A stretch of DNA of 64,000 nt from Lysobacter sp. A03 (GTDB taxonomy: Bacteria > Pseudomonadota > Gammaproteobacteria > Xanthomonadales > Xanthomonadaceae): contig NZ_JXSS01000048.1 of the NCBI RefSeq assembly GCF_000855665.1, positions 124,001 through 188,000 on the forward strand, given 5' to 3'. Every line of letters begins with the position of its first letter. Position 1 is the first letter of the stretch. Of the stretch, positions 1 to 64,000 are shown one piece after another. A program made the translations under genes and the position numbers. Under the pieces are notes generated by a model. The model saw only the letters and a list, made by a program, of their open reading frames with translations, was not told the origin of the DNA and did not search any database.

Positions 1-3000
1 GGTGAAGTAAATCCATTATTACATCGTATTAACAATTCTATCGATGATAGTGATGTGCAAGAGCGGGTGCGGGACTACGACGTGGTGAGGGCGTCTCGGT
101 TGTTCGACGGCCAGTACTATCTTCAACAGTATCCCGATGTCGCAAAAGCTGCATTGGATCCGCTTGCGCATTATATTGAATGTGGGGCCAATGAAGGAAG
201 AAGAGCTTCTGCCTGGTTCGATACGGCGTACTACCAAAAGGCCTATCCGGATGTCCTAGCGTCCGCTATAAATCCGCTCCGGCATTTTTGCGAATTCGGA
301 TGGGGGGAGCTTCGCAACCCGAGTTCCGCTTTTGATACGGCGTGGTACTGGACCACCCATATGGCACGGAGCGGAGATCGAGGAAACCCGCTCGTTCATT
401 TTGTCGAGACTGGGCTTGCCACGGGCTTGAAGCCGCGTGCTGTGGGTAAATTGAGTCCGCAGGATAAGCAGGAAATGATTTCGATAGCTCAGCAACTGGT
501 AGCCGCAGGTGAGCTGGATATCGAAACGTATCAACTTGCCGGACAGGTGCTGGCCAAGTTGAAATCCTGGCCGGCTGCGGAAACCGCGTTTCGTGAAATT
601 GTCGGATTACAGTGGGATTTTGCCTCCAATCACAGCCGGCTTGGCCATGCACTAGCGCAACAAGGAAAGTGGTGGCAGGTTGTCGAATCGCTATTGGTGG
701 CAACAACACAAGACCCCTCGCGCGCCGACTGGTTTCATAAGTTGGGTGAAGCTCAGGAGAAGATGCACAGGTTTGGCTCTGCGGCCGATGCGTATCAGCG
801 CGCGGCTGATATAGAGCCCGCCAATAGAGAATCGTGGTATCGACTTGGGTACGCGTACGAGAAATCGGGGAGACAGTCGCTTGCCGACAATGCCTATGAA
901 AAGGCGATTAGGCTGAATAGAGACCTCGATGCCGGCAAGTTCGGGGTTGGCGTATTACATCAGGAGCGCGGTTACTGGAAGGATGCTGCGGAGGCGTATC
1001 AGAAGCTGGCAAAGGCGAGACCTTCGGACTCGGGTCTCCGATTTCGCCAGGGAATGGCGCATGATCGATGCTACGAATGGGATAAGGCAATTGGCTGCTA
1101 TGAGAAGGCAATCGCGCTTAGCCCTCGCATCCCGTACTGGCATTACCGCCTCGGCTTCGTTCTCGAGCGAATTGGTAGGATCGAGGCCGCAGCTGATGCA
1201 TATGGGCACGCGATCGAACTAAGCCCCAAGCTCATGTCCTACTGGTGCTATCGACAGGGATATGTCCTCGACATGGCCGGTCAGTATGCCCAAGCGTGTA
1301 AAGCCTATTTCGCGAGTACTCAGGATAGCCAGGAGCCATCTACTGTGTCGCCAGTCTATGAGCAGGGGGACGCATCGGGAGTCAATGCTAGATCGCTAGC
1401 GCCTCGTAGCGAGTACTTCTCGAGGTTTACCCAAGCACTCGAGGAAATCCTAGACGCGGATGGGACATGCGCAGAGACGCACTACGCGCTCGGCGCGCAA
1501 CACGAGCAGGCCGGAAGCTGGGAACTCGCGGCCACGTCCTATGGGAATGCCACGGCGAGGAGCGACAAACATAGACCCAACTGGTATTACAGGCTCGGGA
1601 CAGCGCTCTATCAGGCGGGTAGGGTGAAGGAGGCATGCGCTGCTTTTCGCGAAACACGAGTTTTAAAGCAGCCGTACGGTGTAGACATCTCGGCTTTTCA
1701 GAAGCACGCCGAACAATCGACACTAGCGGCATATCTCGAGTACACTCGGACCTTGCCGATCCAGCGACGTACAATAGTCTACGAGAGCTTCAATGGTGCC
1801 TCCATGGGGAGCAATCCCTACGCAATCTTTATGGAGCTTATCGATCGTCCTGATTTCTCCGGCTGGACCCATGTCTGGGCGCTCAAGGATAAGAACTCGG
1901 TTCCGGCGCACATAAGAGCCCGGCAGAATGTCGTGCTGGTCAGTCGACAGAGCGATCTCTATCGACGCTATTTGGCAACTGCCCAATATCTAATCAACGA
2001 TGTAACGTTCCCGTACTGGTTTGTGCGAAGACCAGAGCAAAGGTATCTTAATACCTGGCACGGTACACCGTTGAAGTGTCTCGGAAAACATATGCCGGGG
2101 GAGTTTCTATCGCACTCAAATATTGCGCGGAACCTGTTGCAGGCGACGCATCTGATCAGCCCAAATAGGCATACCACCAATGTCCTTCTCGAAGGGTACG
2201 ACATCTCCGGAATTTGTAATGCCAAGCTCGCGGAAACGGGCTACCCACGCATTGATCGTATGTTGCAGATGGACGCCGGCTCAAAGGAGCGGCTGAAGCA
2301 GCGTCTTGGCCTGGATGATGGCAGACCAGTCGTCCTCTATGCGCCGACGTGGCGTGGATTGCATGGGGCCCCAGGATTCGACGTTGAGCGTCTGGTAGGA
2401 GATCTGAGTGCGATGGCTCAGCTCCCGTGCCAGCTGGTGTTTCGTGGCCATCAACTGGTCGAGAGCGCAGTTTCAAAGACTGATCTTCCAGCGATTCTCG
2501 CTCCTCAGAATATAGACACAGGTGAGCTGCTTGCGGTTACCGATGTTTTGGTCACGGATTATTCGAGTATTCTCTTTGACTTCCTTCCTGCCGAACGTCC
2601 CATCATCTGTTATGCATATGATGCGGAAGAATACCAGAAAGAACGGGGGCTATATTTCGAGCTTGATGAATTGCCTGGAACCGTTTGCTGTACGACGGAG
2701 AGCCTCGTCGAAGCGCTGGCCCACGAGATCCGTAAGCCAGACGGAAAGAGCGAGCGCTACAAAGCCGCACGAGAGAAGTTTTCTCCTCATGAGGATGGTG
2801 AAGCAACTAACCGCACCATTGAATTCTTCTTCCAAGATAGTACCTCATCTGTTGTCTCGACAGTTGCAGACACTCGATCTTCGATACTGTTCTACGAAGG
2901 GCAATTCATACCGAACGGAATTACTTCGTCTTTCCTCAACTTGATGAAGGAACTATCAATTTCGAATTGTTATCGGGTAGCAATCGCTGCTGATCCGGGA

Positions 3001-4065
3001 TTGATCGCAGCGGACGAGCGACGAAAGGAGAAGTTCTCCCAGTTGCCGGACAACGTTCAGGTTATCGGACGGGTTGGCAGGATGATATTGGATCCCGAGG
3101 AAAGCTGGCTGGTTCGGCGCTTTGGTGCGCTGCATGACGTCGAAGTACCAGAGATGAAAGCTATTCTTGCTGGCGCATATCAGCGAGAATACCTCCGGAT
3201 ATTCTCCGATGCGAAATTTGATGCATTGGTCAACTTCGAAGGGTACAGCTCATTCTGGATGCAAACTTTGGCATTTGCCCCAGCGGGTCCCAGGCGAGTG
3301 AGCTATCTTCATAATGATATGCGTAGCGAGCAGGCGGTCAGGCTCCCATACCTGTCCACGATATTTCCGATTTATCGGAACTACGATGCGTTGGTTTCCG
3401 TGTCGGAGGATATGTCGCGGACGAACTGTGAGAGCTTGTCCGAAAGCGTCGGAATTCCGGCTAATAAGTTTGTTGCGTGCATAAACTCCATTGATGTGGA
3501 ATCTATTCGGAGCCTGGCACTTCAGGAGCCCCCAGAGGAGCTGGAGCGCTGGTTTACCGGGAAGACATTTGTGACGATTGGCCGCATGTCTCCGGAGAAG
3601 GATCATTCAAAGCTGATCGACGCATTTGCCGGAATTCATCGCGAATTCCCCGATGCGCGGCTTTTGATCATAGGTGATGGACCGCTTCGAAACGAGCTTG
3701 AAGTCCAAATAGCATCCATGGGCATGAAGGACGTGGTGTTGTTAGCTGGACAACACAGCAATCCATTTCCAATTCTGAGACGTAGCGACTGCTTCGTGCT
3801 TTCGTCGAATCATGAGGGGCAACCCATGGTTCTGTTGGAAGCAATGGTTCTCGGCAAGCCAATTGTCGCCACGGATATTAGCGGAAACCGTGGTGTTTTG
3901 AAGGATGGACACGGAGTTCTAGTGGATAACAGTAGTGAAGGATTGAGGGAAGGTATGCTCCTATTCATGTGCAATCCCGCCAAAGTGAAGCCCTTCGACG
4001 CAGCGGGGTATCAGGCTGATGCTAGGCGGATGTTCTCGGAAGTTGTTCTGGGTGTGAAGCAATGA
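1..4065 (+). CDS. Multidomain surface-glycan protein: repeats, TPRs, TagF-like glycerophosphotransferase domain, GT4 domain (5' partial)
   Basis: The frame is open from base 1, so the gene probably begins outside the window; the first in-window start-like codon (GTG at 55) has no convincing ribosome site. Domains in order: three copies of a 38-residue FDxxYY..YPDV repeat (nt 103-430); a TPR solenoid (about nt 480-1690); a CDP-glycerol:poly(glycerophosphate) glycerophosphotransferase-like domain (about nt 1765-2830) with the family landmarks HGTPLK, YAPTWR and VTDYSSILFD; and a GT4 GT-B domain (about nt 2875-4060) with IGRMSPEKDH and EGQPMVLLEAM. TagB/TagF enzymes move glycerol phosphate from CDP-glycerol to an acceptor, releasing CMP. 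Here no CDP-glycerol gene is seen, but a CMP-phosphonate pathway lies downstream, so transfer of a phosphonate is a reasonable inference. Probably cytoplasmic; no signal peptide or membrane segment is visible. Base composition is clearly richer in A+T than the housekeeping genes to the right. Domain calls are firm; the substrate is unknown. Confidence 0.85.
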   Translation, partial: GEVNPLLHRINNSIDDSDVQERVRDYDVVRASRLFDGQYYLQQYPDVAKAALDPLAHYIECGANEGRRASAWFDTAYYQKAYPDVLASAINPLRHFCEFGWGELRNPSSAFDTAWYWTTHMARSGDRGNPLVHFVETGLATGLKPRAVGKLSPQDKQEMISIAQQLVAAGELDIETYQLAGQVLAKLKSWPAAETAFREIVGLQWDFASNHSRLGHALAQQGKWWQVVESLLVATTQDPSRADWFHKLGEAQEKMHRFGSAADAYQRAADIEPANRESWYRLGYAYEKSGRQSLADNAYEKAIRLNRDLDAGKFGVGVLHQERGYWKDAAEAYQKLAKARPSDSGLRFRQGMAHDRCYEWDKAIGCYEKAIALSPRIPYWHYRLGFVLERIGRIEAAADAYGHAIELSPKLMSYWCYRQGYVLDMAGQYAQACKAYFASTQDSQEPSTVSPVYEQGDASGVNARSLAPRSEYFSRFTQALEEILDADGTCAETHYALGAQHEQAGSWELAATSYGNATARSDKHRPNWYYRLGTALYQAGRVKEACAAFRETRVLKQPYGVDISAFQKHAEQSTLAAYLEYTRTLPIQRRTIVYESFNGASMGSNPYAIFMELIDRPDFSGWTHVWALKDKNSVPAHIRARQNVVLVSRQSDLYRRYLATAQYLINDVTFPYWFVRRPEQRYLNTWHGTPLKCLGKHMPGEFLSHSNIARNLLQATHLISPNRHTTNVLLEGYDISGICNAKLAETGYPRIDRMLQMDAGSKERLKQRLGLDDGRPVVLYAPTWRGLHGAPGFDVERLVGDLSAMAQLPCQLVFRGHQLVESAVSKTDLPAILAPQNIDTGELLAVTDVLVTDYSSILFDFLPAERPIICYAYDAEEYQKERGLYFELDELPGTVCCTTESLVEALAHEIRKPDGKSERYKAAREKFSPHEDGEATNRTIEFFFQDSTSSVVSTVADTRSSILFYEGQFIPNGITSSFLNLMKELSISNCYRVAIAADPGLIAADERRKEKFSQLPDNVQVIGRVGRMILDPEESWLVRRFGALHDVEVPEMKAILAGAYQREYLRIFSDAKFDALVNFEGYSSFWMQTLAFAPAGPRRVSYLHNDMRSEQAVRLPYLSTIFPIYRNYDALVSVSEDMSRTNCESLSESVGIPANKFVACINSIDVESIRSLALQEPPEELERWFTGKTFVTIGRMSPEKDHSKLIDAFAGIHREFPDARLLIIGDGPLRNELEVQIASMGMKDVVLLAGQHSNPFPILRRSDCFVLSSNHEGQPMVLLEAMVLGKPIVATDISGNRGVLKDGHGVLVDNSSEGLREGMLLFMCNPAKVKPFDAAGYQADARRMFSEVVLGVKQ

Positions 4066-4160
4066 GCATGCTATGCGGCGATTACGGCAGGCTGGTTGCT
4101 AAAATTCCGAGGACTGTTTCGGAAGTGGGGCGTTAGTCCGTTCACGATAGTTGCGCTAAG

Positions 4161-4197
4161 AGATTGGGAGTCTAGTGAAGTAGACTAGCCAAAATCT
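4161..4197. other. Imperfect inverted repeat in the 246-nt gap after the giant glycan gene
   Basis: AGATT..GG..AGTCTA pairs with TAGACT..CC..AATCT around a 6-nt loop (GTGAAG), giving an interrupted stem. No T-run follows, so it is a weak terminator candidate at best and may be chance. The rest of 4066-4311 is A+T-rich and shows no gene. Confidence 0.25.
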
Positions 4198-4311
4198 CGT
4201 CTAAGCACTTCAAAAGAATTGTGTTAACTGATTTCCCGGTTTAATTGTTAGTTATCTCGAGTGGTTCCGGGGCGGCTGGCATTTTAAAAAGTCGATGAAG
4301 GTAACTGAGCG

Positions 4312-6966
4312 ATGTCTAGTAAAACCGTGCTGAATATTAAGACAAAGAATATGACTTGTGGTGAGGTGGATTCATTCCTCAGCACGGTGCCGGATGTTCG
4401 TTTCGTACATATTGATCACGAGGATCTCGTTCCTACAGGAAAGAACCTGATTGAGTTGGCGCGTAGGCACGAGCTTGCGAAGAAACTCGTCGTTTCGCTA
4501 GCTAATCGCGGGTTTATGGCCTATATCTTGCGCGGAACAGTGACGTCATTTGTGCATTACAAGCGCCTCGGGACGATATGGAAAATGGTCACGGAGGGAC
4601 CCTTAGAGGTCGATGAGAACGGCTTGATCTACGGCTTAGAACCGCCTTTGTCCGGCCACCCAGTGAAGCATTTGCTTGTGGTGTTCTCTTCCATGGCGGG
4701 AAAAATATATACCGCCAGCATGAAGAGGCATTTCGAGCAAAATTTCGCATCTGTCCAGAAGTACATTCCTGCAGGCACCGCAGTACTGCGAATTGCCGAT
4801 TTGGGCGGTGTCGTTGGCGGATGGTATATGGACACGTATGGGATTCCAGACAACGAAGCGCACGTTCAGGCTTTGATTGAGCGTGTGGTTTCCAAAGCGG
4901 GAGTAAAAAGCGAGGACGTAGTGTTCTACGGGGTATCTAAGGGCGGTAGCGCCGCGCTTTACCATGGGCTACAAGGTAAGTATCGTGTTGTCGCGGTTGA
5001 TCCAATCCTAGCGGATGATTATTACGTCAACACTTTTCGTGATTCTCATTTCACCGTGGGTGTTTTTCCGAAGGACAAACTGGACAAGTTCAAGGCGCTC
5101 TCGGTAGCGATTGACCCTAAGGGTATTGCGCCGACAGCGATCATTTGCTCAGAGCGATCGCCCCAGTTTCCCTATATAACCAGCGTGCTTGGAAATGAGT
5201 TGAATGACCGCATCGCGTTTTTCAACAGCCAGCACCCGGATATTAAGGTGCATCCGGATGTCAGCCCTAAAACGCTGAATGTTGCCGTAATGGCAATGAA
5301 TATGCTGTTTTACGGTGTGCCCATGCCAACTGGAATTTGCATCGTTGACAATCTCGATGGAGATGGTCGTCGGGCGCACGATATAATTGCGCGGGCGGAA
5401 GCGGCTGGACGGGAGTCCCCTCCCAAAAGCGAGGGGGAAATTAACGCCTGGCGGGTTAAGTTATCTGGTCTACAGGACGAGCTGAAGCCGCTGCTGACAT
5501 CGGCATCCCGCTGCGTTAAAGCTATATGGTGCTCTGCAGTTCTTGCAGAAAAACGAAAGAAGTTTCCTGAGGCGCTGAAGTACTGGGAAGATCTTCTTGC
5601 CTCGATTGATGACGAGGAATTGCCTGCGCTTAATATGGTGAGCAGTGCTTATCGTGTGGATGCGGTTGTCGGGATTGCCCGCCTTTTACGCTTACGAGGT
5701 GATGTTCAGGAAGCAAAAAGGATGATATTCACTGTTGCGGATGATGATCAGGGTGTGATTTCATCTGTAGCAATTGAGCGCAGGCGGATTCTGGATGTCG
5801 AATCGCGTTTGGTGTCGATGGCGCGAGCCAAGAGCATTCGTGATTACGTCAAGACTGGTCGAACGGTAGCTGAGGTTGCGCCCCTTGTCACTGAATGCTT
5901 GCGTGAGGCGGGGGAGCCTTCGCTGTATCAGCATGACGACATAGAAGCCTTGATCCTCAGAGCTTACGAGGCGGCGCTGTCGTTGCCGAAAGCCCAGGCC
6001 ATCGATGGCTTGAGTGCGGATCCGTATGTGAATTATAGAAAGTGCCGAGTAAAAGCTGCCAGCGATGGTGTGGAGAAATTGGTATTCGTATCAGGATTCG
6101 GATGGTCTGGATCAGGAGCCGTAGTTGATCTTCTGCGTGGATACGAGGGTAGTTATTTGGGGGGCTGTGGGCGAGAGTTGGCTTTTTTTGGAGGGACTAG
6201 AGGTTTCCCTTCGCTAACCAGTCTATTTGATGGTATACGGGGAACTGTCGATGCACGCACTTTCATGGAGTTCTTCCTAGGGCCTGCGGTCTTGGGGCTG
6301 TACTTGCCGGAAACTAGAAGTAGTAGTTGGCGTTACAACAGCTTGGTCAGGGCAAACGGGGATGCAAAGAATAGTCGATTTGCGCTGGTTAACGCATGTA
6401 GCGATTTGATCAAAATTGTGAGTGAAGTTCAGGGAGAGAACCCACAGTATGTGAATAACCAGGTGATGGCTGCGTTGGCGTCGTTTGCAGGTAATGCCAT
6501 GCGCGCGCTAGGTCCGAATGGTAGCAGATCCATTATATTCAGCAATGCCATACATTGTTACGATATACGAAACATCGTATTGTTTCCCGATGCGCGCAGT
6601 ATCGTGGTAAGGCGTGATCCGCGCGACCAGTTTGTTGCTCGTTATTACGAGGCGCCGGGGCACGGTGCGTATTCCGCAGATGCGTTTATTCGGCTAAACC
6701 GGCAGCGCCATTATGATTACGCACTTGCGGTAGATGGACTGGGTCTCCGTGACCGGATAATGGAGGTCGACTTCGAGGCGTTCGTTCTGGATGAAGCTAC
6801 ACGCGAGCGTGTCGTTATCGAAGCTTTGGGAAATGATCCCTGTATCGTTAAATCCACTTTCAATCCCGCGCAATCTAAAAAAAATATTGGAATTCATAAA
6901 AGCTTCCCGGACCAATCTGCCATCCGCAAGGTAGAGGAAGCTTTTCCTGAGTACTGCATGAATTAA
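4312..6966 (+). CDS. XcbB/CpsF-like alpha/beta-hydrolase protein with a C-terminal sulfotransferase-like domain
   Basis: 884 residues, no signal peptide. The N-terminal half (about residues 120-340) has an alpha/beta-hydrolase look with a nucleophile-elbow motif GVSKGG at residues 207-212, resembling proteins annotated as XcbB/CpsF capsular polysaccharide biosynthesis proteins, whose exact chemistry is unsettled. A helical middle (about 370-560) resembles a TPR-like spacer. The C-terminus begins with [10 protein letters not shown] at about residue 592, like the PAPS 5'-phosphosulfate loop of sulfotransferases. It later has [10 protein letters not shown] at about 764, like their 3'-phosphate motif. 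A sulfotransferase fold is therefore likely but sulfation is not proven. An AAGG ribosome-site candidate precedes ATG 4312. The gene is low in G+C like its upstream neighbour and ends 20 nt before the PEP mutase gene, suggesting co-transcription. A role in capsule or O-antigen assembly is inferred from context. Confidence 0.7.
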
Positions 6967-6986
6967 TCATCAGAATGGTGTTTACT

Positions 6987-8288
6987 ATGAGTAGTGTTTA
7001 TATCGGCATGAGCGCCGACCTGATTCACCCCGGTCACCTCAACATCATCCGGAAGGGTGCCGAACTTGGTGAGGTCACAGTGGGCCTGCTGACCGATACG
7101 GCCATCGCAAGCTACAAGCGAGTGCCGTACATGAGCTACGAGCAGCGCCGCGAGGTCGTTACGGCCATAAAAGGCGTGGCAAATGTCGTGCCGCAGACTA
7201 CGCTGGATTACGTGCCCAACCTTCGCGAGCTCAAGCCGGACTATGTGGTTCACGGCGACGATTGGCGTGAGGGCGTGCAACAGAAAACCCGGCAGATGGT
7301 TATCGACGCATTGAAGGAGTGGGGCGGTGAACTGGTCGAAGTTGCCTACACGCCAGGCATTTCCTCCACCGCGTTGAACGCTGCACTGCGCGAGGTGGGT
7401 ACTACGCCAGAAATCCGCCTGAAATCGCTGCGTCGCATGTTGCAGGCCAAGCCGATCGTGCGGCTGCTGGATATCCACAACGGTCTTTCAGGGCTGATCA
7501 TCGAGAATATCCGTATTCAGACCGAAGACGGAAAGGCGAGAGAGTTCGACGGCATGTGGGGAAGCAGCCTCACCGACTCCACGGCGAAGGGCAAGCCGGA
7601 TATCGAGGCGGTTGACGTATCGGCCCGCATGACCACGCTGAATGAGGTACTGGAAGTCACTACCAAGCCCATCGTTTATGACGGCGATACGGGCGGCAAG
7701 ATGGAGCACTTCACCTTCACCGTGCGTACGCTCGAAAGGCTGGGTGTTTCGGCTGTGATCATCGAGGACAAGACTGGCCTGAAGAAGAATTCTCTGCTCG
7801 GCAATGACGTGTCGCAGACCCAGGATTCGATCGAGAACTTCTCCCTCAAGATCAAGGAGGGCAAGCGCGCGCAGGCAACCGACGACTTCATGATCATTGC
7901 CAGGATCGAGAGCCTGATCCTTGGGAAGGGCATCGACGATGCGATGGAACGGGCAAAGGCCTATCTGGCAGCCGGTGCGGACGGCATCATGATCCATAGT
8001 CGTGAGAAGTCGCCGGACGAGGTTCTGGAGTTCTGCACGCGTTACCGTGCGCTCGAGGACAGGAAGACGCTCGTGGCCGTGCCTACCAGCTACAACTCGA
8101 TCACCGAGGAAGAACTGGCCGCCGCGGGCGTAAACATCGTCATCTACGCGAACCATCTCTTGCGGGCCGCCTATCCCGCAATGGTGAAGACGGCGACATC
8201 CATCTTGACCCACCAGCGTTCGGCCGAGGCCGATTCGGACCTCCTTCCCATCAAGGATGTGTTGAAGCTCATCCCCGGAACTACCTGA
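6987..8288 (+). CDS. Bifunctional cytidylyltransferase / phosphoenolpyruvate phosphomutase (Fom1-like)
   Basis: 433 residues from ATG 6987; an in-frame ATG at 6975 would add four residues, but [11 protein letters not shown] fits how the cytidylyltransferase fold begins. Residues 1-135 form a nucleotidyltransferase domain of the TagD type with the CTP-binding HxGH motif at 14-17 (HPGH). Residues from about 150 are PEP mutase, with the hallmark [10 protein letters not shown] at 260-269. PEP mutase makes phosphonopyruvate, the entry step of almost all phosphonate biosynthesis. The same domain order occurs in Fom1 of fosfomycin-producing Streptomyces, where the N-terminal domain cytidylylates 2-hydroxyethylphosphonate. 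The decarboxylase starts one base after the stop codon and the reductase follows, so the trio is a tight operon. PEP mutase function is near certain; the nucleotidylation substrate is inferred. Confidence 0.93.
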
Positions 8289-8289
8289 C

Positions 8290-9420
8290 ATGATCGAATC
8301 TAAGGCATTACTGGACGCACTCCAGCTACGGGGCATTGGCCTCTACACCGGCGTCCCGGACTCTCTGCTGAGCAGTTTTTGCGCTTACGTGGATGACCAT
8401 GCAGAAGCGGGGCGGCACATTATCGCCGCCAACGAAGGCAATGCGGTCGCGATCGCTTGCGGCCATCATATGGCGACGGGCCAGACCAGCCTCGTTTATC
8501 TGCAGAATTCGGGCCTTGGCAACATGATCAATCCGCTCACATCGCTGGCCGACGCGGAGGTCTATCGTATCCCGATGCTTCTGGTGATCGGCTGGCGAGG
8601 CGAGCCCGGCGTCCACGACGAGCCTCAGCACGTGAAGCAGGGAAGGATCACGAAGGGGCAGCTCGATCTCCTCGAGATTCCTTATGTCGAGCTGGACGCA
8701 TCGTCCGACGTCGAGCAGGTGGTGCAGACTGCATTCGATGCCATCTCCCGCGAGGGTTCGCCCGCCGCAATCCTGGTGCACAAGGGCGCATTCGTGCCGT
8801 ACAAGACCCGGCGAAAGCTGGATGCCCTGTCATCCATGGCGCGCGAAGAGGCGCTCGGGCACCTGTTTGACGTGATGGGGGCGGACGATTTGGTGGTATC
8901 TACTACGGGCAAGACCTCGCGCGAAGTCTTCGAACTGCGCTCGGCGCGTTCGGAGCCGCAGGGGGACTTCCTGACCGTCGGCGGCATGGGTCATACCGCC
9001 TCCATTGCACTTGGGGTGGCCAAGGGAGCGCCTAGCCGTCGTGTTGTCTGCATTGACGGTGACGGATCGGCGTTGATGCACATGGGGGCGATGGCCATCA
9101 TCGGCCAGGAGAAGCCGGTAAACTTGGTCCACGTTCTACTCAACAACGGCGCGCATGAGTCGGTTGGCGGCCAACCAACGGTCGGCGGCCGGATCGATTT
9201 TGGCGGTATCGCCAAGGCGTGTGGCTATGAGGCTTACCATCTTGCCGCAAGTCCCGAGGATATCGCTCGCGAGTGGGCTGGCATGGCCGATGTACAAGGA
9301 CCTGTCTTGCTGGAGGTTCGCATCACGATCGGTTCGCGGAGCGACCTAGGGCGTCCGACCAGCACCCCGGAGCAGAACAAGCAGTCCTTCATGGCCAAAG
9401 CATCACGAGTCGAGGAGTAA
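8290..9420 (+). CDS. Phosphonopyruvate decarboxylase (ThDP-dependent, Fom2/AepY-like)
   Basis: 376 residues. A ThDP-dependent decarboxylase with the pyrimidine-domain activating glutamate at residue 49 (AANEGNA) and the pyrophosphate-binding motif GDGS at 257-260, closed by NN about 26 residues later (LLNNGAH). It converts phosphonopyruvate to phosphonoacetaldehyde plus CO2. That irreversible step pulls the unfavourable PEP mutase equilibrium forward, which is why the two genes are usually neighbours. Sulfopyruvate decarboxylases are the closest alternative, but the preceding PEP mutase decides the call. Translation is probably coupled to the mutase gene, because only one base separates stop and start. 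The length is normal for a single-chain family member. Cytoplasmic. Confidence 0.93.
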   Translation: MIESKALLDALQLRGIGLYTGVPDSLLSSFCAYVDDHAEAGRHIIAANEGNAVAIACGHHMATGQTSLVYLQNSGLGNMINPLTSLADAEVYRIPMLLVIGWRGEPGVHDEPQHVKQGRITKGQLDLLEIPYVELDASSDVEQVVQTAFDAISREGSPAAILVHKGAFVPYKTRRKLDALSSMAREEALGHLFDVMGADDLVVSTTGKTSREVFELRSARSEPQGDFLTVGGMGHTASIALGVAKGAPSRRVVCIDGDGSALMHMGAMAIIGQEKPVNLVHVLLNNGAHESVGGQPTVGGRIDFGGIAKACGYEAYHLAASPEDIAREWAGMADVQGPVLLEVRITIGSRSDLGRPTSTPEQNKQSFMAKASRVEE

Positions 9421-9425
9421 GTTAG

Positions 9426-10517
9426 GTGTCATGGCACCACTTTAATCCGGTTCAGATCGAGTTCGGGGTTGGCAGCTTTGCTCGGCTCGCGGAGCTCGAT
9501 GCGCTGGCTACCGGTCAGGTTTTGCTGGTCACGACCGAAGGGTTCGTACGTCGCGGGCAGGCCGGCGAGATCGTTCGTGTCCTCGGTGCCGACCGGGTGG
9601 CGGTGTATGACGGGGTAACTCCAAATCCGGAAATCGACGATCTGGATGCTGCGGTTCGCGAGTGGCGCCCACACATGCCTGCCACGATTCTCGCCTTGGG
9701 GGGAGGCAGCGCAATCGATGCAGCGAAGGCACTGGCAGTTGCGCTGCCGAATGGGGTGGTTGATCCGCTGGATACGCTGCTGCGTCGTGGGCAGGTCTTC
9801 AAACGTAACGCCACGTTACCCGTCGTTGCGATTCCCACCACTTCGGGCACGGGTTCCGAAGTCACTCCGTTCGCAACAGTCTGGGATGGGCGTGAACACC
9901 GCAAGCACTCCATTGCAGGTAGCGACGTCTACCCGCGGGTCGCTGTGGTCGATCCGGAATTGACCCTGTCGCTGCCGCCGCAGGAAACGCTCTATACGGC
10001 GCTGGATGCAATTTCCCATGCACTTGAGTCCCTTTGGAATCGCAACCGGACGCCCCTGTCGGAGTCGTTCGCGACGCGTGCTCTGTCCGGGGCCGTGGTT
10101 GCACTGCCTGCAGTCCTTGCGCGTCCACAGGATCTTGAAGCCCGCGTGAGCATGCAGCAGGCAAGCCTACTTGCCGGTATGGCCATCAGCCAGACCAGGA
10201 CCGCCATCGCGCACTCGATTTCGTACGCACTGACCAGCCACTTTGGCGTACCGCACGGATTAGCCTGCAGTTTTACACTGCCGAATATCATTGCGAAGTA
10301 TCTCGACGAACGCAATGAGGATCCGGTGCTTGCATCGTTGATGCGCGATGTCCGCCTGATGCTCGTTGGGCTGGAGCTGGATTCGCGCCTGCAGCAGTAT
10401 GCGAGCCTGGCGCAGATCGAAAGCCTTAAGGGCGAAATGGTTCAGCCAGGTCGCGCCGACAATTATGTCGGCCGGATCGACAATCTGGAAGATTTCATCA
10501 GGCCTCAGGGCGGCTAA
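9426..10517 (+). CDS. Iron-containing alcohol dehydrogenase, probable phosphonoacetaldehyde reductase (FomC/PhpC-like)
   Basis: 363 residues from GTG 9426, preceded by a good GAGGAG ribosome site inside the end of the decarboxylase gene. A group III (iron-type) alcohol dehydrogenase: LGGGSAIDAAKA in the nucleotide-binding half, then metal-site segments DAISHALES and FGVPHGLA. Next to a mutase and decarboxylase, this family reduces phosphonoacetaldehyde to 2-hydroxyethylphosphonate, as in fosfomycin and phosphinothricin producers. No aminotransferase for 2-aminoethylphosphonate is present in the window, so HEP rather than AEP is the likely product. It is the last plus-strand gene of the phosphonate set; a 29-nt gap separates it from the convergent acetyltransferase gene. 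The family call is firm; the substrate is inferred from neighbours. Confidence 0.87.
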   Translation: MSWHHFNPVQIEFGVGSFARLAELDALATGQVLLVTTEGFVRRGQAGEIVRVLGADRVAVYDGVTPNPEIDDLDAAVREWRPHMPATILALGGGSAIDAAKALAVALPNGVVDPLDTLLRRGQVFKRNATLPVVAIPTTSGTGSEVTPFATVWDGREHRKHSIAGSDVYPRVAVVDPELTLSLPPQETLYTALDAISHALESLWNRNRTPLSESFATRALSGAVVALPAVLARPQDLEARVSMQQASLLAGMAISQTRTAIAHSISYALTSHFGVPHGLACSFTLPNIIAKYLDERNEDPVLASLMRDVRLMLVGLELDSRLQQYASLAQIESLKGEMVQPGRADNYVGRIDNLEDFIRPQGG

Positions 10518-10546
10518 CCGGGTGTCTTGTGGAGCCCGCACGAACT

Positions 10547-11245
10547 TTACGGAGCGAATCGCTTGTAACTTCGTTCGCGTGGCTGCAGGCCATTGTCGAT
10601 TCGGAGCTGAAGCGCGTCCACGGCCGCTTCCACGTCGTGGAAGGGCAGGCCATCGAGGTCCACGGCGTCGTAATTCCACCACTGCACGCGCAACAGGCGA
10701 CCTACCAGTTCGTCGTCGAAGCGCATGCGGATAAGTTTGGCAGACACCCCTCCCACAATTGCATAGGGTGGAACGTCCTTGGTCACGATGGCGCCGGCGG
10801 CACATATGGCCCCGTCCCCGATCGTGACCCCGCAGCGGATGACGACATTCGCCCCGATCCAGACGTCGTTGCCTATGACAACTGGTGTCTGGGCGGGGAG
10901 GAGGGATTTCGCAACGTCGGAAAGCGGTTCGGAATACGCGGATTCGGGAAGTTGGAACTGTCTCTTGCGCCAAGCTGCACTGTGGGGAAGCGGCGAAGTG
11001 GTCAACCAGTCCGTCGGGTGGTCGGTTTCCCCGATGATGACGTTCGGACCGATGGACGAATATCTTCCAATGGATTTCAATCGGCGCACGACGCCCGTCC
11101 TGAAGTAGGAATAAGCGCCGAACTGAAATCCGCAGCGGACTTTCAGGTCGCCCGTAACCACAATAGGATCTTCGTATTGGATAACGACACGCTGAGCAAT
11201 AGATGCAGTTTTTGATATTCTCGGCACGTTGGGCTCCCGGTTCAA
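10547..11245 (-). CDS. Left-handed beta-helix O-acetyltransferase (CatB/Vat-like)
   Basis: 232 residues. A hexapeptide-repeat acyltransferase of the xenobiotic-acetyltransferase branch: repeats such as [20 protein letters not shown] and [20 protein letters not shown], and a catalytic-type histidine in [13 protein letters not shown]. The C-terminal helix [20 protein letters not shown] is typical of CatB-like proteins. In polysaccharide loci such proteins acetylate a sugar or its nucleotide-linked precursor, so glycan O-acetylation is the likely role. The frame begins with TTG and lacks an obvious ribosome site; no ATG exists near the N-terminus, so the start is uncertain by a few codons. It runs opposite to all its neighbours and is divergent from galE. 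The family call is strong; the substrate is unknown. Confidence 0.85.
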
Positions 11246-11326
11246 GATATTGCGGGTAGATTTTTATGTTACTGAGAGAGTTGTGCCCTCCCTTCCCCGA
11301 AGTGGTTGACCCAAGGAGATATTTGA

Positions 11327-12313
11327 TTGGCCATCATGGTAGTCGGGGGAGCCGGTTACATCGGTTCCCACATGGTAAAGATGCTGTTGTCTGAAGGGTA
11401 TGAAGTGGTGATTGTGGATGACCTGAGCGGCGGTCACCGTGAGAGCATTGGTGAGGCACGGTTGCTGGTCGGGGACATCGGTGATTCGACATTCATCGAG
11501 CATGCGATCGGCATGGAGAAGCCCGATGCGATCATGCATTTCGCGAGCTTCATCCAGGTGGGTGAATCGGTCGCCGATCCTGCCAAGTACTACCACAACA
11601 ATGTCACCGCAACCCAGGTGTTGTTAGACGGCATGCGCCGCCACGGCGTGGACAAATTCATCTTCTCCTCCACGGCGGCCATTTTCGGCGAGCCGGAGTA
11701 CGTGCCGATCGATGAGATACATCCGAAGTCTCCGATCAATCCATATGGACGCAGCAAGTGGATGGTCGAGCAGATGCTGGAGGACTTTGATTCTGCTTAC
11801 GGATTGAAGTCTATTGCATTGCGATACTTCAACGCGGCCGGAGCGGACCCTGAAGGCTTGATCGGAGAGTGCCACGAGCCGGAGACTCACCTGATTCCAC
11901 TGATCCTGCAAGTCGCTTCGGGTCGTCGGCCCTGCATCACGGTATATGGTAACGACTACGACACGCCGGATGGCACCTGCATCCGCGACTACATCCACGT
12001 CGCGGACCTGTGCAGCGCGCATCTGCTGGCGCTCAGGCAATTGTTTTCCGGCGCGGGAAGCGCGCGCTACAACCTCGGTAATGGGAGTGGCTTCTCGGTA
12101 AGCAAGGTGATCGACGCGGCGCGCCGCGTGACTGGGCACGCCATCCCTGTCCAGGTGGCTGAACGCCGGGCGGGCGATCCGCCAAGTCTGGTTGCCGATG
12201 CGTCGCATGCGCGGGACCGGCTGGACTGGAGTCCGCGCTACGCCGATTTGGACACGATCATCCGGCACGCGTGGCAGTGGGAGTGCAGGCGGGTGGGGCT
12301 GGTCTTAGACTGA
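11327..12313 (+). CDS. galE: UDP-glucose 4-epimerase
   Basis: 328 residues. A short-chain dehydrogenase of the GalE type: NAD-binding GGAGYIGSH at the N-terminus, TAAIFGEPE in the active-site strand and the catalytic YxxxK as YGRSK in NPYGRSKWMVEQM. It interconverts UDP-glucose and UDP-galactose (or the N-acetyl forms) to supply precursors for the surface glycan. The start is TTG at 11327: AAGGAG at 11313-11318 lies 8 nt upstream, whereas the next ATG (11336) would be 17 nt away, and the TTG start gives the normal N-terminus. Standalone plus-strand gene between the divergent acetyltransferase gene and a lipoprotein gene. Confidence 0.95.
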   Translation: MAIMVVGGAGYIGSHMVKMLLSEGYEVVIVDDLSGGHRESIGEARLLVGDIGDSTFIEHAIGMEKPDAIMHFASFIQVGESVADPAKYYHNNVTATQVLLDGMRRHGVDKFIFSSTAAIFGEPEYVPIDEIHPKSPINPYGRSKWMVEQMLEDFDSAYGLKSIALRYFNAAGADPEGLIGECHEPETHLIPLILQVASGRRPCITVYGNDYDTPDGTCIRDYIHVADLCSAHLLALRQLFSGAGSARYNLGNGSGFSVSKVIDAARRVTGHAIPVQVAERRAGDPPSLVADASHARDRLDWSPRYADLDTIIRHAWQWECRRVGLVLD

Positions 12314-12435
12314 CCCCTGCCTTCTGCTGCTTCTCCCCAAAGTCTTGATTCTGGCCGAGATGGCATTCAGCTTCCTCAGTACAGCCGTTCTGTAGAATGA
12401 TTGATCCTATCCCTCACGCCGCCGTGGACCTCTTT

Positions 12436-12942
12436 ATGAAGACCCGATTGACTGCAATTCTCGTTGTTTGCGTAATAGCCGGTTGCGGCCAGACCACTGC
12501 ACCACAAGCTGTTTCGCAGGAAACCTATCAACAGGTACCGGCTGACCAATCCTGCACGCAGACCAACTTCTATTCCCCATTGCCCGGTGACCTACAAGTG
12601 CAATTCCCGTTCCATTTGCGTAGTGACCGCATCTTCACGACGAAGAAAGGCAACGTGCGTCGGCGGGTGACGCTGGAAACGTTGAACGACAATGCGCCGG
12701 AAGCTTTCGTTAGCGCCAGCCAGTCGCTCGTTGCCGCAGGCTACAAGGTTAAGGGGAAGGCCAAGGGTGAGGTGGAGAAGAAATACGCGCAGACCTTCGT
12801 TCGCAAGGGCCAGCCATCAATCACACTGGTATCCAACATGGACGTAGGCTCGAAGCCTGCCAACCCGGCTGCGACGGGTCTGGTTTATTTCGAATGGGGA
12901 TTGCCGGGCGCAAAGGCCAGCGTGCCTGTCGTCGCCCGCTGA
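12436..12942 (+). CDS. Small lipoprotein of unknown function
   Basis: 168 residues from ATG 12436. A longer frame from 12397 is possible, but the internal ATG is chosen because MKTRLTAILVVCVIAGC is a clean lipoprotein signal peptide with lipobox I14-A15-G16-C17. The residue after the cysteine is Gln, so outer-membrane sorting would be expected. The mature part contains a run of basic residues (TKKGNVRRRVTLE) and KVKGKAKGEVEKK, and no domain is recognised. A TAGAAT -10-like hexamer at 12393-12398 lies 37 nt upstream. It sits inside the polysaccharide region without a specific partner. Its gene status rests on the signal peptide and the full open frame. Confidence 0.72.
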   Translation: MKTRLTAILVVCVIAGCGQTTAPQAVSQETYQQVPADQSCTQTNFYSPLPGDLQVQFPFHLRSDRIFTTKKGNVRRRVTLETLNDNAPEAFVSASQSLVAAGYKVKGKAKGEVEKKYAQTFVRKGQPSITLVSNMDVGSKPANPAATGLVYFEWGLPGAKASVPVVAR

Positions 12943-13571
12943 GTCCCGCCCGCACCGGACCGTTTGTCAAACAGGTTCATGCGGTGACACAAAGACGCTA
13001 GCTGGTATCGCCGGGAGGGTCAGCTTTCCGACGATTTCAAGGAAGAATAGTCGGATATATGCGTTCAATTCGAGTGATAGTGCGCCCGGGAGACGCCAAG
13101 AAAAGCGTCGCCGTGTCGCGGGCGGAGTTCGTCCTTGTCGCGGGCGCCGAAGTTCAATGCATCGGCGGGAACGCCACTTGCCAAGGCGTGCAGTGCCGCA
13201 TTGCTATCTGACTCGTTGTGTTCTGGGGTCAGCAACGATCCCGAACGGTTGCATGACGACTGACGCGCGGAAATAGGCGGCTCCTTATCGGCGCGCCTCA
13301 AGGTGACGAGCCGAACGGTCACGAAGCGGAAGTCGCGGGTTCATAACCTTGTTGGCACCCGGCCATGCGCCGACTCGATACCTGATGCTGCTGTGCCTGA
13401 TCGTGTCCTCTCCAGTTGGCAATCACCGGCCCTCTGGCTTCCCATGCCGACGATGCCCGGCGTAAGCCGGACAGCTCCCTGACAGCAGCCAGCGGCTAAG
13501 CTATCGGATGTTTGGTTGCCGTTCTGCGTCCTGTTGCGCGCCGCTAGGCTACGAAGAGCCGGAGATTTTTG
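12943..13571. other. Gene-poor gap of about 630 nt, possibly holding a degenerate HTH gene remnant
   Basis: No convincing gene. A minus-strand frame (13065-13322, 85 codons) encodes near its end DKDELRPRHGDAFLGVSRAH, which looks like the ELTxxQAAxxLxVSRPxx helix-turn-helix of excisionase-like antitoxins. It stops directly after that helix and has no partner or ribosome site. It could be a decayed fragment or chance. A short perfect inverted repeat GTTTG-T-CAAAC lies at 12962-12972. A gap of this size is unusual in an otherwise compact window and suggests past rearrangement. Confidence 0.3.
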
Positions 13572-15884
13572 ATGTCAGATATGTCTGCCGCCCATGGCAG
13601 GGGCGTGAGCTGGGAAGTCACGCCGACAGCGGGTGCTGCGGGATGCAGGATGGAACTCATTCCCGATGCCCACCTCCATCGAGTAGGCGGCGTATCCGCC
13701 GAATGGAAGTCAACCGGCGAGCGGGAATGTTTCAGCTTGTCCCTTGCGGATACGCAACGTGGTCTTCCCGCGGGCTGGTACCGCCTCGACGGACGGCTAC
13801 TGCAATCGGAGCAGAAAGCCGCCACTGCCTGCCTTTATCCGACCTACGCCAACGGAGCGGACGGCGACGCCCAAATTCCCTTGCCGGACCCGAGTGAGGC
13901 CGGCCTGATCAGCGCGCTGGTGCTGTTCAAGTATGACGTGTCGGCGCTTCGCTTCTGCCCGGCTCAGGGACCTTCGTGCTTCCGTGTCGAAGACTTCAGC
14001 TTGTGCCGGGTGTCACGCAAAGCAGCGCTGTGGCGAATGCTTCGTCCGACCGCACGTACGCCCGGAGGATTCGTGTCGCGCGTATTCGGGTTCGTCACGG
14101 ACGTGATGCGTGGAGGCGTATCGCAGGCAACCGACGCGCTCTACCGCGATTACCGCCGCCGCCTGTTGCCACAAGACCTGGGTGACTACGCCAACTGGGT
14201 CGCGCGATACGACACCCTCACCGCCGAGCGCATGGAGGATTTACGTGTGCGCGCCGAACAGTTCGGGCCGGATGCACCGCTGATTTCGATCCTGCTGCCG
14301 GTCTACCAGACACCGGAACGCTGGTTGCGCCGGTGCATCGACAGCGTCATTGCGCAGGCGTATCCGCGCTGGCAGCTGTGCATCGCTGACGATGCGTCGC
14401 CGGATAAGCGGGTGATGGGTATCCTGAACGAGTACGCGGGCAGGGACGAGCGCATCGACGTCATGCGGCGTGAGGTCAACGGCCATATCTCGGAGGCTTC
14501 CAACAGCGCCCTTGCAATGGCGCGTGGCGATTACGTCGCGCTGCTGGATCACGATGACGAGCTGCGACCGCACGCGCTGCTGGAAATGGCCGAGGCCATC
14601 AGCACCGGCACGAACGTGGGGCTGGTCTATTCCGACGAAGACAAGATCGACGCCGATGGGCTCCGCTTCGATCCCTACTTCAAGCCGGATTTCGACCCGG
14701 ACCTCCTGCGAAGCCAGAATTATGTCTGCCACTTCACCGCCATCCGAACCGACCTCGTCCGTCAGGTCGGGGGCTTCCGGAAGGGCTTCGAAGGCAGCCA
14801 GGACCATGACCTGATCCTGCGTTGCACCGAGCGGCTGCAGCCAGCACAGATCCGGCATCTCCCGAAGGTTCTGTACCACTGGCGGGCGATCCCGGGCTCC
14901 ACCGCGCTTACCCGCGACGCCAAGGACTACGCCTCATCAGCGGGTGCGCGAGCGGTGGCCGACCATCTGGACCGGCAACATCCCGGTGCGCGGGCCGAGG
15001 AGCTGTCGCATGGACACTACCGCGTTCATTGGCCACTGCCGGCGACGCTACCGAAGGTGAGCCTGATCATCCCGACGCGCGACAAGGTCGAGCTGCTACG
15101 GATGTGTGTGGAGAGCATTTTCAACAAGACCACATACCCGAATTTCGAGGTCCTTGTGGTCGACAACCAGTCGTCCGAGCCCGATGCGCTGGCCTATCTT
15201 GCGGAGCTGGAAGCGCACGAGCGGGTCAAGGTGCTGCGCTACGACGCGCCGTTCAACTACTCGGCGATCAACAACTGGGCGGTGGCGCAATGCGATGGCG
15301 AGGTGATCGGCCTGGTCAACAACGATATTGAAGTCATCTCGTCGGACTGGCTGCGGGAGATGGTGTCCCAAGCCATTCGGCCCCGCATCGGTGCGGTGGG
15401 CGCGATGCTCTATTACCCCAACGACACCATCCAGCATGCCGGAGTCGTGTTGGGGGTGCATGGTGTTGCCGCACATCTGTACTGCGGCATGCAACGGGGC
15501 TATCCAGGTCACGGCGGCCGCGCACGGGTGGCGCAGGAGCTTTCAGCGGTGACGGGTGCGTGCCTGCTGGTTCAACGTGAGATTTACCAACAGGTCGGCG
15601 GGCTGGATGAGTCGCTGCAGATTGCATTCAACGACATTGATTTTTGTCTGCGGCTGCGCAGAGCGGGCTACCGGAACATCTGGACGCCCTTCGCCGAGCT
15701 CTACCACCACGAGTCGGCTTCGCGCGGCGGCGAGGACACCGATGAGAAGAAGCAGCGGTTTGCCAGTGAGGTCGAACTGATGCTGCAGCGTTGGGGCGAC
15801 TGCTTGTCGGCCGATCCCGCCTACAACGTCAATCTTTCATTGAGCAGTCTGACGTGTGAGCTCTCAAGCCCCCCGCGGCAGTGA
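13572..15884 (+). CDS. Tandem family 2 glycosyltransferase with an N-terminal extension
   Basis: 770 residues from ATG 13572, with GGAG 7 nt upstream; an adjacent in-frame TTG at 13569 is less likely. About 235 residues of beta-rich N-terminal sequence of unknown role precede two GT-A domains. The first starts near residue 238 (ISILLPVYQT) and has the metal-binding cluster DHDDE at 326-330, a textbook rhamnosyl/GT2 pattern. The second starts near 497 (SLIIPTRDK) and has NNDIE at 583-587. Both look catalytically complete, so two successive sugar transfers are plausible. Such double GT2 proteins are common in LPS, rhamnan and S-layer glycan loci. No membrane segment. It is convergent with the minus-strand operon ending at 15946, and its sugar specificity cannot be read from sequence. 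Confidence 0.9.
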   Translation: MSDMSAAHGRGVSWEVTPTAGAAGCRMELIPDAHLHRVGGVSAEWKSTGERECFSLSLADTQRGLPAGWYRLDGRLLQSEQKAATACLYPTYANGADGDAQIPLPDPSEAGLISALVLFKYDVSALRFCPAQGPSCFRVEDFSLCRVSRKAALWRMLRPTARTPGGFVSRVFGFVTDVMRGGVSQATDALYRDYRRRLLPQDLGDYANWVARYDTLTAERMEDLRVRAEQFGPDAPLISILLPVYQTPERWLRRCIDSVIAQAYPRWQLCIADDASPDKRVMGILNEYAGRDERIDVMRREVNGHISEASNSALAMARGDYVALLDHDDELRPHALLEMAEAISTGTNVGLVYSDEDKIDADGLRFDPYFKPDFDPDLLRSQNYVCHFTAIRTDLVRQVGGFRKGFEGSQDHDLILRCTERLQPAQIRHLPKVLYHWRAIPGSTALTRDAKDYASSAGARAVADHLDRQHPGARAEELSHGHYRVHWPLPATLPKVSLIIPTRDKVELLRMCVESIFNKTTYPNFEVLVVDNQSSEPDALAYLAELEAHERVKVLRYDAPFNYSAINNWAVAQCDGEVIGLVNNDIEVISSDWLREMVSQAIRPRIGAVGAMLYYPNDTIQHAGVVLGVHGVAAHLYCGMQRGYPGHGGRARVAQELSAVTGACLLVQREIYQQVGGLDESLQIAFNDIDFCLRLRRAGYRNIWTPFAELYHHESASRGGEDTDEKKQRFASEVELMLQRWGDCLSADPAYNVNLSLSSLTCELSSPPRQ

Positions 15885-15945
15885 CTGGTATCCGTTTGTC
15901 CAGCGCAGCTGGCGAGCGGCGGTGTTGAGATCACGTTGGCCTGCG

Positions 15946-18435
15946 TCACCTTCCCGCCTTGTGTGATCTGGTGTCGACCAGCGCCATCAGCACCAAGGCG
16001 GCAATAACAGTTGCCAACCAGGGTAACAACCAGCGCAGGAGGGCGGGGCGGTACTCAAAGCGGATAGTCGCGGGTGAGGAAACCGCCACAGCGGGCATGA
16101 CTCCATCCTTGAGCACGGGTGCGACCTGCTTTCCATCGACGCTGACGTGCCAGTCGTCGCTCATGCTCATCGGAACGATGACGTAGCCTTGGGCGTCGTC
16201 GTTGTAGCGCAACGTGAAATCGTCGGGGAGGTAATCCAGGATCTCGATCGGTTGGCCGGATTGCCTGTCGGGGTGATCCTCAATGCGGCTGATGTAATAG
16301 GGGCCGCCCGGGCTGTTGACATTCTCCAGGACCGCGGTGCCTTCAGCGGTGAAGACGCGTTGGAATGCGCCGTCGTCAGTACCACTCGCCAGCACGCGGT
16401 ACTCGATGGTTCCGGCGTGCTCTGTTTTGTCTACAGCAAGACGGCGCTGCTTATCTGCAACGGCCCAAGCAGTCAGCCGCTCGCCCACGTTGTCGCCGTT
16501 GGAGTAGGCCAAGACGAATGCGTAATCGCCTGGCTCCAGGGTTACCGGACTGTTGAACAGGAAATCCGCGTATTGGTTGTCAACGACCAGGGATGCGGGC
16601 AGTCGCGCATCCGCAAGGCGGCTCCCCTGCTCATCGCGCAGTGTGAGCAGAACCTGGCCAGAAAGTCCTGCTTGACGGTAGGTCGCCAAACGCACGGAAA
16701 CTCCTGCCAGCGAGGTGGCGCTTGCCATTTCAAATCCCTGCACATAGGAGTGGGCAGGCATTGCCGGTAGCGGGCGTCGTTCGCCCTCGTAGCTTGTGTC
16801 GATCGGAACAGGGCTGTTGGGACCGTGACGCGAATCGATCAGGGCATAGCGGACGTTGTAGTCTGCCATGTCCAATGATTCGTACTGGATATCCGAGGCT
16901 GGGAACCGCGAAGCCGACGCGCGGTGCGAATTGAACGGACGCTTTGCCATTCGATGCAGAGCGTCCTGGAGCGCGGGTGTGCGGAAGTAATGTGCGAGCC
17001 ACTCACGCTGACCGTAAACACCCAGCGTTCCCGACATGAGGAAGGATCGGTCGGTGATCACGTAATCGAATGGGCCTGTCCGATCGCGGACGTAGTCAAT
17101 CGTGGCCGTTTGTGGGAAGTAATAATCGGAATCCACGGGGCCGTTTAGGCCACGGAAGTACATCGATACTTCGACCATCTGGACCAGGCCTATCAGTACG
17201 AGCGCGCCGTGAAAGATGAAGTGCCGTTCACGCGCGGCTCTCCAAAGCCAATCAAGGCCCAGCGCCCCCAGGATGATCAGGCCTATGTCCAACAAGCCGA
17301 TCGCGCGCGACCAGGAGTTGAACGCCATCCCGGGCAGCCAACCGATCAACCACATGGGCCAGAGCTCAAACACGAGAGCGGCCGTGATCGCCACCAATAG
17401 GACCGCGAACACCGACAGCGCGCCCAGTCGCCGCCATCTGGCCAGTATTGCCACCACGCCGACTGCGGCCCATGCCATCATGCTCGCGCCCACATACATG
17501 CTCTGCTCGACGCGCCGGACCTGATATGCCCACGGTGGGAGCAGCTGTTTCCAATGGCCCAGGTCAAGATAGCTGCCCCGCCCCTGGCGATAGCCCAGGT
17601 CGAACTGCTGCAGCCAGTAGACCAGTCCGAGCAGTGGTAGAGCGGCGAGCAGAAGGCCAACAAGGGCGCCCGCGAGGCACCATCCCGCAAATGGCCAGGG
17701 TGCTGACTCTTTCCGGCGCCAAAACGAAACAAGCAGGAGCAGCGCGTACAGTGCGGCCATCTCCATCACCAGCACGCTGAGGAACGGAAAGCCACCAAGC
17801 CAGACCAGCGCCGAGGTGGCGGCGAGCAGCAAGCTGCTGCGCATTCCCGGCCTGCCTGCGCAGCGATCAATTGCCCAGAAGACCCACGGCGCCCACATCA
17901 AGGTGAACATGTGCGGCCAGTACAGCCATGCTGTATTGAAGCCGCAGAACTGGAATGTGACGGCAGCGACGATTGCCGCCAGCCACCCCACGTGTCTTCG
18001 CAGGAACAGATGCATGCCCAAGCCGGCCAGGGCCAGATTGAACAGTGTGGCCAGATAGAACCCCCGCGCTGGGTCAGGCGTCGCGGTGAAGATGACGAAG
18101 GCAGGGGTGAACAGGTTCGTGTTTAGACTCAGGAACGTGCCGCCGCCTGCGACTTTGTCGTTCCACAGCGGCACTTGTCCCTCGCGGATTTGCTGCTTGG
18201 CAACCTCCCATTGAGGAAGCAAGGCGTTGAGGATGTCGGAGCGTTCGTAACTGCGTACCTCTACCCCTGGATCCACGAACTGCCACGCCCTTTGGCTGAC
18301 CAGCACGTCGAAGGGCGTGACGGTCTGTCCCTTGAAGGGATTTGCACCCAGGGTGGCTGCGGCTACTGCGGCGTAAAGAAGCAGGAACAGCAGACCGGAG
18401 GAAAGCGGTCGCAACCAGCTGGGCACCCCGGTCAC
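15946..18435 (-). CDS. YfhO-like multi-pass membrane glycosyltransferase candidate
   Basis: 829 residues from GTG 18435. The N-terminal half has about 12 hydrophobic helices; the short extracytoplasmic loop after the first helix contains acidic positions, and a QVPLWND segment is typical of YfhO and GT-C proteins. The C-terminal 400 residues are a soluble beta-rich domain closed by a final helix near the end. In Bacillus and Listeria, YfhO works with the GT2 enzyme CsbB, which makes an undecaprenyl-phosphate-linked sugar; YfhO then transfers that sugar outside the membrane. Here the upstream gene is exactly such a GT2, and the two overlap by GTGA (18432-18435), so they probably function together. 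The acceptor in this Gram-negative host is unknown. Last gene of a five-gene operon. Confidence 0.8.
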   Translation of the reverse strand: MTGVPSWLRPLSSGLLFLLLYAAVAAATLGANPFKGQTVTPFDVLVSQRAWQFVDPGVEVRSYERSDILNALLPQWEVAKQQIREGQVPLWNDKVAGGGTFLSLNTNLFTPAFVIFTATPDPARGFYLATLFNLALAGLGMHLFLRRHVGWLAAIVAAVTFQFCGFNTAWLYWPHMFTLMWAPWVFWAIDRCAGRPGMRSSLLLAATSALVWLGGFPFLSVLVMEMAALYALLLLVSFWRRKESAPWPFAGWCLAGALVGLLLAALPLLGLVYWLQQFDLGYRQGRGSYLDLGHWKQLLPPWAYQVRRVEQSMYVGASMMAWAAVGVVAILARWRRLGALSVFAVLLVAITAALVFELWPMWLIGWLPGMAFNSWSRAIGLLDIGLIILGALGLDWLWRAARERHFIFHGALVLIGLVQMVEVSMYFRGLNGPVDSDYYFPQTATIDYVRDRTGPFDYVITDRSFLMSGTLGVYGQREWLAHYFRTPALQDALHRMAKRPFNSHRASASRFPASDIQYESLDMADYNVRYALIDSRHGPNSPVPIDTSYEGERRPLPAMPAHSYVQGFEMASATSLAGVSVRLATYRQAGLSGQVLLTLRDEQGSRLADARLPASLVVDNQYADFLFNSPVTLEPGDYAFVLAYSNGDNVGERLTAWAVADKQRRLAVDKTEHAGTIEYRVLASGTDDGAFQRVFTAEGTAVLENVNSPGGPYYISRIEDHPDRQSGQPIEILDYLPDDFTLRYNDDAQGYVIVPMSMSDDWHVSVDGKQVAPVLKDGVMPAVAVSSPATIRFEYRPALLRWLLPWLATVIAALVLMALVDTRSHKAGR

Positions 18436-19376
18436 TCCACGGGCAGGTTGGATCGACGCAGCTGCAGGCTGATCCGCTCCAGTAGTTTGCGATTCGTCGC
18501 TATCAAGTCACCGATCAAGCCCATCATGTAGAGGAGGACGCCCAGGGTGATGCACAACGACGCGAGGATGACGGACTGGACGTGGCCGTCGCCCGTGCCA
18601 TGCAAATAGTGAAAGAGGAACCTCAGGCCGGCAATCAGACCCACGATCATGAATACCGAACCTGTGTAAACAAACAGCGCCAAAGGCCGGTAGATAACGA
18701 ACACCCGTACGATCGTAAGCAGTGAACGCTTGACGTAGCTGGGAATACTCTTGACCAGACGTGAGGGGCGCAGGTCGGGATTGGTTCGCACGGGAACGGA
18801 TAGAATCCGCAAGTTGCTCTGACCAGCCTGGATGATGGTTTCCAGTGTGTAGGTATAGACGTTGAAGACATTCAACCGCAGGGCAGTCTCCCGCGATATT
18901 GCACGAAATCCGCTGGGGGCATCTTCCACCTGGGTCTTGCTCGCCACCCGAACAGCCCAACTGCCCAGGCGCTGCAGTTTCTTCTTCACCCAGGAAAAAT
19001 GCTCGGTTTCGCTGATCGGGCGCGCGCCGATCACCATGTCGGCTTCGCCTGCAAGAACCGGGCCGGTCAGTTTCGGTATGTCGGCGCCTTCGTACTGATT
19101 GTCCGCGTCGGTATTGACGATTACATCCGCCCCCAAGCGCAGGCACGCACTCAGTCCGGTCATGAAGGCAGCTGCCAGACCACGATTCACCGGGTGCCTG
19201 ATTACGTGGTCGACTCCAAGCTCCTTGGCCACCGTGCTGGTGTTGTCGGTTGAACCGTCATCGATGATCAGCCACTCGACGGTGTCAAACCCCGGCACCT
19301 CACGAGGCAACGCATCCAAAGCGATCGCCAATGTGCCGACCTCATTCAGGCACGGGATCTGAATTATGAGTTTCAT
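18432..19376 (-). CDS. Polyprenyl-phosphate glycosyltransferase, GtrB/CsbB/DPM1-type GT2 with two membrane helices
   Basis: 314 residues from ATG 19376; the frame extends further upstream but that part is a shadow of the preceding gene. The GT-A domain starts IIQIPCLNE, with DDGS at 39-42 and the metal motif NTDADNQ at 88-94. Two C-terminal transmembrane helices lie at about 231-257 and 266-293. This layout belongs to enzymes that attach a sugar to undecaprenyl phosphate at the inner membrane (GtrB, CsbB, ArnC, DPM1). The start overlaps the flippase-like gene stop as ATGA, and its own stop overlaps the YfhO-like gene start, so translational coupling is likely. The sugar is unknown. High confidence in family and topology. 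Confidence 0.9.
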   Translation of the reverse strand: MKLIIQIPCLNEVGTLAIALDALPREVPGFDTVEWLIIDDGSTDNTSTVAKELGVDHVIRHPVNRGLAAAFMTGLSACLRLGADVIVNTDADNQYEGADIPKLTGPVLAGEADMVIGARPISETEHFSWVKKKLQRLGSWAVRVASKTQVEDAPSGFRAISRETALRLNVFNVYTYTLETIIQAGQSNLRILSVPVRTNPDLRPSRLVKSIPSYVKRSLLTIVRVFVIYRPLALFVYTGSVFMIVGLIAGLRFLFHYLHGTGDGHVQSVILASLCITLGVLLYMMGLIGDLIATNRKLLERISLQLRRSNLPVE

Positions 19377-20329
19377 TCCGTGGGTACTCTCCGGTGGGCG
19401 AGGGCGATGCTTCCCCACAAGAAGCTCAGCAGGTCGCCCAGTGTAGTTGCAACGCGCAAAACGATGATGATCCCAACCACCACAGGCGCAGCGAAGGTGC
19501 CTGCAAGCCAGACCGACAGTAAAGCTTCCCGGACGCCCAGGCCGGCGGGTGCACCCGGCGCAAGAAAGCCCAATATCCAGCTGCTCGAGAATGCACCGAC
19601 CAGCAGCACCAGACTGGCGAGGTCGATGGGCTCTCGTGACAGGGACTTTGCAACCAGCCACAGTCCAAATCCTATCAATACGAAATTCAGTAGATAGAGC
19701 AGGTAGCAGCCCAGTGAGGTCAGCCAACCTGGGTGCATCTGGAGGGGTGTCTGGCTGGTTACGGGATCAACCGATCGCAGTCGCATGATCAGCCGTGCGA
19801 TCCACGGTGCGGCGGCCATCATCATCAGCGCCCCCAACGAGATCAGGATGACCAGCGGGCCCCTATATCTGGCCATAGGCCAGTCCGCGAGCGCGGCGGG
19901 AGGCTCCCACAGGAATGTCAGCGCACTCAAGTGTGCGCATGCTACCAATACCAGAAGCGTTTCGTACGCCATTGAGAGTAGGGTGCGGGCGGTGTCTACG
20001 CCTTGCGCGCGTGCAACAACGACTCGACCCAGGTGATGCGCGACGTTCCCCGGCACATACTTGCCGATCTGCGTCGTCGCAAGTACTGGCCCCGTGATCG
20101 AGAAGCCCACCTCCTGCCCGAGCCCTTTCAAAAGAAACGACCATGCAATGGCGGTCACAGGAATCAGCGAAGCACATAGAACCGTGAGGGCTGCTCCCGC
20201 CAGCACTACTTCCGGCTGGAGCAGTTGGGTGAGGTCTTGGCCTTTCAACGCGCGGAAGGCGTATACAAGAAAGTAGCCCAGCGCGGCGATGGCCACTGCA
20301 AACCCCAGCACGCGCATTGAGCGTTTCAT
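19373..20329 (-). CDS. Lysylphosphatidylglycerol synthase TM-region family (UPF0104) membrane protein, flippase-like
   Basis: 318 residues with about eight hydrophobic helices. It resembles the membrane region of MprF and the AglD/UPF0104 family: GKYVPGNVAHHLGRVV is the characteristic conserved patch, and LAPGAPAGLGVREALL a second one. Members are proposed to flip or help transfer lipid-linked substrates, and they occur widely in glycan loci. Between a methyltransferase and a polyprenyl-phosphate glycosyltransferase, handling of a lipid-linked sugar is plausible. Both ends overlap neighbours by ATGA (20326-20329 and 19373-19376). The function within the family is not established, so only the family call is strong. 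Confidence 0.85.
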   Translation of the reverse strand: MKRSMRVLGFAVAIAALGYFLVYAFRALKGQDLTQLLQPEVVLAGAALTVLCASLIPVTAIAWSFLLKGLGQEVGFSITGPVLATTQIGKYVPGNVAHHLGRVVVARAQGVDTARTLLSMAYETLLVLVACAHLSALTFLWEPPAALADWPMARYRGPLVILISLGALMMMAAAPWIARLIMRLRSVDPVTSQTPLQMHPGWLTSLGCYLLYLLNFVLIGFGLWLVAKSLSREPIDLASLVLLVGAFSSSWILGFLAPGAPAGLGVREALLSVWLAGTFAAPVVVGIIIVLRVATTLGDLLSFLWGSIALAHRRVPTE

Positions 20330-21132
20330 GGACGCTTCCTGGCGCGGAGCAGAAACCCGTTACCCAGCGGCAACCGCCGGAACGCACTTTGCACAGCGAA
20401 GGCCGATCGCAACGCGAGCTTGCCCGGAGCGGAGCTGATCAGCGGATACCACCCAAGTACATGGCCGCGCTCAATGCCACTGCGATCATTATTGGTTTTA
20501 CGGAGTCCCTGGTCACCCGATCGCTTGACCTCGCGAGCAATCCCGTGGGCCTGTATCCGCTCTGTGAGGTTGCCCAAAGGAAAGCCGAAGCACTCAATGT
20601 ATTCCAGGTCCAATCCTGTCGATTTCACCAGGTCTACCAGATCAGTCTTGCGATATCGTCGATAATGTCCGGCCCAGACATCCGCTGCGTTCCATTGGCG
20701 TGGATGCGCAGGCACAGAAATAAGCAAGGCGCCGCCCGGTACAAGCCAGCTCGCCCATTCCTGCATCGCCGCAGCATCGTCCTCGATATGCTCAAGGACC
20801 TCGAACGCCATGACGAGTGGAAACCGATCCGCCCAGTCTTGGCCTGGCTCGGCGTGGACCTGTATCGCCTGTCCGGATGCCAGCGCCAATGTAGTTATCA
20901 GATCGCGTGCCTGCGCGGATGTCTCCAACGCATGGCATAAGTGCCCGCGCTCCGCGAGCTCCTGCAAGAGCATTCCGGCGCCGGATCCGATTTCGATCAC
21001 CTCCCCCGAGCCCATGCCTTGCAGCTGCCGCAGGATGCGATTGCGACGGAGGAGATAACGAGGTGCAGGTACCCAACCCAATTGTGGCGCTGATGGACCA
21101 AGCAGCGGATCGTCAATCAAGGGATTGGTCAT
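20326..21132 (-). CDS. Class I SAM-dependent methyltransferase
   Basis: 268 residues from ATG 21132, chosen because it forms an ATGA overlap with the upstream GT4 gene; a longer frame runs into that gene. The Rossmann motif I is E47-IGSGAG, followed by the acidic cap in HALETSAQ and motif post-II MAFEVLEHIED, typical of UbiE/Methyltransf_11-type enzymes. HYRRYRK in the C-terminal half is common in small-molecule and glycan methyltransferases of surface loci. The probable role is O-methylation of a sugar or lipid-linked intermediate; the target is unknown. Second gene of the five-gene minus-strand operon. Confidence 0.88.
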   Translation of the reverse strand: MTNPLIDDPLLGPSAPQLGWVPAPRYLLRRNRILRQLQGMGSGEVIEIGSGAGMLLQELAERGHLCHALETSAQARDLITTLALASGQAIQVHAEPGQDWADRFPLVMAFEVLEHIEDDAAAMQEWASWLVPGGALLISVPAHPRQWNAADVWAGHYRRYRKTDLVDLVKSTGLDLEYIECFGFPLGNLTERIQAHGIAREVKRSGDQGLRKTNNDRSGIERGHVLGWYPLISSAPGKLALRSAFAVQSAFRRLPLGNGFLLRARKRP

Positions 21133-22268
21133 GGCTCCGCCAGCCTTCGCTGGATCATTTCCAGGAACTGTTGGCCAATCGCATCGCTGGAGATGTGGCT
21201 GTTCAATTCTTGATGGCATCGAGCCGGGGTCCCGCTCTCCAGGATCTTGCGATGATGGACCATGACGGCGTCGGCCAAAGCACGTGGGTTACCGGCCGGC
21301 ACCAGGTAGGTGCAACCCGAAGCTGGCGAAAGCAGCTCCCGGATGGCTGGAGAGTCGAGCGTAATGACCGGACGGCCGGCGGCGATGATCTGGAACACCT
21401 TGTTGGGAATGACACTGGCGGCCTTCTGGGATGTTCCGAATATACCCAAGCACACATCAGCGACGCTCATCCGCGCCTTCAGCTGCTCATAGGCGACCCA
21501 ATCTGTCCATCGCACTTGTGGCAGGGGGTCGTCCGCGAGCAGCTGCCGGATGCGGCCCGCGTCTTGCCCTTGCCCGATCAATTCCCACTCGATGGGTTCG
21601 TGGCGGAGCAACCTTGCTGCTTCGATGATCGTTTCTACGCCGTGGAGGGGAATGAACTGCCCGTAGAAAAGCACGCGGAATCGATGAGCTTCAGGCGGCC
21701 CTTGTTCGGGCTTGTCGGATGGTTTGAAGTGTTCGAGTTCGGCACCAACCCAGACAAAGTCGCATCGTCCGGCGGACAACCCAAACAATGCCTCCAGGCG
21801 GCGCGCGTGGGCCCGCGTGTCCATGAATAGGATGTCAGGGAGTCTCAACGACAGCCCTTCAATGCGGCGCACCAGCTTGGCGGGCAGGCGTCCAGGCGTC
21901 AGCAGCCGGCGATCTTCGCAGATCGTGTCGTACGCGGACAGGAAAACATCCCACGCGATGGGAACTCCCCTCAATCGGGCGATTGGAAAGATAAGAAAAA
22001 TATCCACGAGGCCGGGATAGCCGACGAGGTACAGGTCGGGGGCGGGCGCGCGACACACTCGCCAGATCAGCCGCGGGTATGCGCTGAGCCAGCGGACCAG
22101 CACTGCGAGGAGTGCATAGAGGCCGCGAATTTGGGACTTGTCCTCTATGCCCTCCCAGACGGGGGAGTGGATCTCGAGCAGATCCACTCCGTTTGCCCGG
22201 ATTCCCTTCCGAAGAATCCGGTTACGCGGTTTGCCGGTGTCGTAGGTGCCCCAGAAAATAACGCGCAT
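21129..22268 (-). CDS. Family 4 glycosyltransferase
   Basis: 379 residues. A GT-B glycosyltransferase: N-terminal Rossmann start MRVIFWGTYD, an FRVLFYGQFIPLHGVETII linker strand and a C-terminal donor-binding half with ADVCLGIFG, SVIPNKVFQIIAAGRPVIT and a following small-residue patch. The usual EX7E motif is modified: the second glutamate region reads VIPNKVFQIIAAG, as in many GT4 enzymes that keep only part of it. First gene of the minus-strand operon, 44 nt downstream of etfA without an obvious terminator, so read-through from etfBA is possible. The donor sugar is unknown. Confidence 0.88.
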   Translation of the reverse strand: MRVIFWGTYDTGKPRNRILRKGIRANGVDLLEIHSPVWEGIEDKSQIRGLYALLAVLVRWLSAYPRLIWRVCRAPAPDLYLVGYPGLVDIFLIFPIARLRGVPIAWDVFLSAYDTICEDRRLLTPGRLPAKLVRRIEGLSLRLPDILFMDTRAHARRLEALFGLSAGRCDFVWVGAELEHFKPSDKPEQGPPEAHRFRVLFYGQFIPLHGVETIIEAARLLRHEPIEWELIGQGQDAGRIRQLLADDPLPQVRWTDWVAYEQLKARMSVADVCLGIFGTSQKAASVIPNKVFQIIAAGRPVITLDSPAIRELLSPASGCTYLVPAGNPRALADAVMVHHRKILESGTPARCHQELNSHISSDAIGQQFLEMIQRRLAEP

Positions 22269-22312
22269 TCATTGGTCCGGGACTTTGGAATGAAGATGCC
22301 CGGATCGGGCTC

Positions 22313-23254
22313 TCAGCCCAGCGCCGCTTCCAACTCAGGCAGGATCGTAAACAAATCCCCCACCAGCCCGATATCCGCAACCTCGAAGATCGGCGCATCG
22401 CCGTCCTTGTTGATCGCCACGATCGTCCCGGCGTCTTTGATGCCGGTCAGGTGCTGGATCGCTCCGGAGATACCGATTGCCACGTAGAGTTCCGGCGAGA
22501 TGATCTTGCCGGTCTGGCCGACCTGCATCTCGTTGGGGCAGTAGCCCGCATCCACCGCCGCGCGCGAGGCGCCGACCGCGGCACCGAGCTTGTCGGCGAA
22601 GTCGTAGACGATCTTGAAGTTCTCTTTCGAGCCGACGCCGCGTCCACCCGACACCACGCGCTTGGCGCTCTGGAGGTCAGGCCGGTCGGAGCTGGCACCG
22701 GCCAGGCCGATGAAGCGTGTGTGCTGCGGCAGCGAGGCTTCCACCGACACCGCTTCCACCGGCGCGTCGCCGCCCTGTGCGGCTTCCGACCAGGAGGCGG
22801 TGCGGATGGTCGCCACCACGGTGTGGGCGGCAGGCGCCTCCACGGTGATGATTGCGTTGCCGGCGTAGATCGGCCGTTTGAAGACGTGGCTGGATTCGAC
22901 TTCCATCACGTCCGACACCTGGGCAACGCCCAGCAGCGCGGCGACGCACGGCATCAGGTCCTTGCCAAACGTCGTGGACGGGCCAAACACGTGGGTGTAG
23001 CCGTCGGCCAGCTTGGCGACCTGAGGTGCCAGGGTCTGCGCGATGGCTTGCGCGTTGGCAGCATTGGCCACGGTCAGGACGCGGGTGACGCCGGCGATGG
23101 TGGCCGCCTGTTTGGCAACCTCATCCGGCGATTCGGCGAAGACGACGATATCGATGGCGTCGGGTGAAAGCGCCTTGGCGGCGGTGACGCACTTGGCGGT
23201 GGCGGAGTTGAGCGCGCCCTCGTGATGCTCCGCGATGATCAGTACCTTGCTCAT
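22313..23254 (-). CDS. etfA: Electron transfer flavoprotein alpha subunit
   Basis: 313 residues, normal family length. The C-terminal FAD-binding domain is clear: VSGGRGVGS, LGAAVGASRAAVDAGY, QVGQTGKIISPELYVAIGIS, then GAIQHLTGIKDAGTIVAIN. With EtfB it carries electrons from acyl-CoA and other dehydrogenases to ETF-ubiquinone oxidoreductase. Its start overlaps the etfB stop by one base (TAATG at 23252-23256). In Xanthomonas, etfA is the conserved border of the hypervariable LPS gene cluster; here too the genes beyond it (1-22268) are accessory glycan genes. Confidence 0.98.
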   Translation of the reverse strand: MSKVLIIAEHHEGALNSATAKCVTAAKALSPDAIDIVVFAESPDEVAKQAATIAGVTRVLTVANAANAQAIAQTLAPQVAKLADGYTHVFGPSTTFGKDLMPCVAALLGVAQVSDVMEVESSHVFKRPIYAGNAIITVEAPAAHTVVATIRTASWSEAAQGGDAPVEAVSVEASLPQHTRFIGLAGASSDRPDLQSAKRVVSGGRGVGSKENFKIVYDFADKLGAAVGASRAAVDAGYCPNEMQVGQTGKIISPELYVAIGISGAIQHLTGIKDAGTIVAINKDGDAPIFEVADIGLVGDLFTILPELEAALG

Positions 23255-24006
23255 TACAGCAACCCCTTTGACTTGAGTGCGGCGACCAGTTCGGCCGCGT
23301 CCTTGACCATGACGCCCTTGCTGCGCTTGGCGGGCGGCGCGTAGTGGGTCGTTTTGAGCAGGTTGCCCGACTCGATACCCAGCTCGGCGAACGGGATGGT
23401 CTCCATCGGCTTGCTCTTGGCCTTCATGATGTCGGGCAGCTTGATGAAGCGCGGCTCATTCAGGCGCAGGTCGGTGGTGACCACGGCCGGCAGGTCCACT
23501 TCCAGGGTTTCAAGGCCGCCATCCACTTCGCGGGTCACCGTGGCCTTGCCGTCGGCGATCTCCAGCTTGGACGCGAAGGTCGCCTGCGGGCGGTTCCAGA
23601 TCGTGGCCAGCATCTGCCCGGTCTGGTTGGCGTCATCGTCGATCGCCTGCTTGCCCAGGATGACCAGGTCAGGCTGCTCCTTCTCGATCAGCTTCAGGAA
23701 GGTACGCGCAGCCGTCAGGGGCTGGATTTCCTCCCCGTCCTCGATCACCACATGCAGTGCGCGGTTGGCGCCCATCGCCAGCCCGTTGCGCAGGTGCGCC
23801 TGGGCGTTGGCGGGTGCGATGGTGGCGACCACCACCTCGGTGGCGATGCCCTTGTCACGCAGGCGCAGCGCCTCTTCCAGCGCGATTTCGTCGAATGGAT
23901 TGGCCGACAGCTTCACGCCGTCGGTCACCACGCCGGAACCGTCCGGCTTCACTTGGACGCGGACGTTGTAGTCCACGACGCGCTTGTAACCAACCAGGAT
24001 TTTCAT
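23254..24006 (-). CDS. etfB: Electron transfer flavoprotein beta subunit
   Basis: 250 residues from ATG 24006, where MKILVGYKRVVDYNVRVQV is the standard EtfB N-terminus; a frame opening at 24072 is a spurious extension. The conserved NPFDEIALEEALRLRD lies near residue 45, and GKQAIDDDANQTGQM is the family signature. EtfB binds AMP and forms the heterodimer with EtfA. Divergent from the GDP-mannose gene, with 159 nt between that would contain both promoters. Confidence 0.98.
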   Translation of the reverse strand: MKILVGYKRVVDYNVRVQVKPDGSGVVTDGVKLSANPFDEIALEEALRLRDKGIATEVVVATIAPANAQAHLRNGLAMGANRALHVVIEDGEEIQPLTAARTFLKLIEKEQPDLVILGKQAIDDDANQTGQMLATIWNRPQATFASKLEIADGKATVTREVDGGLETLEVDLPAVVTTDLRLNEPRFIKLPDIMKAKSKPMETIPFAELGIESGNLLKTTHYAPPAKRSKGVMVKDAAELVAALKSKGLL

Positions 24007-24165
24007 CGTTGTGGGGGATCCTTGATGAGTCTGCTTAATGTCTGCGACCGCGTCCAGGACAGCGTGGATCACGGGGCCGAAAGAACGCCCATTCTATCTG
24101 AGCGGGCCCTGCATCGCAGCTTGTAGCGGGCTATTCTGTCGGGCACGGAATTTCAAGGAATTGGC

Positions 24166-25578
24166 ATGCTCCATCCGGTCGTTCTCAGCGGTGGCAGTGG
24201 TACCCGTTTGTGGCCACTGTCGCGGCAGAACCAGCCCAAGCAGTTCCTGACCCTGATCGGGGAGCGCTCGCTCTATCAGGAGACGATCCTGCGGGCCAGC
24301 CGTCTGCCCGGTGCGCAGCTGCCGATCACGATCTGCAGCGAATTGCACCGCTTCATGGTGGGCGAGCAGCTGCAGGCGATCGCAATGGGGAACGGCGGTA
24401 TCGTCCTGGAGCCGCTGGCACGCAATACCGCGCCGGCGATCGCGCTGGCGGCGATGCAGGCGTTGCGCACCGATCCCGGCGCTACCCTGCTGGTCATGCC
24501 CGCCGATCACCTGATCGAGGACGAGGCGGCGTTCCGCGAGGCCGTTGCACGCGCGCTTTCGTTGGCGCAAGAGGACTGGCTGGTCGCTTTTGGCATTACC
24601 CCCGACTATGCGGAAACCGGTTACGGCTACATCCGCCAAGGCGAGGCGTTGGGCGCTGACGGCTATCGCATCGACCGGTTTGTGGAAAAGCCCGACCTGG
24701 AAACCGCGCAGCAGTATCTGGACGCCGGTGGCTACGCTTGGAACTCGGGAATGTTCCTGTTCAGTGCCCACGGGTATCTGGACGAGCTCGCGCGGCATGC
24801 ACCGGAGATCGTCGATGCGGTCGAGCGCGCCTGGACGAAGGCCTCCAGCGATCTGGATTTCATCCGGATCGACGAGCAGGCCTTCGCGGCCAGTCCCAGT
24901 GACTCCATCGACTACGCGGTCATGGAGAAAACCGACCGCGCTGCGGTCGTGCCGGTGAGCTGCGGCTGGAGTGACATAGGCTCGTGGTCGTCGTTGTGGT
25001 CGGTCGCCGAACACGACGCCGACGGCAACCGTCAGGAAGGGGATGTGATTTCGGTGGACACCACCGGCAGCCTGGTCAGGGCGTCGGAGCGCCGGCTCAT
25101 TGCGACGATTGGCGTGGAAGACCTGATCATCATCGATACGCCGGACGCGACGCTGGTGGCGCGCAAGGACCGGGTTCAGGACGTGAAACTCGTGGTCGAG
25201 CAGCTCAAGGCGGCCGGTCGCCGCGAACACCTGTTCCATCGCAAGGTGTATCGGCCGTGGGGCAGCTACGACTCCATCGGCGTGGGCGAGCGATTCCAGG
25301 TCAAGCGGATCGTGGTCAAGCCCGGCGCGGCGCTGAGCCTGCAGAAGCACCGGCACCGGGCGGAGCACTGGGTCGTGGTGTCAGGCACCGCGGAAGTGAC
25401 CTGCGACGAGCGCGTTTTCGACCTGCATGAGAACGAGAGCACGTTCATTCCGCTGGGTAGCGTCCACCGGCTGCGCAATCGCGGCACCGAGCCGGTGGAG
25501 TTGATCGAGGTGCAGTCGGGAAGTTACCTCGGCGAGGACGACATCGTCCGCTTGGAGGACGTGTACGGGCGGTCCTGA
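24166..25578 (+). CDS. manC: Mannose-1-phosphate guanylyltransferase / mannose-6-phosphate isomerase (AlgA/XanB type)
   Basis: 470 residues with a good AAGGA site 7 nt before ATG. The N-terminal nucleotidyltransferase carries LSGGSGTRLWPLSR at about 7-20, ending in PKQF, and the sugar-phosphate motif FVEKP near 183. The C-terminal cupin (about 350-465) is the type II phosphomannose isomerase, with PWGSYDSIG, GAALSLQKHRHRAEHWVVV and TFIPLGSVHRL. It makes GDP-mannose from fructose-6-phosphate via mannose-1-phosphate together with a phosphomannomutase not seen here. GDP-mannose feeds mannose, fucose or rhamnose into LPS and exopolysaccharide. In Xanthomonas the orthologue is called xanB. A TATTCT -10-like hexamer is at 24132-24137. 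Confidence 0.96.
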   Translation: MLHPVVLSGGSGTRLWPLSRQNQPKQFLTLIGERSLYQETILRASRLPGAQLPITICSELHRFMVGEQLQAIAMGNGGIVLEPLARNTAPAIALAAMQALRTDPGATLLVMPADHLIEDEAAFREAVARALSLAQEDWLVAFGITPDYAETGYGYIRQGEALGADGYRIDRFVEKPDLETAQQYLDAGGYAWNSGMFLFSAHGYLDELARHAPEIVDAVERAWTKASSDLDFIRIDEQAFAASPSDSIDYAVMEKTDRAAVVPVSCGWSDIGSWSSLWSVAEHDADGNRQEGDVISVDTTGSLVRASERRLIATIGVEDLIIIDTPDATLVARKDRVQDVKLVVEQLKAAGRREHLFHRKVYRPWGSYDSIGVGERFQVKRIVVKPGAALSLQKHRHRAEHWVVVSGTAEVTCDERVFDLHENESTFIPLGSVHRLRNRGTEPVELIEVQSGSYLGEDDIVRLEDVYGRS

Positions 25579-25594
25579 ACCGACGACGGCCGGT

Positions 25595-25627
25595 ATCGGG
25601 CGCACTAAGGCAGAATAGGCGCCCGAT
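25595..25627. other. Perfect 9-bp inverted repeat in the manC-proS gap
   Basis: ATCGGGCGC (25595-25603) and GCGCCCGAT (25619-25627) flank a 15-nt A-rich loop, ACTAAGGCAGAATAG, which holds a -10-like CAGAAT. No T-run follows. It could be an operator over the proS promoter, or a transcript hairpin at the end of manC; the sequence alone does not decide. Confidence 0.45.
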
Positions 25628-25645
25628 CATTCTGCCGGTGCCGCC

Positions 25646-27349
25646 ATGCGCCTCTCGCAATTCCATCTCCACACCAGCAAGGAAGTCCCCGCCGAGGCGG
25701 AAATCATCAGCCACAAGCTGATGCTCAAGGCCGGCATGATCCGCAAGCTGGCCTCCGGCCTCTACACCTGGACGCCGCTGGGGCTGCGCGTGCTGCGCAA
25801 GGTCGAGCGCGTGGTCCGTGAGGAGATGGACGCCGCCGGCGCGATCGAGATGCTGATGCCGTCGGTACAGCCGCGCGAGCTGTGGGAGGAAACCGGGCGC
25901 TGGGAAAAATTTGGCGGCCAGTTGCTGAAGATCCAGGACCGCAAGGAAGCCTGGTACTGCTATGGCCCGACCCACGAGGAGGTCATTACCGATTTCGCCC
26001 GTCAGGAACTGGCCAGCTACAAGCAGTTGCCGGCGTGTTTCTACCAGATCCAGACCAAATTCCGCGACGAGATCCGGCCCCGCTTCGGGGTCATGCGCGC
26101 TCGCGAATTCCTGATGAAGGACGCGTACTCCTTCCATCTGGATGACGCCGACCTGGACCGCCAGTACGAGGTGATGCACGAGGCGTACAACCGGATATTC
26201 ACCCGGCTTGGATTGGAATTTCGCGCCGTATTCGCCGATACCGGCGCCATCGGCGGCAGCGCCTCGCACGAGTTCCACGTGTTGGCCGCCTCCGGCGAGG
26301 ATGCAATCGCGTTCTCCAATGCCTCCGACTATGCCGCCAATACCGAGCTGGCCGAAGCGCTGGCGCCGGGGGCGCGGCCAGCCGCGGGTGAAACCATCGC
26401 CCGTGTGGAAACCCCGCATCAGCGGACCTGCGAGGCAGTGGCGGAACTGCTGGGAACCGGTTTGGAGCGGACAGTGAAGTCCGTCGCGATGATCGGCGAG
26501 CAGGGTTTCGTCCTCGCGCTGGTCCGCGGCGATCACCAGATCAACGAGATCAAGCTGGCAAAACTTCCCGGACTGGCCGATGTGCGGATGGCGACCGAGG
26601 CCGAGATTCTCGAGAGCCTCGGCACGGAGCCTGGTTTCATTGGTCCGGTAAAGCCGACCAAACCGATTCACGTCATCGCTGATCGCAGCGTGGCTGCGAT
26701 GGCCGACTTCGTGGTCGGCGCGAATGAAAAAGGCTTCCACCTGAGGGATGTCAATTGGGGCCGCGACCTGCCCGAACCCGACGTGGTCGCCGACATCCGC
26801 AATGTTGTGGCGGGCGATCCCTCGCCCGACGGCAATGGCACGCTGCAGATTGCCCGTGGCATTGAGGTCGGCCACATCTTCCAGCTGGGTCGCACTTACG
26901 CCAAGGCAATGGATTGCACTGTGCAGGATGCCAATGGCAAGGCCGTGACTCCGACCATGGGCTGCTACGGCATCGGCGTATCACGAATCGTTGCGGCAGC
27001 GATCGAGCAGAATCACGATGCCAGCGGAATAGTCTGGCCCGAAGCGATGGCGCCCTGGCAGGCGGTGATCTGCATCATCAATCCGAAGAAGGATCCGGCC
27101 GTCGTGGTCGCTGCCGAAGCACTGCACCGTCAGTTGAACGGCATGGGCATCGAGGCTGCCATGGATGATCGCGGTCTGCGGCCGGGGGCGATGTTTGCCG
27201 ATATGGAGCTGATAGGCATCCCGCACCGGATCGTGGTTTCCGAGCGCGGTATTGTCGCCGGCACTTTTGAATACCGTCACCGGCTGGCCGAGGCGTCGGA
27301 AAACATCGGACTGGACGCATTGCTGACCCGGCTCGGTTCCGCGGGTTAA
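25646..27349 (+). CDS. proS: Prolyl-tRNA synthetase (bacterial type, with editing domain)
   Basis: 567 residues, the usual size of the bacterial ProS with an inserted editing domain. The N-terminus [20 protein letters not shown] and motif 1 region lead to motif 2 ([20 protein letters not shown], about 136-155), the INS editing domain (about 225-400) and motif 3 ([16 protein letters not shown], about 441-456). A C-terminal anticodon-binding domain completes it. It charges tRNA-Pro and clears mischarged Ala-tRNA-Pro. The start follows manC by 67 nt with the inverted repeat between them. Essential housekeeping gene. Confidence 0.98.
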
Positions 27350-27414
27350 CCGCTGATTCGGCAAACCCGGAGCCACGGATATGAATGCCGGGCCGTTTTC
27401 AATAATAAGCCGCG

Positions 27415-27443
27415 TTTACTAACTGCGCTGACCGGCCTAGTAT
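27415..27443 (+). promoter_or_regulatory. Candidate sigma-70 promoter of the H-NS-like gene
   Basis: TTTACT (27415-27420) and TAGTAT (27438-27443) are separated by 17 nt in a locally A+T-rich patch, 54 nt before the H-NS-like start. Each hexamer matches consensus at 4 of 6 positions. Confidence 0.4.
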
Positions 27444-27496
27444 TAGCTCGCCGGCCGTGCCACGGCCGAGTTTCACCATCTCCCGGAGAATCCCCG

Positions 27497-27877
27497 ATGC
27501 CACTCGATATTGAAGCCCTGACGCCCAAAGAGCTCACCGCACTGATCAATCAGGCCAAGAAGCGCAAGACCACGCTCAGCAAGCGCAAGCCTATTGCCCA
27601 GGCGCGCAAGCGCGTGATGCAGGCGGCCAAGAACGAGGGATACACGATTGCCGAGCTGTTTGGCGGAACTGGCGCGGCGGCGGCTGCCGAAACCCGTACC
27701 CGCGCCAGTGCGCCGCGCAAGGCGCGCAAGACCACGGGCAAGGTGGCGCCAAAATACCGCAATCCCGAAAACCCCAACGAGACCTGGACCGGTCGTGGCC
27801 GTCAGCCGCGCTGGTTGACCGCATTCACCGACGCCGGCCGTAACCGTGATGAGTTCCTGATCAATCCCGAGGGTTGA
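27497..27877 (+). CDS. H-NS family nucleoid-associated DNA-binding protein
   Basis: 126 residues. The C-terminal DNA-binding motif is TWTGRGRQPRWL (about 98-109), the AT-hook-like signature of H-NS proteins. The N-terminal half is a short helical region rich in Lys/Arg. A central Ala-rich, basic linker (about 56-85) joins them. H-NS proteins bind curved A+T-rich DNA and silence acquired genes; the low-G+C island at the left of this window would be a natural target, though that is inference. GGAG lies about 9 nt before ATG. The gene is monocistronic: its own promoter candidate upstream and a strong terminator downstream. Xanthomonads typically encode several such small paralogues. Confidence 0.92.
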   Translation: MPLDIEALTPKELTALINQAKKRKTTLSKRKPIAQARKRVMQAAKNEGYTIAELFGGTGAAAAAETRTRASAPRKARKTTGKVAPKYRNPENPNETWTGRGRQPRWLTAFTDAGRNRDEFLINPEG

Positions 27878-27932
27878 TTCGGTGACGCACTGAATTGCGG
27901 ACGTGCCGGCCCTTTGTCGGCACCAAGGAAGA

Positions 27933-27955
27933 CGCCGGCGAATGCCGGCGTTTTT
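27933..27955 (+). terminator. Rho-independent terminator after the H-NS-like gene
   Basis: CGCCGGC (27933-27939), loop GAAT, GCCGGCG (27944-27950), then TTTTT. A weaker hairpin, GTGCCG/CGGCAC (27903-27923), precedes it. Confidence 0.88.
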
Positions 27956-27968
27956 CGTTTTCGTTTCC

Positions 27969-29240
27969 CTACAGGTTCTTGCGCGTGGGCAGGAGCAGGT
28001 TGCCAAACAGCAGCCCGGCGATAACGGCCAGCAGGATGTTCACTACGGCCATCAGCGCATCCTGGCCCACTGCCACGTCCTGGCGCTGGATCAGGTCCAT
28101 CATCCCGCGCAGGCTGACGCTGCCGGGCAGCAGCAGGATGATTCCCGGCACCCGGACCAGCGCTCCGGGGCGATCAAACCAACGCGCATAACCATTGCCC
28201 GCAACCGTCAATACAAGCGCCGCCAAGAAAATGCCGACCGGACTGCCCCAGGCCAAGCCTCCGTAGCGCGAGATCAGATAGCCCGCCGCGGCGGACATCA
28301 TGACCAGCGGGTAGTCCCGCACATGCGCTCGGAACAGCACGGCAAACGCGAGCGACGCGGCGGCCAGCGCGGGCCATTCCACCCACGGTGGCTGCGGGCG
28401 GAGCGCGCGCACTGCGGGCTCAAAACCAATCAGGTGGGCCAGATAGAGGGCAATGACCGTGCCCAGGGTCAACTTGAGCACAGTGGAAAGCGCGCCCGCC
28501 GCGCGCGCCGTACCCGATACCAGGTGCTGACTGGTCAACTCGTTCATGGCGTTGGTCAGCGAGAGACCTGGCAACAAGACGATCAGCGAGGCGATGATCA
28601 CGGTGTTCTGGTTGAGCGGCGCAATGAAGGTGGCCACCAGCACCACCACGAGGGTGGCGACCATCGCCAGCAGCGCATCGGACGCCTCGCGCAATCGCGG
28701 TCGCGACGCCGCCAGCACGGTCAGCAACCCGATCAGCAAGCCATTGAATCCGGCCACGGCGATGTCCAGCCAGGGCAGTCGCAGCAGTCCGCCCACGGCC
28801 GCCGCCACCAGTCCGAAGGCCATGACCTGCAGGGCCTGTGACCAGCGGGTGGGCGGGGTGTCCAACTCGTTCATGGCCTCCAATGCCGCCGCCAGTCCCA
28901 TCTCGCCGGCGATCACGGCCTCGGCGATGCGGTCCGTCTCCACCAGGCGTTGCAGGTCCGTGTCACCGGGCGGCAGCCGGATCACGCGGGTGATGTCGCT
29001 GTGCCCGGGCAACTGTTGCGGATCGCTGAACGACATGATCAGGGCAGTGGGACTGACCCACGGTTCGCACTCCACGCGCAGGCGATCGGCTACCGACAGC
29101 AGTGCGCCTTCCAATCGCTGCGCGGTGGTGCCGTAAAGGTGCAGGCGCTCGGCCAGCTCGACCATGAAGGCGATGCGGTCCGGATAGCTTGCGTTGCTTA
29201 GCGGGATGGCCGCCGTGGCGTGGGATGGCGTGCTGATCAT
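27969..29240 (-). CDS. ThrE-like threonine/serine exporter
   Basis: 423 residues from ATG 29240. The frame extends upstream to 29363, but that part runs into the divergent permease gene and lacks a ribosome site. A two-part ThrE family protein: an N-terminal DUF1212-type portion with a soluble start (AFMVELAERLHLYGTTAQRL) followed by five helices, then a ThrE_2-type portion of five helices. ThrE of Corynebacterium exports threonine and serine by proton motive force. The fused single-chain form here matches that layout rather than the split E. coli-type pairs. Alternative substrates (other small amino or dicarboxylic acids) are possible. Divergent from the lipid transport operon. Confidence 0.85.
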   Translation of the reverse strand: MISTPSHATAAIPLSNASYPDRIAFMVELAERLHLYGTTAQRLEGALLSVADRLRVECEPWVSPTALIMSFSDPQQLPGHSDITRVIRLPPGDTDLQRLVETDRIAEAVIAGEMGLAAALEAMNELDTPPTRWSQALQVMAFGLVAAAVGGLLRLPWLDIAVAGFNGLLIGLLTVLAASRPRLREASDALLAMVATLVVVLVATFIAPLNQNTVIIASLIVLLPGLSLTNAMNELTSQHLVSGTARAAGALSTVLKLTLGTVIALYLAHLIGFEPAVRALRPQPPWVEWPALAAASLAFAVLFRAHVRDYPLVMMSAAAGYLISRYGGLAWGSPVGIFLAALVLTVAGNGYARWFDRPGALVRVPGIILLLPGSVSLRGMMDLIQRQDVAVGQDALMAVVNILLAVIAGLLFGNLLLPTRKNL

Positions 29241-29335
29241 CCCGCTAGGATCGCATGCGCGCTCCCGAAGGGAGCTCTTGGACATACCCGGACCACGCGC
29301 CGTGCATGGGTCACGCATGTATCCTTCGATCACCC

Positions 29336-30454
29336 ATGAGTGCATCCGATCCCTCGCCGCCAAGCTTCGCCCCCGATGACCGCGACGCGGCTCGTCAGGT
29401 GCTCACCGGCCAGTGGACACTCGAGCAGGCGCAGGCGGTCGGTGATCAACTGGCATCGATGCCCGATAGCACCCGCGTGCTGGATGCGACCGGCGTGGAG
29501 CGGCTCGATTCGCTCGGTGTGCTGCAGTTGCTGCGCTTCGCACGGGAGCGCGAATTGGAGTTCAAGGAGTTTGAATTCCACCCCGACCATCGCGCACTGG
29601 TTGCGGTAATCGACGATGTCACCGATGAGCGATTGCCCCGTCCGCGCGAGTACGGCGTGCGCGAAGCACTCGCGCGGCTGGGTCGCGCCGTGGCCAGCAA
29701 TTGGCGCGAGGCGCGTTCGCTGCTGGGATTCTTCGGCGAGGTGCTGGTCAAGATGTTTCGGCTGGTCCGCGACCCAAGGCGCTTCCGCCCGATCGCCACT
29801 GTCTTCCATATGGAACAGGTGGGTCTGGACGCGGTGCCACTGGTGGCGCTGTTGTGCTTCCTGGTGGGCGCGGTGGTTGCGTTTCTGGGCGCGAACGTCC
29901 TGCGTGACTTCGGTGCCACGATCTTCGTGGTCGAGCTGGTCAGCATCGCGTTCCTGCGCGAGTTCGGCGTGCTGCTGACCGCGATCATCCTTGCAGGCCG
30001 CACCGCCAGCGCGTTCACCGCGCAGATCGGCGCGATGGTTGGCCGCGAGGAAGTCGACGCCATGCGCACCCTGGGCCTGGATCCCATCGACCTGCTGGTC
30101 ATCCCCCGCGTGCTCGCACTGTTGGTGACCCTGCCGCTGCTGACCTTCGTGGCGATGATGGCCGGGCTGCTGGGAGGGCTTACCGTCGGTGCGTTCAACC
30201 TGGACATCCCGCCGCAGCAATACCTGACGCGGATGCAGGACACGATGTCGCTGAAGCATCTTTGGGTCGGTCTGGGCAAAGCGCCGGTGTTTGCGCTGGT
30301 CATCAGCCTGATCGGGTGCCTTGAGGGGCTGCAGGTGAAGGGCACGGCGCAATCGCTGGGTGAGCGCACCACCTCCAGCGTGGTGCAGTCGATATCGCTG
30401 GTGATCGTGCTCGACGCCTTCTTTGCCATCTGGCTGATGGAGATGGGCTGGTGA
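29336..30454 (+). CDS. MCE lipid-transport ABC permease with N-terminal STAS domain (MlaE-like)
   Basis: 372 residues from ATG 29336; an upstream extension to 29255 is unsupported. Residues about 10-95 form a STAS-like domain (VLDATGVERLDSLGVLQLL), the role MlaB plays as a separate protein in E. coli. Residues about 115-372 are the MlaE/YrbE permease: FHMEQVGLDAVPLVALL, LVSIAFLREFGVLLTAIILA, then GREEVDAMRTLGLDPIDLLV, the conserved cytosolic coupling segment. It forms the inner-membrane channel for phospholipid movement with the next three genes. The stop overlaps the ATPase start (GTGA, 30451-30454), so expression is coupled. Confidence 0.93.
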   Translation: MSASDPSPPSFAPDDRDAARQVLTGQWTLEQAQAVGDQLASMPDSTRVLDATGVERLDSLGVLQLLRFARERELEFKEFEFHPDHRALVAVIDDVTDERLPRPREYGVREALARLGRAVASNWREARSLLGFFGEVLVKMFRLVRDPRRFRPIATVFHMEQVGLDAVPLVALLCFLVGAVVAFLGANVLRDFGATIFVVELVSIAFLREFGVLLTAIILAGRTASAFTAQIGAMVGREEVDAMRTLGLDPIDLLVIPRVLALLVTLPLLTFVAMMAGLLGGLTVGAFNLDIPPQQYLTRMQDTMSLKHLWVGLGKAPVFALVISLIGCLEGLQVKGTAQSLGERTTSSVVQSISLVIVLDAFFAIWLMEMGW

Positions 30455-31272
30455 CGGCGGCTGCGGATCCCACGCCCGCTCCCATCATCCGCGTGCGCGG
30501 ACTGGTCAACCGCTTCGGTGCACAGGTGGTGCACGACGGTCTCGACCTGGACGTGATGCCGGGAGAGATCCTTGGCGTGGTCGGCGGATCCGGCACCGGC
30601 AAGTCGGTGCTGATGCGCTCCATCCTCGGCCTGCGCCGTCCCAACGAAGGCAGCATTGAAGTGCTGGGCGTGGACGCGCGCAGCAGTGACGACCGCATCC
30701 GGCGGCATATCGAGCAGAACACCGGCGTCCTGTTCCAGGACGGAGCGCTGTTTTCCTCGCTGACGGTGGGCGAGAACGTGGAGGTGCCGCTGAAGGAATA
30801 TTGTCCCGACCTGTCGGACTCGCTGCGCTACGAGCTCGCGCTGTTGAAAGTGAAGCTGTCGGGATTACCCGGAGATGCGCTGGAAAAGTTTCCCTCGGAA
30901 CTGTCGGGCGGCATGCGCAAGCGCGCGGGTGTCGCGCGCGCCCTGGCACTGGATCCGCCGCTGCTGTTTCTCGACGAACCCACTGCCGGCCTGGATCCAA
31001 TTGGCGCGGCCGCGTTCGATCGGCTGATCCGCACATTGCAGCAGGCACTTGGCCTGACGGTGTTCCTGATCACACACGACCTCGACACCCTTTACGCTAT
31101 ATGTGACCGCATTGCCGTGCTGGCCGACGGCAAGGTCGTGGCCTGCGCCCCGATCGATGAGATCGAACAATGCGAGCACCCGTGGGTGCGTGAATACTTC
31201 CACGGCCCCCGTGCCCGCGCCGCGCAGGACGCCGGCGCGGCAGTCCGCCCGCCCAACGAGGTCTCCCCCTGA
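30451..31272 (+). CDS. MCE lipid-transport ABC ATP-binding protein (MlaF-like)
   Basis: 273 residues from GTG 30451. A complete ABC ATPase: Walker A GGSGTGKS at about 46-53, Q-loop in GVLFQDGALF, signature LSGGMRKRAGVARALALDPP, Walker B LLFLDEPTAGLDP and switch histidine ITHD. The LSGGMRKR form is characteristic of MlaF-type ATPases. It powers the permease encoded immediately upstream. The stop TGA shares one base with the next ATG (31270-31274). Confidence 0.95.
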   Translation: MTAAADPTPAPIIRVRGLVNRFGAQVVHDGLDLDVMPGEILGVVGGSGTGKSVLMRSILGLRRPNEGSIEVLGVDARSSDDRIRRHIEQNTGVLFQDGALFSSLTVGENVEVPLKEYCPDLSDSLRYELALLKVKLSGLPGDALEKFPSELSGGMRKRAGVARALALDPPLLFLDEPTAGLDPIGAAAFDRLIRTLQQALGLTVFLITHDLDTLYAICDRIAVLADGKVVACAPIDEIEQCEHPWVREYFHGPRARAAQDAGAAVRPPNEVSP

Positions 31273-32198
31273 TGGAAACCAAGGCCAACTACGTCCTGAT
31301 CGGTGCCTTCACCATCGTGCTGACGCTGTTCCTCCTGTTTTTCGCCCTGTGGGCGGCCAAGTACTCGACCGACAAAAGCTGGCAAAGCTACCGGGTGATC
31401 TTCAACGAGCCGGTCACGGGCATGAGCGAGGGCAGCAGCGTTCAGTACAACGGCATTTCGGTCGGCACCGTGGAGAAGCTGCGCTTGGCACCCGATGATC
31501 CACGTCGTGTGATTGCCACGCTCAAGGTCCAGGCCAGCGCGCCGGTGATGACCGACACGCGCGCCAAGATGTCGATGACGGGCATCACCGGCAGCCCGAT
31601 CATCCAGCTGACCGGCGGCGACCCTGCCAGCCCGCGCCTGGTCGATGTTGATAAGAGCGACGTCCCGGTGATCCAGACCGAGGCCTCCGCGCTGCAGAAC
31701 ATCGCCGACACCGCCAACAGGCTGGTGGCGCGGATGGATCAGCTGCTCAGCGAGGAGAACGTTGAGAGCGTGGCCCAGACGCTGGCCAATATCGAGACAC
31801 TGACCGGGGCGATTTCCGACCAGCGCGAAGACCTCAGGGCGCTGATCACCAATGCCCGCGCGTCGAGCGAGCAGCTCGAAGCCACGCTGGGCAACGCCAA
31901 CAAGGCCGTGCTGAGCATCGATCGCGAGCTGGTCAGCAAGCTGCCCGAGCTTGTCGCTCGGCTGGACAACACGCTGACGCGCCTCGACTCGGCTGCCATC
32001 GGGGCCGACGGAATCATCAATGACAACCGCGCAGCCATCAACAGCTTCGCCAACGACGGTCTGTCCCAGCTTGGCCCGACGCTGAGCGAGCTGCGCGGTC
32101 TGGTGCGTGACCTGCGCCGGGTAAGCGACCGTCTGGACAGCAACCCGGCCCGCTACCTGCTCGGCCGTGACGCGCTCAAGGAGTTTGAACCGGAATGA
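31272..32198 (+). CDS. MCE (MlaD-like) periplasmic lipid-binding protein
   Basis: 308 residues. One N-terminal membrane anchor (about 8-30) is followed by a single MCE domain (about 38-115): YRVIFNEPVTGMSEGSSVQY, GISVGTVEKL, TGSPIIQL. A long helical tail (about 140-300) has coiled-coil character and repeated leucines. MCE proteins assemble as hexameric rings that carry hydrophobic substrates from the inner-membrane ABC complex across the periplasm. The long C-terminal helix resembles the larger MlaD relatives that can form a needle or barrel, rather than the short E. coli MlaD. The stop overlaps the lipoprotein gene start by ATGA (32195-32198). Confidence 0.93.
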   Translation: METKANYVLIGAFTIVLTLFLLFFALWAAKYSTDKSWQSYRVIFNEPVTGMSEGSSVQYNGISVGTVEKLRLAPDDPRRVIATLKVQASAPVMTDTRAKMSMTGITGSPIIQLTGGDPASPRLVDVDKSDVPVIQTEASALQNIADTANRLVARMDQLLSEENVESVAQTLANIETLTGAISDQREDLRALITNARASSEQLEATLGNANKAVLSIDRELVSKLPELVARLDNTLTRLDSAAIGADGIINDNRAAINSFANDGLSQLGPTLSELRGLVRDLRRVSDRLDSNPARYLLGRDALKEFEPE

Positions 32199-32866
32199 AC
32201 CCGACCACGATCCGCCCTGCATCGCGCCACTACGCGCTCGGCATTGCACGCACAACGTTGGTGATCATCGGCTGTGTGCTGCTTGCGGCCTGCTCGGTGT
32301 TGGGCAACAACACGCGTGACCGGGCAACGGTGTACGACCTGGACCCGCGGGTCGAGGCCGATCCTTCCTGGCCGCAGGTCGACTGGCAGCTCTCGCTCGC
32401 CAAGGTGAACGCAACGCGGGTCGGCGATAGCCTGCGTATCGCCGTGCGCCCGACACCAAACGAGCTGCAGATCTACAAGGGCGCCAGCTGGGCCCGGATT
32501 CCGACCGACATGCTGGAGGGAGCGATACTGCGCACCCTTGAGGACTCCGGCCGCATCGCCGCGGTGGCCCGACAAGGCAGCGGGATGAGCGCGGAATACC
32601 GGCTGATGCTGGAGCTGCGCCGCTTCGAATCCGACTATGCCGGTCCCGACATGCCGCCAACCGTGGTGATCGAGGTCAACGCCAAACTGCTGCACATCGC
32701 CAGCCAGCGCGTCGTCGAGTCGCGCACCTTCCTGCAAAAGGCGCCGACCGCCAGCACCTCGATCGAGCAGGTTGTCCAGGCATTCGACCAGGCGCTGCAT
32801 GCGGTCACCGGCGAGATCGTGGGTTGGGTGCTGGCGGTTGGCAAGGCCGAAACTCAGGCGCTCTAA
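32195..32866 (+). CDS. PqiC-type ABC transport auxiliary lipoprotein
   Basis: 223 residues with a lipoprotein signal ending in lipobox L30-A31-A32-C33. The mature part matches the ABC-type transport auxiliary component family (PqiC/DUF330): TVYDLDPR at the start, then LRIAVRPTPNELQIYKGASW and ARIPTDMLEGAILRTLEDSG. Such lipoproteins dock MCE conduits to the outer membrane in Pqi-like systems. Here it occupies the place of MlaC, which is absent, so the operon mixes Mla-like inner-membrane parts with a Pqi-like outer-membrane part. Last gene of the operon, with 135 nt to the convergent cysNC gene. Confidence 0.88.
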   Translation: MNPTTIRPASRHYALGIARTTLVIIGCVLLAACSVLGNNTRDRATVYDLDPRVEADPSWPQVDWQLSLAKVNATRVGDSLRIAVRPTPNELQIYKGASWARIPTDMLEGAILRTLEDSGRIAAVARQGSGMSAEYRLMLELRRFESDYAGPDMPPTVVIEVNAKLLHIASQRVVESRTFLQKAPTASTSIEQVVQAFDQALHAVTGEIVGWVLAVGKAETQAL

Positions 32867-33001
32867 GCACTTCGACTTTTGGCTACGATGGCACGGGAGC
32901 ACTACCTGCAACGGGGTGCATACAGATGGTCCAGCCTCAACGCGGATTCGTAAGCGATTAATCGCACTTCCCGTCGCAGTGGGTCGAGGTCCAATAAAGG
33001 T

Positions 33002-34939
33002 TCAGTCGTCCAACGCGCGTACCAGCATCGCAGCAAGGGTTTCAGCATCGTGCCTGCAGGTCTCGAGCACCATGTCTGGGGCTTCCGGCACCTCGTACGG
33101 TGAATCGATTCCAGTGAAGTTGCGCAACTGACCGGCGCGCGCCTTCGCGTAGAGGCCTTTGGCGTCTCGCTGCTCGGCGACCGAAAGCGACGTGTCGACG
33201 AAGACCTCGAGAAACTCGCCCTCCGCGAACATGCGGCGGGCCATCTTCCGCTCCGCCCGGAAGGGTGAGATAAAGCTCACCAGCACCACCAGCCCGGCGT
33301 CGACCATCAGCCGGGCCACCTCTGCCACGCGACGGATGTTCTCAACCCGATCCTCATCGGTGAATCCAAGATCGTTGTTGAGGCCATGACGGATGTTGTC
33401 GCCGTCGAGCAGGTAGGTGTGCCGACCCATCGCCAGAAGCTGCTTTTCGACCAGGTTGGCGATCGTGGATTTCCCGGCGCCCGACAGACCGGTGAACCAG
33501 AGACATCGCGGTCGCTGGTGCTTGATCAACGCACGCGACGCCTTGTCCACGTCAACGTGCTGCCAGCGGATGTTGCTGGCCCGGCGCAGGGCGAAGTCCA
33601 GCGTACCTGCGCCTACGGTGGCGTTGCTCTGGCGGTCAATCAGGATGAAGCCACCCAGGTTGCGGTTGTCTGAAAAGGCTTGAAAGCCGATCGGCTCATT
33701 GAGATACAGGTTGCAATACCCGACCTGATTGCACTCCAGCGTCTTGGCCGCCAGGTGGGTCTGGGTGTTCACGTCGATCTGGTATTTCAGTTCGGTAATG
33801 GTTGCGCCGACCGTGCGCGCTCCGATCTTGAGCCAGTACGGGCGCCCAGGGAGAAGTGGCTGCTGGTCCATCCACAGTAGATTGGCGGCGAACTGATCGG
33901 CCACTGCCAGAGGAGCGTTGGCCGCGCAGATGATATCGCCGCGACCGATGTCGATCTCGTCGGTCAAACCCAGTACGACCGGCTGGCCTGAGCCGGCCCG
34001 GGTGACCTCGCTATCGCCGCTGAATATCCGGGCGACGGTTGAGGCGCCGCCCGAAGGCGACACCGTGATCGCATCGCCGACCGCCACCGAACCGGCCAAC
34101 AGCGTACCGGCAAACCCGCGGAAATCCTGGTTCGAACGGCAAACCCACTGCACCGGTAGACGGAATCCCTCCGCGGTGTCAGGCGACTCGATCACGACGG
34201 TTTCCAGGTGATCCAGCAACATGGGACCCCGGTACCACGGCATATGCGGAGAGGGTTCCAGAACGTTGTCGCCGTCCAGCGCCGAGAGTGGAATGCCGGT
34301 CACCTGATCGATTCCCAGCTGGGCGGCCAACTGCCGGTAGTCACTGGTGATCGCCTCGAATATGTCCTGACGGTAGTCGACAAGATCCATCTTGTTGACG
34401 GCCAGCACCACGTGGCGGATACCCAGCAAGGCCAGAATATAGCTGTGGCGCCGGGTCTGGGTGAGCAATCCCTTGCGGGCATCCACCAGCACGATGGCGA
34501 GGTCGGCGGTGGACGCGCCGGTGGCCATGTTGCGCGTGTACTGCTCATGCCCCGGGCAGTCGGCGACGATGAACTTGCGCCGGTCAGTGTCGAAGTAGCG
34601 GTAGGCGACGTCGATCGTGATGCCCTGTTCGCGCTCGGCGCTGAGGCCATCCACCAGGGATGCGAAGTCGATCCCATCGCCGTTGGCGGTGGCGCGGTTG
34701 CCGTCCGCGAACAGCGCTGCGGCCTGATCATCCAGTAGCGCGCGCGCGTCGTACAGCAGTCGGCCGATCAGCGTGCTTTTGCCATCGTCCACGCTGCCGC
34801 AGGTGATGAAGCGCAGCAGTCTCTTGGCTTCGTGACGTTGCAGGTATTCCGCGATCGCCCCGGATGCGTCGCCAGCATCTTTCGCCCGGCGGGCCTTGCG
34901 ACTGTTTTCACTGACGCGTGCGTCGCGTGTGGGGCACAT
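33002..34939 (-). CDS. cysNC: Bifunctional sulfate adenylyltransferase subunit 1 / APS kinase
   Basis: 645 residues from ATG 34939, which shares one base with the cysD stop (TGATG); the frame extends upstream inside cysD. Residues about 40-450 are the CysN GTPase: G1 [10 protein letters not shown]3 [13 protein letters not shown]4 NKMD. Residues about 465-645 are APS kinase: Walker A GLSGAGKS and [14 protein letters not shown]. With CysD it forms APS from sulfate and ATP, driven by GTP hydrolysis; the fused kinase makes PAPS for cysteine synthesis and sulfotransferases. The fusion is usual in xanthomonads and rhizobia (NodQ-like). PAPS from here could serve the sulfotransferase-like domain encoded at 4312-6966. 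Confidence 0.97.
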
Positions 34940-35850
34940 CAGAAATAGCCCTCCAGTTTCTTCTTTTCCATCGATGCCGCCGGATCGTGGTCGATCACCC
35001 TTCCCTGGCGTTCTGAAGTGGTCGTCACCAGCATCTCGGCAATCACCTTTTCCAGCGTATCGGCGTTGGATTCCATCGCGCCCGTCAATGGGTAGCACCC
35101 AAGCGTGCGAAAACGCACCATCTTCATCATCGGCACTTCGTGAGGCCGTAGTGGCAGGCGCTCGTCATCGACCATGATCAGGGCGCCATCCCGTTCCACG
35201 ACCGGCCGAGGCGCCGCCAGGTACAACGATGGGACGGGAATGTTCTCGCGCAGGATGTACAGCCATACATCCAACTCGGTCCAATTGGAGATCGGGAACA
35301 CCCGCACCGATTCGCCCTTGTGGATGCGAGTGTTGTAGAGGTTCCAAAGCTCCGCCCGCTGGTTCTTCGGATCCCATCGGTGGTTTTCGTTGCGGAACGA
35401 GAAGATGCGCTCCTTGGCTCTGGATTTCTCCTCATCGCGCCGGGCACCACCGATCGCAGCGTCAAACCCACCGGCATCGAGCGCCTGTCGCAATGCCTGG
35501 GTCTTCATGACGTCGGTGTGCACGGTGGCGCCGTGCGTGGGTGGTCCCACGCCGTCGGCCAAGCCCTGAGGATTGATATGTGTGTGCAGCTTGACGCCCG
35601 TTTCCCGGACCCGGCGATCACGGAAGGCGATCATCTCGGCGAATTTCCAACCGGTGTCCACATGCAGAAGGGGTATTGGCGGCGGCGCCGGATGGAACGC
35701 CTTCAGCAACAGGTGCAGCAGTACCGAGCTGTCCTTCCCGATCGAATACAGCATCACCGGCTTGGAGAACTCGGCCGCGACCTCCCGCAGTATGTGGATG
35801 CTCTCGGCTTCCAGGCGATCCAGATGGGTGAGGGCGGCCGATTCGTGCAT
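34939..35850 (-). CDS. cysD: Sulfate adenylyltransferase subunit 2
   Basis: 303 residues, normal length. A PP-loop ATP pyrophosphatase: [18 protein letters not shown] at about 35-52, a HVDTGWKF strand, then [20 protein letters not shown], the conserved CysD segment. It catalyses formation of adenylylsulfate with CysN. First gene of a cysD-cysNC pair with one-base overlap. The upstream leader (35851-35930) shows no recognisable CysB site by eye. Confidence 0.97.
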
Positions 35851-35931
35851 ATGGACGTCGATACTGGGAAAGGGAGAATGCTAGTCCATTCCCCTGACAG
35901 GTCAGGCCAGCCCTCGGCATCTTGCCAAACG

Positions 35932-35955
35932 AAAAAGCCGCCCGCAGGCGGCTTT
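35932..35955 (-). terminator. Rho-independent terminator after the CoA-transferase operon
   Basis: GCCGCC/GGCGGC stem (35937-35942 with 35947-35952), loop CGCA. On the minus strand it is followed by TTTTT, 21 nt beyond the scoB stop; the plus-strand side has only TTT. Confidence 0.82.
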
Positions 35956-35975
35956 GTGGGGTGCCTAGGCGGCGC

Positions 35976-36608
35976 TCAAGCGTGACTGAAGTCGACGCCT
36001 GTCTTGTTTCGAAGCTCCTCCTCGGTGACCTCAGGCGCCAGCTCGACCAGCTTCAGTCCATCGGCGGTGATGTCCATGACCGCAAGGTCGGTGATGATCC
36101 GGCTGACCACGCCCAGACCGGTCAGCGGCAGGGTGCACTCGGGCAGGATCTTTGGCTCGCCTTTCTTGGTGGTGTGTTCCATCAGCACCACGACGCGCTG
36201 CACGCCGGCGACCAGATCCATCGCCCCGCCCATGCCCTTGACCATCTTGCCCGGCACCATCCAGTTGGCCAGGTCGCCCTTGTCGGTGACCTCCATCGCG
36301 CCCAGGATCGCCAGGTTGATGTGGCCGCCGCGGATCATCGCGAAGGAGTCGTGGCTGCCGAAATAGCTCGCACCCACGCGCGCGGTGACGGTCTGCTTGC
36401 CGGCATTGATCAGGTCGGCGTCCAGCTCGTCCTCGGTCGGAAAGGGCCCGATGCCGAGCAATCCGTTCTCCGACTGCAGCCAGACATCCATGCCGTCGGG
36501 GATGTAGTTGGCCACCATGGTCGGCAGGCCGATGCCCAGGTTGACGTAGGCGCCGTCGGTGAGTTCCTGCGCGGCGCGTTGCGCCATCTGCTCGCGTGAC
36601 CAGCCCAT
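35976..36608 (-). CDS. scoB: 3-oxoacid CoA-transferase subunit B
   Basis: 210 residues from ATG 36608, overlapping the subunit A stop by one base (TAATG). [16 protein letters not shown] near the start and QSENGLLG (catalytic-type glutamate at 47) mark the beta subunit of class I CoA-transferases. [14 protein letters not shown] and [18 protein letters not shown] follow as family blocks. With subunit A it moves CoA from succinyl-CoA to acetoacetate or a similar 3-oxoacid. The exact acceptor cannot be read; 3-oxoadipate is the alternative. The much longer minus-strand frame up to 37226 is a read-through shadow. Confidence 0.93.
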
Positions 36609-37354
36609 TACTTGCCTCCTTCGCGCACGGTGCGCTGCTCGATGCGCTTCTCGGGGTTCGGGTTGTGCACGATCCGGTCCACGTAGATGCCCGGCAGATG
36701 CACATGATCGGGGTCGATCTGGCCGATCTCGACGATCTCCTCGACTTCCACGATGCACACCTTGCCCGCCATCGCGCAGGCCGGGTTGAAGTTGCGCGCG
36801 GTCTTGCGGAACAGCAGATTGCCCGCTTTGTCCGCCTTCCACGCCTTGACCAGCGCTACATCGGCAACCAATGCGGTCTCCATGACGTAATGCTTGCCGT
36901 TGAACTCGCGGGTCTCCTTGCCCTCGGCCACCACCGTGCCGTAGCCGGTGGCGGTGAAGAAGGCCGGGATCCCCGCGCCACCGGCGCGCAGGCGTTCGGC
37001 CAGCGTGCCCTGCGGGGTGAATTCCAGGTCGAGCTCGCCGGCCAGGAACTGGCGTTCGAACTCCTTGTTCTCGCCGACGTAGGACGAAACCATCTTGCTG
37101 ATCTGGCGCGTCTCCAGCAGCAGGCCCAGACCGAAGCCGTCGACGCCGGCGTTGTTGGAGATGGCGGTCAGCCCGGTCACGCCGGAATCGCGGAGGGCCT
37201 CGATCAGTGCCTCGGGGATACCACACAGGCCGAATCCGCCGACCGCCAGGGTCTGGCCGTCGGCGACCACGCCCTTCAGCGCACTTTCAGCATCGGGGTA
37301 GATCTTGCTTGTTGCTCCGCCGACGGGCGGGGACACGGCACTGGCCTGGGCCAT
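36608..37354 (-). CDS. scoA: 3-oxoacid CoA-transferase subunit A
   Basis: 248 residues from ATG 37354, with an excellent AAGGAG ribosome site 7 nt upstream; a frame to 37450 is unsupported. [17 protein letters not shown] near the N-terminus and [15 protein letters not shown] are the alpha-subunit signatures, followed by [20 protein letters not shown]. The chain ends in [14 protein letters not shown], matching ScoA/AtoD. Forms the two-subunit enzyme with the gene downstream. Confidence 0.94.
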
Positions 37355-37451
37355 GACGAAACTCCTTGTTCGGGATGACGCCAGTCTAGCGCGCCGCCCG
37401 GCGCTGACCGAAGCGTACGTTCGGCCAATGGTCCCCGGTCCCGGATGCAAT

Positions 37452-37473
37452 GACGCCGCCCGTAGGCGGCGTC
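37452..37473 (-). terminator. Terminator-like hairpin after the dsbC-like gene
   Basis: A perfect 9-bp stem, GACGCCGCC / GGCGGCGTC, with loop CGTA lies 23 nt past the minus-strand stop at 37496. The T-tract is weak (ATTGC), so termination efficiency is uncertain. Confidence 0.5.
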
Positions 37474-37495
37474 GGCACGGACGTCGGCAGGCTGG

Positions 37496-38311
37496 TCAAC
37501 CGTCGCTGGCTTCCAGCTTGTCCAGCGCGGCGCGCAGCGCCTTGGCAGGCAGATAGCCGCCGAGCTGGCTGCCGTCGCGGGCGATGATCATCGGCGTGCC
37601 GGTCAGCCCTGCGCTTTGGCCAACCTTGTACTGGTCCGCCACCGTGTTCCTGCAATTGCGGCTTTCGACCTCGCCCGTGGACTTGGCCTTGGTCAGCGCG
37701 CTCTTGCGGTCGGGCGAGCACCAGACCGAGACCATGTCGTTATAGCCTTCACTGCCGATCCCCATGCGCGGGAACGCCAGATATTCCACCGCAATCCCCT
37801 CGGCGTTGTACTGCTTGATTTCCTCGTGCATCTTGCGGCAGTAGCCGCATTCCACGTCGGTGAACACGGTCACGGTGTGCTTCGGGTTGGCCGGTGCGAA
37901 CACGATCCGCTCGCTTGAGGGAATCGTCTTCAATAGCTTGTTGCGCATGCCGCCCAGGGTCGCCTCGCTGAGGTTCTTCTGGGTCCGGGTGTCGAGCAGC
38001 GCGCCGCCGGCGCCGGTGAACAGCAGGTAGTTGCCGTCGTCGCTGACGTAGATCACCTGGCCGCCAACCACCGCCTCGCGGAAGCCCGGCATGGGGGCCT
38101 TGCCGACGTAGTCGACCTTGATCTCGGGATTGAGTGCGGCGATGGCGGCGACCGCGCGCTCCTCCGCGGAGCCGGGGGCCGGCTTCGTGGACTCGGGGGC
38201 CTCCGCTGCAGCGGCCTGTGGCGGTTTGGTCTCGTCGGCGGAGGCGGGCGCCTTGGCGCACGCGGAGATGCTGAGCATGCCGAACGCTGCGGCAATTAGG
38301 AGTCGCTTCAT
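37496..38311 (-). CDS. dsbC: DsbC-like thiol:disulfide interchange protein, probably a lipoprotein
   Basis: 271 residues; AGGAA lies 6 nt before ATG. The N-terminal signal ends in I15-S16-A17-C18, a usable lipobox, followed by a 40-residue Ala/Pro/Glu-rich linker. A dimerisation-type DsbC domain (about 60-125) leads to the thioredoxin domain, with active site CGYC in FTDVECGYCRKMH and cis-proline TGTP. DsbC isomerises wrong disulfides in periplasmic proteins and is kept reduced by DsbD. E. coli DsbC is soluble; tethering by lipidation would be a difference. The predicted lipid modification is from motif only. Monocistronic with a terminator-like hairpin. Confidence 0.9.
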   Translation of the reverse strand: MKRLLIAAAFGMLSISACAKAPASADETKPPQAAAAEAPESTKPAPGSAEERAVAAIAALNPEIKVDYVGKAPMPGFREAVVGGQVIYVSDDGNYLLFTGAGGALLDTRTQKNLSEATLGGMRNKLLKTIPSSERIVFAPANPKHTVTVFTDVECGYCRKMHEEIKQYNAEGIAVEYLAFPRMGIGSEGYNDMVSVWCSPDRKSALTKAKSTGEVESRNCRNTVADQYKVGQSAGLTGTPMIIARDGSQLGGYLPAKALRAALDKLEASDG

Positions 38312-38413
38312 GGATGTTCCTGGCGGTGCGGACGCGCAGTGCGCGGGCCCGGAGTCGGGGGTCGGATTGTTGCACGCGGTGCCTGCACCGCGCCGCGCAG
38401 CTGGGCGCTCGCG

Positions 38414-39127
38414 TCAGTCGTGCAGGAAGTATTCCACGGTCGTCACCACGCGCACCCGCTTGATCTGCGGGCTGCTCTGGTCGCGGTCGCTGATGCTGAC
38501 CACGCCCTGGTTGGCGCTGCGTATCCCATCCAGTCGCGACTCGGAGTCCTTGGCGAACTGGACGGCGGAATCGCGCGCGGCCGCCGTCGCCTCCGCAATC
38601 AGGGCCGGTTTGATGTCATTGAGCTTGGTGTAATCGAACTCCGGCGCACTGTTTTCCCCGATCATCACGCCGCGGGTCACCAGTTCACCCGTGCGCCGGA
38701 CCGCATCCAGTGCACCCGCCACGTTGGTGGTGCGCAGGCTGACGGTGGTGGCATAGCGGTAGCGCTCCGGGGGGCGGCTGTCGCCGTACGCCCACGCCCA
38801 GCGGTCCTCCAGCCTGGGCGGGGACACCACGATCTCATCGGCCTTGAAGCCGGCGGCCTCGAAGAACTCCCGGATGATCGCGGTATTGGCGTCCAGGCTG
38901 CGCTGGACCTCGGCCAGGTCGTTGCCACCCACGGTGTGCGGCAGCGGCCACACCACCAGGTCGGCATCGACGATCTTCTCGGCCGAGCCCTTGACCACGA
39001 CGTAGCGGTCGGCGGTCTTCAGGCGCTCCATGCCCTTGGCGGCGAACCAGCCGGCGCCTGCCAGCCCCACCATCAACAGGGCGGCGGCGATGATCGGAAG
39101 AGCGGGGCGGACGGTGATATTCGACAT
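38414..39127 (-). CDS. SIMPL (DUF541) domain protein
   Basis: 237 residues from ATG 39127; 13 upstream codons in frame are unsupported. An N-terminal helix (about 9-30) serves as a membrane anchor or signal peptide. A SIMPL domain follows: RYVVVKGSAEKIVDADLVVW, FFEAAGFKADEIVVSPPRLED, YRYATTVSLRT, and the C-terminal KPALIAEATAAARDSAVQFA. SIMPL proteins resemble the periplasmic BP26 antigen and E. coli YggE; their function is poorly defined, with links to oxidative stress. Divergent from the antiporter gene. Confidence 0.88.
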   Translation of the reverse strand: MSNITVRPALPIIAAALLMVGLAGAGWFAAKGMERLKTADRYVVVKGSAEKIVDADLVVWPLPHTVGGNDLAEVQRSLDANTAIIREFFEAAGFKADEIVVSPPRLEDRWAWAYGDSRPPERYRYATTVSLRTTNVAGALDAVRRTGELVTRGVMIGENSAPEFDYTKLNDIKPALIAEATAAARDSAVQFAKDSESRLDGIRSANQGVVSISDRDQSSPQIKRVRVVTTVEYFLHD

Positions 39128-39275
39128 CTTCGGGGGTTCCGACGTGGTTATGAGGCAAGCGTACACGCCCCGGTTCGCGTAGACGGATTTGGCGTCCGCA
39201 GTCCGCCGGGCTTGTCAGTGGCAGCCGGGGCGCCGACTATGCACGCCGACGTCGCGTGCGCCCACGGCTGCTGCC

Positions 39276-40505
39276 ATGAACAACGAACTGATCTACCTGC
39301 TGCTGATATTCGGCCTGCTGGTCATCCCCCGCGCGCTGCAACGCTTCCAGTTGCCGGCACCGATCACCTGCCTGTTGCTGGGCCTGGGAGCGGTGCTGTT
39401 GTGGGGCGAGCGCATGAGCGACTCGGTGATCGTGCTGCTCTCCACCCTGGGCATCTCCTCGTTGTTCCTGTTTGCCGGGCTCGAGGTCGAGCTCACGGCG
39501 CTGCGCAAGGAGCTCGGCCGGCTGCTGGTTTACCTCACCACCCAGATCGCCTGCCTTGTCGGCGTGGCCTGGCTGTGCTGGAAGTACGCCGAGCTGGGGT
39601 GGCAGGCGGCGGCGCTGGTGTCACTGGCGCTGCTGACCCCGTCCACCGGGTTCATCGTCGATACGCTGGAGCGCCTGGGGCTGAACGCCGATGAGCGGTT
39701 CTGGGTGACCAGCAAGGCGATTGCCGGTGAACTGCTGGCGCTGACGGCCTTGTTCGTGGTCCTGCAGGCGGGGGACCCCACCCAGCTGGCGATTTCCTCC
39801 GGAGCGATGGTGCTGATGATGGTCGGCCTGCCGCTGGTGTTCATCGCGCTGGGGCGCTGGGTGATGCCGCACGCGCCCGGTTCGGAATTTTCCCTGCTGG
39901 TGATGGTCGGCATGGTTGCGGCGTACATCACCTACAGCCTGGGCGTGTACTACCTGGTGGGTGCATTCATCGCCGGCCTGGTCGCGCGCCTGCTGCGCTT
40001 TCGCATGCCGTTGCTGGCCTCGGACGAGAACATCCACGCGCTGCGTCTGTTTGCGACCTTCTTCGTGCCGTTCTATTTCTTCCACGCCGGCACCGAGATC
40101 TCGCGCGATGCGCTGACCTGGGAAGCCGCCGGCCTGGGCGTCGTGCTGACCCTGGTGATCGTGCCGCTGCGGATCGGCCTGGTCTGGCTGCAGCGGCGGG
40201 TCATGTTTGGTGAAGGTCACAAGAGCAGCTTCAAGGTGTCCGTGGCGCTGGCACCCACGTTGGTTTTCACGCTGGTGCTGGCCAATATCCTGCACAAGGA
40301 GTTCGACCTGTCCGCCACGTTGTTTGGCGCGCTGATCCTTTACACCACGCTCAACACGCTGCTGCCGTCCCTGGTGTTCCGCACCCCGTTCGATGTCGAT
40401 CTGTTCGACGCTCCGCTGCCGACGCATCCGGAGGACCGGATGGGCAAGGCGAGCGAAGCGGGCGAGGCTCCCGCTGCGGCGCCGGGGCCGACGCCCCTTG
40501 CCTGA
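39276..40505 (+). CDS. Cation/proton antiporter (CPA2-like, NhaP/KefB-type membrane domain)
   Basis: 409 residues from ATG 39276; the 29 preceding in-frame codons lack a ribosome site and hydrophobic start. About 12 membrane helices. The discontinuous-helix segments LALLTPSTGFIVDTLERLGL and FVPFYFFHAGTEIS are typical of Na+/H+ exchanger folds. There is no TrkA-N or other cytosolic domain, only a short Ala/Pro-rich tail. It likely exchanges Na+ or K+ for H+ at the inner membrane; the ion cannot be read from sequence. Divergent from the SIMPL gene, with 148 nt between. Confidence 0.88.
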   Translation: MNNELIYLLLIFGLLVIPRALQRFQLPAPITCLLLGLGAVLLWGERMSDSVIVLLSTLGISSLFLFAGLEVELTALRKELGRLLVYLTTQIACLVGVAWLCWKYAELGWQAAALVSLALLTPSTGFIVDTLERLGLNADERFWVTSKAIAGELLALTALFVVLQAGDPTQLAISSGAMVLMMVGLPLVFIALGRWVMPHAPGSEFSLLVMVGMVAAYITYSLGVYYLVGAFIAGLVARLLRFRMPLLASDENIHALRLFATFFVPFYFFHAGTEISRDALTWEAAGLGVVLTLVIVPLRIGLVWLQRRVMFGEGHKSSFKVSVALAPTLVFTLVLANILHKEFDLSATLFGALILYTTLNTLLPSLVFRTPFDVDLFDAPLPTHPEDRMGKASEAGEAPAAAPGPTPLA

Positions 40506-40678
40506 GGGCGAAGAGGCGTGCTCACTCGCGGGCGAGGCTTGAACAGACGGCTTTCGTCCCCATTCCAGCTTGCGCGCTCGTACCGCGCTGCACATATCGC
40601 CGACTGGCCGGGTTTCTGACCGGCCCGGCTCATCGACTGTCGATCCGACGTGTTTGCTCACTCAAGGGTTCTGTTCCC

Positions 40679-41026
40679 ATGCCGATCTATGCTTTTGAAT
40701 GCGCCGCCTGCGGTCACGATTTTGATCGACTGCAGAAACTGTCCGATGCCGACCCCACCGATTGCCCCGTGTGCGGCAAGCCCGAACTCAAGCGCCAGTT
40801 GACCGCGCCGCAGTTCCGCCTGTCGGGCACCGGCTGGTACGAGACGGACTTCAAAAAGGACGGCGACAGGAAACGCAACCTGGCAGGCGATGGCGCAGCG
40901 CCGGATGCACCAGCGAAAGGCGGCGAAGGCAAGCCCGCAGAGGTGAAGCCGGCGGAAACCAAGGCTGATGCGACCAGCGCGCCTGCGCCGACCACCCCCA
41001 AGCCAGCGCCGGCCGCCGGAGCCTGA
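40679..41026 (+). CDS. FmdB-family zinc ribbon protein
   Basis: 115 residues. The N-terminal zinc ribbon starts [15 protein letters not shown], with cysteines 8, 11, 29 and 32 forming CxxC...Cxx[13 protein letters not shown] follows, the usual FmdB tail. The last 40 residues are a low-complexity Lys/Ala/Pro stretch. The family is named for a putative regulator of formamidase; the actual role is unknown, although it lies upstream of aspS in many proteobacteria, as here. The gap 40506-40678 shows no gene, only a GGCCGG/CCGGCC pair without a T-run. Confidence 0.9.
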
Positions 41027-41123
41027 GCGTCATCCTGAGCGGATTCCCGGAACCGGCGACCGGCCCGCTAAACTAGCTGGTCCAGCCGGAACCACCCGGC
41101 GCGTCCCGTTTTCCGGAGTCACC

Positions 41124-42896
41124 ATGCGTACCCATTTCTGCGGCCTGATCGACGAGAGCCTGATCGGCCAGACCGTGACCCTGTGCGGCTGGGCCGACGT
41201 CGCCCGCGACCTGGGCGGCCTGTGTTTCATCGACCTGCGCGACCATGAAGGCATCGTCCAGGTGGTGGCCGAGCCGGCGGATGTGGAGGGCAACGACGGC
41301 GTCATCGCCACCGCCGCGGAGGTGGGCTACGAGGACTGTCTGCGCGTGACCGGCCAGGTGCGCCGTCGCGAATCGGTCAACAACAAGATTCCGACCGGCC
41401 AGCTCGAGGTGGTCGCCACCGCGATCGAAGTGCTGAACAAGGCCGAGCCGCTGCCGTTCCACGCCCATGAAAACCCGGGCGAGGACATCCGCCTCAAGTA
41501 CCGCTACCTGGATCTGCGCAGCCCCGACATGCAGCGCAAGATGCGTACCCGCACCCGGCTGGTGCGCGCGCTGCGCCGCTGGCTGGACGCGCGCGACTTC
41601 CAGGACATCGAAACCCCCATCCTGACCAAGGCGACCCCGGAGGGCGCGCGCGACTTCCTGGTCCCCGCGCGCATGCATCCCGGCGAGTTCTACGCGTTGC
41701 CGCAATCGCCCCAGCTGTTCAAGCAGATCCTGATGGTTGCCGGGTTCGATCGCTACTACCAGATCGCCCGCTGCTTCCGCGACGAGGCCCTGCGCGCCGA
41801 CCGCCAGCTGGAGTTCACCCAGCTCGACATGGAGTTCGCCTGGGTCCAGGAGTCCGACGTCCAGGACACCGCCGAGGCGATGATCCGCGAGGCCTTCCGC
41901 GAGGTGATGGACGTGGAGCTGGCGCAGCCGTTCCCGCGCATGACCTGGGCGGAGGCGATGCGCCGCTTCGGTTCCGACAAGCCGGACCTGCGCATCGAAA
42001 TGGAGTTCACCGATATCGCCGAGCTGGTGAAGGACTGCGAGTTCAAGGTCTTCACCGACTGGGCCAATGATCCCAAGGGCCGGGTCGCCGCCCTCTGCGT
42101 GCCCGGCGGTGCCAGCCTGTCGCGCAAGCAGATCGACGAGGTCGGCGCGCACGCGGCCAAATACGGCGCCAAAGGTCTGGCGTGGATGAAGGTCACCGAT
42201 CCGGCGCTGGGCCGCGAGGGCGTCAATTCGCCGATCGCCAAGTTCCTCGACGATGCGACGCTGGCGGCGATCGTGCAGGCCACGGCGGCGAAGGCCTGCG
42301 ACCTGCTGCTGTTCGGCGCGGCCGCGTGGAGTACGGCGTCCGACTTCATGGGCGCGGTGCGGCTGAAGGTCGGCAAGGACCTGGGTCTGGTCCGCGAGGG
42401 CTGGGCACCGCTGTGGGTCACCGATTTTCCGATGTTCGAGTGGGACGAGGAAGCGCAGCGCCACGTCGCGCTGCACCATCCGTTCACCGCGCCGGCGGTG
42501 GATGACGTCGAGTCGCTGCGTGCCAATGCTCACACCGCGGTCTCGCGCGGCTACGACATGGTCCTCAACGGCAACGAAATCGGCGGCGGCTCGATCCGTA
42601 TCCATCGCCCGGCGATGCAGGCCGCGGTGTTCGAACTGCTTGGTATCGACGCCGACGAGCAGCAGGCCAAGTTCGGCTTCCTGCTGGATGCGCTCAAGTA
42701 CGGCGCGCCACCGCACGGTGGCATCGCCTTCGGCATCGACCGCATTGCCGCGCTGATGGCCGGCACCGAGTCGATCCGCGACGTCATTGCCTTCCCCAAG
42801 ACCACCGGCGCGCAATGCATGATGACCGGCGCGCCATCGCCGATCGCCGATGAGCAGCTGGCCGAGATCCACGTTGCGGTGCGCCCCAGGAAGTAA
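41124..42896 (+). CDS. aspS: Aspartyl-tRNA synthetase
   Basis: 590 residues from ATG 41124, with GGAG 6 nt upstream; the long frame opening at 40968 is not used. The N-terminal OB-fold anticodon domain ([20 protein letters not shown]), class II motif 2 ([20 protein letters not shown], about 218-237), the bacterial GAD insertion (about 290-420), [18 protein letters not shown] and motif 3 ([13 protein letters not shown]) are all present. It charges tRNA-Asp. Whether it also charges tRNA-Asn depends on the presence of GatCAB elsewhere. A TAAACT -10-like hexamer lies at 41069-41074. Confidence 0.98.
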
Positions 42897-42904
42897 CCGC
42901 GGTC

Positions 42905-43432
42905 ATGCCTCCCGTGATCCGCCGGGCCACGGTCGCCGATGCGGCGACGCTGTCGGAACTGGCCGCACGCACCTTCAGCCAGACCTTCGGTCATCTCTAT
43001 CCGGCCGAGGATCTGGCCGCCTTCCTGGGCGAAAACTACACGGTGGATCGGCAGCGCACGATCCTGGCCCACCCGGCGTACGCGGTCTGGCTGGTGGAGC
43101 AGGGCGGCGCGGCGGTCGGTCATGCGGCGGCGGGACCGTGCGGGCTGCCGCATCCCGACGTTCGTTCCGGCGACGGCGAGCTCAAACGCCTGTACCTGCT
43201 GAAGCACATGCACAACGCAGGACTTGGCGGCGAGCTGTGCCGGGTCGCGCTGGAGTGGCTGCTGCGCGACGGGCCGCGCACGCTGTGGGTCGGCGTGTGG
43301 TCGCGCAACCTCGCCGCGCAGCGCTTCTACGCCCGCCGCGGCTTCGAGCATGTCGACGACTATGAATTTCCGGTCGGCCGTGTCCGCGATCACGAGTTCA
43401 TCCTGCGTCGCCCGCCAGCCCCGCTTGCATGA
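42905..43432 (+). CDS. GNAT family N-acetyltransferase
   Basis: 175 residues, beginning 8 nt after the aspS stop, so probably co-transcribed. The GNAT fold is recognised from IRRATVADAATLSELAARTF at the start, ELKRLYLLKHMHNAGLGGEL (beta-4 strand and the acetyl-CoA pyrophosphate loop near residue 95-112), LWVGVWSRNLAAQRFYARRG and the closing strand. It transfers acetyl from acetyl-CoA to an amine; the substrate is unknown. A RimI-like protein target or a small molecule are both possible. Confidence 0.9.
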   Translation: MPPVIRRATVADAATLSELAARTFSQTFGHLYPAEDLAAFLGENYTVDRQRTILAHPAYAVWLVEQGGAAVGHAAAGPCGLPHPDVRSGDGELKRLYLLKHMHNAGLGGELCRVALEWLLRDGPRTLWVGVWSRNLAAQRFYARRGFEHVDDYEFPVGRVRDHEFILRRPPAPLA

Positions 43433-43520
43433 ATACCCGTGGCCAGAACGTCCGGCCTACACGGTGCTGCCGGGTGGAAGGAGGCAGAATGGGACCTCAG
43501 TCCGCACACGGAGTTCGACC

Positions 43521-44063
43521 ATGAAGGCCATGACCGCGGGTATCGCCGCATGCGTTCTTTCCCTGGGCCTCGCCGCATGCGCGAGCACGCCGGTCGCCGG
43601 TGCGGGGCCGGGCCAGCTTCCGGCGCAGGGACCGGTTCAGGTCGCATGGAATGATCCGGGCACGTTCCGCGAAATCACCTACGGCCGTGACCGGGTTGAT
43701 ACCCGCCGTGGGGTGTGGATCGAGCAGTTGGCCGTGCACCTGCGGACCCAGGCGGAGCGGCGCCTGCCCGCCGGTGAGCAGTTGCAGGTGACCCTGCTGG
43801 ATGTGGACCGCGCCGGCGAGTACGAGCCGTGGCAGGGCCCGGACTACGACGACGTCCGGATGATGCGCGATATCTACCCGCCCCGCATCACACTGGAGTT
43901 CCGCCGCCTGGATGCAGCCGGACAGGTGATCGATGAAGGCCGTCGCCAGCTGACCGACATGGCCTACCTGTCACGCCCCGGTGCCGGCCGGGACAACGAC
44001 CCGCTGGTCTACGAGAAGCGGGTCCTGGACGACTGGCTGCGCCGGGAGTTCAAGGCGCCCTGA
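43521..44063 (+). CDS. DUF3016 lipoprotein
   Basis: 180 residues from ATG 43521, with GGAG about 8 nt upstream; a longer frame from 43224 is a shadow of the GNAT gene. The signal peptide ends in lipobox L17-A18-A19-C20. The mature part matches DUF3016 closely: VAWNDPGTFREITYG, VTLLDVDRAGEYEPWQGP, DDVRMMRDIYPPRITLEF and the C-terminal DPLVYEKRVLDDWLRREF. The function is unknown. Followed after 2 nt by the hydrolase gene. Confidence 0.9.
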   Translation: MKAMTAGIAACVLSLGLAACASTPVAGAGPGQLPAQGPVQVAWNDPGTFREITYGRDRVDTRRGVWIEQLAVHLRTQAERRLPAGEQLQVTLLDVDRAGEYEPWQGPDYDDVRMMRDIYPPRITLEFRRLDAAGQVIDEGRRQLTDMAYLSRPGAGRDNDPLVYEKRVLDDWLRREFKAP

Positions 44064-44065
44064 AC

Positions 44066-44752
44066 GTGCCCGGCGGACGCGAGGCGCATGGCGCCGGTTC
44101 GGTTCCGCCCGGCGCCCCGCAAGGCCGCCGGGTGCTGCTGCTGCACGGGCTGTGGATGCCCCGCGCGTGCATGGCCTGGCATGCCAGACGTCTGCGCCGC
44201 GCGGGCTTTCGCCCTGAATTGTTCGGCTATGACACCGTCGGCGGCGGTCCTGCACGGGCGGTCCCGGAGTTGGTGGAGGCCTTGTGCGAGCCGGCCGACA
44301 TCGTCGCCCACAGCCTTGGCGGACTGATCGCGGTGCGCGCCCTGGAGCGCGAACCGGATCTGCCGGTGGGTCGGGTCGTCTGTCTGGGTACGCCGCTGCG
44401 CGGCAGTGCGGCGGCAACAGGCATCGCACAGCTGCCGGTGCTTCGACGGTTCCTCGGCCGCAGCGCGGGGCTCCTGCGCCGCGGTTGCCTGGCGTGGGAG
44501 GGCGACGCCGAGCTGGGTATGGTGGCAGGCGACTCCGGCAGGGGTCTTGGTCGTTTCTTCGGCAACTTTGAGGGCCCCAGTGACGGCACCGTGGCCATCG
44601 CGGAGACCCGCGTGCCCGGTCTCGCGGACCACATCGTGTTGCCGACCAGCCACAGCGGCATGCTGTTGTCCCGGCCGGTGTCGCGCCAGATCATCGCGTT
44701 CCTGCGTACCGGACGCTTCGACCATGGGCAGTCAACTCCCGCGGTGCCTTGA
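44066..44752 (+). CDS. Alpha/beta hydrolase
   Basis: 228 residues from GTG 44066, two bases after the DUF3016 gene. The oxyanion-loop segment VLLLHGLW (23-30), nucleophile elbow AHSLGG with Ser83 and a late histidine in LPTSHSGML make a likely Ser-His catalytic pair; the acid residue is probably in FEGPSDGTVAI. The HGLW/HSLGG pattern resembles small lipases and esterases (LipA/PGAP1-like). No signal peptide, so probably cytoplasmic. The substrate is unknown. Confidence 0.87.
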   Translation: MPGGREAHGAGSVPPGAPQGRRVLLLHGLWMPRACMAWHARRLRRAGFRPELFGYDTVGGGPARAVPELVEALCEPADIVAHSLGGLIAVRALEREPDLPVGRVVCLGTPLRGSAAATGIAQLPVLRRFLGRSAGLLRRGCLAWEGDAELGMVAGDSGRGLGRFFGNFEGPSDGTVAIAETRVPGLADHIVLPTSHSGMLLSRPVSRQIIAFLRTGRFDHGQSTPAVP

Positions 44753-44845
44753 GCGGGGCGTACAGGGAAAACGCAAGGGCGGCCTGCCGTCACCGGTTGG
44801 AGTAAAGTATCCGGCTGTCACCGTTCACTCAATCGGACATTGCAC

Positions 44846-45577
44846 ATGGGTAGGGGACCGTCGATCGAGGGTCGCAAGAACGCCTCGGACGCCAAGCGCG
44901 GCAAGATCTTCACCAAGCTCATTCGCGAGATCTCCGTCGCGGCGCGTGCTGGCGGGGGCGATCCGGCCAGCAATCCGCGCCTGCGCTCCGCCATCGAGAA
45001 GGCCTACAGCGCGAACATGACCAAGGATGTGGTCGAACGTGCGGTCAAGAAGGCCACCGGTGAGCTGGAAGGCGTCAACTACGAGGAAATCCGTTACGAG
45101 GGCTACGCCCCGGGCGGAGTTGCGGTGATCGTCGACTGCCTGACCGACAACAAGGTCCGCACCGTGGCTGACGTGCGCCACGCCTTCGGCAAGTTCGGCG
45201 GCAACCTGGGCACCGACGGCTCGGTCGCCTTCATGTTCAACAAGCTGGGCGTGCTGACCTACGCGGCCAATGCCGACGAGGACGGCATCACCAACGCGGC
45301 TATCGAGGCCGGTGCGGACGATGTGGTGGTCTATCCCGAGGACGGCGCAATCGAAGTGTTCACCACCCAGGACGAATATGAGGCGGTCAAACAGGCGATG
45401 GTGGACGCCGGTCATCCGCCCGGGCACGCCGAGGTGACCTGGCGCGCCGACAATGACATCGCCGTCGAGGGCGATGTGGCCGAGCAGGTGGTCAAGCTGC
45501 TGGCCTGGCTCGAGGATCTCGATGATGTGCAGAACGTCTACTCCAACGCCGACCTCGGCCTGGACGCCTACGCCTGA
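44846..45577 (+). CDS. yebC: YebC/PmpR-family transcriptional regulator
   Basis: 243 residues from ATG 44846, giving the invariant [11 protein letters not shown] start; the adjacent frame from TTG 44840 is rejected. Family blocks: [52 protein letters not shown] and [14 protein letters not shown]. Members were described as DNA-binding regulators and more recently as ribosome-associated factors that relieve stalling. It lies directly upstream of ruvC in many proteobacteria, as here. A TAAAGT hexamer at 44803-44808 may be its -10 element. Confidence 0.96.
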
Positions 45578-45594
45578 GGGCGTGGGCCGGTGAC

Positions 45595-46122
45595 GTGATC
45601 CGCATCCTGGGCATTGATCCCGGTTCCCAGTGGACGGGGATCGGGGTGATCGACGTGGGCAGCGATGGACGCTGCCGTTACGTGCACTGCGAGGCGCTCA
45701 AATTGCTGTCGGCACCGGACTTCCCGGCACGCCTGGGCCTGCTGTGCGACGGGCTGGAGCGCGTGCTTGACCAGTGGCAGCCTCACCAGGTCGCCATCGA
45801 GACGGTGTTCATGGACAAGTCGGCGATGTCGGCGCTCAAGCTGGGCCATGCCCGCGGCGCGGCGATGGCGACCGTGGTGCGGCGCAAGCTGGCGATCAGC
45901 GAGTACGCCCCGCGGGTGATCAAGCAGTCGCTGGTCGGCAAGGGCGCGGCCGACAAACTGCAGGTCCAGCACATGGTCCGGTTGCTGCTCAACCTGTCGG
46001 CGATGAAGCTGCAGGCGGACGCCGCCGATGCGCTGGCGGTCGCCCTGACCCACGCGCACATGAGTGCCACCGCGGCCCGTACCGGGCTGGCGGTGACCCA
46101 GTTACGGAGACGCGGCACATGA
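45595..46122 (+). CDS. ruvC: Crossover junction endodeoxyribonuclease RuvC
   Basis: 175 residues from GTG 45595. RNase H fold with catalytic Asp8 in [12 protein letters not shown], the glutamate in VAIETVFM, and the C-terminal acidic pair in [14 protein letters not shown]. It cuts Holliday junctions symmetrically during recombination repair together with RuvAB. The stop overlaps the ruvA start by ATGA (46119-46122), giving coupled translation. Confidence 0.97.
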
Positions 46123-46712
46123 TCGGCAGACTGAAAGGCAACGTCATCCACAAGCAGCCGCCGTGGCTGGTGGTGGATGTCCACGGCGTGGGCTACGAGC
46201 TGGAGGCGCCGATGAGCACCTTCTACGACCTGCCCGAGCTGGGCCGGGAAGTCTCGCTGTTCACCCACTACGCACAGAAGGAAGACAGCGTGTCGCTGTA
46301 TGGCTTCCTGCGCGATTCCGAGCGCCAGCTGTTCCGCGAGGTGCAGAAGGTCAAGGGCATCGGCGCGAAGATCGCGCTGGCGATCCTGTCGGGCATCAGC
46401 GTCGACGATTTCGTCCGCACCGTGCAGGCCAGCGACGTGGCTGCCTTGTGCCGCATTCCGGGCATCGGCAAGAAAACCGCCGAGCGCATGGTGGTCGAAT
46501 TGCGCGACCGCGCCGGCGACATGGGCGGGGAAGGCGTGATCCTGTCACCGTCCGACACCCTGCGCGATCCACAGAGTGAGGCGGTCATCGCCCTGCAGCA
46601 ACTGGGCTACAAACCTGCCGAAGCGGCGCGCATGGTGCGTGACGCTTCCCCGGGCGCCACCGACGACGCTGCAGCCATCATCCGCAAGGCGTTACAGTCC
46701 GCGCTTCGTTGA
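46119..46712 (+). CDS. ruvA: Holliday junction branch migration protein RuvA
   Basis: 197 residues from ATG 46119. The N-terminal OB domain [20 protein letters not shown] is followed by two helix-hairpin-helix motifs, [15 protein letters not shown] and [18 protein letters not shown]. The C-terminal RuvB-contact domain is [20 protein letters not shown]. It binds the junction as a tetramer and loads RuvB. The partner ruvB is separated by kup. Confidence 0.97.
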
Positions 46713-46754
46713 GCGTGAAGTTTCCAACGCTCCAGACCTGACCCAACCGCCTCC

Positions 46755-48683
46755 ATGTCGACACCCAAGATTCCCGTTCCGCGCAACGGCACCCGTGGTG
46801 ATGCTGCGGGCCACGGCAAGGCCGGCCTGGCGGGATTGATGCTGGGCGCGATCGGCGTCGTCTTCGGCGACATCGGCACCAGCCCGCTGTACACCCTGCG
46901 CGAGGCCTTCAGTCCGCATTACGGGTTGACTGCCAACCACGACACGGTGCTGGGCGTGCTTTCGCTGGTGTTCTGGGCGCTGATGCTGGTGGTCACGGTC
47001 AAGTACGTGACCATCATCATGCGCGCTGACAACGAGGGCGAGGGCGGCATCATGGCGCTGATGGCACTGGCCCAGCGCACCCTGCCCAAAGGCTCGCGGT
47101 CGGCCTACGGCGTTGGCATCCTGGGCGTGTTCGGCGCGGCGCTGTTTTTCGGCGACGGAGTGATCACGCCGGCCATTTCGGTGCTGTCCGCGTTGGAAGG
47201 GCTGGAGGTCATAGCCCCCGAGTTTGGCGCCTGGGTGGTCCCGCTGACCGTGGTCGTGCTGGTGGCGCTGTTTGCCAGCCAGCGGTTTGGCAGCGGGCGG
47301 GTGGGCAAGGTGTTCGGGCCGATCACCGGGATCTGGTTCCTGTCGCTGGCCGCGCTTGGGATCCTCAACATCACGCATGCGCCGCAGGTGCTGCACGCGG
47401 TCAATCCCATATGGGCGGTAGAGTTCTTTGCCGTCCACCACTGGCACGGCGTCTTCATCCTTGGCGCGGTGGTGCTGGCGGTGACCGGTGGCGAGGCGAT
47501 CTATACCGACATGGGTCATTTCGGTGCCAAGCCGATCCGCTACGCGTGGTACTGGTTCGTGCTGCCGGCCCTGGTGATCAATTACATGGGTCAGGGCGCG
47601 CTGGTGCTGGAGGATCCGGCCGCGATCCGCAACCCGTTCTATGTCGGCGTGCCGGAGTGGGCGCGGATGCCGATGGTTGTACTGGCGACGATGGCCACGG
47701 TGATCGCATCGCAGTCGGTCATCACCGGCGCATTCTCGGTCACCCGCCAGGCGATGCAGCTGGGTTATATCCCGCGCATGCACACCAAGCACACCTCCAG
47801 CGACACCATCGGCCAGATCTATATCCCCGCGGTGAACTGGGGAATGATGGTGGTGGTGATCGCCCTGGTGCTGGCATTCGGTAATTCGTCCTCGCTGGCG
47901 ACCGCCTACGGCGTGTCGGTGTCGGGCACGATGCTGATCGATACGCTCCTGCTGGCGATCTTCGCCCAGGCGACCTGGAAGAGCCTGCGCCGCTGGGTGT
48001 TGCCTCTGTGCGCACTGTTCATCATCGGCGACATCGCGTTTGTGATCGCCAATGGCGCCAAGATCATGCAGGGCGGCTGGTTCCCGCTGGCGCTCGGCAT
48101 CGTGTTGTTCACCCTGCTGCGCACCTGGCGCCGCGGCCGCGAACTGCTGCGCGACGAAATGCAGAAGGGCGGTATCCAGCTGGGAAGCTTCCTGCCCGGC
48201 CTGATGCTGGCGCCACCGGTGCGCGTGCCCGGCACGGCGGTGTTCCTGACGGCTGAGAAGGGCGTCGTGCCCCACGCGCTGCTGCACAACCTCAAGCACA
48301 ACAAGGTGCTCCACGAGCGCAACGTGTTCCTGACGGTGGACACGCTGAAGGTGCCTTATGCCCCCAGTGAGGCGCGCCTGCAGATCGACGCGATCGGCGA
48401 TGACTTCTACCGCGTGGTGGTGCGCTTTGGCTTCATGGAAACCCCGGACGTGCCGCTGGCGCTGATGCGCTCCTGCGATCAGGAGGACGGCATCGCGTTC
48501 GATCCGATGGAGACCACCTACTTCGCCAGCCACGAGACGGTGGTGGCGGCGGCCCGCGGTGGGATGCCGGTGTGGCGCGACAAGCTGTTTGCCTTCATGC
48601 ACCGCAACGCTGCGCCGGCGACCGGCTTCTTCCGCATTCCCGGCAACCGCCTGGTGGAGCTTGGCTCGCAGGTGGAGATCTGA
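46755..48683 (+). CDS. kup: Kup-type low-affinity potassium uptake protein
   Basis: 642 residues. The N-terminal [15 protein letters not shown] (about 34-48) and [20 protein letters not shown] are Kup signatures; about 12 membrane helices fill residues 25-455, and a cytosolic C-terminal domain follows. Kup imports K+ with H+, mainly in acid conditions. It sits between ruvA and ruvB, breaking the usual ruvAB pair, an arrangement I know from xanthomonads. TACAGT at 46693-46698 inside the ruvA end may be its own -10 element. The long antisense frame at 46692-48602 is a shadow. Confidence 0.97.
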
Positions 48684-48767
48684 CTACCGGGCACGGTGTT
48701 CTGTGTGCGCGTGTTGCATCGGTAAGTGGCCGATGCCCGGCGCCTCGCACCATGCGACCATAGCGCG

Positions 48768-49832
48768 ATGAATGAGGACCGCATCATCGCCCCAGACGCC
48801 ACCTCCGAGGACGATGCCCTCGAGACCTCGATCCGGCCCCGGCGGCTGGACGAATACCTCGGCCAGGTGCCCGTCCGCGAGCAGATGAAGATCTACATCG
48901 AGGCCGCCAAGGGGCGTGGCGAGGCGCTCGACCACGTCCTGATCTTCGGACCTCCCGGCCTGGGCAAGACCACGCTGAGCCACGTCATCGCCAACGAGCT
49001 GGGGGTCGGCCTCCGGCAGACCTCCGGCCCGGTGATCGAGAAGGCTGGCGACCTGGCGGCGCTGCTGACCAACCTGCAACCGTTTGATGTCCTGTTTGTC
49101 GATGAGATCCACCGCCTGTCGCCGGCGATCGAGGAGGTCCTCTACCCGGCGATGGAGGACTACCAACTCGACATCATGATCGGCGAGGGCCCGGCCGCGC
49201 GCTCGATCAAGCTCGACCTGCCGCCCTTCACCCTGATCGGCGCGACCACCCGCGCGGGTCTATTGACGGCGCCGCTGCGGGACCGCTTCGGCATCGTCCA
49301 ACGGCTGGAGTTCTACAGCCCCGAGGAGTTGACCCGGATCGTGCGCCGCTCCGCCGGCATCCTCGATATCGCGTGCGCGCCGGAGGGCGCGGCGGAGATC
49401 GCCAGGCGCTCGCGTGGCACGCCGCGCATCGCCAACCGGCTGCTGCGGCGGGTCCGCGACTTCGCCCAGGTGCGCGCCGGCGGCGTGATTGACCACGCCA
49501 CCGCGATCGCCGCGATGGAGATGCTGAAGGTGGACCCGGAAGGGTTCGACGAGCTGGACCGCCGCCTGCTGCGCACGATCATCCAGTCCTTCGATGGCGG
49601 CCCGGTGGGGGTGGAATCGCTCGCCGCTGCGCTCAGCGAGGAGCGCGGTACGCTGGAGGATGTTATCGAGCCGTACCTGATCCAGCAGGGCTACCTGATC
49701 CGCACCGCCCGCGGCCGTATCGCATCGCCGAAAGCCTACCGGCACATCGGCCTGACCCCGCGGGTGCCGGTGGGCGAGCTCTTCGACGATCCCGTTCCCG
49801 GCGATGCCATCCCGGGTTCACCCCGCCAGTAG
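48768..49832 (+). CDS. ruvB: Holliday junction branch migration DNA helicase RuvB
   Basis: 354 residues from ATG 48768; 14 extra in-frame codons from 48726 are unsupported. AAA+ ATPase with Walker [10 protein letters not shown], Walker [12 protein letters not shown], sensor [12 protein letters not shown] and the RuvB arginine-finger segment [20 protein letters not shown]-terminal winged-helix domain ends the protein. It drives branch migration with RuvA. Followed after 38 nt by ybgC of the Tol-Pal cluster, so the ruv and tol genes form one directional run. Confidence 0.98.
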
Positions 49833-49870
49833 GCGGTCCCCTCGCCATGACGTCCTTGGAGTCCTTCGCT

Positions 49871-50287
49871 ATGCCTGCGTTCAGCCTTCCGGTCCGGGTT
49901 TACTGGGAAGATACCGACGCTGGTGGCGTGGTCTACCACGCGCGCTACGTCGCCTTCCTGGAGCGGGCGCGCAGTGAGTGGATGCGCGAGCAGGGCTACG
50001 GCCAGGAACTCCTGCGCCATGAGCATGGTCTGGTATTCGCTGTCCGGGCGATGGAGATGGATTTCCTCAAGCCGGCGCGGCTGGACGACGTGCTGCAGGT
50101 CGGCGTCGGGCTGCAGGAGTGCCGCCGCGCCAGTGCGGTGTTCGTGCAGGAGGTGCGCTGCGAGGGACGGCTGCTGCTGACAGCGACCGTGCGGATCGCC
50201 GCGCTGGATGCGACGGGTTTCCGGCCACGGGCGATCCCCTCGCCATTGCTGGAGGCGTTGCAGGCGCAGCAGCTTCCCGCGACCTGA
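49871..50287 (+). CDS. ybgC: Tol-Pal-associated acyl-CoA thioesterase (hotdog fold)
   Basis: 138 residues from ATG 49871. This start is preferred because GGAG lies 9 nt upstream and FSLPVRVYWEDTDAGGVVYH then begins as in homologues; ATG 49847 would add eight residues. The catalytic aspartate is in YWEDTDAGGVVYHARY. YbgC hydrolyses short-chain or ACP-linked thioesters and is the standard first gene of tol-pal clusters; its link to cell envelope work is not settled. Confidence 0.94.
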   Translation: MPAFSLPVRVYWEDTDAGGVVYHARYVAFLERARSEWMREQGYGQELLRHEHGLVFAVRAMEMDFLKPARLDDVLQVGVGLQECRRASAVFVQEVRCEGRLLLTATVRIAALDATGFRPRAIPSPLLEALQAQQLPAT

Positions 50288-50384
50288 GCGCCATGAGACA
50301 CCGCAACAAGAAAATACAGATGCAAGGTTCCATCCCCAATCCAACGCATATATCGCCCCCGCACCGGGCACCGGAGATCCAGGC

Positions 50385-51167
50385 ATGACCCCAATGCTGA
50401 GCCTGATGCAGGCCGCCACCGCCGTCGAACCCCTGCCCGAGGAGGCCGCCAGCGCGAGCACCAACCTGGCGGCCACGCTGCCGCCTGCGATCACCAGCGA
50501 CGGCGGTCTCGACATCCTCCAGCTGATCCTGCATGCCTCCTTGCCGGTCCAGCTGGTGATGCTGTTGTTGTTGTTCGCCTCCATCGCCTCGTGGGTGATC
50601 ATCTTCCGCAAGACCAAGGTGCTCAACCGCGCCGAGCGCGAAGCGGAGACCTTCGAGGAGCGCTTCTGGTCGGGCACCGAGCTGAGCAAGCTCTACGCCG
50701 GCGCGACCAGCCGCAACCGCGATACCGGAGGCATGGAGTCGATCTTCGAAAGTGGCTTCCGCGAGTTCTCCCGCCAGCGCCGGGTCGCCGATACGCGGAT
50801 GCAGCTGGAGACGGCGCAGCGCGGCATGCGCGTGGCCAGCGCGCGCGAGCTGGACGGCCTGGAGCGCAACCTGGAGTTCCTCGCCAACGTCGGCTCGATC
50901 GCGCCCTACGTTGGCCTGTTCGGCACCGTGTGGGGGATCATGATCTCGTTCCAGGGTCTGGCCAACGTCACCGAGGCGACCATCGCCAGCGTCGCCCCGG
51001 GCATCTCCGAGGCCCTGATCGCGACCGCGATGGGCCTGTTTGCCGCGATTCCGGCGGTCTGGGCATACAACCGGTTCGCGACCAAGGTCGAGCGCATCGC
51101 GGTGCGGTATGACGCCTTCTCCGAGGAGTTCTCCTCGATCCTGGAGCGCCAGGTGCCGCAGGAGTGA
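50385..51167 (+). CDS. tolQ: Tol-Pal system proton channel protein TolQ
   Basis: 260 residues from ATG 50385 with GGAG upstream. Three membrane helices (about 48-72, 165-190, 200-225): LPVQLVMLLLLFASIASWVI first, then FLANVGSIAPYVGLFGTVWG and GISEALIATAMGLFAAIPAV, the conserved MotA/TolQ/ExbB core. With TolR it uses the proton motive force to energise TolA for outer-membrane constriction during division. The N-terminal 40 residues before helix 1 are longer and more Ala-rich than in E. coli. Confidence 0.97.
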   Translation: MTPMLSLMQAATAVEPLPEEAASASTNLAATLPPAITSDGGLDILQLILHASLPVQLVMLLLLFASIASWVIIFRKTKVLNRAEREAETFEERFWSGTELSKLYAGATSRNRDTGGMESIFESGFREFSRQRRVADTRMQLETAQRGMRVASARELDGLERNLEFLANVGSIAPYVGLFGTVWGIMISFQGLANVTEATIASVAPGISEALIATAMGLFAAIPAVWAYNRFATKVERIAVRYDAFSEEFSSILERQVPQE

Positions 51168-51247
51168 CCGACGGCGTGCGCGCCTTCGCTTCCGCGCGCA
51201 CCCGCTGGCCCTGACCCCCCGCCGCCCCAAGAATCCGGAAACGTCCT

Positions 51248-51684
<437 letters not shown>

Positions 51685-51688
<4 letters not shown>

Positions 51689-52695
51689 GGGAAACGCGCG
51701 CCGACACCCAACAGGCCATCGTGCTGGCGATCATCCTGCACCTTGTCCTGTTTGCCCTGATGTTCGCTGGCATGCTCTGGACGCGCAGTGCTGCGCCACA
51801 GTCGGCGGCGGGTTCGCCGGTGGAAGCCGACCTGGTGGATGCCAACGCGTTGTCCGCTGCCATGCAAAGCGTGCTCGAGGATCGACCCGAGCCGGCGCAA
51901 GCCTTGCCGGAGCCGATCGACGAGCCCGTGGACGAGCCGGTTGAACCACCTCCCGCGCCGACTCCGCAACCGCAGCCGCTGCCGTCGCCGGTCCCGGAGG
52001 ATTCGCCGACCCCGCCGCAGTCCAAGCCTCAGGATTTCATCCCCAAACCCGATACGACCGAGCAGGCCGAGGTGGTCGCCACACCGACGCCCACGCCTTC
52101 GGACGAGAAGAAGCTGCAGGAAGAAAAGCGTCGTCAAGCGCAGGTGGACCTGACCGAGCGTGAGCGCCAGCAGGAGGCCGAGCGCAAGAGCCGGCTGGCC
52201 GAGCAGGCCAAGGAAGCCAAGGAGACCGAGGAGCGCGAGAAGAAACTCGCCGAAATCAAGCGCAAGCGCGCCGAGGCCGAACGCGAGATCAAGCTGGCGG
52301 AACAGAAGCTCAAGCAGGTGGCGGACGTACAGTCGCGTGCTGCCAGTCGCAGCACCGAGAGCACCGGTGCCTCCAGCGCCAGTCCGCCGCCAGGAAACAA
52401 CGGCCGCGATACCGGATTGGAATCGCAATATGCGGCCGCCCTGCAACAGGCGATCGTATCCAAATGGACCCGCCCGGAAACGGTGCCGCTCGGGTCCAAG
52501 TGCACGATCGTCATCAAGCAGCTGCGCGGCGGCGAGGTTACGAGCGCGAAAGTGTCGTCGCCGTGTGCCTACGATGAACAGGGCCGGCGATCTATCGAGG
52601 CCGCCGTGCTGAAGGCTCAACCGCTGCCGTATGCCGGCTTTGAATCGGTCTTCGCACGCACGCTGACGCTCAATTTCCAGGCCGCCGACCGCTAG
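51685..52695 (+). CDS. tolA: Tol-Pal system energy transducer TolA
   Basis: 336 residues from GTG 51685. One N-terminal membrane helix ([20 protein letters not shown]), a Pro-rich linker (about 75-115), then a long charged Lys/Glu/Ala helix (about 135-215) spanning the periplasm. The globular C-terminal domain (about 240-336), with [20 protein letters not shown], contacts TolB and Pal. It passes the TolQR energy to the outer membrane. The proline region is longer than in E. coli TolA, the helical part shorter. Translationally coupled to tolR. Confidence 0.95.
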
Positions 52696-52790
52696 TTTCC
52701 CACCGCTTTCGCCGCGTCCGCGCGTTCAGCTTTGAGAAAGCGTTCACACGGATGCTGGTACACCTTCAGCCTCACCACGGGACTTGCCGA

Positions 52791-54122
52791 ATGAAACGAA
52801 TCACCCCGAGACTGCCTACGCTGTTTGCGATACTGACTCTCCTGTTCATGCTGCCCTTCTCATCGATGGCGCAGCAACGCGGCCTTGAGCTGGATATCGT
52901 CGGCGGCAGCGCGTCGGCCCTTCCCATCGCCATCGTGCCGATGCCCTATCAGGGGAGTGGCAAGGCGCCCGAGACCGACGTGGCGGCCGTGATCGCGGCC
53001 GATCTCAACCGTTCCGGCCAGTTCCGCACCCTGCGCGAGGGCGACCTGGTTGAGCGTCCAACCCGCGGCAGCGAGGTGAATTACCCGACCTGGCGCGCGC
53101 TCAACCAGGACTATTTGCTGGTTGGTCGCGTGGTCGATGCCAGCGGTGGCTACCGCGTGGAGTACGAACTGTTCGACGTTGCCAGCCAGCAGCGCCTGCT
53201 GGGCTTTGCGATGACCGCACGCGGCACCGCGATGCGCGATGTGGCCCATCAGATCGCCGATGCCGTGTACGAGAAGATCCTCGGCGTGCCGGGTGCGTTC
53301 TTCACCCGTATCGCCTACATCACCGCCAAGGGCGTGGGCCGCTCTACGAGCTATTCGCTGATGGTGGCCGACTCGGATGGATACAACCCGCAGACCGTGG
53401 TGAGCTCGCCCGAACCACTGCTCTCGCCGGCCTGGAGCCCGGATGGCAACAAGCTCGCCTATGTCAGCTTCGAAAGCGGGAATTCGGCAATCTACGTGCA
53501 GAACATCAGCACCGGCAGCCGCGAGGTCCTGTCCAAGTTCCGCGGCATCAACAGTGCCCCGGCGTTCTCCCCGGATGGCCGCCGCCTGGCGTTGACCCTG
53601 TCGCGCAGCGGCAACCCCGAGATCTATGTGATGGATCTGGGCAGCAAGGCGCTCAACCAGTTGACCAACCACTTCGGCATCGACACCGAGCCGGAGTGGA
53701 GCGCGGACGGCAGCGAGATCTACTTCACGTCCGACCGCGGCGGCAATCCGCAGATCTACAAGGTCTCCGCCAGTGGCGGCAGCGCGAGCCGGGTCACGTT
53801 CCAGGGCACCTACAACGCCAGCCCGGCGCTCTCATTCGACGGCAAGAAGCTCGCCACCGCGCAAGGCGCGGGCAATACCTACCGCATCGCCATGGCCGAT
53901 TCCAGCCTCGGTTCGCCGCGCTGGAGCACTTTGTCTCCGGGCTCGCTGGATGAGTCACCCGATTTCGCACCTAATGGCGCGATGATCATTTATGCTGCGC
54001 GGGAAGGCACTCGGGGTGTGCTCTATGCGGTGTCGTCCGACGGCCGGGTGCGTCAGCGTCTGGTGCTGGCCGATGGCGATGTACGTGAACCGGCCTGGGG
54101 TCCATACCGAAAGCCGCAGTGA
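52791..54122 (+). CDS. tolB: Tol-Pal system periplasmic beta-propeller TolB
   Basis: 443 residues from ATG 52791; a frame from 52752 adds unlikely residues before the signal peptide. The signal peptide ends near SMAQQR. An N-terminal alpha/beta domain (about 30-165) precedes a six-bladed propeller (about 180-440) of WD40-like beta-propeller repeats, with blade motifs [31 protein letters not shown] and [20 protein letters not shown]. TolB binds Pal and TolA in the periplasm. Confidence 0.98.
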
Positions 54123-54262
54123 TGCCGTCCTGATCAGTGGGCATCGCTGGCCGCGCAGTACCCGTTGGACCGTTTCCAGGTAAGCCTTTTCGTTTCACTG
54201 TTCTTACCACCGTTCCGCTCCATCGTTTCACCCTCCCATTCCGCCAAGACGAGGAAACAACA

Positions 54263-54778
54263 ATGAACAACACCACCCGTGTCCTGATGGTCGCACTGCT
54301 CTGCGCAGCTGCCATCGGCTGCTCCAAGAAGGTCAAGGAAGCTCCCCCGGTCGACACCGGCACCACCGCCCCGGGCGCGCAGACCACTCCCGGCACTGCG
54401 GCCGGCGTCTACGGTCCCAATGACCTGGATACCGACTCCTGCCTGCGCCAGCGGGTGGTGTACTTCGATCTGGATCGCGACGCCCTGCGTCCGGAGTTCC
54501 AGGCGCTGGTGGGTTGCCACGCCAAGTACCTGCGTGACCGTCCGTCCTCGCGCATGACCCTGGAAGGCCACGCCGACGAGCGCGGCAGCCGTGAATACAA
54601 CATGGGTCTCGGTGAGCGCCGCGGCAATTCCGTTTCGTCCGCGATCCAGGCCAACGGTGGTTCCGGCGGCCAGCAGACCGTGGTCAGCTACGGCGAAGAG
54701 CGCCCCGTCTGCACGGCTTCCAACGAAGACTGCTGGGCCAAGAACCGTCGTGTAGAGATCATCTACACCGCTAAGTAA
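54263..54778 (+). CDS. pal: Peptidoglycan-associated lipoprotein Pal
   Basis: 171 residues from ATG 54263 with a GAGG site upstream. Lipoprotein signal with cysteine 20 (AAIGC). The OmpA-like domain (about 60-171) contains VVYFDLDRDALRPEFQAL and the peptidoglycan-binding LEGHADERGSREYNMGLGER. Pal links the outer membrane to peptidoglycan and to TolB. The 140 nt before it hold no gene. Confidence 0.98.
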   Translation: MNNTTRVLMVALLCAAAIGCSKKVKEAPPVDTGTTAPGAQTTPGTAAGVYGPNDLDTDSCLRQRVVYFDLDRDALRPEFQALVGCHAKYLRDRPSSRMTLEGHADERGSREYNMGLGERRGNSVSSAIQANGGSGGQQTVVSYGEERPVCTASNEDCWAKNRRVEIIYTAK

Positions 54779-54790
54779 AAGGCACTGAAG

Positions 54791-55591
54791 ATGCGCAAAT
54801 TGTCTATTGCAATTGCGACATCGCTGGTTGCAGCGGCGGCCCTGGTGGCCGCCGCACCTGTTTCGGCCCAGCGCATGAGCCTGGCCGAACGGGTCGGCGT
54901 GCTGGAACAGCAGGCCGGCAACAATGACGCGACTGTCGACCTGCTGCGGCAGGTGAACATGCTCAAGGAAGAAGTCACATCGTTGCGCTCGCAGGTCGAG
55001 GAGCTCAACCATTCACTGGGCGAACTCAAGGACACCAGTCGCGCGCAGTTTCTCGATATCGACCAGCGATTGGAGGATCTGGAAGGCGGTGCGGCACCGG
55101 GGACTTCTGCAGCTATCGGCTCCGCCGATGCGCCGGCAGCAAAGCCTGTGGTCGAGCGCGCCCCGAGTGTGCATGGCGACGCAGGAACGCTGGCGATGGG
55201 GGCGGGCGAGCGCGAGGCTTACGATGCCGCGTTCAATGCCCTGAAGAACGGCGAGTACGCGGAGTCGGCACGGCTGTTCCATTCCTTCCTCGGTCATTAC
55301 CCGGAAGGCGTGTATGCGCCCAATGCGCTGTATTGGTTGGGCGAGAGCTACTACGTCACCCAGAACTACAAGTTGGCGATGACCCAGTTCAAGGCGTTGC
55401 TTGATCGCTATCCCACCCACGACAAGGCGCCCGGCGCATTGCTGAAGGTCGGCCTGGCCGAGCAGGGGCAGGGCGATGAGCAAGCCGCCGAGCGAACCCT
55501 GACAGAGGTCACCACCCGCTTTGCCGGCAGCGATGCCGCGCGTATTGCCACCGACCGGCTCGGCGCGATCCAGCTGGGCCGCCTGCGCTAG
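54791..55591 (+). CDS. cpoB: Tol-Pal-associated periplasmic protein CpoB/YbgF
   Basis: 266 residues. A signal peptide (about 1-26, PVSA/QRM) leads into an N-terminal coiled coil (about 30-95, LRSQVEELNHSLGELKDTS), a low-complexity linker and a C-terminal TPR domain (about 135-266), with YDAAFNALKNGEYAESARLF, YYVTQNYKLAMTQFKALLD and KVGLAEQGQGDEQAAERTL. CpoB coordinates peptidoglycan synthesis with Tol-driven constriction. Last of the tol-pal genes; queE follows. Confidence 0.95.
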   Translation: MRKLSIAIATSLVAAAALVAAAPVSAQRMSLAERVGVLEQQAGNNDATVDLLRQVNMLKEEVTSLRSQVEELNHSLGELKDTSRAQFLDIDQRLEDLEGGAAPGTSAAIGSADAPAAKPVVERAPSVHGDAGTLAMGAGEREAYDAAFNALKNGEYAESARLFHSFLGHYPEGVYAPNALYWLGESYYVTQNYKLAMTQFKALLDRYPTHDKAPGALLKVGLAEQGQGDEQAAERTLTEVTTRFAGSDAARIATDRLGAIQLGRLR

Positions 55592-55622
55592 CCCCCCCGG
55601 CCCGGCAAGGTGCCGCGTCGGC

Positions 55623-55635
55623 TAAAATGGGCGGA
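55623..55635 (+). promoter_or_regulatory. Candidate -10 element placed directly before queE
   Basis: TAAAAT at 55623-55628 matches TATAAT at 5 of 6 positions and ends 6 nt before the queE ATG (55635), so transcription starting 6-7 nt downstream would begin at the start codon. No clear -35 is visible. Confidence 0.35.
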
Positions 55636-56312
55636 TGAATCCTGTTACTTCCGAAGCGGGCGCACTGTCGCCTGACCGCCTGCGCCTGACCGAGATTTTC
55701 CTGTCTTTGCAGGGCGAGTCGCGCAGCATCGGCTGGCCGACCGTGTTCGTGCGCCTGACCGGCTGCCCGTTGCGGTGCCAGTACTGCGACACCGCATACG
55801 CATTCCATGGCGGGCAGTGGTGGGATATCGATGCCATCCTGGCCGAGGTGGCGCGCCATGGCGTGCGCCATGTCTGTGTCACCGGCGGCGAGCCGCTCGC
55901 GCAGAAGCGTTGCATCGGCTTGCTGGAGCGCCTGTGCGACGCCGGTTACGAGGTATCGCTGGAGACCTCCGGCTCGATCGACATCAGCCCGGTCGATACG
56001 CGTGTGTCGCGCGTGCTGGACCTGAAGACGCCCGGTTCCGCGGAGGTGGGGCGCAACCTGTGGAGCAATATCGGCCAGCTGACGGCGAATGACCAGGTCA
56101 AGTTCGTGATCTGCTCGCGCGAGGACTATGACTGGGCGCGCGAAATCGTTGAGCAGCACGGGCTGACCGCAATTTGCGACGTCATGTTCTCGCCGAGTTT
56201 CAAACAGATCAGCGCGCGCGATCTGGCGGACTGGATCGTCGCCGACCGGTTGCCGGTTCGCTTCCAGCTGCAGTTGCACAAGATCCTCTGGGATGACGAG
56301 CCGGGGCGCTGA
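55635..56312 (+). CDS. queE: 7-carboxy-7-deazaguanine synthase
   Basis: 225 residues. A radical SAM enzyme with the cluster motif C-x3-C-x2-C in [14 protein letters not shown] (about 47-60), preceded by [20 protein letters not shown], the QueE signature. It converts 6-carboxytetrahydropterin to 7-carboxy-7-deazaguanine on the path to queuosine. It lies directly upstream of queC, which takes the next step, with one base between the stop and the queC ATG. Confidence 0.97.
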
Positions 56313-56313
56313 C

Positions 56314-57006
56314 ATGCACACGTCATCAGACAAGAAGAAAGCGGTCGTCCTGGTCTCCGGCGGCATGGATTCGGCTGTCGTGATGGCGATGGCGCGTGAG
56401 CAGGGTTTTGCACCGTACGCATTGAGCGTGGACTACGGGCAGCGCCACACATCCGAGCTTGAGGCCGCGGCGCGGGTGGCGGCGCAGCAGGGAGCCATTG
56501 CCCACAAGACCGTGCGCATCGACCTGCGCAGCATCGGTGGATCCGCGCTGACCGACGACATCGACGTGCCGTTGGACGAGGTCGCTGGCGATGACGCCAT
56601 TCCGGTGACCTACGTGCCGGCGCGCAACACCATCATGTTGTCGGTGGCGCTGGGCTGGGCGGAGGTCTTGGGATCGGCCGACCTGTTCTGCGGTGTCAAT
56701 GCGGTGGACTATTCGGGGTACCCCGATTGCCGTCCCGAGTTCATCACCGCCTTCGAGCGCCTCGCCAACCTGGCGACCAAGGCGGGCGTGGAGGGCGCCG
56801 GTATCCGGGTGCACGCGCCGCTGCAGCACCTGAGCAAGGCGGACATCGCCCGAGAGGGCGTGCGACTGGGGGTCGATTTCGCCGACACCGTGTCGTGCTA
56901 CCTGGCCGACGACGAGGGCCGCGCGTGCGGCCACTGCGACGCATGCCGGTTGCGCGCGGAAGGCTTTGCCGCTGCCGGCATTGCCGATCCCACGCGTTAC
57001 CTCTGA
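56314..57006 (+). CDS. queC: 7-cyano-7-deazaguanine synthase
   Basis: 230 residues from ATG 56314, one base after the queE stop; ATG 56293 lies inside queE. PP-loop ATPase motif [11 protein letters not shown] (about 15-25), LSVDYGQRH and the four-cysteine zinc site [17 protein letters not shown] near the C-terminus. It makes preQ0 from 7-carboxy-7-deazaguanine, ATP and ammonia. Last gene before tRNA-Lys; other queuosine genes (queD, queF, tgt) are not in the window. Confidence 0.97.
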
Positions 57007-57070
57007 CGCGCGGACGGTGAACCTGACCCCTGCGGCTGAAGCGTCTTCGCACAGCTGCGTGTTCTTGCGT

Positions 57071-57100
57071 TAGAATTCACGCCCCCGGCGCAACGCCGGG
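57071..57100 (+). promoter_or_regulatory. Candidate promoter region and hairpin upstream of tRNA-Lys
   Basis: TAGAAT (57071-57076) resembles a -10 element, with a weak TTCGCA (57046-57051) at a long 19-nt spacing. A 7-bp hairpin CCCGGCG-CAA-CGCCGGG (57084-57100) lies just before the tRNA and lacks a T-run. Confidence 0.35.
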
Positions 57101-57107
57101 CTCCTGT

Positions 57108-57180
57108 GGGCCGTTAGCTCAGTCGGTAGAGCATCGGACTTTTAATCCGCTGGTCGATGGTTCGAATCCATCACGGCCCA
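57108..57180 (+). tRNA. tRNA-Lys (anticodon UUU)
   Basis: A complete cloverleaf of 73 nt: acceptor GGGCCGT paired with ACGGCCC, D-arm GCTC/GAGC around AGTCGGTA, anticodon loop CTTTTAA with TTT at 57141-57143, T-arm GATGG-TTCGAAT-CCATC, discriminator A. The base after it is T, so CCA is not encoded and must be added by nucleotidyltransferase. Confidence 0.97.
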
Positions 57181-57428
57181 TATCTCTCTTCCGTTGCGCA
57201 CGCCGACTTCCGCTTGTATTGGCGCCGCCTTCTCCGCGTTGGCGCTATGGTGGATTGCCCGCAATGGCGGGTTGTCACTGATCGCCGGGGGCGACAGATG
57301 CTGAGCCTCAGGCAGTTCACCAACGCGGATCCAAATGCGTCAATGTTTGCCCGTGTTTTCGACCGGGCCAAATACTGCCCGTATTCCTGCTCCTCCACGC
57401 GCGCATCCCGCGCACCCCGCACTCACTC

Positions 57429-60400
57429 ATGAGGCACATCGCCGCCACCGCCAAACGCCTGTGCGAACGGCAAATCTGGCCCGGACTGGCTTGTTGGCTG
57501 GTCCTGGCGCTCGCGTCGACAGCCGCGATCGCGCAGGTCGACACGCCCGCGTTGCTGTCGACTGAACCGCTCCCTGGCATCAGCGTCGCGGATCTCGCCA
57601 CCCGGATCGACGTGATTGAGACCCGGACGGATCTTTCCACCACCGAGCGCGAGCTTGTGCTGGAACAACTCCGTGCCGCCGCTTCGCGAGCAGAGGCCGC
57701 GGAGCTGGCGCGCAGGAGCGCGGCGGAGTATGCCGCCGGCTTGCAGTCTGCGCCGGAGACCATCGCCGCGTTGAGTGCACAGTCCGCAATGCCGCCCCAG
57801 CGTGACGCATTGCTGGAGGACGCGGATCCAGTGGCAATGCAGCTGCGATTGGCAGAACTGCAGGCCGAATCGGTGTCATTGCACGGCAGGCAACGCAAGC
57901 TCGCCGAGCAGTTGCGCGCGATGGAGAGCCGTCCAGCGGAAGCACGCGCTGAGCTGGGCGAATTGCGCACGCAGCTTGATCGTGCCCCGACCCCCGTCAC
58001 TGCCACCGCATCTCCCTTGCTGGCAGAGGCCAGCAGGGTGCGGCAGGAGGCTGCCCGCGAGGAGATCTCCGCGCGTATCGAGATGATCGAGCAGGAGTTG
58101 TCCAGCCTGCCGACGCGCAAGTCGATTGCGACCGCCCAGCATGAGCTGGTGGAGCGTCGTGCCACTGCGGTGGATGCGGCAATCGAGGACATGGGTGCGC
58201 GGGTGGTGAGCAGGCGCAGGCAGCGGGTTGAGGCGGACGCGGCGCGCGCGCGCGAGTTCGAACAAAGCCTGGCGGGTCAGCCCGCGGAGATACGCGAGCT
58301 GGCCCGCGATAGCGTTGCGTTGCGAACGGAGACCTCGCAACTGGTCCAGCGATTGGATCGCGCCCGTGATGAACAGCGACGATCGAGGAACCTGCTCGAC
58401 GACGCCGTTGAAGCGCGCAGGAACGCCGATCAGATTCTTGCCATCGGTGCGATCAGCGACGATGCGGCGAGATTGCTGCGCAGCCTGCAAACGGGCCTGG
58501 TCAGCGGTGAGCAGATCAAGCGGCGCATGGGGGAGCGGAACCGGGCGCTCGTCGACCTGCGCGTACGCCACTTCAAGACTCAGCAGGCGCTCCGCGACTT
58601 GCCGCCCTCCGACGGGCAACGGGCGAGCACCGCGTCCATCGACGCCCGGGAGCATCTGCTGGGACAACTCGTCGAGCACCGCCGCGCAGGGGTGGCCGAC
58701 ATGGCAGACGTCCAGCAACAGCTGATCGACGCGCTATCGGAAAACAACGCGATTGATGCCGAACTGCTGAGCGCCAGCGCGCAACTGCATGGGGTGCTCG
58801 ACAAGCGCCTCCTGTGGCTGCCCAGCACGGCTCCCTTGGGCGATGACTGGCTGCAGCAGCTGGGCGTCGGCGTCGGCTGGCTCTTCGCGCCCTCCAACTG
58901 GTCCGCGATGCCGCGGGCACTGCTTACCGCGCTGCGCGCCCATCCGGTGCGACTTCTGTTGATGCTGCTAACCGTGGCCGCGTTGTTCGGCGCACGCGGG
59001 CGCCTGCAATCCGCCCTGCCGCGGCTGGCGAGATCCGTCGGTCACCGGGATGACAACTTCGGCACCACACTCCTGGCCTGGGCTGCGACGTTTCTGCTCG
59101 CTCTGGCGTGGCCTTTTGCCGTGGCAAGCATTGGCTGGTTCCTCGGCTGGTCCGGCGGCGGTTTCGCGAGCTTCCTCGGCCAGGGTCTGCTCAGCCTGGC
59201 GCTGCTTTGGTTGATGCTGGGTCTGTTCATTGACATGTGCCGCCCGAAGGGACTGTTTGTCGCACATTTCCACTGGGGTCCGCAGGGCACCAAGCGGCTG
59301 GCGCGGGCGCTGCGGGTGCTTCTGCTGATGATCGCTCCAACAGCTGTGCTGACCGGAATGACGGACGCCAGTGGAGACCCGGAACTGATCGATGGCATCG
59401 GTCGCCTCGGTTTCATGGTGGGATCGCTGGCGTCGGCGTGGTTCCTGTACCGCGTGCGGCGACCGGTCGATGGGGCGCCCACCACCGCACGGGCGCCGGG
59501 CGCCTGGATCCGACGCGTATCCACAGGCTGGGCGCGCGTACTTGTGGCGGTTCCGGTGGTCTTCGCCGTGCTTGCCGCGGTCGGCTACTACACCAGCGCG
59601 AAAGAGGTGCAGTCGCGACTGTTTACTTCAGGCTGGATCATCCTGGCGGTGGTCATCGTTTACTACATCGTCATACGTGGAGTGATGGTGGCCAGTCGCC
59701 GGGCCGCGTACCTCCAGGCCGACTCACTTCATGCCCGGGCATTGGCCGAAGCACGGGCGGCGGTGGGCGGCGAGGACGGCCAGGATGGCAGCGAGGTGCT
59801 GGCATTGCAGAACCAGCAGCCGGAGATCGACGCGGTGACCGTCAACCAGCAGACGCGGGCCCTGTTGCGTGCCGCATTCGGCGTCGCGCTGGCGGTGCTG
59901 ATCGTGGGCCTGTGGCGGGAGATGATCCCGGCACTCAACGTGTTCAACGATGTCGTGTTGTGGTCGCGAGTGGTTGAGGGCATTGGCGAGAGCGTTGTCG
60001 CGGTCACGCTGAGTGACGTGCTGATGAGCCTGCTGATCGTGGGACTGACCGCCATCGCGGCGCGCAACCTGCCCGGCTTCCTGGAGATCATGCTGCTGCC
60101 GAGCGCCCGTGTTGATTCCGGGACGCGCTACGCGATCGCGACCATCGCGCGCTACGTGATCACCGCGATCGGTCTGGTCATCGCGCTCCAGCGCATCGGT
60201 CTGGACTGGTCGAAGCTCCAGTGGGTCGTCGCCGCCCTGGGCGTGGGACTTGGCTTCGGTCTGCAGGAGATCGTCGCCAACTTTGTTTCCGGGCTGATCA
60301 TCCTGTTTGAACGCCCGGTGCGGGTGGGCGACGTGGTCACCATCAATCACACCACCGGTACCGTAAGCCGCATCAGGATGCGTTCGATTACCATCACCGA

Positions 60401-60833
60401 CTTCGACAATTTCGAGGTGCTCGTGCCCAACAAGGCCTTCATCACCGACACGGTGCAGAACTGGACGCTGACCAGTCCGATCACCCGGGTGGTGTTGAAG
60501 GTGGGAATCGGCTACGGCAGCGATCTTCGCAAGGCGCGCGCGGTGATGGAGAGTGTGGCGGCGGCGGATCCCAAGGTTCTGCGGTCGCCGGCGCCGGATG
60601 TGCTGTTCACCCGTCTGGGCGACAGCGCGCTGGAGTTCGAGGTGCGTTTTTATGTGGCCCAGATCGACGATCGCCGCTCGGCCACGCACAGCTTGTTCGT
60701 TGCCCTGACAACGGCGCTGCGCGAGGCGGGGATCGAGATTCCGTTTCCGCAGCGGAATGTCCATGTGCATCACGTCGGACGGGTCGATGCCGCACTCTCG
60801 GGCGCCGCCCCGGCGACACCGCCTGAACGGTAA
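57429..60833 (+). CDS. MscK/KefA-type large mechanosensitive channel
   Basis: 1134 residues. A signal peptide (ACWLVLALASTAAIAQ) is followed by a large periplasmic region (about 30-470) rich in helices and Glu/Arg coiled coil. About 10 membrane helices (about 485-960) come next. The MscS-like pore and beta domain then follow (about 930-1110): GVGLGFGLQEIVANFVSGLI, FERPVRVGDVVTINHTTGTV and FEVLVPNKAFI. The glycine/alanine-rich pore helix with GLGFGLQEIVANF is the MscS hallmark. It opens on membrane tension during hypo-osmotic shock. The size and layout match MscK or MscM (YjeP) rather than small MscS. The 248-nt gap before it (57181-57428) holds no gene. Confidence 0.93.
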   Translation: MRHIAATAKRLCERQIWPGLACWLVLALASTAAIAQVDTPALLSTEPLPGISVADLATRIDVIETRTDLSTTERELVLEQLRAAASRAEAAELARRSAAEYAAGLQSAPETIAALSAQSAMPPQRDALLEDADPVAMQLRLAELQAESVSLHGRQRKLAEQLRAMESRPAEARAELGELRTQLDRAPTPVTATASPLLAEASRVRQEAAREEISARIEMIEQELSSLPTRKSIATAQHELVERRATAVDAAIEDMGARVVSRRRQRVEADAARAREFEQSLAGQPAEIRELARDSVALRTETSQLVQRLDRARDEQRRSRNLLDDAVEARRNADQILAIGAISDDAARLLRSLQTGLVSGEQIKRRMGERNRALVDLRVRHFKTQQALRDLPPSDGQRASTASIDAREHLLGQLVEHRRAGVADMADVQQQLIDALSENNAIDAELLSASAQLHGVLDKRLLWLPSTAPLGDDWLQQLGVGVGWLFAPSNWSAMPRALLTALRAHPVRLLLMLLTVAALFGARGRLQSALPRLARSVGHRDDNFGTTLLAWAATFLLALAWPFAVASIGWFLGWSGGGFASFLGQGLLSLALLWLMLGLFIDMCRPKGLFVAHFHWGPQGTKRLARALRVLLLMIAPTAVLTGMTDASGDPELIDGIGRLGFMVGSLASAWFLYRVRRPVDGAPTTARAPGAWIRRVSTGWARVLVAVPVVFAVLAAVGYYTSAKEVQSRLFTSGWIILAVVIVYYIVIRGVMVASRRAAYLQADSLHARALAEARAAVGGEDGQDGSEVLALQNQQPEIDAVTVNQQTRALLRAAFGVALAVLIVGLWREMIPALNVFNDVVLWSRVVEGIGESVVAVTLSDVLMSLLIVGLTAIAARNLPGFLEIMLLPSARVDSGTRYAIATIARYVITAIGLVIALQRIGLDWSKLQWVVAALGVGLGFGLQEIVANFVSGLIILFERPVRVGDVVTINHTTGTVSRIRMRSITITDFDNFEVLVPNKAFITDTVQNWTLTSPITRVVLKVGIGYGSDLRKARAVMESVAAADPKVLRSPAPDVLFTRLGDSALEFEVRFYVAQIDDRRSATHSLFVALTTALREAGIEIPFPQRNVHVHHVGRVDAALSGAAPATPPER

Positions 60834-60838
60834 CGCCG

Positions 60839-62665
60839 TCAGGCCACGTCGCAATCCAGCAATTGCTGCAGCACCGCCTCGCCGTAACGCGCGAGCTTGC
60901 TGCTGCCGATGCCCGCGATTCGGCCCAGCTCGTCCAGGTCGGCCGGGTCGCTCTCGGCTATTTCGCGCAGCGTGGCGTCGTGGAAGATCACGTACGCCGG
61001 CACGTTCTGCTCCTTCGCCAGCTCCGCGCGCCAGCTGCGCAGGGAGCGGAAACGGCTGGCCGCTTCGGGCGCGAGGTCCATCGGCGGCGGTGCCGAGCCG
61101 GTGCGGCCGCGGCGGGCGGCCGGTCTGGGGGCATCGCGGCGCAGCCGCAGGGTCTGTTCGCCCTTCAATACCGGGCCGGCCTTGCTGGTGAGGTACAAGG
61201 CGCCGTGGCGCTCGTGGTTGGCCGCCAGCAGGCCCGATGCGACCAGCTGGCGGAACACGCTGCTCCACTGGCGGGTGTCCAGGTTGGTGCCGATGCCCCA
61301 GGTGCTTAGCTTGTCGTGGCCGTGCTGCGCGACCTTGTCGGTCGGCACGCCGCGCAAAACGTCAATGACATGCCCGGCGCCAAACCGCTGTCCGGTGCGG
61401 AACACGCATGACAGCGCCTTGCGCGCGACCTCGGTGCCGTCCCAGCTTTCCGGCGGATCCAGGCAGTTGTCGCAATTTCCGCAATTTCCCGGGTGCTCTT
61501 CGGCGAACCAGCCCAACAGCGCCTGCCGCCGGCATTGGGTGGATTCGCAATAGCCCAGCAGTGCGTCGAGCTTGCGCAGCTCCAGCAGCTTGCGCTCCTC
61601 GCTGGCGTCGCCCTGTTTGATCAACATGCTCAGGTTGACCACGTCCCCGAGCCCGTAATTGAGCCAGGCCTCGGCCGGCTGGCCATCGCGGCCGGCACGG
61701 CCGGTCTCCTGGTAGTAGCCCTCGACCGACTTGGGCAGGTCAACGTGGGCGACAAAGCGCACGTCAGGCTTGTCGATGCCCATGCCGAAGGCGATTGTGG
61801 CGACCATCACCACACCATCCTCTTGCAGGAAGCGGCGCTGGTTGGCTGCGCGTACCTCGGCCGGCATGCCGGCATGATAGGCGAGCGCGTTGACGCCGGC
61901 GTCGCACAGCTGTTCGGCGGTTTTCTCCACGCGCTTGCGCGAGAACGCATAGACGATGCCACTCTCGCCGCGATGGCCGGCAAGGAAGTCGAGCAGCGCG
62001 CGCTGGCCGCTGCCGTCCTTCTGCGCCACGCGGTAGCGGATGTTGGGCCGGTCGAAGGAGCTGACGAACTTGCGCGCATCCTCCAGCGCCAGGCGCTCGG
62101 CGATCTCCAGCCGGGTCGGCTCGTCCGCGGTCGCGGTCAGCGCGATGCGCGGCACATCGGGCCAGCGCTCGTGAAGCACGGTCAGCTCGCGGTACTCGCG
62201 ACGGAAATCGTGCCCCCACTGGGAGACGCAATGCGCCTCATCGATAGCGAAAAGCGCGATGCCCCCACTGGCATGGGCGCGGTCGATGAGGTTCATGCAG
62301 CGTCCCGAGAGCAGGCGTTCGGGTGCGACGTAGAGCAGGTCGAGCTCGCCATCGAGCAGCCGGCGCTCCACGTCGCTGGCGGTCGCCGCGTCCAGGGTTG
62401 AGTTGAGGTAAGCCGCGCGCACACCCAGCTGGAGCAGCGCTTCGACCTGGTCCTGCATCAGCGCGATCAGCGGCGAAACCACGATCCCGCAGCCCTCGCG
62501 CAGCATCGCCGGCAACTGGTAGCACAGCGACTTGCCGCCGCCGGTGGGCATCAGCACCAAGGCGTCGTCACCGTTGACCAGGCAGTCGATGATTTCAGCC
62601 TGTTCGCCGCGGAACGCGTCAAAGCCGAAAGTGCGGCGGAGTGTGTCAAGTGCCGCCGTTTTCAT
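60839..62665 (-). CDS. recQ: ATP-dependent DNA helicase RecQ
   Basis: 608 residues. SF2 helicase: Q-motif [14 protein letters not shown], Walker [18 protein letters not shown] in [16 protein letters not shown], motif [12 protein letters not shown]. The RQC zinc site cysteines are in [10 protein letters not shown] and CGNCDNC, and a C-terminal HRDC domain contains [16 protein letters not shown]. RecQ unwinds DNA in RecF-pathway recombination and repair. Convergent with the channel gene, with 5 nt between the stops. A CRP-type palindrome lies 75 nt upstream of its start. Confidence 0.97.
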
Positions 62666-62739
62666 GACGACTGCAGCACAAATGAGGTGGGCGCACGCCC
62701 ACCATGGCCGTGATGGCCTTCACAAGATTGTGTCGAAAT

Positions 62740-62755
62740 AGTGATTTGCGTCACC
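62740..62755. promoter_or_regulatory. CRP/Clp-like palindrome between recQ and the secreted-protein gene
   Basis: GTGA-TTTGCG-TCAC (62741-62754) is a perfect 4+4 palindrome with a 6-nt spacer and matches the CRP/Clp consensus TGTGA-N6-TCACA at 8 of 10 positions. It lies in an A+T-rich patch in the 233-nt divergent region. Confidence 0.4.
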
Positions 62756-62898
62756 TTTTAGAGGCAAAAAAGTAGTTGCGGGAAGGGTTGGCACGGAGAT
62801 TGCTTACCGCTTCCCGTCAGGGTGCATCGCCCGACGATGCGCCGGGCCGCAACGAGCCCTTCCCAGTACACACGCGTACAAGCACAAGGACAACTTCC

Positions 62899-63396
62899 AT
62901 GATGACCCCACGAACCCCGGCCCGTCGATATCAGGGCTGGCTGCTGGCCGGTATCGCAATGCTGTGGGTGGGCACTGCGGTCGCGGCCGGCGGTGTCGAG
63001 TTGAACGCACAGGTGTTCCAGCAAGTCGAGCTCAGGAATGCCGACGGCTCCATCACGCTGAGGGCGGTGCCGGCCAACGTCGTCGTACCCGGTACCGAAG
63101 TGACGTACGTGGTCACTTACCGCAACACCGGGGCGACTTCGGCCGATGCCTTGAAGATCGACAATCCCGTTCCCACGGACCTGGTCTACGTGGCTTCAGC
63201 AGGCGATCGCGCTGTCGATGCGGTGTCGGTTGACGGTGGCAAGCAGTACGGCGTGCTTGCTGGATTGACGGTCGTCGGCGAGGACGGCCAGTCGCGACCG
63301 GCGCAGGCCGGCGACGTCACCCACCTCCGCTGGGTGCTGGGCAGCTTGGCCGCAGGTGCCGAAGGCACGGTTTCCTTCGTCGCCAGGGTGAAATAA
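62899..63396 (+). CDS. Secreted DUF11-like repeat-domain protein
   Basis: 165 residues from ATG 62899, with AAGGA 8 nt upstream; the longer frame from 62776 is unsupported. The signal peptide ends around VAAGG (LLAGIAMLWVGTAVAA). The mature part has VVPGTEVTYVVTYRNTGATS, SADALKIDNPVPTDLVYVAS and LGSLAAGAEGTVSFVARVK, the pattern of the conserved surface-protein repeat family (DUF11-type, Ig-like). It is predicted to be extracytoplasmic. Function unknown; the partner downstream is of similar character, so the two are likely expressed together. Confidence 0.85.
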   Translation: MMTPRTPARRYQGWLLAGIAMLWVGTAVAAGGVELNAQVFQQVELRNADGSITLRAVPANVVVPGTEVTYVVTYRNTGATSADALKIDNPVPTDLVYVASAGDRAVDAVSVDGGKQYGVLAGLTVVGEDGQSRPAQAGDVTHLRWVLGSLAAGAEGTVSFVARVK

Positions 63397-63483
63397 GCCG
63401 GCGCAATGCCTCGAGCCACCCATCACGACCTCACCCAGCAACACATCCAGCCATTCAAGCAACCAGATACATCGGGGAATCCA

Positions 63484-64000
63484 ATGACACGCAAGCACCT
63501 GCACGTGAAACTTCTCGCCGCAGCCCTGCTGCTGGCCAGCGCGCAAACCGCTCTCGCCGCAGGCCCAACATCAGGCACGGCAGCGGGTACCGACGTCACC
63601 AACACCGCCAGCGTCAGCTATCAGGTCGGTGGCGTGACCCAGACCGCACCTGCGGCCGGCGTGGCGACCTTCAAGGTCGATCGCCTGGTCAACGTGACCG
63701 TTGCGGAGGTCGACGGCGGCTACACGATGGTGACGCCAGGCCTGACCGCTCAGGCGGTGACGTTCACCGTGACCAACAACACCAACAGCGTGATGGACTA
63801 TCGGCTGGACGCCGCCAACGCCGCCGATCCTCACGGCGGTACGGACAGCTTCGATCCGGGCACGTACACGTACTACGTCGATGACGGCGACGGCATCTAC
63901 AACGCCGCTGATACCCAAGTGACCTTCCTCGACGAGATGGCGCCGGATGAAAGCCGTACGGTGCACGTCGTCGCCGACATCCCGGTGGCGGTGGTGGATG
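63484..64000 (+). CDS. Secreted surface protein, DUF11-like (3' partial)
   Basis: The frame is open from ATG 63484 to the window end (172 codons). A Sec signal peptide, KLLAAALLLASAQTALA, is followed by TSGTAAGTDVTNTASVSYQV, the typical start of large DUF11-type surface proteins. ATFKVDRLVNVTVAEVDGG and QAVTFTVTNNTNS come next, then YTYYVDDGDGIYNAAD, an acidic stretch that may bind calcium. No stop is reached, so this is the N-terminal part of a larger secreted protein. The 87-nt gap from the preceding gene suggests one operon. The role is unknown; a surface or adhesive function is an inference from the family. Confidence 0.82.
   Translation, partial: MTRKHLHVKLLAAALLLASAQTALAAGPTSGTAAGTDVTNTASVSYQVGGVTQTAPAAGVATFKVDRLVNVTVAEVDGGYTMVTPGLTAQAVTFTVTNNTNSVMDYRLDAANAADPHGGTDSFDPGTYTYYVDDGDGIYNAADTQVTFLDEMAPDESRTVHVVADIPVAVVD

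Follow-up and report, generated by a model that had tools for sequence, protein, structure and literature searches.

The closest described relative of the protein considered here is Fom1 of Streptomyces wedmorensis, in which a cytidylyltransferase (CyTase) is likewise followed by a phosphoenolpyruvate (PEP) mutase. The structure of its first domain (PDB 5x3d; Cho 2017, as given in the available part of PMC6697681 and in the PDB title) is entitled 'HEP-CMP-bound form of cytidylyltransferase (CyTase) domain of Fom1', HEP being 2-hydroxyethylphosphonate. According to the accessible sections of Rice et al. 2019 (PMC6697681), PF01467 fusions, the same fusion class as the protein encoded in the window, make up 23.6 % of 1485 Ppm proteins, and the bulk of bacterial phosphonate capacity serves cell surfaces; the enzymes assayed in those sections, with AEP, are PntC proteins of family PF12804 and not members of the PF01467 class. 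Two kinds of surface loci are also relevant. Loci for a surface phosphonoglycan have been described in Glycomyces and Stackebrandtia (Yu 2014, as cited in the accessible text of PMC7858074), and the variable LPS locus that in Xanthomonas and Stenotrophomonas lies between metB and etfA is the subject of Patil et al. 2007 (PMC2238763, available in part).

The window, that is, the whole stretch of 64 000 nucleotides of Lysobacter sp. A03 that was analysed, contains on its forward strand a fused CyTase-PEP mutase gene of Fom1 architecture at 6987-8288. From the ATG at 6987 to the stop codon ending at 8288 it forms a single open frame of 433 aa with no internal stop or frameshift; an alternative in-frame ATG upstream, at 6975, would give 437 aa. 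The antisense ORFs that overlie the gene (6963-7478 and 7488-8336) are taken as mechanical by-products. Pfam analysis identified PF01467 (E 6.2e-15) N-terminally and PF13714 (E 4.7e-55) C-terminally in the same frame, the arrangement of a Fom1-type CyTase-PepM fusion, and these were the sole Pfam domains at E values up to 0.01. The CyTase half occupies residues 1-140 (6987-7406) and carries, as read in the translation and the fusion alignment, an HPGH motif at residues 14-17 (7026-7037), of which H14, G16 and H17 are identical in all 95 aligned fusions, the window's own counted. The fusion scored 410.6 bits against the NCBIfam PEP mutase model TIGR02320 (cut-off 319.55), and its PEP mutase half (residues 151-433; 7437-8285) contains at residues 260-269 (7764-7793) the mutase motif EDKXXXXXNS, given as such in the available part of Rice et al. 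2019 (PMC6697681).

With the whole fusion as the query, the top PDB match was 5x3d (E 1e-59), confined to the first half and 67 % identical to it; 1coz was matched at E 4.5e-7, so that the CyTase half resembles the Fom1 domain more closely than it does TagD. An AlphaFold2 model with 35 aligned fusions as input had a mean pLDDT of 87.3. In Foldseek comparisons its first half aligned with 5x3d over 124 columns (rmsd 1.3, 68 % identity), and the PEP mutases 5unc and 1pym ranked first for the remainder. All of the positions that are invariant among the fusions are present in the window protein. By sequence and modelled fold, the N-terminal half is a Fom1-type CyTase, and the statement of the original prediction that both halves are intact is borne out.

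The fusion gene is followed on the same strand by genes for a phosphonopyruvate decarboxylase (Ppd; 8290-9420; TIGR03297 459.4 bits, cut-off 312.5) and an Fe-dependent alcohol dehydrogenase (Fe-ADH; 9426-10517). The latter is a probable phosphonoacetaldehyde reductase yielding HEP, although its score with the PsrA model TIGR03405 (361.4 bits) lies below the cut-off of 423.7, which counts against the explanation favoured here. On the reverse strand, at 10547-11245, lies a gene for a phn_thr-like hexapeptide acyltransferase (TIGR03308 117.2 bits, below the cut-off of 201.65), which has a 60 % identical relative behind the cassette of Xanthomonas chitinilytica. HEP arises from phosphonopyruvate via phosphonoacetaldehyde, and this pathway, together with the presence of Ppd and Fe-ADH behind the fusion, makes HEP the expected product of the cassette. 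The same route is depicted in a figure legend of PMC8931226, a source available in part.

It is predicted, then, that the C-terminal half of the fusion converts PEP to phosphonopyruvate, which Ppd would turn into phosphonoacetaldehyde for reduction to HEP by the Fe-ADH; the N-terminal half would join HEP and CTP to form CMP-HEP. CMP-HEP would serve as the donor that puts HEP on an O-antigen-like glycan exported through a Wzm/Wzt-like transporter, the candidate users being two TagF-like domains and a sulfotransferase-like domain. HEP esters have been recorded on marine polysaccharides (PMC9381506, accessible in part). We infer both HEP as the substrate of the CyTase and a glycan as the end product, and it is very probable that the fusion is a bifunctional phosphonate enzyme making CMP-HEP for a surface glycan.

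The enzyme families, the cassette and the LPS-type locus that surrounds it are shown by sequence and fold comparisons. Ahead of the fusion gene, on the forward strand, are genes for a protein with TPR, TagF-like (Glyphos_transf) and GT4 glycosyltransferase parts (55-4065, possibly starting upstream of the window; Pfam and NCBIfam), whose TagF-like domain lies at 1744-2829 (PF04464, E 1.4e-77), and for a protein that joins a capsule-type XcbB/CpsF domain with a P-loop sulfotransferase-like one (4312-6966; NF033892 273.7 bits, cut-off 125; PF13469 31.2 bits, cut-off 27). The sulfotransferase-like domain of the latter occupies 6082-6963 (PF13469, 32.9 bits). Beyond the cassette are the UDP-glucose 4-epimerase gene galE (11327-12313, forward strand; TIGR01179 438.6 bits) and, at the far border of the locus, etfA/etfB (22313-24072, reverse strand). 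Upstream of the window, the contig (region L005) carries, in order, genes for cystathionine beta-synthase (CBS), MetB, a Wzm-like and a Wzt-like protein, a methyltransferase and an RgpF-TagF protein, and a TagD gene. CBS, metB and etfAB were named from their translations only, and the Wzm- and Wzt-like proteins fall under the cut-offs of the NCBIfam models (149.2 of 380 and 176 of 400, respectively).

The cassette is thus situated between metB and etfA, with wzm/wzt first from metB. The borders and the Wzm/Wzt order are the same as in the xanthomonad loci in the accessible part of Patil et al. 2007 (PMC2238763), from which the present locus differs in holding the HEP cassette and teichoic-like genes. 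In Stenotrophomonas mori (L021), too, the cassette comes after relatives of CBS, MetB, Wzm and Wzt. In X. chitinilytica (L013) the order is LicD (a weak match; 24.1 bits, cut-off 22.6), TagD, TagF, sulfotransferase-like domain, fusion, Ppd, Fe-ADH and hexapeptide protein, and its fusion is 86 % identical to that of the window. Between the TagD gene and the fusion the G+C content is 49-58 %; elsewhere in the locus it is 57-63 %, and past 22 kb it amounts to 62-68 %. With a G+C content lower than that of the sequence beyond it, the LPS-type locus was probably acquired horizontally.

The TagD gene upstream of the window (L005:19190-19612) scored 173.7 bits against TIGR01518 (cut-off 165.4) and matched the solved glycerol-3-phosphate cytidylyltransferase 2b7l at 5.7e-50; on these matches it is a true glycerol-3-phosphate cytidylyltransferase. 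The fused half reached 45.7 bits with the same model, and in a tree of the CyTase half the five TagD-type rows and the fusions fall on opposite sides of a split with support of 100/100. It is thus extremely improbable that the fused half is a TagD-like supplier of CDP-glycerol for the TagF domains, merely joined to a PEP mutase, even though it shares the PF01467 superfamily with TagD and TagF-like domains are present in the locus. Its identification as TagD was rejected on the low score and the existence of the separate gene; activity on glycerol-3-phosphate only, which the original prediction had put forward as its counter-case, is disfavoured by the same comparison. Activation of AEP, as performed by PntC, was also considered, AEP being called the typical cell-surface phosphonate in the available sections of Rice et al. 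2019 (PMC6697681). An alcohol dehydrogenase, however, occupies the place of the transaminase in the cassette, PntC belongs to the different family PF12804, and the best match to the PhnW-AepZ transaminase model in the genome was 34.8 bits (cut-off 360.8), with none above the cut-off. HEP is favoured over AEP because of this last result, on which the AEP route was rejected, and AEP as the substrate is regarded as very improbable.

A decayed fusion with one half inactive might be suggested by its patchy presence (the full fusion in two of the 100 relatives searched, this genome included) and by a G+C content lower than that beyond the locus, but it is a highly improbable explanation given the intact frame, the presence of the fusion-invariant positions and the good modelling of both halves. 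The preferred reading, CMP-HEP for a surface glycan, also has to be weighed against a free small phosphonate, secreted as a metabolite, as the end product. Fom1 itself acts in a small-molecule pathway, and HEP is also a methylphosphonate precursor in the accessible part of PMC8931226. The window gene, unlike that of Fom1, lies among the Wzm/Wzt-like and glycosyltransferase genes of an LPS-type locus and not in an antibiotic cluster, and the 18 locus proteins scanned with Pfam contain no aminotransferase domain and, as regards Fom4, no cupin domain. A genome-wide search for the B12-binding domain PF02310 gave two matches, both on other contigs, in ORFs of 935 and 1248 aa; Fom3, which we take to carry this domain, is presumably shorter than either. 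This search revealed no Fom3 candidate in the genome, so that CMP-HEP would hardly go to fosfomycin, in agreement with the original prediction, which had seen no Fom3 gene nearby. Taken together, these observations make a free phosphonate very improbable.

A profile scan of genome contigs with the CyTase alignment gave at least 592 stretches, at least 568 of which were confirmed; 80 were kept as loci, being the most query-like and biased to Bacteroidales and metagenome bins. Among the matches listed, the CyTase-PepM fusion is present in 80 of the 80 kept loci, the record titles of which span many phyla. This result and the proportion of Ppm proteins quoted above from Rice et al. 2019 show that the fusion was already known as a class, contrary to the rarity outside fosfomycin clusters implied by the original prediction; the window gene is an ordinary member of a known, widespread fusion class in an informative place. 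The strict order fusion-Ppd-Fe-ADH, judged by distance, was found in 62 of the 70 kept loci having at least 3 kb downstream. Of the exceptions, L053 and L092 apparently have the same order, the ORF start having been set too early; Ppd and Fe-ADH are swapped in L054 and L081; L074 has Ppd only, Ppd is distant in L080, and L060 has neither. In L087 a single ORF of 778 aa (11221-13557) matches both Ppd and Fe-ADH and is a possible further fusion. The locus L073, titled Candidatus Woesearchaeota archaeon, contains the fusion, Ppd and Fe-ADH, and a binning error is possible.

Among the genomes of 100 relatives, the full fusion was found in two, the genome itself and G050 (73 %), and two more matches are restricted to the PepM half. 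Within the genus, the nine other genomes searched yielded no fusion at E 1e-20. At E 1e-100 the fusion is present in six of 369 genomes of the class, its own included; two matches in another class genome (G593) both cover only residues 1-335. One class genome, G543, has two equal-scoring fusion genes approximately 27 kb apart (C3:47859-49148 and 74786-76075), on a contig that also has LicD and TagF matches. Of the 396 genomes searched in the phylum of the Glycomyces record, 14 have the fusion. Coverage of the fusion protein is 80 % or more in one of 99 matching plasmid records and in two of four matching phage records. Two contigs from human faeces, recorded as unverified 'Bacteriophage sp.' (L145 and L146; MT836947.1 and MT837901.1), carry a fusion of 54-56 % identity and a Ppd match, and may be bacterial fragments. 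A plasmid of Segatella copri DSM 18205 (NZ_CP085933.1) has the fusion, Ppd and reductase in the order seen in the window, the annotation reading aepX, aepY, phosphonoacetaldehyde reductase, CDP-glycerol glycerophosphotransferase and O-antigen polymerase. It differs in having a TagF-like gene directly behind the cassette and a fusion protein of 669 aa with a further N-terminal nucleotidyltransferase-like part (L129:5281-7290), perhaps like the triple fusions in the available text of Rice et al. 2019 (PMC6697681).

Phylogenetic trees were constructed from the CyTase half, in which only the 134 residues of 5x3d stand for Fom1. The full tree comprised 95 aligned fusions and the five TagD-type rows. 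A thinned, TagD-rooted tree was made without L121-L123, two TagD-type rows and 31 fusions, and a tree rooted on three stand-alone Bacteroidota enzymes without L121-L123, 38 fusions and the whole set of five TagD-type rows. In the full (99/88), thinned (100/87) and Bacteroidota-rooted (98/85) trees alike, the partner of Fom1 is Glycomyces paridis, and the two CyTases are 84 % identical. It is apparent that Fom1 sits among actinomycete fusions, in a group supported at 99/84 in the full tree and at only 88/77 in the Bacteroidota-rooted tree; in a first tree, without Glycomyces and with fewer fusions, Fom1 had paired with L069 instead. A topology in which Fom1 splits first was not rejected by the AU test (p 0.395, thinned; p 0.571, Bacteroidota-rooted), probably owing to the remoteness of the outgroups; with the Bacteroidota root, the likelihood was even higher for the topology that puts Fom1 outside. 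The pairing with Glycomyces fits the ancestral glycan-activating use of the domain pair raised in the original prediction, but as these trees also allow Fom1 to have split first, an older glycan use before recruitment to fosfomycin is a plausible reading of the sequences compared. Of the phylogenetic comparisons then proposed, that with TagD-type enzymes was run and gave the clear split described above, whereas that with PntC makes little sense, because PntC is placed in PF12804, not PF01467, and so does not belong in a CyTase tree.

Glycomyces paridis (L092) carries the cassette, and it is through this species, not strain NRRL B-16210, that the present locus, which is of the proteobacterial LPS type, resembles the phosphonoglycan loci of Yu 2014 as far as the accessible text of PMC7858074 describes them. 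The fusion, Ppd and Fe-ADH occur together in nine of 13 regions from the Glycomyces phylum; L112 and L116 end too early, and L122 and L123 have Ppd but no Fe-ADH match. In these last two (L122:8059-9354, reverse strand; L123:8910-10205, forward strand) HEGH replaces HPGH and the CyTase half is strongly diverged, with Ppd nearby, perhaps reflecting another substrate. A search of plasmids with the 5x3d stretch gave seven records, none from Streptomyces.

The genes flanking the cassettes were surveyed for transferases that might use CMP-HEP, in fetched flanks of up to 10 kb and in the 55 of the 80 kept loci that extend 5 kb or more to each side. LicD-like proteins alone were found in 28 loci, TagF-like proteins alone in 14, both in two and neither in 11, so that one or the other is present in 44 of the 55. 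Their avoidance of each other gave a Fisher p of 7e-5 for loci that are non-independent, many being from Bacteroidales. The LicD profile was built from the seeds under 520 aa among a set of 40 LicD seeds, and the TagF profile from 19 seeds (of which, by subtraction, 18 match PF04464) and the two TagF domains of the locus itself. Pfam backs 37 of 42 first-round LicD matches and 19 of 28 first-round TagF matches, and six of the latter 28 matched Epimerase_2, a drift to WecB. Two weak matches were counted, PF04464 in a Stealth protein of L021 (23.0 bits, cut-off 22.1) and LicD in L045 (20.9 bits, cut-off 22.6), as were, from the profile without Pfam support, the matches in L081 and those in L092 except 17696-20425. 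As background, LicD occurs in four and TagF in 17 of 143 genomes of the class, a background not matched to the loci in phylum. LicD and TagF are both present in two of the 14 control genomes, those of Bacteroides ihuae and Lactococcus lactis; because B. ihuae is one of them, the signal may be partly phylum background.

No LicD match was found in the window's own genome, which makes TagF the simple guess for the CMP-HEP transferase. In G018, a genome of the same family, no fusion was found at E 1e-20, but it encodes a TagD of 61 % identity, a protein related to TPR-TagF-GT4 (39 % across 1315 of 1336 aa) and a further TagF domain. TagF as the certain transferase is weakened by this retention of TagD and TagF without a fusion, since the TagF domains of the locus may serve glycerol phosphate only, and the identity of the CMP-HEP transferase is uncertain. 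A domain like that at 6082-6963 is present in seven of the 80 kept loci and in one of the 13 fetched Glycomyces-phylum regions (L117), and is rare in the class (three of 369 genomes at E 1e-15, its own included). Another genome, G783, has the domain three times, near a stand-alone CyTase and LicD, without a fusion. In L020, L052, L053 and L079 it was found with no LicD or TagF, in flanks that are short except in L053. Copies of the domain, with a similar motif, lie near HEP cassettes at L013:8374-9981, L020:3-1394, L052:375-1352 and L079:8501-9460, in some cases as immediate neighbours. Two parallel cytidylyl systems, one with TagD/TagF and glycerol phosphate, the other with the fused CyTase and HEP, in which the sulfotransferase-like domain at 6082-6963 and neither LicD nor TagF would use CMP-HEP, are an unlikely arrangement, and this domain is a lead only as the CMP-HEP transferase. 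The titles and abstract openings of the open-licence literature searched contained nothing on TagF as a CMP-HEP transferase or on HEP in xanthomonad LPS.

The results presented here assign a predicted cassette for HEP activation to the variable LPS locus of a relative of the xanthomonads, and they offer candidates for the step after CMP-phosphonate formation, the alternation of LicD or TagF near the cassettes amounting to a short list for the CMP-HEP transferase. With the grouping of Fom1 and Glycomyces, it becomes testable whether an antibiotic enzyme was recruited from the chemistry of the cell surface.
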